From: a virus
Virus record (IMG/VR): IMGVR_UViG_3300008110_000312
Span: 5,538-33,867 of that record
Direction: 5' to 3' (one strand)
Length of the DNA: 28,330 bases
The notes under the pieces are model-generated. The model made no database searches. It was not told the DNA's origin and saw only the letters and a program-made list of their open reading frames with translations. Positions 1-28,330 of the stretch are shown one piece after another (positions within the stretch are counted from its first letter, which is position 1; each line of letters opens with the position of its first letter). A program made the translations under genes and the position numbers.

Positions 1-1261
1 ATGAAGTTGCCCAGCTTGCATTTCCGTTAGCGTCTGAAATTAGAACTTTATTTAACGCTTGCGTTCCATCAACTAATCTAAATCCAGTTGAATATAAAGA
101 GCCTATTACGTTTATATTTCCGTTGCTTATAATAGCAAAAGGATTAGTAATTGTAGTAAAACCACCACTTGTAGTAGGAGAATATACATTTAACGTTCCT
201 GCTGTTGTTATGATATTAGAACCACTAACGTGTGAATAAACAGGTGCTGTTATTCTTATTTCTTCTTGTAAAGTTATTGCACCGTTAGCCCATTGGCGTG
301 AGCCAGTAGTAAATAAAAAGCCAGCAATATTTGCGCTTGCTGTTTGCCCTGTGTTATTTGGCTTTGTAAAAGAAAAAGAAGTTGTTGCTCCACTTGTGCT
401 TATTCCGTTCCATTGCGCTAAAACATTTGCGCCGACGTTAGTTCCAAAAAATATAGAATTATTTGCATTTTTAGCGTATAATCCTAAATTTCCAGTATAA
501 GCATTTATTTGACCGCAAGTCAATAAATTACTTATTGACGCAGTTCCAATTACATCTAATGTTACACCGGGTGAAGTTGTGGCTATTCCTAGTCTATTAT
601 TCACTTCATCATAAGCAGAAGTTCCAAATAGTATTTTACCTTTTGTTGCATTTGTTGTAGACGCTAAAGTTAAAGTCCCACCACTTGCAGATGAGCCGTA
701 AATCAAAGGCGTAGTTATATCAGTCGTAAAAGTCGGGCTAGTTCCAAAAACCAAAGAGCCTGTTCCTGTTTCGTCGCTTATTACACCTGCTAATTGAGAT
801 GAAGTGGTTGCTGCAAATTGACTTAAAGGATTAGTTGTTAAAGCATCTCCAACACCGTAAACATTACTATCAACTGTGCCATCCGCTTTTAAAAACTGAG
901 TTGATGAACCACCTGTTTTTATAAACCCTGTTGTTTCTATTTTTTTTGTTGCAACATTTCCAGTAGTTAATACTTGTTCAAGGGTTGGAGTGCCAGCGCT
1001 GCCAACAGGCTGCCAGGTTCCATCGTCTCTTAAAAAATAACCTAACGGTGATGAAGATTGTATTTTTGTTACATCAACAATACCAACAGAGTTTATTCCT
1101 AAATAACCACCATTGGCATCTTTATCGTCAATAATATTTACTACCGATTCGATTATAGAATTAAACGTGTCACGTAATCCCTGTGCCGTAGTTTGGTTTC
1201 CACCGGTAAGTACTTTACTATTTAAAAGTGCAACTAATGCAGCCCTATTTATTGCGCTCAT
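1..1261 (-). CDS. Tail fibre/appendage protein, N-terminal 420 codons (runs off left edge)
   Basis: A minus-strand frame is open from ATG at 1261 to the window edge, so the C-terminus is missing. The start overlaps the stop of the preceding gene as ATGA. The protein is rich in Gly, Thr, Ser and Asn with few charged residues. It has fibre-like phrases such as YFLRDDGTW (about residues 75-83), FLKADGT, and RLGIATTSPGVTLDV in the middle. The last one resembles the GIGTTSP..LDV unit often found in fibres that end in an S74 intramolecular chaperone; that end would lie outside the window. The likely role is host recognition at the tail tip or collar. It is the last gene seen of the head block, after the connector genes, and is separate from the baseplate fibre at 10941-11825. 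Function is inferred from composition and position, not from a conserved catalytic motif. Confidence 0.75.
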   Translation of the reverse strand, partial: MSAINRAALVALLNSKVLTGGNQTTAQGLRDTFNSIIESVVNIIDDKDANGGYLGINSVGIVDVTKIQSSSPLGYFLRDDGTWQPVGSAGTPTLEQVLTTGNVATKKIETTGFIKTGGSSTQFLKADGTVDSNVYGVGDALTTNPLSQFAATTSSQLAGVISDETGTGSLVFGTSPTFTTDITTPLIYGSSASGGTLTLASTTNATKGKILFGTSAYDEVNNRLGIATTSPGVTLDVIGTASISNLLTCGQINAYTGNLGLYAKNANNSIFFGTNVGANVLAQWNGISTSGATTSFSFTKPNNTGQTASANIAGFLFTTGSRQWANGAITLQEEIRITAPVYSHVSGSNIITTAGTLNVYSPTTSGGFTTITNPFAIISNGNINVIGSLYSTGFRLVDGTQALNKVLISDANGNASWATS

Positions 1262-1854
1262 GAAATATATTGATAACCTTTATTTGTATAAGCTAAATTT
1301 GAAACAGTAAAACTTTGTTGAAGGATAGGAGCATATTTTAATAAATTTGTTTCTTCGGTCCGAACAGTTAAAATCAATCGGCCCATTGAAACATTACTTG
1401 CATCTTCAACATTTTGTTCCCTTAATTGCATTTCTCCTACCAATATTCCTCCGATTGTTCCAGGAGCAAATAATAATGTTTTATACTGAGGATCTTCTAA
1501 AATGTAATCGCAAATACTTAAAAGACTTTCAAGTAATATTTGTGATTCTTTATCTCCTGGTTTATTACTTTCTGATGCTGCTCTAGTGAAAATGTCAATA
1601 GCGTATTGATAGGTCCCGTCCTTACTTCCTTGAGTCTTACTATCAAAAACACCATTAATAACAGAAACATTTACAAATGCTAATTCTGTTTGATCAATTG
1701 GTTTTTTACGCTCAATATAAACACCATCAACATTGCAATTAGGATTATAATTAAGATATTGATTATTTAATTCGACCAAAAGAATTTGCGCTATACGATC
1801 GCGTATAGGTTCAAAATTTCTTTTTGGAATTGTATAATTTATAAGAGCGCTCAT
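1258..1854 (-). CDS. Putative tail terminator/completion protein
   Basis: The 198-residue protein starts with an ATGA overlap with the connector gene upstream and ends with an ATGA overlap with the fibre gene downstream, so the three are translationally coupled. The N-terminus (residues 13-32) forms a helix of the type IRDRIAQILLVEL. This is followed by beta-rich sequence with YQYAIDIFTRA near residue 85, an arrangement common in tail-terminator proteins (lambda gpU or Mu gp37-like) that cap the tail and dock it to the head. Its place directly after the FII-like connector fits this. No signal peptide or membrane segment is seen. The family assignment is weak and rests on gene order. Confidence 0.5.
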   Translation of the reverse strand: MSALINYTIPKRNFEPIRDRIAQILLVELNNQYLNYNPNCNVDGVYIERKKPIDQTELAFVNVSVINGVFDSKTQGSKDGTYQYAIDIFTRAASESNKPGDKESQILLESLLSICDYILEDPQYKTLLFAPGTIGGILVGEMQLREQNVEDASNVSMGRLILTVRTEETNLLKYAPILQQSFTVSNLAYTNKGYQYIS

Positions 1855-2228
1855 TTATAATCTTCTAAAACAAAAACAATTAATCCGATTGTTTCATCCG
1901 GCATTTTTGATTTAATGATGTAATTTTTTAGTATTCCTGAACTATCTTTTACATCAACAAGATCATTTTTCATATCAACTTCTCCTGATGCATTTCTTAC
2001 TGAATAACCGGCATTAGTTAATAAACCTTCACTTACTGATACTGTGGCATTTTTTGAATAAACAACATTTCCAACACTATCAACTCCTAAATGAATTTTA
2101 TTATGAATGCCATTTATGGTAACAACTTTACCATCTTTTGCAGAAGTGAATTTTATAGGAACACCAAAATCATTGCCGTTTCCAGTAATGATTTGTAAAT
2201 CTGCTATGGCTTGATCTATTAGTCCCAT
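1851..2228 (-). CDS. Putative head-tail connector (lambda FII-like position)
   Basis: The 125-residue protein opens with a short helix (MGLIDQAIADLQ). The rest is a beta-rich body with the pattern of lambda gpFII-type joining proteins: a central 'ingi.n...' strand, then 'vSEG.L...GY.VRN' and a C-terminal 'P.DE.IGLIVFVLEDY'. Such proteins bind the filled head and provide the docking surface for the tail. It follows the capsid gene and the small FI-position gene but is separated from them by a hairpin terminator whose T tract ends seven bases before its ATG. Expression therefore probably depends on read-through. It is coupled to the next gene by an ATGA overlap. The role is inferred from order and fold-like pattern only. 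Confidence 0.5.
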   Translation of the reverse strand: MGLIDQAIADLQIITGNGNDFGVPIKFTSAKDGKVVTINGIHNKIHLGVDSVGNVVYSKNATVSVSEGLLTNAGYSVRNASGEVDMKNDLVDVKDSSGILKNYIIKSKMPDETIGLIVFVLEDYK

Positions 2229-2235
2229 GTTAACA

Positions 2236-2269
2236 AAAAAGGTGAGTAACCTTAATAACTCACCTTTTT
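2236..2269 (-). terminator. Strong hairpin terminator inside the head operon
   Basis: The 12-base arms AAAAAGGTGAGT (2236-2247) and ACTCACCTTTTT (2258-2269) pair perfectly around a 10-base loop. Read on the minus strand, the hairpin is followed by one further T and follows the capsid and FI-position genes. The A and T tracts are symmetrical, so it could work in both directions. Confidence 0.8.
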
Positions 2270-2275
2270 ATTTTA

Positions 2276-2295
2276 AGTTTAAACCCCTTTAAACT
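2276..2295. repeat. Second inverted repeat overlapping a stop codon
   Basis: AGTTTAAA (2276-2283) and TTTAAACT (2288-2295) are perfect 8-base arms around CCCC. The right arm overlaps the TAG stop of the FI-position gene. On the plus strand it is followed by A and a long T run, so it looks like a terminator for plus-strand transcripts, although that T run also encodes the lysines of the minus-strand gene. Confidence 0.5.
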
Positions 2296-2467
2296 ATTTT
2301 TTTTTAACTTCAGTTTTCTTTACTTCAACTAAAAATCCTGTTTTTACAAGTTGATCAGCAATGCCTTCTTCCCATAAATCCTCCGGATATTCCTTTGTTT
2401 TATCAGTTAGCACTCCGTTAGGATAGCCAACTGATAAAGTATTTGGATGAATTTTAAAGTATTTCAT
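2294..2467 (-). CDS. Small protein in the lambda FI position
   Basis: The 57-residue protein uses the ATG at 2467, which overlaps the capsid stop codon as TAATG. A longer frame to 2527 would run 60 bases into the capsid gene and is rejected. The middle (LWEEGIADQLVKTGFLVE) is a predicted helix followed by a strand, and the C-terminus is lysine-rich (KKTEVKKK). It lies between major capsid and connector, as lambda FI does, but no sequence relation to FI can be claimed. It may be a small head accessory protein. Two hairpins follow immediately. Confidence 0.65.
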   Translation of the reverse strand: MKYFKIHPNTLSVGYPNGVLTDKTKEYPEDLWEEGIADQLVKTGFLVEVKKTEVKKK

Positions 2468-3519
2468 TACGCAACGCACTGAAGTGTATAAATTTGATCT
2501 ACTACTGTAGGAATCGCTAAAGGACAAGATTCAACATCATAATAGTGAGCACGTTTGTCTACATCAAGAAAATCAGTGAAAACAAATTCACCAACAACTG
2601 GCATCGCTCCTGGTTTTACAACTTGAGGAACTGCTCCAAAAGCTGTTTTAAACTTGGTAACTTCAGGTAATAAAATACCTAATTTTGGATTGATGTATGG
2701 TTGCATTACACCTGCTGAATCTTGGTAGTATTCAGGATAAGTCCAAACATTAACAAGATAAGATCCACAACTCATTTGACCATGGAATGCAGCACCAATA
2801 GCTTCTTTTTGTGGCGGTCTCATATCATCCAACTTTAAGTTGAATAAGTTTTGACGATTTAAAAAGATTGTGTTTTTATATAAATCTGCTTTTGCAGTAT
2901 TACCCAAAATTAAATTGAATGTTCCAGTTTGAACTTTACCAACTGTACGTAAAAACACACAACCAGCTTCTAATTGATCAAAAGGATTTGTTGTTCCAGT
3001 GATCCAATAGTTACCAGCTCCCGGATCTACTTTTGAAGCAGCTTTACGCTTGAAATCAATTGATGTGTTAGTTCCAGCATTTAAAACAATACCAGTTTCT
3101 AAAACATTTTTACATTGAATTTCAATTGCACGCTCAATTTTCTCTTGAAGTTGTAATTGATTATCTACAACGTCATTGATCAATGCAGCAAAAACTGAAT
3201 CATCAATACTTTGAGCAGCATACAATCGATCGTACAATTGTAATTTTGTTGCATCAAATTTCTCACGGAAATATGGTGGAATAAATAACTTTTCAGTTGA
3301 ACGAGTCCATTGGTTACGATTTCCATCATCACCACGAAATACATCAACAGCAACTTTTTCAGTTCCACGTTGAACTTCAATTGACACTTCTAAAGTTGGC
3401 GAAACAACTGAAGGAAAAAATGAGCGTAAAAAATTCGCTGGCTTTGGACGTTCTTTATAAACATCAATAAGTTTTGAGGTGTATAGACCTTGCGCGTCTG
3501 TTGTCGAAATATTTGGCAT
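2467..3519 (-). CDS. Major capsid protein, lambda gpE-like
   Basis: The 350-residue protein is close in length to lambda gpE (341). It shows the family's features in order: an N-terminal 'LYTSKLIDVYKERPKPANFLRSFF' type segment followed by an RGTEKVAVDV strand, then the long helix 'LINDVVDNQLQLQEKIERAIEIQ' (about residues 113-135), and a C-terminal beta region with PGAMPVVGEF and SCPLAIPTVVD. It follows the decoration protein at a 28-base AT-rich gap (3520-3547). It builds the icosahedral shell and is expected to be among the most abundant products, consistent with the strong terminator soon after it. Confidence 0.85.
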   Translation of the reverse strand: MPNISTTDAQGLYTSKLIDVYKERPKPANFLRSFFPSVVSPTLEVSIEVQRGTEKVAVDVFRGDDGNRNQWTRSTEKLFIPPYFREKFDATKLQLYDRLYAAQSIDDSVFAALINDVVDNQLQLQEKIERAIEIQCKNVLETGIVLNAGTNTSIDFKRKAASKVDPGAGNYWITGTTNPFDQLEAGCVFLRTVGKVQTGTFNLILGNTAKADLYKNTIFLNRQNLFNLKLDDMRPPQKEAIGAAFHGQMSCGSYLVNVWTYPEYYQDSAGVMQPYINPKLGILLPEVTKFKTAFGAVPQVVKPGAMPVVGEFVFTDFLDVDKRAHYYDVESCPLAIPTVVDQIYTLQCVA

Positions 3520-3547
3520 ATTTTCTTTTTTTTAAGTTTTAATTAAT

Positions 3548-4006
3548 TTATGAATTGTCGTAATCAGTCATTTCATTTGAAACAACAAGTAAAATACCGG
3601 TAGTCTCAGCCATGATTTTATCTTTAATTCTACGTCCTGCAACAACTGTTTCAATTGTTTGACCAAAGCTTGTAGGGAAGAAAGAAACTTTATCTTGCGC
3701 TACACGTCCAGCAACTGTAAGTGAACATGTCTCAGTTGCACCTGCATCTAAACTAACATCATCTGTTAGGATACCACACACAAACTGAGTACCATTACTG
3801 GCAGCAGAATTAAAAGGTGCAATTATTCCACTTGAAGCAATACGCCCCATAACTGTACCTGCTGGTAAAACTATCGGATTGTATCCTGAGTTATTAATAA
3901 ATGCTTCTTGGCGAGTGTAATTACCTCCTAAGAATATTTTTGAAGTATCTGTGTTTACAAATAACTGGCTACCAGTATTTAAAGTAATTGATTGACGACT
4001 GCTCAT
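3548..4006 (-). CDS. Head decoration protein, lambda gpD-like
   Basis: The 152-residue protein sits between protease/scaffold and major capsid, as gpD does in lambda. The sequence is beta-rich and without membrane segments. It carries the typical decoration-protein phrase 'NPIVLPAGTVMGRI' (about residues 43-56), followed by 'CGILTDDVSLDAGATET' and 'VAGRVAQDKV'. These proteins form trimers on the expanded shell and stabilise it. It is longer than lambda gpD (110 residues). Only nine bases separate it from the upstream gene. Confidence 0.75.
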   Translation of the reverse strand: MSSRQSITLNTGSQLFVNTDTSKIFLGGNYTRQEAFINNSGYNPIVLPAGTVMGRIASSGIIAPFNSAASNGTQFVCGILTDDVSLDAGATETCSLTVAGRVAQDKVSFFPTSFGQTIETVVAGRRIKDKIMAETTGILLVVSNEMTDYDNS

Positions 4007-4015
4007 ATATTATTA

Positions 4016-4354
4016 TTATTTTAAACCTAATTTTTTATCTAAAGAAGCGGCAAATGCAGCAATCTCTTTTTCTTTTTCTGTTTTCTCAGCAGCACCGGAA
4101 GCAGTTGTTTTTGTTTCAGGATTTTCTGCTTCAATTTTTGCCAATGTAGCAGCGTTAACAGCTTTCATTGTAAATTCAGCCATTTGAGTTGCGCTTAATG
4201 GATTTCCACTAGCGATAGCTTCTTTAACACCTTTTGCATCTGCATCAATGAAAACTAAACACGCATTAACGCGATCTTTTTCTTGAGCCACACCTAAAGC
4301 TAATGCTTGAGCAAACACATCTGGGTGTTCTGCTTTTAATATTTCAATTGTCAT
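4016..4354 (-). CDS. Nested in-frame scaffold protein, Nu3-like
   Basis: Met223 of the protease (ATG at 4354) begins a 112-residue segment that is exactly the helical scaffold part: TIEILKAEHPDVFAQAL, then a Lys/Glu/Ala-rich stretch ending in SLDKKLGLK. In lambda the scaffold Nu3 is made from an internal start in gene C, and the layout here allows the same. No clear ribosome binding site is seen upstream, but most genes in this window lack one. It could instead be made only as part of the full protein. Confidence 0.4.
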   Translation of the reverse strand: MTIEILKAEHPDVFAQALALGVAQEKDRVNACLVFIDADAKGVKEAIASGNPLSATQMAEFTMKAVNAATLAKIEAENPETKTTASGAAEKTEKEKEIAAFAASLDKKLGLK

Positions 4355-5020
4355 GGTTTTATGTTTTGGTTTAATAATTTCAGTTTGTTTTGTTTCAATT
4401 TTTCCATTGTATCTTGCAGCAATAGAAAATGCGTGTTTTTCAAAACTTTCAATCTCAGCTTTAATACTTGGAGTGATTGTTATGATTTCATTGATTAAGC
4501 CAATTTGCTTAGCTTCTTTAGCAGTTAATGGTACATCAATTCTGCTATCCATAGAAAATACTTGATCTAAAGTAATTCCCTTATCTTTTACACTTTTTAA
4601 ATTTTCAAATTTTGCAACATCAACCTTAGCCTCAAAAGCCTTACGAAGATTTTTATTAATGTTTGCAAGATTTGTTTTCATTGCATCAGTGAAGTAATTC
4701 TGATCACATTCAATCCAACTTGGGTAAGCAGCACGATGTAAAAGAAATTGAGTAACATCTAATGCACTGCAATTTTCAGCATAGCAATTAAAGTATAATC
4801 CCATTGAATAACTTTTACCGTCATTCTTAACAGATTTTTTACCTTGTAATTCTGCATACTTTGCAATCATTCCCCATCCATATTCAGGAGATCCACCGGG
4901 AGTATTTAAACGAACAACAATATCAGAACTTACATCTTCAGCTAAAGCCTCATTGATTTCCTCAATGAACTCAGCAGATGTACACTCATCAATTCCTCCG
5001 TATATTAAAACCTCTGGCAT
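4016..5020 (-). CDS. S49/ClpP-class prohead protease fused to scaffold, lambda gpC-like
   Basis: This 334-residue protein has an N-terminal serine-protease domain of ClpP/S49 type: VRLNTPGGSPEYG (residues 36-48), a nucleophile candidate Ser72 in SYSMGLYFNC, and His95 in FLLHRAAY. After about residue 220 the sequence changes to a charged, Ala/Glu/Lys-rich helical tail, which is a scaffold domain as in lambda C/Nu3. The protein directs shell assembly and is then removed by proteolysis. It is shorter than lambda gpC (439). It is the first gene of the head operon after the 70-bp divergent element, whose minus-facing motif ends seven bases before this ATG. The acidic third catalytic residue could not be assigned. 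Confidence 0.85.
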   Translation of the reverse strand: MPEVLIYGGIDECTSAEFIEEINEALAEDVSSDIVVRLNTPGGSPEYGWGMIAKYAELQGKKSVKNDGKSYSMGLYFNCYAENCSALDVTQFLLHRAAYPSWIECDQNYFTDAMKTNLANINKNLRKAFEAKVDVAKFENLKSVKDKGITLDQVFSMDSRIDVPLTAKEAKQIGLINEIITITPSIKAEIESFEKHAFSIAARYNGKIETKQTEIIKPKHKTMTIEILKAEHPDVFAQALALGVAQEKDRVNACLVFIDADAKGVKEAIASGNPLSATQMAEFTMKAVNAATLAKIEAENPETKTTASGAAEKTEKEKEIAAFAASLDKKLGLK

Positions 5021-5026
5021 ATTATT

Positions 5027-5096
5027 TGTAAAAATAGAGGGGTAAAAAATAATTTTAAAAAAAGTTACGTTAATTGGGGAATTTATTTATACTTAC
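5027..5096. promoter_or_regulatory. 70-bp divergent control element, copy A
   Basis: This stretch matches 18804-18873 at 69 of 70 bases; the only difference is G5076 versus A18853. It lies between the protease gene (minus, ATG at 5020) and the RHH gene (plus, ATG at 5101). Promoter-like motifs point outward at both ends: TATACTTAC (5088-5096) towards the RHH gene and TATTTTTAC on the minus strand (5028-5036) towards the head operon. Inside is the inverted repeat AATT-GGGG-AATT (5072-5083), whose arms are kept in copy B while the differing base falls in the spacer. It is a candidate divergent promoter with operator. Confidence 0.75.
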
Positions 5097-5100
5097 TACA

Positions 5101-5298
5101 ATGGCGAAAGGAACATCAAAAAATTCTGAGACATCAGATTTTAGAATACAAAATAAATCAATGAAGCTGAAAATGGATATTATAAATATCGCAGCTAATA
5201 AAGGATTGACGGTAACAGCATTCCTGCGAACCGTTATAATTGAAACTAGAAATAGTTATCCTGAATCAATGAGACAACCTTTAAAAGATTCGTTATGA
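5101..5298 (+). CDS. Small ribbon-helix-helix (CopG/Arc-like) DNA-binding regulator
   Basis: The 65-residue protein starts at ATG 5101; a TTG start at 5074 would put coding sequence into the 70-bp element and is rejected. The layout fits the RHH fold: a strand DFRIQ (13-17), helix A of about MKLKMDIINIAANKG (21-35), a turn LTV, and helix B TAFLRTVIIETR (39-50). Such proteins dimerise and insert paired strands into the major groove at short inverted repeats. The gene stands alone on the plus strand inside the head operon and is convergent with the portal gene 50 bases away. The identical 70-bp element before it and before the glycan operon suggests autoregulation and control of that operon. 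This is inference; no operator has been tested. Confidence 0.65.
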   Translation: MAKGTSKNSETSDFRIQNKSMKLKMDIINIAANKGLTVTAFLRTVIIETRNSYPESMRQPLKDSL

Positions 5299-5348
5299 AA
5301 AAATTATTATCTATGTGAGGCTTTTTTTTGTTTATATCGTATCCAACC

Positions 5349-6992
5349 TTACGGGGCTGGATTTTGAACTGGAGGTTGAGCTACTTCAATCCCGGCAGTT
5401 TTACTTTCTTCCAATTCTTTAGCATATTGTTTCATATTTGCTTTTGAACTTCCGCCATTAACAACCTCAGTTGCACTTTCAAGTGTAGTCAATGGCAATG
5501 AAGCACCGGTATCACCTAATTTTAATCTTTCAGCATTTACTTCTTTTAATGGATCAATATGTGGAACGTTATCTCCAACCCATCTTGCATTCCTAAATGA
5601 AGCTAATACCATATAATTATTTTGTCTATCAGCAATCATATAACCAGGAGCGCTAACTTTATTTTGTAAGATCTCCAAGTGTAACCACATTTCATAAATA
5701 GGTTGATTGAATGATAAAGAAAAATTATATCGTTCAACTAATAACGTGTGTTCCCAATCTTTAATTGCAGCCCTTGCGGAACTAAATGAAGTATCGTATT
5801 TACTCATTGCAACATTTGGAGGAATGCCAATAGCTGCACATACTAAATCAAAAAACACAGAATAAAAGTCTTTAAAATATAACTCAGCTTTTGACTTTTC
5901 AACAGGTTCTAATTTTGAACCTTGTGTCATATTAAAAACTTGTTTATTTGTACTTACAGCAACTTTATTTGCTATTTCAGTATTCTTAACATCTACCGGA
6001 ATAGTCCCATCGTTTGCGCTTACATCGCGCGCTTGAACAATTTGTTGTAAATATGGACTTTCGCCGGTACTATTAGCTTCATGTACAATTTGTAAAGTTG
6101 TTTTTGCACTTTCTTCAGCAGTTGCAATAGTCGCTTCTTTGTAACGATCCATTTTAGCAAGTGTCTCAAATAACCCAGCAAGTGCCGGAATACATCTTGA
6201 ATTATCTAAACGGTATTCAAGTCCTCCAACTAAATAAGCAACTGTTAAACCAGTAGTTGGACTTTTAGCTGCAATTCTGCTAAAAGTTAAATCAGCATTT
6301 CTAACATGATACGCAACATGTTCACCGGCATCATTCATCTCAACGCCATTCATTATTCGATTACCGTTTGCTAACTTTTGAGGGTTCCAATCATTTCCAT
6401 ACATTGGTGACATTACATGTGTACCATCAATCAATTGAGTTTTTAAAATTCCCTTAATAACACGAAGCACAACAAGAACATCACCTGCAATTTTGGAATT
6501 TTTATAACATGCAGATTCTAGTTTAGATAAATTTCGCATGCCGTCATAAGTTGACATTTTAGATTCTTTATAAATGCTAAAACGAGACTCAACCAAATCT
6601 GAAAATGCTTGAGGATTAATTTTAATTCCCTCACTTAAAAGAACTGATTCATTTGGTTCTGATTCTAATTTTAAACCTCTGCCAATTGTCCATACCGTCA
6701 TTCTATTAATGATGATCTGAACAACTTCATTAGTTAAATAAAATCCCCAACCACGTTCGCGTAACTGAACATAATTTAAAATGTATTGTTGAGCCGGGCC
6801 AATCTCACCCAAATTCTTTTCACCATCAAAACTTGAAACAAATAACAATCTTGAATTACCGCTATTTGAAGAAAAGTAAGCAGATGATTTAGGTGTTACT
6901 AAATTTTCACTATTTGATTCTTGAATAGCTTTTGATTTTGGTTTAAAAAAATCAATTGGTGAAGTCCACCATTTTTTATTAATAGTTTCCAT
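5349..6992 (-). CDS. Portal protein, lambda gpB-like
   Basis: With the ATG at 6992 the protein has 547 residues, close to lambda gpB (533). This start is preferred over 7028 because GGAGG lies eight bases upstream and the overlap with the previous gene drops to 14 bases. The sequence follows the lambda portal family: 'RERGWGFYLTNEVVQIIINRMTVW', the gpB-like 'GDVLVVLRV', 'IDGTHVMSP' and 'NGVEMNDAGEHVAYHV' strands in the middle, and 'GIPPNVAMSKYDTSFSSARAA' later (the conserved region before the crown). It forms the dodecameric ring at one vertex through which terminase drives DNA. The C-terminus is proline-rich (QPPVQNPAP). Confidence 0.85.
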   Translation of the reverse strand: METINKKWWTSPIDFFKPKSKAIQESNSENLVTPKSSAYFSSNSGNSRLLFVSSFDGEKNLGEIGPAQQYILNYVQLRERGWGFYLTNEVVQIIINRMTVWTIGRGLKLESEPNESVLLSEGIKINPQAFSDLVESRFSIYKESKMSTYDGMRNLSKLESACYKNSKIAGDVLVVLRVIKGILKTQLIDGTHVMSPMYGNDWNPQKLANGNRIMNGVEMNDAGEHVAYHVRNADLTFSRIAAKSPTTGLTVAYLVGGLEYRLDNSRCIPALAGLFETLAKMDRYKEATIATAEESAKTTLQIVHEANSTGESPYLQQIVQARDVSANDGTIPVDVKNTEIANKVAVSTNKQVFNMTQGSKLEPVEKSKAELYFKDFYSVFFDLVCAAIGIPPNVAMSKYDTSFSSARAAIKDWEHTLLVERYNFSLSFNQPIYEMWLHLEILQNKVSAPGYMIADRQNNYMVLASFRNARWVGDNVPHIDPLKEVNAERLKLGDTGASLPLTTLESATEVVNGGSSKANMKQYAKELEESKTAGIEVAQPPVQNPAP

Positions 6993-7320
6993 TAATATTA
7001 CCTCCAGTAAAATTTTTACCATCAACAAGTCTTACAATTCTACCTTGTCGATTATTATTTAATTGTGCAATAACCATCTGTCTAGTTTTAAACATATCAT
7101 TATATGCTTTTTGAAGATCTCCTAAACTACGATACATTACTTCGTTTTTTGTTTGACCTGTATCTAATTTATAACTTTCAAAATGGCCTGAAGAATTAGC
7201 TGTATTTATTGCCATAAGCATTCCAACTAAAATAGTATCCATTAAATCTATTTGCGCCTGCAATCCAGTTGCACTAGAAATAATTGCCGGAATACTTGTA
7301 TAAACTATGTTTTGACTCAT
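6979..7320 (-). CDS. Small gpW-position head protein
   Basis: The 113-residue protein precedes the portal gene, as W precedes B in lambda, and overlaps it by 14 bases. After a hydrophobic helix (IDLMDTILVGMLMAI, about 24-38) it carries YKLDTGQTKNEVMYRSLGDLQKAY (50-73), a pattern of the type found in gpW-like head-joining proteins, and then a basic end QGRIVRLVDG. It may help close the head after packaging. Direct homology to gpW is uncertain. The preceding 30-base gap carries a promoter-like motif, so this may be the first gene of a transcript with the portal. Confidence 0.5.
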   Translation of the reverse strand: MSQNIVYTSIPAIISSATGLQAQIDLMDTILVGMLMAINTANSSGHFESYKLDTGQTKNEVMYRSLGDLQKAYNDMFKTRQMVIAQLNNNRQGRIVRLVDGKNFTGGNINGNY

Positions 7321-7324
7321 TTTG

Positions 7325-7333
7325 CTAAGTATA
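7325..7333 (-). promoter_or_regulatory. Promoter-like TATACTTAG motif four bases before ATG
   Basis: Read on the minus strand, TATACTTAG is followed by CAAA and the ATG at 7320. The TATACTTA core and the four-base spacing are the same as at the plus-facing ends of both 70-bp elements. The rest of the 70-bp element is absent here. Confidence 0.4.
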
Positions 7334-7350
7334 AGTTAATTTTTTAAATG

Positions 7351-7848
7351 TTATAACGTTTTTATTTCATTAATTTTTGAAGCTGAAATGTTCAATGATA
7401 TTAGAGCCGGAGTATATGATCCGGGAGCAATGGCATTAATAGCAGCTGCAATTTTTACTAACTCAGCATTAATTAAAGCAACTTCATTTTGTAGTCCAGT
7501 GTTTAGCGGAGTATATCTTACAGCATTATGAATAGTACCTCCTAATTGCATTGTTCCATCACTTTTTAACCAAACAAAAGTTTTTAAAGTTCCAGTTGAA
7601 TCAGTCGAGAATAAACGAGTTTCTCCAATTTCAGCAAGCCTGTTTTTATTCAAATAACCGATTATATATTCATTTCCATCAAGCTCAGTCTTTGTATAAA
7701 TAGCAACCATGTCTTTAACGGGATTACTATCAATTCCATAAGAGCTTGCTTCTATTGCGGTTCTAACATCTGATTTCCCGTTCCAAGCCTTTACGACTAA
7801 TCTTTTAAATGTATCAAAAGATGTCCCTGCTACTTTTAATATCTTCAT
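7351..7848 (-). CDS. Putative baseplate spike protein, Mu gp45-like
   Basis: The 165-residue protein has the ending typical of gp45/gpV-type spikes: EYIIGYLNKNRLAEIGETRLF (60-80), STDSTG, LKSDGTMQLGG (95-104), then NAVRYTPLNTGLQNEVALINAELVKIA (108-134) and a short C-terminal beta segment ending in SKINEIKTL. In Mu the spike sits under the hub and pierces the outer membrane. The gene overlaps the hub gene by ATGA, which matches the Mu order P-45. The apex histidine motif of longer spikes is not evident, so the protein may rely on another tip. Confidence 0.6.
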   Translation of the reverse strand: MKILKVAGTSFDTFKRLVVKAWNGKSDVRTAIEASSYGIDSNPVKDMVAIYTKTELDGNEYIIGYLNKNRLAEIGETRLFSTDSTGTLKTFVWLKSDGTMQLGGTIHNAVRYTPLNTGLQNEVALINAELVKIAAAINAIAPGSYTPALISLNISASKINEIKTL

Positions 7849-8999
7849 AATCTCGGTAAGTTTTCATGACTATTTACAAAGAAATTAGTAATAGTTTCTT
7901 TGCTGTAAACGTAAGTAGGAACACAAGTTAAAATACTTTTTTCACTATCGGCATCTGCCGTAAAATCAACACTTTCAATAAACCATTTTACCGATTTATA
8001 TAAAAATATATTTCTGTTTTTTACCTTACAAGTATTATTCGGCCTAATAAATTTACCGTTTAACATTCCACGATCTAAAGTAATTTTAAGAACAATGTTT
8101 TTTATTTCTTTTCTTAATTCATTTTCTGCCGCTTCCTGAATAGTAACATCATCACCTGAAGACAACACAATTACTTTAGGTCTGAATACTGCTGCTACCG
8201 GTACAAATGGATTTCTTATTGTATATTCACCAGCATTACCTCCATCTTGACTAGCTTGCATTATAACAGTAATATGTGAATGCATTGGTTGGCCGTTAAA
8301 ATTCAAATCCATTTCCATTATACCAACCATTCCTTTTTCTTTATCAAAATCAAAGATTGGTTCACTCTCAGTATTAGCCTCAGTGATCAATAAATTACCG
8401 GCAGGATTATGGGATAAAACTAAATTTTTTTGAGTAGCTAAACCCGTTAAATAAGACTGTATATTTTGACTTTCTTTAGCAGTTGACTTGGTTATATTTT
8501 TATCTACTTTTTTAGCAATAGCGCTGCCAGCATCAATTTGAGCAATATCAGCAATAATTAACTTAAACTGATTTGCTTTACTTCGAATATGAGTATTAAA
8601 ATTATTTAAAATTCTTTGTGCAATTTGTCTAAAACTTAATCCGTTACTTTCTAATGGATACATAGATGTTGGAATATCACAGTCAGCAAAAACACCCGAC
8701 TTAGAATAGCCACCAATATGGACAAGTTCAGGCTTAGGCGTATCTTTAAACGCCTGCGAAAGCATATAACCATTGATCAATAATTCATCATCATAATAAA
8801 TACTGCATTCATGGTAATGACTTACGCATGCTATTTCTGCATGTTCAGGGTTATTAGGATCAAAGTAAAAAGAGAAACTAAAGGTATCCCCAATAGCATC
8901 ATATTTTAAATTCATAGCAAAACTATTCCAATACTTTACGGTACGAATTACGTCTCCGGTATCAGATTGCCTTGTATTTATTTTTAAATATATTCCCAT
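7845..8999 (-). CDS. Baseplate hub protein, Mu gpP / late-control D-like
   Basis: The 384-residue protein shows the hub pattern: an N-terminal domain with 'FSFSFYFDPNNPEH' and 'ECSIYYDDELLINGYMLSQ' (about 38-84), a middle segment 'YPLESNGLSFRQIAQRILNNF' (98-134) like the 'g.tl..ia..l...fg' of the gpP/gpD family, and a C-terminal barrel with 'IKWF.ESVDFTADAD' type strands. Hubs form the trimeric centre of the baseplate between tube and spike. It has a TAATG overlap with the gpN-like gene and ATGA with the spike gene. Confidence 0.75.
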   Translation of the reverse strand: MGIYLKINTRQSDTGDVIRTVKYWNSFAMNLKYDAIGDTFSFSFYFDPNNPEHAEIACVSHYHECSIYYDDELLINGYMLSQAFKDTPKPELVHIGGYSKSGVFADCDIPTSMYPLESNGLSFRQIAQRILNNFNTHIRSKANQFKLIIADIAQIDAGSAIAKKVDKNITKSTAKESQNIQSYLTGLATQKNLVLSHNPAGNLLITEANTESEPIFDFDKEKGMVGIMEMDLNFNGQPMHSHITVIMQASQDGGNAGEYTIRNPFVPVAAVFRPKVIVLSSGDDVTIQEAAENELRKEIKNIVLKITLDRGMLNGKFIRPNNTCKVKNRNIFLYKSVKWFIESVDFTADADSEKSILTCVPTYVYSKETITNFFVNSHENLPRL

Positions 9000-10219
9000 T
9001 AAATATAGTATGTTATTTTTTTACCCTTTTCAATTCCTAACATATCTCTGTAAGTAAAATCGTTATTATCAATCAACTCGTTAATATTTGAATCATTAGG
9101 ATCTAAACTATAAAGTCTGTGTGTTAGCGTGATAATATTTGTATCTTCAGTTAAAATTAAACTTCTTTCTTGTCGCCCGTTTAAAGCGATTTGCAATAAA
9201 CTACTAACAGTGATATTTACTAACTGAGTTAATAAATTTAAAGCATCAAATCCCGGAACATAAAAAGCAGGGTTGCTACCATTCAAATCTTGCAACGTAT
9301 CTAAATCAACTAAAAACTGTCTGTAATTTTCAAGTAACGTGTCAACTATATTTATTGCCGAATTTGAATTTCTGTAATTACCACTTAATGGAGTTGAAGC
9401 CGCTAAACACATTGATGAAATAATTGCATTCCCTTGAATTTCGTAAATCTGTTTTGATGGTACTGTATAAAGTCCGTTAATTGTAAGTCTTAAATTATTG
9501 AATTGAGCAACTAACGTATTAACCCTACTCTTAACATCTGCTGTAAATTTAGCAGGTAAGGTCAACATTGCTATTGTTGTTCTCATTGCTAATAATGGAC
9601 TAGCAGTAGCCGTATTAATGTAAGATGAAGCTGTACTAAAAGCATTGAAATAATCTTGAGCCTCTTCCGGTATAGTAATTATTTTTAATCCTTGTTTATA
9701 ATTTTGAGCCGTTACAATGTTTAAAGTATTTACATCTGTAATTGTTGGAGGCTGCGTTAACTCAGCTTCATTTGCAACATCTAATTTTGTTTTAATTTGA
9801 GCAATAGAATCTATCGGGTCAATTACCGTAATTGGGTTATCTTCTGTTATTGTTTCAATGGCAGTACAAGTAACTTTTGAATAGTTCATTGTTGTATTAT
9901 CAACATTTAAACTCATCAATTGTGCTATAATCACATCATATAAAGGATGCTCAATAACCATTGGACGCATATCACTACACGATCGCTCAAATTTAGCGTA
10001 ATCATCTAAATGATCAGGGCCTTGGAAATAAAACTCTAAAGGAAATTTACGACCTAATACTTTTTTCTTTTTCGCTAAAGTTCCGTTAACTTCTAAAAAC
10101 GAAAATTCAGATCCATGCCATTCAATAGATTTACTAGAGTTTACCCAAATAACAGTATATACTTTTCCGTCACCAGTAGTAATACTTAATTGTTTTGTTA
10201 TCTTGTCTTCCCAACTCAT
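8999..10219 (-). CDS. Baseplate/tail protein with DNA-circularisation N-like domain (Mu gpN-like)
   Basis: Using ATG at 10219, which overlaps the upstream stop as ATGA, the protein has 406 residues; the longer frame from 10225 begins with TTG. The N-terminal 120 residues resemble the DNA_circ_N/Mu gpN domain: W at position 3, SFLEVNGTLAKKKKVLGRKFPLEFYF (40-65), the DDYAKFE segment, and IEHPLYDVI (89-97) in the place of the family's 'l.HP..G' motif. In Mu-like phages this protein joins tape measure, tube and hub. The C-terminal half is helical. The name of the family is historical; a structural role is much more likely than DNA circularisation. Confidence 0.7.
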   Translation of the reverse strand: MSWEDKITKQLSITTGDGKVYTVIWVNSSKSIEWHGSEFSFLEVNGTLAKKKKVLGRKFPLEFYFQGPDHLDDYAKFERSCSDMRPMVIEHPLYDVIIAQLMSLNVDNTTMNYSKVTCTAIETITEDNPITVIDPIDSIAQIKTKLDVANEAELTQPPTITDVNTLNIVTAQNYKQGLKIITIPEEAQDYFNAFSTASSYINTATASPLLAMRTTIAMLTLPAKFTADVKSRVNTLVAQFNNLRLTINGLYTVPSKQIYEIQGNAIISSMCLAASTPLSGNYRNSNSAINIVDTLLENYRQFLVDLDTLQDLNGSNPAFYVPGFDALNLLTQLVNITVSSLLQIALNGRQERSLILTEDTNIITLTHRLYSLDPNDSNINELIDNNDFTYRDMLGIEKGKKITYYI

Positions 10220-10941
10220 TTCCAAACTTTTGCTAATTGGCGTTCGCCTTGTTTAATATAAAAATCATCAAGTTTTTTTTGAGTGATCAAAGAAGCTTCT
10301 TGCATAAAATTAGTTGGCTTTACTTTTACCTTTCTACCTTTTTTAAATGAATATAGTGGTGTAGCTTTAAAATTTGCTTTTTTACTTCTTAAATTGCTTT
10401 TTGGAGCAGTATCAATTCTAAATAAAATATCACCTCTTAAAACAAAACCACCTCGACCGGCAACAGATGCTGCAATAACAAATTTTTCTCTTTGGTTTTT
10501 ACCAATTGAATCGTTAACATTTATAATCCTATTAATTTTACTTAATTGCGCATTAGGCTTAACTAAACCAGTATGTGTTTTTCCTTTACGAGCAAATACA
10601 GTTGGAATAAAACTCCTGTTATCAATTACCCCTCCGTGTTCTTGCTCTTCCAAATCATCAACTGAATGATTTGTTCCTCCTTTAGAAACAAATCCAACAG
10701 AAGATTTCATTGTGCTAATATTAAACCCTGTGGCTTTTTGATAAGTACTATTTGCTTTAAAGAAATTCTTTTCACGATTAATAAAATTATTTTTAGAAGA
10801 TCGTAACATTGTATTGGTTTTAACATCAAATGCAGCATCATTCAACGTACCACAAACTGCTGCTGGTAACGCTGACTTTCTTAATTTCTCTAACTTGTTA
10901 GTCATAGAAACAACCGCATCCGTATTGATGTTTATTCTCAT
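10216..10941 (-). CDS. Putative minor tail/morphogenesis protein (gpZ-like)
   Basis: The 241-residue protein is strongly basic. The N-terminal helix 'MTNKLEKLRKSALPAAVCGTLNDAAFDVKTNTM' (13-45) is of the kind seen in lambda gpZ/HK97 gp10-like proteins. The C-terminal 'ATPLYSFKKGRKVKVKPTNFMQEAS' matches the 'aLy.f..grkvk.kp...f' ending found in many tail-completion proteins. The middle is rich in Ser, Asn and Gly. Its place between fibre and gpN-like gene is not that of Mu. It is coupled on both sides (TAATG and ATGA overlaps). The call is tentative. Confidence 0.45.
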   Translation of the reverse strand: MRININTDAVVSMTNKLEKLRKSALPAAVCGTLNDAAFDVKTNTMLRSSKNNFINREKNFFKANSTYQKATGFNISTMKSSVGFVSKGGTNHSVDDLEEQEHGGVIDNRSFIPTVFARKGKTHTGLVKPNAQLSKINRIINVNDSIGKNQREKFVIAASVAGRGGFVLRGDILFRIDTAPKSNLRSKKANFKATPLYSFKKGRKVKVKPTNFMQEASLITQKKLDDFYIKQGERQLAKVWK

Positions 10942-11825
10942 TAATCTAAATAAAAACTTATTCCATCAAGCCTAACATTTACAGTAGGACCAGCAAGAGT
11001 TCCTGGATTTACATAAACATTTCCATTTGTATAAACAGATCCTTCTACTGCAATATAAGTAGTGCCATCTTGAGCCATCAAATTAAAATATCTTTGATAT
11101 GAAGGTCTATATCCGGCCGGTAAATTAAATATTACTCCTGATGTCAAAGTTGCAACACTTACAACACCTTGCAATGTTACTAATCCTTCATAATTTTTTC
11201 TATATTTTACAGTACTAGTTGCTGTCCAACTATTTAAAAAAGAAGAAACGGTTATTGGGGTAACAACAGGTGTTCTGAAAATATTCACAACATTCCAGCA
11301 CGGAGAAGTAGGGCTATTTAAAAAACTCGCTTCTAATAAAACACTTTCATTAGTCTTTAAAGTTAACGTTCCAGTACTTGGCTGAAAAACATCAGAACCA
11401 TCAGGAACTAAAGCTAAATCACCGGCACCAGTATTTAATATTGTTATTTTTTTAAAATTATTTAAAGTAGTTAATGGCGGTAAAATAAAACCACCAGCAG
11501 CGGCATTAATCTTAATAACTAAACATCCAACATCGGCATCTGTTAAATTAGTAGTTCCAGCGCCATAAAATCTTTCTTCACGATATGAATTTGCCATATC
11601 TAAAAACGCTTCCATGTACTGAAAACCATTTACTTGATCTTCAGGAAAACCATTTGGAGTAATACTACTTAATGCTGCTAATCGCGCAAAGAACTGATGA
11701 AAGTCAGCGTACACATCTTTATTTATCGGAGTACCATCTCCAATACCAGTATTATCTTTTATATTTCCGTAAGGAAAAGCACCGCCTGGTGCTGTTACAT
11801 TTGTTTTACTTGCTAAAGGAATCAT
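10941..11825 (-). CDS. Baseplate-attached tail fibre / receptor-binding protein
   Basis: The 294-residue protein follows the gp48-like gene, where Mu has its fibre gene. The N-terminal part (PYGNIKDNTGIGDGTPINKDVYADFHQFF, about 18-46, and 'ITPNGFPEDQVNGFQYMEAFLD') is of a kind used for docking to the baseplate. The middle is a beta-rich shaft ('GCLVIKINAAAGGFILPPL'). The C-terminal 95 residues, beginning about 'SFLNSW.A', hold a small knob with 'LVTLQGVVS', 'GVIFNLPAGYRPS' and 'GSVYTNGNVYVNPGT', a common receptor-binding tip. It is short for a fibre and probably trimeric. Confidence 0.7.
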   Translation of the reverse strand: MIPLASKTNVTAPGGAFPYGNIKDNTGIGDGTPINKDVYADFHQFFARLAALSSITPNGFPEDQVNGFQYMEAFLDMANSYREERFYGAGTTNLTDADVGCLVIKINAAAGGFILPPLTTLNNFKKITILNTGAGDLALVPDGSDVFQPSTGTLTLKTNESVLLEASFLNSPTSPCWNVVNIFRTPVVTPITVSSFLNSWTATSTVKYRKNYEGLVTLQGVVSVATLTSGVIFNLPAGYRPSYQRYFNLMAQDGTTYIAVEGSVYTNGNVYVNPGTLAGPTVNVRLDGISFYLD

Positions 11826-11827
11826 GT

Positions 11828-12535
11828 TTATATATAATTAATGAATAAATAACCTACTGTTTGAACTTGTTTTATGTTTAAAATTAACTGCCTAAATTCT
11901 TGCTCTCTTGATGCTGTTACATTGGCGTAAGTACCTAATACAGATCCGCCAATAAAAAATGTACTTCTTAAATTTGACCCAACATTAAATCCAACATCAA
12001 CGGAATTATAAATACTATTTGCTATCACGCTGTTTATATAAATACCACTTTGTACATCGCTATGCTGGTGATCTCCATGTTGAACTTGTGATGAGATATT
12101 CGCATTTAATGTAACCGGATTATATTGACTAAATCCAGTTGGATAGTTATAAATAATATTTTCATGCACATAAACATTAAATCCAGCATCTTGTAATTGT
12201 TTTTCTAAATTAAGATAATGTCCTTTTGCAGGATTAACACCCGGCGCTTGCATCTTTCTTTTAATAGCCAACATTCTACTTGCTAAAGGAGTTGCAAGGT
12301 TTGTAATTAATCCTAACCTTCTTTCCCAATCAGTTGCATCATCGCTGGTGAAATTTGAATTGTCAGGTAATATGCTGTATAAAATAGATACAGCATCTTC
12401 ATAAGCCTGAGCTTCACTTACTGCCAACGCCTTATGTAATCCTTCAAAATAACCAAAGAATGGCAGTTTCCAAGCCCTACCGGTTGGATAAAGTTGGCGT
12501 GTTAATTTTAATATTTTATCTCCTATGTAACTCAT
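11828..12535 (-). CDS. Baseplate protein, Mu gp48 / YmfQ-like (DUF2313)
   Basis: The 235-residue protein carries the family's N-terminal mark LYPTGRAWKLP (15-25), followed by SILPDNSNFTSDDATDWERRLGL (53-75) and 'KRKMQAPGVNPAKGHYLNLEKQLQDAGF'. In Mu-like tails this wedge protein joins the gpJ-like protein to the fibre. The C-terminal half is variable and includes a His-rich stretch (HGDHQHSDVQSG, about 153-164). It starts with a TAATG overlap with gene J. Confidence 0.75.
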   Translation of the reverse strand: MSYIGDKILKLTRQLYPTGRAWKLPFFGYFEGLHKALAVSEAQAYEDAVSILYSILPDNSNFTSDDATDWERRLGLITNLATPLASRMLAIKRKMQAPGVNPAKGHYLNLEKQLQDAGFNVYVHENIIYNYPTGFSQYNPVTLNANISSQVQHGDHQHSDVQSGIYINSVIANSIYNSVDVGFNVGSNLRSTFFIGGSVLGTYANVTASREQEFRQLILNIKQVQTVGYLFINYI

Positions 12536-13710
12536 TATAAGTAAACAATTGTAGGGTTCAAATAAGGAATGTTGCCATTGTTAAATGTATAAGTGCTCAT
12601 TGAAACTGCATCTACAGTAAATGTTACACTTGTAAAAACAGCCCCAGGTTTTGCTGTTATAATTGATCCAATTAATTTATTTGTATCAATTATATCATTC
12701 TTATCAGTTAACACATCTGCACCCGCAACGAATGGTCGCATAGCATTTACTGTGTCAGTAAGCGCGGTTAATAAAGTTGCTTGTATAGCTGGCGTTAATC
12801 CTGAGTAACCAGTAATTGTAATTACAATTGTCTTAATTGTAACTGGCAAATAATTAACCATTGCTTGTAAAGGTCTTCTACCTCTTTCGTTTAAGGCTAG
12901 TGAAGTATCCGGATTAAAATCAACTACAGTTTCAACGTCAGTTAATATTTGTGCTGTTGGAGTTCCTTTACCATCTATCGAATCAACTACTGTAGCTTCT
13001 ACATATAAATCTATTTCTCCTTGAGTTCCACTTTTAGCATAAGGATAAACTCTTTCTACTCCTTGAGCATCTTGTGACCATAAACGATAATCTGTTGCGG
13101 CACCACCTTGAGCCTCTAATCTATATGATAAAATTACATCCGTACGATACGCCTCTATTGTTTCAGCCGCTAATGGCGGCACGATTACACTAAATACACT
13201 TGTTGAAGCAACACCGCTATTAACTAACGGTATCGGGGCTGTTGGAGTTAATGTATCCAATAAGTCTAATTTACCTTCAGCCCCTAACGTTAAAGCCCTT
13301 ACTGTTATATAATCAGTAGCCGTTAATAACGTATAAGCATTGTCTAATACATATAAAATTCCCGGATTTAAACTAGTATCATCACTTTTAAATGTTGATT
13401 GAGCAGGAATAACAGCTCCAATTGTACCAACTACTTTAATTGAATACTGAGCGGCAACAGCTGCGAATGGAACTCTTCCTAGTTTGATTGTTCCAAAACG
13501 GATTAATGTCTCTTCATCGCACGTATCGGGAGCAACGTTTTTTTGTAAAGCTGCTATTACCAAATAATATATTTTTAATTTTGCAGCATGAACAGCCGCA
13601 AAGCATCTTAGTACAGCTTTACCAAATGGATTAATATTAACCCCATATTCAGTGTTGATGTCAGCGATTATGCCAGTGTAAAGCGAATTTAATGTTGGAA
13701 TTGTTATCAT
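12535..13710 (-). CDS. Baseplate wedge protein J-like (Mu gp47)
   Basis: The 391-residue protein has the Baseplate_J pattern. The N-terminal helices end in 'ADINTEYGVNINPFGKAVLRCFAAVHAAK'. The middle holds 'APDTCDEETLIRFGTIKLGRVP', 'TLGAEGKLDLLDTLT', and the hallmark 'ETIEAYRTDVILSYRLEAQGGAATDYRLWSQDAQGVERVYPYAK' region (about 182-226) with TQGEIDLYVEA after it. The protein forms the wedge arms that open during sheath contraction. It overlaps its W-like upstream partner by ATGA, the usual W-J pairing of contractile tails. Confidence 0.85.
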   Translation of the reverse strand: MITIPTLNSLYTGIIADINTEYGVNINPFGKAVLRCFAAVHAAKLKIYYLVIAALQKNVAPDTCDEETLIRFGTIKLGRVPFAAVAAQYSIKVVGTIGAVIPAQSTFKSDDTSLNPGILYVLDNAYTLLTATDYITVRALTLGAEGKLDLLDTLTPTAPIPLVNSGVASTSVFSVIVPPLAAETIEAYRTDVILSYRLEAQGGAATDYRLWSQDAQGVERVYPYAKSGTQGEIDLYVEATVVDSIDGKGTPTAQILTDVETVVDFNPDTSLALNERGRRPLQAMVNYLPVTIKTIVITITGYSGLTPAIQATLLTALTDTVNAMRPFVAGADVLTDKNDIIDTNKLIGSIITAKPGAVFTSVTFTVDAVSMSTYTFNNGNIPYLNPTIVYL

Positions 13711-14201
13711 ATAAAAAAATCATTGTTAAAATCTATTGCGAAAAAATCACCGCTTGCTTTTTTAATAAAATTAATTATTGCCACTTTTTCATCACCGGTT
13801 TGAAAAACACCTCTTATCTCAACCGATACTTTATTTGTTTCAGGAATTGAAACGACAACAGTTAAAGTAACACCTAAATCAGAAAGATATTTTAAATCTG
13901 TTTTTATAGCATTTTCAATTTTAACACGGCCAATACTTGTTAATTCAGTTGTATTTAATATTCTTTCAGTATTTGAATTAAACTGTAAAGCAGCCTGAGA
14001 CGGGAACAATAAACTATTACCCCACCAATCCTTTGAGTCGGCCAATGTTATTGTAGCCTCTGTGTTTTGTTCTACATTACCCCCAAACATTGATAAATAA
14101 AACTGATTTTCATTACCATTAACAATTGCCAAATCATTACCGAGCAACTGTAAGTCGCCTCCGTTTAATGTTTCAATTATTGCTAGATCAAAAAATCCCA
14201 T
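13707..14201 (-). CDS. Baseplate wedge protein W/gp25-like (Mu gp46)
   Basis: The 164-residue protein shows the Mu gp46-like order: an N-terminal 'GDLQLLGNDLAIVNGNENQFYLSMFGG', then DSKDWWGNSLLF (55-66), and a helix 'IGRVKIENAIKTDLKYLSDLGV' followed by beta strands with 'KVSVEIRGVFQTGD'. gp25-type proteins join the wedge to the first sheath ring. It lies two bases after the tape-measure stop and directly before gene J, as expected. Confidence 0.75.
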   Translation of the reverse strand: MGFFDLAIIETLNGGDLQLLGNDLAIVNGNENQFYLSMFGGNVEQNTEATITLADSKDWWGNSLLFPSQAALQFNSNTERILNTTELTSIGRVKIENAIKTDLKYLSDLGVTLTVVVSIPETNKVSVEIRGVFQTGDEKVAIINFIKKASGDFFAIDFNNDFFI

Positions 14202-14203
14202 AT

Positions 14204-16276
14204 TTATTTTTTAGTACTCATTGTTGAAGTCATTTGAGGCATCACACTAACGCTTTTAGTTCCACCACTATTAAAATCTACTGGTACATTTCCATCATTT
14301 TTAACTGTTATTGTAGCATTAGCATTAGCGTTATTTGTTGTAGTCGTATTTTCTGCCTGAGCCACTTTTGTACTTTGAAAATTCATAGCATCTTTAACAC
14401 CAGGTTGTGATGTTACCATTTTCATTGCCCATGAACTTTCAAGATCTTTAATTTTTTGCTGACGATTTGCAGACTGAGCCGCCTCACTTCCTCCAACATC
14501 TGCAGTACTTCCTTTTCTAGTCAATACATTATTAGTATAAAGAGCGGCATTCATAGCAGATAAATTAGCTAGTGACTGATTTTCTTTAATATAGTTCTGT
14601 CTATCCTTAGCGCCTTGCGCCATTTTCTTTTTTTCATTGGCATAAGCAACATCAGACATTCCACCAGTTGCATTCTGAAAACCATACCATATAATTTTCA
14701 TTCCATCAACAGTAGTAGCGAATGCATTCGACATTACTCCCCACATTGATTTTGCTTGATAAACAAAAGCATCAATTGAATAACCCATTCCGGTCATCAT
14801 TATATCCCATTGATCACCCCAGCCTTGATATTGACTTGCTAAATACGCAAGCCCTGCAACTAGTCCGGCAACGGCTGCTATTACTAATCCAATTGGGTTT
14901 GCAGTCATTGCAGCATTCCATAACCACTGAGCTGCCGTAACTGCTTTTGTAGACCATTCATAAGCCTTTAATGCTAAAGCACTTTTACCAACTGCTACAG
15001 ATACTATTCCAGTTAAAGCACCTTGAATACCTAAAGCAATATTTAAACCGCCAGTAACTAAAGAGGTTGCTATTATAGAAGCTTTCCATATTGCAAAAAA
15101 TTTAATAACATTTATTCCAACTGCAACAATTGTATCTAAATTATCAGTTACGTAGCTAATTGCACTTTTAGCACGTTCTAATCCTGAACTTGCAGCATTA
15201 CTACTAGTAAGCATATTAGTCCAAGCATTACTCAATTCAGACAATCTATTAGAAAGTGTATTTGAATTTATACCTGCTGCTAATTGAGCTTCTTTAGTTC
15301 CAGTAACTCCTTTTGTATATTCTTTTATTAAGTCTGTATTATTTAATAAAATTCTTCCAACTCCTAAATTTATCAAACCAAAAGTATCAGTTACATAAGC
15401 ATCTTTTTCTTTTGCTGTTTTTAGTTTATCAAACTTTACCTTTGCCTCTTCTAAAGCATCATTTATTTTAAATTGACCAGAAGCGTACCCCATTCCTGAT
15501 TTTTGTAAATGAACTAATGAACCTTTTAATTGAGTTCCAGCCTCTGCTCCAAATATTGAAAATTTTCCAAGCGTTTGAACTAACCCTACCGATTCTTCAA
15601 GTGTAACGTTTGCTCCTGCCGCAACTGATCCAAACGTTACAAACGCCTCTGCCGTTTGAGTTATACTTGATGCTCCAACAGCCTGACCTGCGGCTAATAT
15701 ATTTATAGTTTTATCTGCTTTATCTGCGGAGTAACTAAATTGGTTCATTATGCCGACTAAATTTTCAGCACTTACACCTAATTCATCCTTACTTGCTTTT
15801 GATAAAGTAATAGCAGCGGCTGACACCTGACTTAATCCTTTTGCTGTATCTGCAAATTTTGAGTTTAACCCTGCTATCTTTTCAAATGAAGTAGCAACAT
15901 CTACTGTACTTTTTCCGGTTGATTTTGCAACTGAACCAATAGCTTTTTCAAATTTAGAAAAATCAGCATCATTTAAGTCTGAAACTATTGTTCTGAAACT
16001 TTGAACAGCCTCTTCATAATTCATTATTGAATCAATAGAAGATTTTCCTAACATAAAAGCCCCTCCAACAACTGCCGCAGTTGATGCCATTGATAGCATT
16101 TCTTTTGTTGCAGAACTTAACCCCGGAGTTAATTTTCTAAACGCTCTTTCACTTCTTGCTCCTAACGCTTCTGCTTTTTGGGTAAATCCATCTAAACCTC
16201 TACCCATACTGCGTAACGATGGAGACATTTTGTCTTCAGCGGTAAATATGCTAGGTATTATAAGTGGTTTTGACAT
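14204..16276 (-). CDS. Tape measure protein
   Basis: The 690-residue protein follows the frameshifted chaperone, the usual place for the tape measure. Residues about 85-335 match the TP901-type core (YEEAVQSFRTIVSDL, 'STVDVATSFEKIAGLNSKF', 'AGANVTLEESVGLVQTLGKFSIFGAEAGTQLKGSLVHL'). A hydrophobic block lies at about 383-482, including NAAMTANPIGLVIAAVAGLVAG, and probably enters the host membrane during DNA delivery. The C-terminus is polar and Asn/Thr-rich. At the usual 0.15 nm per residue it predicts a tail of roughly 100 nm. The ATG follows two tandem stop codons of the chaperone extension. Confidence 0.85.
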   Translation of the reverse strand: MSKPLIIPSIFTAEDKMSPSLRSMGRGLDGFTQKAEALGARSERAFRKLTPGLSSATKEMLSMASTAAVVGGAFMLGKSSIDSIMNYEEAVQSFRTIVSDLNDADFSKFEKAIGSVAKSTGKSTVDVATSFEKIAGLNSKFADTAKGLSQVSAAAITLSKASKDELGVSAENLVGIMNQFSYSADKADKTINILAAGQAVGASSITQTAEAFVTFGSVAAGANVTLEESVGLVQTLGKFSIFGAEAGTQLKGSLVHLQKSGMGYASGQFKINDALEEAKVKFDKLKTAKEKDAYVTDTFGLINLGVGRILLNNTDLIKEYTKGVTGTKEAQLAAGINSNTLSNRLSELSNAWTNMLTSSNAASSGLERAKSAISYVTDNLDTIVAVGINVIKFFAIWKASIIATSLVTGGLNIALGIQGALTGIVSVAVGKSALALKAYEWSTKAVTAAQWLWNAAMTANPIGLVIAAVAGLVAGLAYLASQYQGWGDQWDIMMTGMGYSIDAFVYQAKSMWGVMSNAFATTVDGMKIIWYGFQNATGGMSDVAYANEKKKMAQGAKDRQNYIKENQSLANLSAMNAALYTNNVLTRKGSTADVGGSEAAQSANRQQKIKDLESSWAMKMVTSQPGVKDAMNFQSTKVAQAENTTTTNNANANATITVKNDGNVPVDFNSGGTKSVSVMPQMTSTMSTKK

Positions 16277-16279
16277 TTA

Positions 16280-16845
16280 TTATTTTTGTGGACTCATTCT
16301 TTTTATTAATTCTAAAACTCTATCGTACCAATAAACAATTCCATTGTAATCTTGTCTATCAAAAAAAAGGCTACCCAAATCTTTAGGCAGCCATTTAAGT
16401 TCTAATACGACAGTAGTTATTACTGTATCTATACTCGCATCGTCTTTATCTAGGCCATAAAAAAAAACGATAAATAGTCGGCCAATGAATTATCTTCAGA
16501 GTCCATTTCTTTAATTATTGCCGAACTTTGTCCAGTTAATGCAGAAATGTAAGCGATAGATTGTTCAAGTGGTCCTGGCGTTTTAATGTTTTGCGTTCTA
16601 TCTTGAATTTCCTTTAAGGTTAAACGCGGCTTATATTCTAATTTCTTAACGGTACCAATAGGAAATTTTAAAGTATGCGAGAAAATAAAAGTTTCAGGAT
16701 CTAAAACTAAAAGACCTTCCATCATTGCTTCAACTAAATAAGCAATATTGCCTTTTAAAGTTTCACGTTTCTTTGGTGAGATTTTTTTATAATCTAACCA
16801 TGAGTTAACTTCTTTTTCAGCTTGTTCTTTTGATATAGTGTCCAT
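16280..16845 (-). CDS. Tail assembly chaperone, -1 frameshift fusion (188 residues)
   Basis: Slipping back one base at the T9 run gives 129 shared codons plus a 59-codon extension read from 16459 to a TAA at 16280-16282. I translated the extension base by base and found no stop inside. It reads YGLDKDDASIDT..., then LELKWLPKDLGSLFFDRQDY and VYWYDRVLELIKRM, ending in SPQK. A second TAA follows, then the tape-measure ATG at 16276. In contractile and siphophage tails the longer form links the chaperone to tail subunits. The extension has no start of its own worth using and was not visible as a separate long ORF. Confidence 0.8.
16450..16845 (-). CDS. Tail assembly chaperone, unshifted product
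   Basis: The 131-residue protein lies between tail tube and tape measure, as gpG-type chaperones do in lambda and gp41 in Mu. It is mostly helical and ends in 'LADYLSFFFMA'. The three Phe codons are the T9 run where a -1 shift can occur. It starts with a TAATG overlap with the tube gene. Chaperones of this kind coat the tape measure before the tube polymerises and are absent from the virion. Confidence 0.8.
   Translation of the reverse strand: MDTISKEQAEKEVNSWLDYKKISPKKRETLKGNIAYLVEAMMEGLLVLDPETFIFSHTLKFPIGTVKKLEYKPRLTLKEIQDRTQNIKTPGPLEQSIAYISALTGQSSAIIKEMDSEDNSLADYLSFFFMA
16459..16467 (-). other. -1 ribosomal slippery site (T9)
   Basis: Nine Ts on the minus strand are read in frame as TTT TTT TTT after TCG. 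They contain the heptamer T-TTT-TTT, which fits the X-XXY-YYZ rule for -1 slipping. The zero frame stops two codons later (ATG GCC TAG), while the -1 frame stays open for 59 codons. Confidence 0.8.
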
Positions 16846-17252
16846 TATGCTTGTTTAGTTAATTGACCACCACCTGATAATTTTAAAGGGAATGTTGCTG
16901 CATTTCCATTTCCGGCAACATCACCAACCGGACGACCGGTTCCACCATAAATAGCTCCGTTAATATGAGATACTGTATAATCAGCATCTAAAGGATCACC
17001 TGCCAAAGCAGATAATTTCTCTAAATCTAAATTTACATTCATATCCCACGCAACAGTAACGTCTAATGACCAACGTTGACGGTTTAACTGAGTGATCATT
17101 CTACCACCTCCATCAACACCATTCATGTCATCATTAGAGCGAACGCCACCTAAATTAAAGGTGCTATCCTCTGCTGCTTTTATAAAAATAACACCACTAC
17201 CTAAAGTTGGGTGATTATATGTAATTTCTGTTATGTCTCCACCTACTGGCAT
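16845..17252 (-). CDS. Tail tube protein
   Basis: The 135-residue protein comes 12 bases after the sheath gene and just before the chaperone, the standard position for the tube. It begins 'GDITEITYNHPTLGSGVIFIKAAEDSTFNLGG' and has 'DDMNGVDGGGRMITQLNRQRWSLDVTVAWD', beta-strand patterns typical of tube monomers of Mu gpM type. The tube forms stacked hexameric rings inside the sheath. The C-terminal 'ATFPLKLSGGGQLTKQA' closes the fold. Confidence 0.8.
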   Translation of the reverse strand: MPVGGDITEITYNHPTLGSGVIFIKAAEDSTFNLGGVRSNDDMNGVDGGGRMITQLNRQRWSLDVTVAWDMNVNLDLEKLSALAGDPLDADYTVSHINGAIYGGTGRPVGDVAGNGNAATFPLKLSGGGQLTKQA

Positions 17253-17264
17253 CGTATGTTATTT

Positions 17265-18785
17265 TTAAGTGTTTAATGTTCCAAAATTAAATCCCATTGT
17301 CGCAGTAGTTGCACTAATTCTAGCAACTCCACTACGTTTAATGCTAAATGTGGTTTCAAATCTGTTAGGATTAACAGAACTGATTCCAACTGATAAAGAT
17401 GAATTACTAAATGCCGAATCAACAATTAATCCACGCGAAACTAAATCATCAAAATATTTTTTAATAATTTGTTTCCATTGTTTTGGTTTAACTACATTTT
17501 GACTTGAAACAATATCTTCATCATTTGCAATAACTTTTCCAACAACATAAAGTTGTTCAAGTAAATAATAACCATAACGGATATTCCAATCAATCATCAT
17601 ATCTCTACGATATCTGAATTGAGGTGGAATTTCTCCATCAGGATGGTAAGTTGTTACCGGATCTTTAACTTGATATTTACCGCTAACTAAATCAACTGTT
17701 GAACAGCCTTTTTTAACGAATAAATCACGGTTGTTATAATCTGCCATTGAACCAATCAATGTTGGTGTTGGCATGTCAGAATAAAATTTATTTAAAATAT
17801 CTAACTCAGGTGTATTTTGAGCCGTTACAGCAAATAATACAGCATCATTAGCAGCAGCTTCCATTGGTAAACCTGTAGAAGCCGGAGCTGGAGATATTGA
17901 AATTGTACAATTTAATTTACGAGAATCTGTAATTGAACTAGGATCATCAGCAATACTTCCTGTTAAGGCGATTGTTGGCTTCATTACAATTCCAGTATAA
18001 CGACCTGTAGGATTTGTATTGTCAGGAATACCATTGAATGCTTCTAAAGCATCCATGATACTTGTAACAGTACCATAACTATTAATAGTGATTGTATTCC
18101 AATCAGAACCATAAAGTGCTAAAGCTGGTGCAATAGATGGAGTTCCTGATCCTGATACTGTTGTATTAACCCAATAAGAAATTCCAACAGGATTATTATT
18201 TGTATCAACAGAAACTGTAATATCATTCGATGTTAAACCTTTCCATTTTGCGGTAAGAGTTGTAACATAATCATTATCTGAAGAAATTACCGGAGCGCCT
18301 AAAACAGCATTTACAACATCTGTAATTTTAGATGTAATAATTGCGATAGTATCACCGGCAACAACGTTAATGTTATAAAATTGAGAATCAACATTTGTAC
18401 GACCAGCAATTTTAATTGTATGTGTTGCGTTTCCTGTTGCTACACCTGCTGGTGCAATTTGAATAACTTTAGCAACTGAACCAATTGCTGCTGCTTGTGG
18501 ATAAAATACAATTGGAATACCACCTAATCCACCACCATTTAAAGGCAATGCGATACGCGCGATATGATAAGCAGGCGAACCATAACCATATTTTGCACCA
18601 ACTGCTTGTGCAGATGTTGCTTGATAAGGTGTTAAATCCAATGTTGCTTGATTTGCTGTATTAGCTTCACAAAGAACAGCTACCCTTTGTGGTAGGTTTG
18701 GTGAACTAGTTTGAAAGTTTCCTTTGGCTATTAAGTATCCAACTACTGCGGATATTCTTTCTGCCCCTACTGCGTTTGATGCCAT
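17265..18785 (-). CDS. Contractile tail sheath protein, Mu gpL-like
   Basis: The 506-residue protein has the sheath pattern: an early 'RVAVLCEANTANQAT', AKYGYGSPAYHIARIALPLNGGGLGGIPIVFYP (63-96), an inserted beta domain (about 105-220), 'ITINSYGTVTSIMDALEAFNGIPDN', and a conserved C-terminal domain with 'YHPDGEIPPQFRYRRDMMIDWNIRYGYYLLEQLYVVGKV' and 'KYFDDLVSRGLIVD'. It marks the virion as a myovirus. It is the first gene of the tail operon and starts 18 bases from copy B of the 70-bp element, whose minus-facing motif TATTTTTAC could be its promoter. Confidence 0.85.
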   Translation of the reverse strand: MASNAVGAERISAVVGYLIAKGNFQTSSPNLPQRVAVLCEANTANQATLDLTPYQATSAQAVGAKYGYGSPAYHIARIALPLNGGGLGGIPIVFYPQAAAIGSVAKVIQIAPAGVATGNATHTIKIAGRTNVDSQFYNINVVAGDTIAIITSKITDVVNAVLGAPVISSDNDYVTTLTAKWKGLTSNDITVSVDTNNNPVGISYWVNTTVSGSGTPSIAPALALYGSDWNTITINSYGTVTSIMDALEAFNGIPDNTNPTGRYTGIVMKPTIALTGSIADDPSSITDSRKLNCTISISPAPASTGLPMEAAANDAVLFAVTAQNTPELDILNKFYSDMPTPTLIGSMADYNNRDLFVKKGCSTVDLVSGKYQVKDPVTTYHPDGEIPPQFRYRRDMMIDWNIRYGYYLLEQLYVVGKVIANDEDIVSSQNVVKPKQWKQIIKKYFDDLVSRGLIVDSAFSNSSLSVGISSVNPNRFETTFSIKRSGVARISATTATMGFNFGTLNT

Positions 18786-18803
18786 TTTTAAAGAATTATT
18801 TTC

Positions 18804-18873
18804 TGTAAAAATAGAGGGGTAAAAAATAATTTTAAAAAAAGTTACGTTAATTAGGGAATTTATTTATACTTAC
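18804..18873. promoter_or_regulatory. 70-bp divergent control element, copy B
   Basis: It matches copy A (5027-5096) at 69 of 70 bases, in the same orientation, 13,777 bases away. The ATG of the first glycan-operon gene (18878) is in exactly the same register as the ATG of the RHH gene. On the other side the sheath gene starts at 18785, with 18 bases between, instead of six in copy A. The inverted AATT arms are at 18849-18860. Identity drops right outside the 70 bases on both sides, so the match is not an extension of coding similarity. Confidence 0.75.
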
Positions 18874-18877
18874 GACG

Positions 18878-19558
18878 ATGACATTATTAAACATCTATCA
18901 AGTATATTTTAAAGAAGAACAATTAAGCTCTATCGACTATATACCTTATTACAATGATGATTGCACTCCTTATTTTGAGAATAGTGTTATTGTAGATTTA
19001 ATCAATTCTGATGCTCACAGACAAAGTCAATACTTTGGAGTACTTAGTCATAAATTCAGATCGAAAATTACTGAAAGAAAATGTGATCATTGGATGAACT
19101 TGCCAAACTTTGCTAATCATTCAAGAAGTAATTTTACACCTCAGCAAATTGATTTTGTTTTAGATAGGTTTAAATTTCCAGTTCTAAATTTAATGCAGCA
19201 TCCATCACATGATCCTATAACATACGGAGCAAAGTTTCATAGAGAGTTACCTAAGTTTTTCAAAGAAATAACTAATAAGATTGGTTACGAATGGAAACCG
19301 GAAATATTTGAAAACATATTTTACTCAAATTACTTTATCGCTAAGAGTCATATTTATGAGCACTATGTAAAATCAATGTTAGAGCCCGCTATTAAAATAA
19401 TGGATGGTATGCCTGAATTATGGCAAAATAGTGGATATCCTTTTGCTCTTCCTGATGATTTAAAAAATAAATGGAATGTTAACTTTTATCCTTACCATCC
19501 ATTTATACTTGAAAGACTATTTAGTTACTACTGTCACATCAATGAAATAAAAATATGA
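18878..19558 (+). CDS. Unknown protein, first gene of glycan operon (possibly glycosyltransferase-like)
   Basis: The 226-residue protein is not firmly recognised. It is soluble and rich in aromatic residues and His. It begins 'LLNIYQVYFKEEQL', has 'SQYFGVLSHKFRSKI' (about 50-64), and ends with 'HPFILERLFSYYCHINEIKI'. Phrases of the kind 'YfGvlS.kF..K' and a final 'ERLFS' occur in polysaccharide-cluster proteins, so a sugar-transfer role is possible, but no DxD motif stands out. It overlaps the next gene by ATGA. Its ATG lies four bases after copy B of the 70-bp element and has no Shine-Dalgarno sequence. Confidence 0.6.
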   Translation: MTLLNIYQVYFKEEQLSSIDYIPYYNDDCTPYFENSVIVDLINSDAHRQSQYFGVLSHKFRSKITERKCDHWMNLPNFANHSRSNFTPQQIDFVLDRFKFPVLNLMQHPSHDPITYGAKFHRELPKFFKEITNKIGYEWKPEIFENIFYSNYFIAKSHIYEHYVKSMLEPAIKIMDGMPELWQNSGYPFALPDDLKNKWNVNFYPYHPFILERLFSYYCHINEIKI

Positions 19559-20220
19559 AAATTAGTTTAATACACCCATCAAGAAGTAGACCTGAAAAGG
19601 CTAAAGAAACTTATGAGTACTGGATGAGTAAATCATCAGGTTTTAATGAAATAGAACATATCTTATCGTTAGACTTTAATGATCCGCGCGAAACAGAATA
19701 TGAAGTTTTTGGACCATATTCAAGAATTACAATCGATCATAACAACTCAGTAGTTGAAGCAACAAATCAAGCTGCTAAAATTGCGACTGGTGATATCCTT
19801 ATTTATTTAAGTGATGATTTTAAATGCCCGGATAATTGGGATGAAAAAATAAGATCGCTTTTTGCTTTCGCTACAATGCAGCCTAAAAATATGCCAGCTT
19901 TATTAAAAGTTGATGATTGTTTACAACAATTTAACGTTTGTGTTTTAACTATTCCTATAATGAATAGAGAACTATATGAAAAGCTTGGTTATTTCTGGCA
20001 CCCAGCATATAAATCAATGTTTGTAGATGAAGACCTTTTTTGGACTTGCACTAATAATAATTGGATGATGTATGCACCTGAGCTTCAATTCCCACATGAA
20101 CATTGCTCAATCGGAAAAGCAGAACGGGACGAAACTTATATCCGATCAGAAGCAAACTGGAACCAAGGAAAAGAAGTATTTGAAAAAAGAAGACTGGAGG
20201 GCTTTCCTTTATGCAACTAA
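19555..20220 (+). CDS. GT-A type glycosyltransferase (family 2-like)
   Basis: The 221-residue protein opens with SLIHPSRSRPEKAKETYEYW (4-23), the nucleotide-binding first strand of GT2-like enzymes. It has NNSVVEATNQAAKIATGDIL (63-82) followed by IYLSDDF (83-89), where Asp87-Asp88 are the metal/sugar-nucleotide aspartates. The later 'YKSMFVDEDLFWTC' holds a likely acidic acceptor-side motif. Such enzymes transfer a sugar from a nucleotide donor to a growing glycan in the cytoplasm. It overlaps its neighbours by 4 and 10 bases. Donor and acceptor cannot be told from sequence. Confidence 0.75.
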   Translation: MKISLIHPSRSRPEKAKETYEYWMSKSSGFNEIEHILSLDFNDPRETEYEVFGPYSRITIDHNNSVVEATNQAAKIATGDILIYLSDDFKCPDNWDEKIRSLFAFATMQPKNMPALLKVDDCLQQFNVCVLTIPIMNRELYEKLGYFWHPAYKSMFVDEDLFWTCTNNNWMMYAPELQFPHEHCSIGKAERDETYIRSEANWNQGKEVFEKRRLEGFPLCN

Positions 20221-20765
20221 GTATTTTAATACCAACACTTCCTAATAGATCTGTTTATTTAAGTGAATTAATCACAAGTTTAAATAAGCAATTAAATGAC
20301 TCGATAGAAATTTTAATTGATAGTAGAGAATTAACTATTACTACTGGAGAAAAAAGAAATTCACTTTTAGAAAAATCAACTGGCAAATATGTTTGGTTCG
20401 TTGATGACGATGACGATATCTCGGAAAATGCAATTGAATTAATTTTAAAAGCAATCGAAACAAATCCTGATGTTATTGGAATAAACGGTTGGATGACTAC
20501 CGATGGCGAACAAAGAGTTGATTGGGAAATTAGATTAGGTCATCCTTATTGTAATGATCCGCGTAATGGTAAAGATTATTATTTGCGTCATCCCAACCAT
20601 ATCACACCAATGAAACGTGAGCACGCCATTAAAGTAAAATTTCCTCATATAACATTAGGAGAAGATTACGCTTGGGCTAAACAATTGAATGATGAAGGTC
20701 ATTTAAAAACACAAGAAATTATTGAAAAACCAATTTATCATTATAAATATAGAAGCCATAAATAA
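20211..20765 (+). CDS. Short GT2 glycosyltransferase
   Basis: The 184-residue protein carries a compact GT2 core: LSILIPTLPNRSVYLSELI (3-21), TGEKRNSLLEKSTGKYVWFVDDDDD (45-69) with the Asp cluster for metal binding, and the GEDYAW motif (150-155) that supplies the catalytic base in many GT2 enzymes. GGAGG lies ten bases before its ATG, one of few Shine-Dalgarno-like sites in the window. It is shorter than most GT2 enzymes but keeps both key motifs, so it looks active. The next gene starts one base after its stop. Confidence 0.75.
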   Translation: MQLSILIPTLPNRSVYLSELITSLNKQLNDSIEILIDSRELTITTGEKRNSLLEKSTGKYVWFVDDDDDISENAIELILKAIETNPDVIGINGWMTTDGEQRVDWEIRLGHPYCNDPRNGKDYYLRHPNHITPMKREHAIKVKFPHITLGEDYAWAKQLNDEGHLKTQEIIEKPIYHYKYRSHK

Positions 20766-20766
20766 T

Positions 20767-21390
20767 ATGAATTACTCACAAGGACAAGAACAAGAACACA
20801 TTATTAATTTTTTCGGAGAGTTTAAAGGAACACTTCTTGATATTGGTGCCAATGACGGCAAAACTTTTAGCAATTCATTAGCACTTATTGAAAAGGGCTG
20901 GAATGCTGTATTGGTAGAACCATCAACTGTAGCATATGATAAGTTAGAAGCTTTACATAAAGACAATCTAAATGTATTATGCTATAAGTGTGCAATTGGA
21001 ACAAAGATAGAAAAATTAATGTTAAAAGTTTCAGGTCATCATTTTAATGACAAATCAGACGTTGCATTACTTTCTTCTTTAAAAGAAAATGAAACTACTC
21101 GTTGGAGAAATGCGGGTGTAGAATTTATTGAAGAAGAAGTTATTGTCATTCGCTACGAGAATTTACTTAAAATGTCCGATAATAAAAGTTTTGATTTTAT
21201 TACTATTGACTGTGAGGGATTAGATGTAGATGTTTTAAAACAAATTGATCTAACAGAAACTAGACTTCTTTGCATTGAATGGAACTCAAACCAAGATGTT
21301 AAAGAAGAAATTTTACAATACTGTTCAAAGTTTTGGATGGATAAAGTACTTTATGAATCAGGAGAAAATTTATTAATATGCAGACAGTAG
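20767..21390 (+). CDS. FkbM-family methyltransferase
   Basis: With the ATG at 20767 the protein has 207 residues; the longer frame from 20722 overlaps the previous gene and is rejected. It has the SAM-binding motif TLLDIGANDGKT (22-33), Glu51 in VLVEPS as the ribose-binding acid, and SFDFITIDCEGLDVDVLKQI (141-160), the hallmark block of FkbM methyltransferases. These enzymes usually O-methylate sugars or related hydroxyls. In this operon a methylated sugar on a glycan is the natural product. It overlaps the next gene by 13 bases. Confidence 0.8.
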   Translation: MNYSQGQEQEHIINFFGEFKGTLLDIGANDGKTFSNSLALIEKGWNAVLVEPSTVAYDKLEALHKDNLNVLCYKCAIGTKIEKLMLKVSGHHFNDKSDVALLSSLKENETTRWRNAGVEFIEEEVIVIRYENLLKMSDNKSFDFITIDCEGLDVDVLKQIDLTETRLLCIEWNSNQDVKEEILQYCSKFWMDKVLYESGENLLICRQ

Positions 21391-22088
21391 TTTCATTTGC
21401 AGACGGTGTAGGACAATACGCTAAAGCATTAATGCGCCTAGAACTTAGTTTAAAACAAGTTGGTTTTGATGGGAAATTCAAAGGAATTAATGACTATGGC
21501 CATATAGATTCACCTCATCATAAGGGTTCGCCTGATGCAGTTCCATATGCCTTTAAAGCTTTGTCTATAAAAAAAGCAGCTGAAGAACAGGACTGGAAAG
21601 GTCAATTGCTTTGGTGTGATTCTGTTGTTTATGCAACAAAATCAATTACTCCAATTTTTGAACATATTAAAAAGCATGGTTATTTGTTTTTTGATAATCT
21701 TGGTTTTTCAATTGGTGATTATACAAGTGATGCTTGCTTAAATAATTTTGGAATGTCGCGCGAAGAATCATTTAACAGCAAGATGTTAATGGCTTGCGTA
21801 ATGGGATTTGATTTAGATAATCCAATTGCAAAACAATTTTTAGACAAATATATTGGAGCTGCGCTTGATGGAGTTTCTTATCCCGGAGATTGGGTTAATA
21901 ATAATCTTCAAGTTTCAAATGATATGAGGTGTAAAGGTCACCGTCATGATCAGTCAGTAGCTTCGATTATTGTTAAACAAATGAATTTAGAAATAACAAA
22001 TGCTCAACAGACATATTTTGCTTATGCATCACATAAAGGATTAGTTCCTATTTGTGACAATGTTTGCCTTTGGAGTGAAGGAATTTAA
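21378..22088 (+). CDS. Putative glycosyltransferase-like protein with HDQS motif
   Basis: The 236-residue protein has 'FADGVGQYAKALMRLELSLKQVGFDG' (7-32), then PYAFKALSIKKA (56-67) and LLWCDSVVYATKSITPIF (77-94), where the Asp after Cys is in the place of a donor-binding acidic residue. Late in the chain come GDWVNNNLQVSNDMR and GHRHDQSVASII (187-198); an HDQS-type motif is frequent in nucleotide-sugar-dependent transferases of the DUF616/GT-A sort. It is probably a sugar transferase. The preceding and following genes are in the same operon, with a 19-base gap after it. Confidence 0.55.
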   Translation: MQTVVSFADGVGQYAKALMRLELSLKQVGFDGKFKGINDYGHIDSPHHKGSPDAVPYAFKALSIKKAAEEQDWKGQLLWCDSVVYATKSITPIFEHIKKHGYLFFDNLGFSIGDYTSDACLNNFGMSREESFNSKMLMACVMGFDLDNPIAKQFLDKYIGAALDGVSYPGDWVNNNLQVSNDMRCKGHRHDQSVASIIVKQMNLEITNAQQTYFAYASHKGLVPICDNVCLWSEGI

Positions 22089-22107
22089 AAAACTAAAAAA
22101 ATATAAA

Positions 22108-22341
22108 ATGGGATACACAAATTTTACAGTTGAAAAACTAGAAGATATTATTGAAGTGCATAAACCAAAGTCAATTTTAGATTTAGGCGCTCAAAATATG
22201 TACAATCAAGCAGAAGTTCCTGCACCGTATGCAAAAGAATGGTATGAATCAAAAGGAAATATTTATTGCTCATTTATAAAAAATCAACCTGAATTTATCA
22301 CACTTGAGCAATTCAAAACATTAGATTTTAAACTAAGTTAA
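22108..22341 (+). pseudogene. Truncated SAM-methyltransferase remnant
   Basis: The 77-residue frame starts at ATG 22108; a longer frame from 22054 overlaps the previous gene. It has the first half of a methyltransferase nucleotide site, SILDLGAQNMYNQ (about 22-34), and PAPYAKEWYESKGNIYC. It then jumps to IKNQPEFITLEQFKTLDF, which reads like the C-terminal tail of such enzymes. The acidic ribose-binding strand and the catalytic part are missing. The most likely cause is an internal in-frame deletion. A natural mini-protein is possible, because both ends are intact and the stop overlaps the next start (TAATG). Confidence 0.55.
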
Positions 22342-23075
22342 TGAAATTAGCAGCAATTTATAATGTGTGGGATGGTGTGGAGTTACTGAAATACTCTATC
22401 GATTCAATAAAGAAAGATGTTGATTTATTTGTAATTGTTTACCAAGATGTAAGCAATTTTGGCGAAGCATTTAGTCCATTACATGAGATACAAAAAGCTA
22501 TTGATGGATTAAACACTATTCTTTATAAATATAGTCCAGCTCAATTTAATGGGTTTCAAAATGAGTCTAACAAAAGAAATGTTGGCATTGAAATTGCAAA
22601 ACAAAATGGATGTACTCACTTTTTAAATTTAGACTGTGATGAAATTTATGGAGATTTTAAAGGAGCAAAACAATTATATACTGTTTCAAAAGCTGAAGGG
22701 TCTGTTTGTAAATTATACACATACTTTAAATCACCAACCCTCAGATTTGAAACAGAAGATGGGTATTATGTACCTTTTATTCATAAAATACTACCAAAAA
22801 CAATTGCTGGATTTAGTGAATATCCATTTTATGTTGATCCTACGCGAGGTATAAATTGCAGCAATGTAGTTTGTTTACCGGTCCATATGCATCATTTCTC
22901 TTGGGTTCGTCAAAACATTGAACGTAAATGTAGAAACTCAAGTGCTAAAGCAAATCTTGAACGCGGAACAATGCTTGAAAGTTATTATGATCCTGCATGC
23001 GGACCGGGATACTACGTTAAAGATTATGATAAAAAATTAATAGAAGTACCAAACCAATTTAAAATAGAAATATGA
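22341..23075 (+). CDS. Glycosyltransferase (GT2-like) with DCDE motif
   Basis: The 244-residue protein begins AAIYNVWDGVELLKYSIDSI (4-23), a GT-A nucleotide-binding start of the kind found in glycan-forming enzymes. It has SNKRNVGIEIAKQNGCTHFLNLDCDEIY (76-103) with the DxD-like DCDE at 98-101. A Trp/His-rich acceptor region follows ('HMHHFSWVRQNIERK'). No membrane segment is seen. Sugar specificity is unknown. It overlaps both neighbours (TAATG, ATGA). Confidence 0.7.
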   Translation: MKLAAIYNVWDGVELLKYSIDSIKKDVDLFVIVYQDVSNFGEAFSPLHEIQKAIDGLNTILYKYSPAQFNGFQNESNKRNVGIEIAKQNGCTHFLNLDCDEIYGDFKGAKQLYTVSKAEGSVCKLYTYFKSPTLRFETEDGYYVPFIHKILPKTIAGFSEYPFYVDPTRGINCSNVVCLPVHMHHFSWVRQNIERKCRNSSAKANLERGTMLESYYDPACGPGYYVKDYDKKLIEVPNQFKIEI

Positions 23076-23740
23076 GTTTTGAAAAATGCTGCTCGGGTTT
23101 TGCCTACTCGACTAAAGAAACCCAACAACATAGCTTTGATATGGGTAAATATGTTATTGATAATAACATAAAAGGTGATATTGTAGAATGTGGAGTTGCT
23201 GCTGCTGGAAACTTTGGAGCAATGATATTCGGTTGTTTGACAAAACCGGAAGGTAAAGAAAGGAAATATTGGGGTTTTGATAGTTTCGAGGGGATTCAAT
23301 TAGCTGGTAAAAAAGATACTTTGCAAGCTGGAATTGGACTGATCACTCACGATGTAAATGTTCCGGATGAAGATCTTTTAGTTTCAAGTGGAATTACTTC
23401 GCATACAAAAGAATATGTAGAAAGTAATTTAAAGGATTGGGGACTTGATGATCTCAATATAAAATTAGTTGAAGGTTGGGTACAACATACTATTCCAAAA
23501 GTAATTAAGGAGATAAAAAGCATTTCCATTTTGCGTTTGGATATGGATATTTACGCTCCAACAAAATTTACATTAGAACAATTGTATCCTTTGATTACAA
23601 AAGGAGGTGTTATTATTATTGATGACTGGGAACTTGACGGTGCACGTATAGCATGTGAAGAATACTTTTCGGAAAATAATATTAAGCCGGAGCTATTAAG
23701 TATTCCAAATTCAAGTCCACTATACTTCTTTAAACCATAA
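23072..23740 (+). CDS. TylF/MycF-family methyltransferase (macrocin O-methyltransferase-like)
   Basis: The 222-residue protein has all family blocks in order: GDIVECGVAAAG (35-46) for SAM, YWGFDSFEG (66-74), LRLDMDIYAPTKFTLEQLYPL (154-174) and GGVIIIDDWELDGARIACEEYF (178-199). The Asp residues in LDMD and IIDDW are those that bind the metal in MycF. Known members O-methylate sugars on macrolides, and related ones occur in polysaccharide clusters. With FkbM in the same operon, two different methyl positions are likely. It is shorter than TylF but complete in its motifs. Confidence 0.8.
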   Translation: MSFEKCCSGFAYSTKETQQHSFDMGKYVIDNNIKGDIVECGVAAAGNFGAMIFGCLTKPEGKERKYWGFDSFEGIQLAGKKDTLQAGIGLITHDVNVPDEDLLVSSGITSHTKEYVESNLKDWGLDDLNIKLVEGWVQHTIPKVIKEIKSISILRLDMDIYAPTKFTLEQLYPLITKGGVIIIDDWELDGARIACEEYFSENNIKPELLSIPNSSPLYFFKP

Positions 23741-23747
23741 ACTGATT

Positions 23748-23855
23748 TTGATAGAAGAGTTCGAAAAACATGGTCAAGAAGGAATTGATTATTACATTTC
23801 AGATATTCAATCATTAGTTGATAGATCAAAAGTATTAGAAAAAATTAGTGCATGA
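23748..23855 (+). CDS. Possible 35-residue micro-ORF coupled to the next glycosyltransferase
   Basis: A frame beginning with TTG at 23748 encodes IEEFEKHGQEGIDYYISD and then IQSLVDRSKVLEKISA. Its TGA overlaps the ATG of the next gene as ATGA, the same coupling used elsewhere in this operon. The amino-acid make-up is protein-like and helical. A TTG start is unusual, so this may also be the tail of a deleted gene. It fills the only gap above 100 bases in the operon. Confidence 0.35.
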   Translation: MIEEFEKHGQEGIDYYISDIQSLVDRSKVLEKISA

Positions 23856-24505
23856 AAATAGCAGTACTTATACCTACTCGCGGAGATAGAAAAGAATTTT
23901 TAAATAACGCTTTACGTTTAATTAAAAATCAAACACTACAACCGGACCATATTGAGATAGTTGACTTCGAACCGTTAGATTCTGCATGCGATATTACTCC
24001 GCGTTACCGTTTTGGCTACGAAAAGCTGTCTAAAATGGGTTTTGATGTTATTTTATTGATGGAAGATGATGATTTTTACGCTAAAAACTACATTGAAACT
24101 ATGATTTCAGAGTGGATTGATGCCGGAAAACCTGATATTTTCGGCACCACATACACAATTTATTACAATATTCGCGTGTGGGGACAGTTTAGAATGGAAC
24201 ATTATCAGCGAAGTTCTGCCATGTCAACACTAATAAAACCAAGTTTAGAGATAAAATGGCCGCTAAATAATGATCCATACACCGATGTGGCACTATATAA
24301 TCAGTTAAAATATAAACTTTTTACACCAAAAGAAGTGATATGCTTAGGAATTAAACATGGAATTGGGCTTTGCGGTGGCCGTTCTCACGTTGATGGCTTG
24401 CAAAGGTATTCAACTAATGGCGGATTAACTGATCCTGATAAAAGCTGGATTAAAAGTATTGTAGATGAAGAGAGTTTTAAATTTTACAAAAGTTTAAACT
24501 TTTAA
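23852..24505 (+). CDS. GT2-like glycosyltransferase, last gene of the glycan operon
   Basis: The 217-residue protein has IAVLIPTRGDRKEFLNNALRL (3-23), a long spacer with FGYEKLSKMGFDVILLMEDDDFYAKNYIETM (54-84) and the metal-binding cluster EDDDF at 71-75. The C-terminal half has 'NNDPYTDVALYNQLKYKLF' and a Gly/His-rich 'CLGIKHGIGLCGGRSHVDG'. GT-A enzymes of this kind add single sugars. It ends 39 bases before a 25-bp repeat that is half of a terminator. Confidence 0.75.
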   Translation: MKIAVLIPTRGDRKEFLNNALRLIKNQTLQPDHIEIVDFEPLDSACDITPRYRFGYEKLSKMGFDVILLMEDDDFYAKNYIETMISEWIDAGKPDIFGTTYTIYYNIRVWGQFRMEHYQRSSAMSTLIKPSLEIKWPLNNDPYTDVALYNQLKYKLFTPKEVICLGIKHGIGLCGGRSHVDGLQRYSTNGGLTDPDKSWIKSIVDEESFKFYKSLNF

Positions 24506-24756
24506 TTTGCTTTTTAAATTAAAATAAACTACACTTACTTCAATTGTTTCAGCGTTGGGTTTTTTGAAAATGAGTGATTAAAGGTTGGAAGTTTAATCGG
24601 AGAAGTTTTTTAATTTTGTTCTTTAGGTTTGGAATCTAAAGATTTGGGGTAATTAAAAAATTGTACGTTATGTTACCAATAGCTTTGGAATGTGCGGCTG
24701 CGTAGGTTTGGCGACGTGTGGCTTCAAGTTCTAAACCGTTAGTTAAATATAAAAAT
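24506..24756. other. Non-coding stretch after the glycan operon
   Basis: No convincing gene is present in these 251 bases. An AT-rich hairpin, TTTAATTT (24501-24508) with AAATTAAA (24516-24523), overlaps the last stop codon. The 25-bp repeat copy follows at 24545. Three plus-strand matches to the Bacteroidota -7 element TAnnTTTG occur: TAATTTTG (24611), TAGGTTTG (24624) and TAGGTTTG (24703). None has a TTG at the ideal 19-21 base spacing. The stretch may hold a promoter for the small ORF at 24757 or a small RNA; neither is proven. Confidence 0.4.
24545..24569 (+). repeat. 25-bp direct repeat, copy 1 (half terminator)
   Basis: These 25 bases are identical to 25217-25241. The first ten are TGTTTCAGCG, then TTGGG and a T6 tract. 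Copy 1 lacks the CCC that pairs with GGG in copy 2, so it is the loop, right arm and T tract of a terminator without its left arm. Confidence 0.7.
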
Positions 24757-24924
24757 ATGATAACGATAAAATCAATCCAAAAACGTAGAGCCTTTTATAA
24801 AGGGCTCGGAATTTCGGCTGATATTTACAATAATTTGACTGATTTCAAATCCATTAATTACTCCTTTGTCAATGAAGGAAAAACTATTAAGATAACCTTG
24901 ACTTGCGAGAGAAAAGATGCATAA
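24757..24924 (+). CDS. Small unknown protein, 55 residues
   Basis: The frame begins at ATG 24757 after an A-rich leader. The protein reads MITIKSIQKRRAFYKGLGIS and ADIYNNLTDFKSINYSFVNE, and ends in GKTIKITLTCERKDA. It is basic at the N-terminus and strand-rich at the C-terminus, with no recognised family. It is on the plus strand like the glycan operon but 251 bases after it. An ATGCATAA overlap at the stop would allow a further plus-strand frame (from 24917), but I judge that one to be the shadow of the minus-strand gene. Confidence 0.4.
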   Translation: MITIKSIQKRRAFYKGLGISADIYNNLTDFKSINYSFVNEGKTIKITLTCERKDA

Positions 24925-24932
24925 TTTTGAAA

Positions 24933-25178
24933 CTATAACTCTAGCTGACGCTTTAAAAAGTCTTGAAGCGCCTCGTCAACCATCGGAATTTCATTTATTT
25001 TTAAAAGAGCAGATTTCTGCCACGTCTTCTCATAAGCATTATGCCAATGATTCAATTCATCAGGCTTCAAATATTTTACAAATTCAAAAAAAGCGCCTTC
25101 CAGTGCATCATGTTTTGCTTGCAAAATTGCGATGTCGGATAAAATTTTTGGGAACTCAGTTCCTTCGATACTTTTCAT
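24933..25178 (-). CDS. Small unknown helical protein
   Basis: The 81-residue minus-strand protein is acidic and helical, with the sequence 'FPKILSDIAILQAKHDALEGAFFEFVKYLKPDELNHWHNAYEKTWQ'. It has no membrane segment or known motif. Codon choice looks natural (mixed third positions, charged helices with even spacing), whereas the opposite-strand frame of similar length has a poor His/Ser/Arg-rich composition. It follows the membrane protein gene and precedes the plus-strand island, so it converges with plus-strand transcripts. The role is unknown. Confidence 0.6.
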   Translation of the reverse strand: MKSIEGTEFPKILSDIAILQAKHDALEGAFFEFVKYLKPDELNHWHNAYEKTWQKSALLKINEIPMVDEALQDFLKRQLEL

Positions 25179-25208
25179 AGTTTAAGTCGTTTTTAAATTG
25201 TGAATATT

Positions 25209-25237
25209 AAACCCAATGTTTCAGCGTTGGGTTTTTT
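25209..25237 (+). terminator. Terminator facing plus-strand transcripts
   Basis: AAACCCAA (25209-25216) pairs with TTGGGTTT (25227-25234) around the ten-base loop TGTTTCAGCG, and T6 (25232-25237) completes the plus-strand form. The minus-strand form is weaker but possible, because the flanks are A and T rich. It lies between two minus-strand genes, so its best orientation is for transcripts coming from the plus-strand island. Confidence 0.65.
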
Positions 25238-25241
25238 GAAA
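25217..25241 (+). repeat. 25-bp direct repeat, copy 2 (within intact terminator)
   Basis: This copy is identical to 24545-24569 and 672 bases from it. It supplies the loop, right arm and T tract of the terminator at 25209-25237. The identity ends right outside the 25 bases. Confidence 0.7.
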
Positions 25242-25246
25242 TAAAA

Positions 25247-25501
25247 TCATATATCTGAAAGAATAGAATAATAAACTAAACTACACAATGATATTACAAA
25301 ACATATATAAGAAAGCCATTCAAAGAAAACGAAAATTTTGGCGGTTTTTACGTTCACTATTATGTTCGTTTGGGATTTCTCCAGGATCATTTTGCTTAGC
25401 TGTTCCGAGTACTCTTTCTTGCACCGAATCATATTATGTACTTCAGAGAATAACAAAACTGACCCACTTAGGATACCGAGTGCAAGTCCTCCAATTGTCA
25501 T
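25247..25501 (-). CDS. Small membrane protein with two predicted membrane segments
   Basis: The 84-residue protein has a first hydrophobic segment at about 3-19 (IGGLALGILSGSVLLF), a charged, Lys/Glu-rich middle (26-44) and a second segment at about 55-80 (IFVFFEWLSYICFVISLCSLVYY). Such size and layout fit a holin or a superinfection-exclusion protein, but no motif decides between them. No endolysin gene is in the window. It lies after the large terminase gene on the same strand. A 7-bp hairpin (GCTTTAT-AG-ATAAAGC, 25527-25542) sits in the gap before it. Confidence 0.6.
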   Translation of the reverse strand: MTIGGLALGILSGSVLLFSEVHNMIRCKKEYSEQLSKMILEKSQTNIIVNVKTAKIFVFFEWLSYICFVISLCSLVYYSILSDI

Positions 25502-25548
25502 AATATATGCTTTGGGTGCGGTGGGCTTTATAGATAAAGCGTTGAGGT

Positions 25549-27582
25549 TTAAATTTTACCAGTCAGTATTAAATTAGCAAAGTTAGTCCAAGTCATTGTC
25601 TTAACATCCAGCTTCAACTCTTTAAATATTTTATTCATTAGAATATCTTTTACTGCAGTATTATAAATATTAACGTCAAAGTGGTGATTCTGTGATCCTG
25701 CAGTTTTCTTAGCCCAAATAAAATTACCGTTTTTATCCAATATTCTATGTTCTGCTTCATAATGCAAGAAGTAATTTTCATAACCATAAGCGCCTCCACT
25801 TGGTAAAGGGAAATTCAAATAACCTGGGGGCTGAGGTTCATCACTTCCTTTTTTCCATTTGAAATTTATTCGGGCCATTAGTTTGTCTTTCAACTGTCCA
25901 ACTCTAACCATAAAAAGGTTTGGCCGGCTTACACTTACTTTAAACGATGACTGCTCAATTAACATTGAAACATATTTATCTTCTTTATCACCTTTCAGTC
26001 CTACAATATTAAAATTACTCCGATCGATGTAATTAAAAACTTGAGCCTCAGCGAAACCAGTATCTATTCCGGTAATTGAGATCTTCATTTTACCTCCACT
26101 ATCGCGCATATATTCGGCACCCAATATCTGATCAAATTCTTTCCAAATATTATTTGCTTTACTTATATCGTAACTCCACATCTCGCGCGTGATATCTTCT
26201 TTCTTTTTCCAGCTTTGATTTGCAATAAATGTTCCAAGTGAACCATGCTTTATTGAATATGTTGATCCACTTTCCGAGTGCGCGATAACTTCATAATCCA
26301 AACGAACATCATCATATTCAGAATTTATGCCGGCAACACGACCACCCAAATCGGCAGCACATGTCAACATCACTATCTTACCGTTACCATCAGCGATACT
26401 TTGATTTTCAGGAATAATCCCAATCTCATAGTTTCGAATATTTAACTGAAGTTGATTTGATTTAATCGATTGGCCCGGCTCCTCATAAGTTTCTCCCAAG
26501 CAAACATTAACAAATGTTTTATAAAGGTCTTCATTTCTTGGTTGGCCGACTGGATGACATTCGATAAAGTCATTTATATAATGTTCCCAATCATACATTC
26601 CCAAAGGAGCGTAAAGACTATTAAGGTGATAACTATAATAACCTAATTTACTTGGTTCTGCAGTCGGCTTCCAATATCCTAAATTTAAAAGTTCATGTTT
26701 GTTTTTATCATTAAAGAATCCTCCACATTTTTGGCACGTATAACCCACCGACTCAGAAATTAATTTCCCTTCCTCATTTAGTTCCCAAGTAATACCTCCC
26801 ATTTTACCATCACTATTTTCTACCGGAATGGACCACTTCAATTCTATAAATTCACCACAACACGGACACGGTATTAAATACTTCCGTTGATCACCTAATA
26901 AATAAGCCGGTTCAATGTTACTCGTTTCTTTTCTTTCCGGTGTACTGATATAAAATATTTTGTGAGTATCAGCATAGGCCGCGAAACGTTGTTCTAATAA
27001 TTTACGCGTGCTTCCGGATTCCTTACTTGAACTTTTTACACTTTCGAAGTCATCAAAGAAACCAGTCTGCAAATCTATTTGCCTTAATCCTCTGTGATTG
27101 TTTGCACTAATAATACTTACATATCCTTGCGGAAATTCCTTTTTAAAGTTTGTATCACCTGATTTGTTTGCGCGATTCCTTTGGACCTGTGGTTTTATAT
27201 ATGGCCTCAACCCACAACTATCAATCATTAAATCTAATTTCTCCATTGACTTTTCAATCAGATCAGGCGCACCAACTGTTATTAAAGTATTGCCCGGATT
27301 ATTTTTAATTATCCAACCTACTCCCGGATAAATTACACCGGCAGAGCCACCAACTTGAGCCCCTTTCATAATTGCAACTGTTCGGGCCGGATGCGATTGA
27401 GAAAGACAATCAATGATCTCGCGCATGTAAGGTGTTCGATTATATTTGAATGGTCCCGGAAAAGGCTTAGCCATGATCATATTTTGTTCAGTCCAATCAG
27501 ATGGTTTAATATCTGAAATGAAAACCTTACCACTATTAATGATCTCTACAAATTGATCCTTATATAAATTATTCTCGCTCAC
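25549..27582 (-). CDS. Terminase large subunit, lambda gpA-like
   Basis: The 677-residue protein matches the GpA packaging ATPase/nuclease family. MKGAQVGGSAG (72-82) is the Walker-A-like loop; GFFDDFESVK (174-183) is in the Walker B region, followed by IFYISTPE (209-216) as motif III. Two CxxC pairs, CPCC (239-242) and CQKC (283-286), make a zinc-binding insertion typical of GpA. LTCAADLGGRV later supplies the first nuclease aspartate. The start codon is GTG, overlapping the small subunit gene by 14 bases. GpA-type enzymes cut concatemers at cos sites and leave cohesive ends. Confidence 0.9.
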   Translation of the reverse strand: MSENNLYKDQFVEIINSGKVFISDIKPSDWTEQNMIMAKPFPGPFKYNRTPYMREIIDCLSQSHPARTVAIMKGAQVGGSAGVIYPGVGWIIKNNPGNTLITVGAPDLIEKSMEKLDLMIDSCGLRPYIKPQVQRNRANKSGDTNFKKEFPQGYVSIISANNHRGLRQIDLQTGFFDDFESVKSSSKESGSTRKLLEQRFAAYADTHKIFYISTPERKETSNIEPAYLLGDQRKYLIPCPCCGEFIELKWSIPVENSDGKMGGITWELNEEGKLISESVGYTCQKCGGFFNDKNKHELLNLGYWKPTAEPSKLGYYSYHLNSLYAPLGMYDWEHYINDFIECHPVGQPRNEDLYKTFVNVCLGETYEEPGQSIKSNQLQLNIRNYEIGIIPENQSIADGNGKIVMLTCAADLGGRVAGINSEYDDVRLDYEVIAHSESGSTYSIKHGSLGTFIANQSWKKKEDITREMWSYDISKANNIWKEFDQILGAEYMRDSGGKMKISITGIDTGFAEAQVFNYIDRSNFNIVGLKGDKEDKYVSMLIEQSSFKVSVSRPNLFMVRVGQLKDKLMARINFKWKKGSDEPQPPGYLNFPLPSGGAYGYENYFLHYEAEHRILDKNGNFIWAKKTAGSQNHHFDVNIYNTAVKDILMNKIFKELKLDVKTMTWTNFANLILTGKI

Positions 27583-28183
27583 CTACACCTTTCTTTTCTG
27601 AGTAATCATTTACAATATTATCAATCGATTTCACACTTAATACTGTTGCTTTATTGATAGCAAGGTTAAACCACTTAATTAACTCTCCATTAATTTCGGC
27701 CACGTCATTTACATTTAAAGAATGTTTCTTTGCGAAGATCCGGGCAAATTCTGCAGAACTATTATGCACCTCCGTTATAATTGACTGGTTATGTTGTAAG
27801 AAAACCGGTTTAATTAGTTCAGACGGTACCACAACGCCTTTCAATTTTTCTTCTTTTAGCTTTAAAAGCCTTACTTCCTGCTCTAATTTCTCAACTTGAA
27901 CAGATGTTTTCTTTAAATCAAGAGCAGCATAATTATTATTTTCATCTACCTCAACAGATTTTGCCGGCTTATCAGATTTTAAAGCCGGAGCGATCGCAAC
28001 AATTACATCCTTTTCTCCGTTTTTAGCCTGTTGTTTTTGTAAAAAAGCTAGGTTTCTATGGTCCGCATCATCAATATAATCATCATCGAGTAAAATAACC
28101 TTGCCCCTTTTTATATAAACCGCTAAATTTTTAGTGGCCATTCCGCACCGGTCCGCAAATTCTTTTTTTGAAAACTTTGCCAT
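27569..28183 (-). CDS. Terminase small subunit, Nu1-like position
   Basis: The 204-residue protein precedes the large subunit gene. Residues 4-30 (FSKKEFADRCGMATKNLAVYIKRGKVI) form a winged-helix-like DNA-binding start resembling Nu1. A charged linker with Ala/Pro follows. A coiled-coil candidate lies at about 93-116 (TSVQVEKLEQEVRLLKLKEEKLKG), and the C-terminal helices may bind the large subunit. It recognises the packaging site in the genome; in lambda this is cosB upstream of Nu1. Three repeats lie upstream here (28196-28249). The ATG is at 28183. Confidence 0.75.
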   Translation of the reverse strand: MAKFSKKEFADRCGMATKNLAVYIKRGKVILLDDDYIDDADHRNLAFLQKQQAKNGEKDVIVAIAPALKSDKPAKSVEVDENNNYAALDLKKTSVQVEKLEQEVRLLKLKEEKLKGVVVPSELIKPVFLQHNQSIITEVHNSSAEFARIFAKKHSLNVNDVAEINGELIKWFNLAINKATVLSVKSIDNIVNDYSEKKGVGERE

Positions 28184-28195
28184 AATTAAAAATTT

Positions 28196-28249
28196 TGTAG
28201 TCAGTCAAAACCATTGTAGTTATTGACAATTTTACAAGTGTAGTCAAAA
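28196..28249. repeat. Three TGTAGT repeats upstream of the small terminase gene
   Basis: TGTAGT occurs at 28196, 28215 and 28239, each followed within a few bases by TCA/TGA and A-rich sequence (TGTAGTCAGTCAAAA, TGTAGTTATTGACAA, TGTAGTCAAAAAA). Starts are 19 and 24 bases apart. They could be small-terminase binding sites (cosB-like) or operators of the divergent promoter region. Confidence 0.45.
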
Positions 28250-28291
28250 AATTTGATTTTTCGCTACATTTTAACGACAAAAATCGAAATA

Positions 28292-28330
28292 ATGACATCC
28301 ATGAAAGAAAACGCGCCGCTTAGCATTAAT
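28292..28330 (+). CDS. Possible start of a divergent plus-strand gene (partial)
   Basis: From ATG at 28292 the frame stays open to the window end (MTSMKENAPLSIN). A TACATTTT match to the TAnnTTTG element lies at 28265-28272, 20 bases before the ATG. The fragment is too short to name. Confidence 0.25.
   Translation, partial: MTSMKENAPLSIN

Follow-up and report, generated by a model that had tools for sequence, protein, structure and literature searches.

What could place nearly the same 70 bp ahead of the head genes and again ahead of the tail genes in one phage? The question is raised by a stretch of 28,330 nucleotides (positions 5,538 to 33,867 of IMG/VR record IMGVR_UViG_3300008110_000312), analysed here over its whole length and called the window. 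It is part of an uncultivated Bacteroidota phage with a contractile tail and a lambda-type head, and carries terminase, portal, protease, decoration, major head protein, sheath, tube and baseplate genes. To our knowledge, little is known about how tailed phages of Bacteroidota turn on their structural genes.

Two copies of one element at the head and tail operons

The structural genes lie nearly all on the minus strand, and two plus-strand islands break into them. At each island stands one copy of the element, between genes that diverge from it:

2467-3519, minus strand: major head protein (phrog_29)
3548-4006, minus strand: head decoration protein (phrog_49)
4016-5020, minus strand: head maturation protease, first gene of the head operon (phrog_94; same position in relatives)
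5027-5096: element copy A, divergent control region of the protease operon (minus) and the RHH gene (plus)
5101-5298, plus strand: gene of the predicted ribbon-helix-helix (RHH) regulator, 65 residues, a lone plus-strand island (fold model, Foldseek, profile match, homologues)
16845-17252, minus strand: tail tube, next in the tail operon (phrog_4699)
17265-18785, minus strand: tail sheath, start of the tail operon (phrog_165)
18804-18873: element copy B, divergent control region of the sheath operon (minus) and the glycan operon (plus)
18878-24505, plus strand: glycan operon with GT2-type glycosyltransferases and FkbM and TylF methyltransferases (Pfam)

A preliminary description of this DNA had reported that the two copies agree in orientation and in 69 of their 70 bases, and we could reproduce this over the 13,777 bp that separate them, the sole mismatch being G5076 in copy A against A18853 in copy B. 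The element is the longest repeat of the window and occurs exactly twice in the whole 33.9-kb source record. Its other recorded features were recovered as well: both copies are flanked by divergent genes (protease start codon at 5020 and RHH gene ATG at 5101 for copy A, sheath start at 18785 and glycan ATG at 18878 for copy B), the element ends four nucleotides before the plus-strand ATG in both cases (TACA at A, GACG at B), and outward promoter-like motifs are present at the element ends (TATACTTAC on the plus strand and TATTTTTAC on the minus strand). The pattern TATWNTTAC-N4-ATG is found in the window only at these two sites, for 0.15 occurrences expected.

An exact search of viral contigs with the 30-base edge of the element recovered only near-identical relatives of copy A and no wider family, and a megablast against isolated phages gave zero matches. 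Copy A is identical at 70 of 70 bases in G005, the flanks of which are less alike at the nucleotide level (protease 89%, portal 92%, RHH gene 94%), and the context of copy B is seen, among the near-identical relatives, only in this record.

A lineage-specific operator shared by the two sites

A wider family of the element emerged only through comparing positions, not sequence. Distant relatives were gathered via their sheath and protease genes, and the regions upstream of both genes were compared inside each contig. Related IMG/VR contigs were found to have a dyad operator common to the protease/RHH and sheath sites, which is identical or nearly identical inside a genome and different between genomes. 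The exact words shared within a genome measure 26 bp in G001 (TAAAAAAAGTTCCGTTGATAACGGAA), 28 bp in G009, 95 bp in G010, 33 bp in G011 (AAAAAAAGAGTCCCAAACTTTGGGACTATAATC), 22 bp in G014, 46 bp in G021, 31 bp in G025 and 22 bp in G031; exact words across genomes measure 7-16 bp (304 pairs). G003 shares 34 bp, with one copy at the extreme end of its contig. Allowing one mismatch added G017, G028 and G032, together with G033/G015 (protease and sheath contigs of one sample), and under this setting the within-genome match exceeded all 378 cross-genome pairs in 14 of the 16 RHH-bearing lineages; no clear shared operator was found in the other two, G022 and G026.

The shared piece is usually the dyad with its near surroundings, set in unrelated flanks (for example TTCCGTT-GAT-AACGGAA or AGTCCC-N7-GGGACT), which argues for selection on the core and not for simple copying. 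The cores at the equivalent position include TTCCGTTGATAACGGAA in G001, CGGATTATATCCG in G003 and GTCCCTAAATTGGGGAA in G031, among others, and those of the window are:

5064-5081: operator core of copy A, GTTACGTTAATTGGGGAA, centre about 5072.5, at the position equivalent to the cores of relatives
18841-18858: operator core of copy B, GTTACGTTAATTAGGGAA, equivalent to the core of copy A

Cores were picked by eye from the shared words, before their spacing to any promoter box was measured, and their centres are approximate at asymmetric sites (the window, G009 and G033); the dyad of the window's own operator is weak, with about 5 of 9 pairs. The inverted repeat AATT-N4-AATT, in the spacer of which the mismatch had been placed, with both arms kept, does exist at 5072-5083, but judged from the relatives it is not the conserved core, and the differing base falls in the right half-site of the core of copy A.

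A predicted late promoter at a fixed distance from the operator

In Flavobacterium, the sigma-A -7 box TAnnTTTG sits at -12 to -5 (PMC9723704). A box with five of its six fixed bases precedes both late operons of the window:

5029-5036, minus strand: predicted -7 box of the protease/capsid late promoter, TATTTTTA, predicted start about 5024, 36.5 bp from the operator centre
18806-18813, minus strand: predicted -7 box of the sheath/tube late promoter, same sequence, predicted start about 18801, spacing kept in relatives

At 18 of 24 independent sites over the lineages as a whole, the late strand has a TAnnTTTG box with at least 5 of 6 fixed bases 36.5-38.5 bp downstream of the operator centre; in 1000 shuffles the number of such sites averaged 4.3 and peaked at 8. 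This fixed-centre spacing test was used instead of an information-content profile on an automatic dyad centre, which was blurred by jitter of the centre. Relative to the predicted start of the late transcript, the operator is centred at about -49, and the distance from the box to the ATG is free to vary (about 5 to 47 nt). The -33 TTG element, a feature of Bacteroidota sigma-A promoters, is nearly absent from the late sites (1 of 22), which fits dependence on an activator. A dyad about 37 bp 5' of a -7 box was also found at p<0.05 in 13 of 25 sheath regions outside the set that defined the rule, most of them at exactly 37 bp, these regions being not wholly independent (L050 and L055 are near G017 and G010). 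A third copy of the operator, sought in all genomes, was found 5' of the portal operon in G003 and G014 only, and there the box is again 37 bp away.

The divergent strand and the glycan operon

Candidate promoters of the plus-strand genes lie at the other end of the element:

5088-5095, plus strand: predicted -7 box of the RHH gene, TATACTTA, predicted start about 5100 (near-leaderless)
18865-18872, plus strand: predicted -7 box of the glycan operon, a copy of the box of the RHH gene, predicted start about 18877

This box matches TAnnTTTG at just 4 of its 6 fixed positions; TATACT[TC] is found at the equivalent place in G001, G003, G004 and G005. The position of the RHH-strand promoter with respect to the operator is not uniform across lineages, and mostly the two overlap. 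Because the -7 box of the glycan operon and its spacing copy those of the RHH gene, control of the glycan operon by the operator is expected and possible in the window. It would not be general in relatives, in which the neighbour divergent to the sheath is interchangeable (gly1, gly8, another gene or none) and both orientation and first gene vary. The sheath gene of G010, G014, G021 and G025 is preceded by same-strand genes, with no divergent gene, and the operator is still retained; the late promoter therefore appears to be the conserved target, divergence and the glycan operon appear optional, and the glycan operon is probably not the reason for copy B.

The preliminary description had read the element as a duplicated divergent promoter/operator that could tie head, tail, regulator and glycan genes into one unit. 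The operator and a late promoter at fixed spacing stand, as does the association of the head and tail operons with the RHH gene, but divergence as such is not conserved and the glycan operon is not a general member. Its proposed search of related phages for the element and its flanking genes found the core recurring at both late operons beside the RHH gene, and with these amendments its interpretation is supported by the sequence comparisons.

The RHH protein and its linkage to the operator

Homologues of the RHH gene occupy the same location in 20 other contigs, and a profile also recovered the G032 copy, which had been left out of it (83.7 bits); all relatives with the gene are metagenomic contigs, many of them fragments. 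Pfam gave no match for the single RHH sequence. AlphaFold2 run on the alignment gave a model with a pLDDT of 82.6 overall and above 90 in the core, in which helices 21-34 and 38-51 follow an N-terminal ribbon segment; no strand was built for the ribbon, as is to be anticipated when a sheet that forms in the dimer is modelled from a monomer. Foldseek matched this model almost exclusively to ribbon-helix-helix proteins, at E-values that are weak, no surprise for some 45 residues, and the profile matches the RHH protein ORF56 (E 2e-4). As modelled, the 65-residue protein would thus have the ribbon-helix-helix (Arc/CopG) fold, with an N-terminal ribbon and two helices in about 45 residues. For the tandem-RHH protein of G032, AlphaFold alone gave a poor model (pLDDT 59), which was left unused. 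A toxin-antitoxin pair with an RHH antitoxin was rejected, the RHH gene of the window standing alone between the portal and protease genes with no toxin gene adjoining.

The RHH gene is present in all contigs that share the operator and extend over the protease island; an operator without its regulator, the observation that the preliminary description had held to count against it, was found in none of them. G020, G027 and G029, which are imperfect controls as they differ in gene order and may be fragments, have neither the RHH gene nor a shared operator, save for a T-rich 21-mer in G027. Over 15 lineages, operator similarity goes with similarity of the ribbon (Mantel r 0.28, p 0.035) and does not track similarity of the helices (r 0.04, p 0.40); that the predicted DNA-contacting ribbon tracks the operator is suggestive only, given a small sample, related lineages and similarity measures of our own choosing.

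Proposed regulation and its alternatives

We propose that the 70-bp elements represent a single operator-promoter unit present twice, the central operator of which would be bound by the RHH protein encoded beside copy A. Lying about 49 bp 5' of the predicted late start (head at A, tail at B), the operator would replace the missing -33 box, and the bound protein would most likely recruit or activate the host RNA polymerase, turning on the head and tail genes together. The operator also overlaps the RHH gene's own promoter, through which the protein would limit its own synthesis, and the divergent glycan operon of this phage would respond like the RHH gene. We consider it probable that the RHH protein binds both operators, switches on both operons together and restrains its own synthesis; the binding, the activation of the late strand, the repression of its own strand and the timing in infection are what we infer from the sequences compared. 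Activation is preferred because an activator of the Mu Mor/C type would need just such a site, near -49 in place of the -33 box, at a fixed spacing and repeated in several late promoters; for the RHH gene, the operator's overlap with the promoter is in line with autorepression.

Repression, too, could come from a regulator bound around -49, and the main rival to activation is an Arc- or CopG-like repressor acting on both strands, which would keep the late operons and its own gene in check until titrated or diluted and would have no activating role. Such a role would be in keeping with most of the solved-structure RHH proteins matched by our model, which are repressors or antitoxins, and with the overlap of operator and RHH-strand promoter seen in most lineages. 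However, the rigid spacing of 36.5-38.5 bp, kept at both operons across lineages, and the near absence of the -33 TTG are features that an activator site should have and a repressor site can do without, and the operator is retained at sheath sites that have no divergent gene; we regard pure repression as unlikely, though worth keeping in view.

Two further explanations dispense with a shared regulator or with protein binding. If the repeat were a recent segmental duplication or a mobile promoter cassette, the likeness of its copies would be historical; the copied length, 70 bp for the window and about 95 bp for G010, does go beyond the need of an operator, and three contigs begin or end at the repeat, as repeats break assemblies. 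In other lineages, however, only a lineage-specific core of about 20-35 bp is shared; the flanks around it have diverged, the two genes concerned never change, and the searched sequences hold no copies beyond the two sites and the portal site of G003 and G014. This explanation was already disfavoured and is very improbable; a transposon relic was likewise considered and rejected. It is just as hard to credit that the element works at the nucleic acid level (as an RNA element, terminator, packaging or replication signal), as the hairpin-like palindromes with adjoining T-runs of some operators (G010, G014) might suggest, since an Rfam search of the window gave zero matches, the palindrome of the copy A type lies between diverging promoters and not 3' of a gene, and a signal repeated two or three times, each time where a structural operon begins, is unlike a packaging site or an origin; a packaging site and a transcription terminator were considered and rejected.

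Comparison with known regulators

Mor of phage Mu binds a dyad centred at -43.5, in place of the -35 element (PMC4390567), and Mu C acts on several late promoters, its sites lying upstream of -35 (PMC4461284). The RHH protein would be like them a small phage protein that binds the phage's own promoters, at a dyad 5' of a -10-type box where the -35-type box is missing, which is a working resemblance only and not membership: the Mor family of Pfam gave no match among 16 RHH members, so that homology to Mor/C is not indicated. Unlike Mor and C, the protein has a predicted RHH fold, its site lies near -49 relative to a Bacteroidota -7 box, and the operator varies from phage to phage. With P22 Arc, CopG and the antitoxins FitA and VapB it shares the predicted fold, the size and an apparent autoregulation from an operator beside its gene; it differs from them in apparently serving two or three structural operons, with the distance to the promoter fixed, in having no neighbouring toxin gene in the window and in its likely activating role. 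AmrZ of Pseudomonas (PMC3325190) sets a precedent for activation and repression by one and the same RHH protein. AmrZ is a bacterial virulence regulator and not a regulator of phage late genes. The isolated phages nearest to the tail module are the Flavobacterium phages FCL-2, V156 and FL-1 (Ficleduovirus) and the Cellulophaga phage phiSM, with a sheath identity of about 47%; unlike the present phage, they have head and tail genes all in one direction, and a search for an RHH homologue in V156, in phiSM and in part of FL-1 detected none. We know of no comparable fixed promoter spacing for AmrZ, and keyword searches of the open-access literature did not find a description of a system such as this one, though one may still exist.

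Implications

The isolated relatives examined show no such regulator, and the system described here offers a testable model made of a regulator of about 65 residues, a short operator and a promoter of fixed geometry. It is an evenly balanced question whether these proteins form a class of RHH-fold late-gene activators in uncultivated Bacteroidota myophages, in which regulator and operators would change together and fast, nearly each lineage having its own site, matched at two or three operons and kept at a fixed distance from the promoter. The comparison itself gives an experiment-free way to phage operators, by looking for words common to two operons of a genome and different between genomes. 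The more than 12 diverged regulator-operator pairs obtained from one locus could be used to learn how RHH ribbons read DNA and, if the proposed regulation is true, would amount to a natural library of RHH recognition pairs. If activation is the true reading, a task like that of Mor and C in phage Mu would be carried out in these phages by a protein of a different fold.

Control element and its probable regulator

Contigs assembled from other samples break off at the 70-bp control element or, in one case, at the contig's own operator: the 3' ends of L003 and L005 stop 1 nt beyond the element, and L030, from the related phage lineage G003, has its 5' end within that lineage's own operator. Such breaks are expected if a repeat breaks assembly, and they provide indirect evidence that the phages of these contigs also carry two copies. 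In the source record (L035), a run of N at 5519-5537, a scaffold gap, lies directly upstream of base 1 of the window.

The portal-operon promoter of the window's phage (7326-7333, minus strand, upstream of 7320) contains TATACTTA, as do the RHH regulator and glycan promoters, and has no operator copy. Related phages have the regulator in tandem form: that of G032 (L114, 7889-8269) has two fused RHH domains, two are apparently fused in the RHH island of G009 (L089), and that of G017 (L096) has two RHH-like ORFs side by side.

Tail and glycan genes

An open stretch without its own ATG (16276-16450, minus strand), which separates a 131-aa ORF from the tape measure gene, shows apparent protein-level conservation in G001 and G003 (LKWLPKDLG...DYxG) and is possibly a frameshifted extension of a tail chaperone of the gpG/GT type.

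Downstream of the glycan operon, an exact 25-bp direct repeat, TGTTTCAGCGTTGGGTTTTTTGAAA, is terminator-like and occurs on either side of a small ORF:
24545-24569, repeat copy
24917-25180, plus strand, small ORF
25217-25241, repeat copy

The glycan genes (18878-24505 in the window), which lie between the terminase and sheath genes, have homologues kept across the family (G001, G003, G009, G021, G022 and G025), their order and orientation varying among the window and these same relatives; they resemble an exchangeable cargo island.
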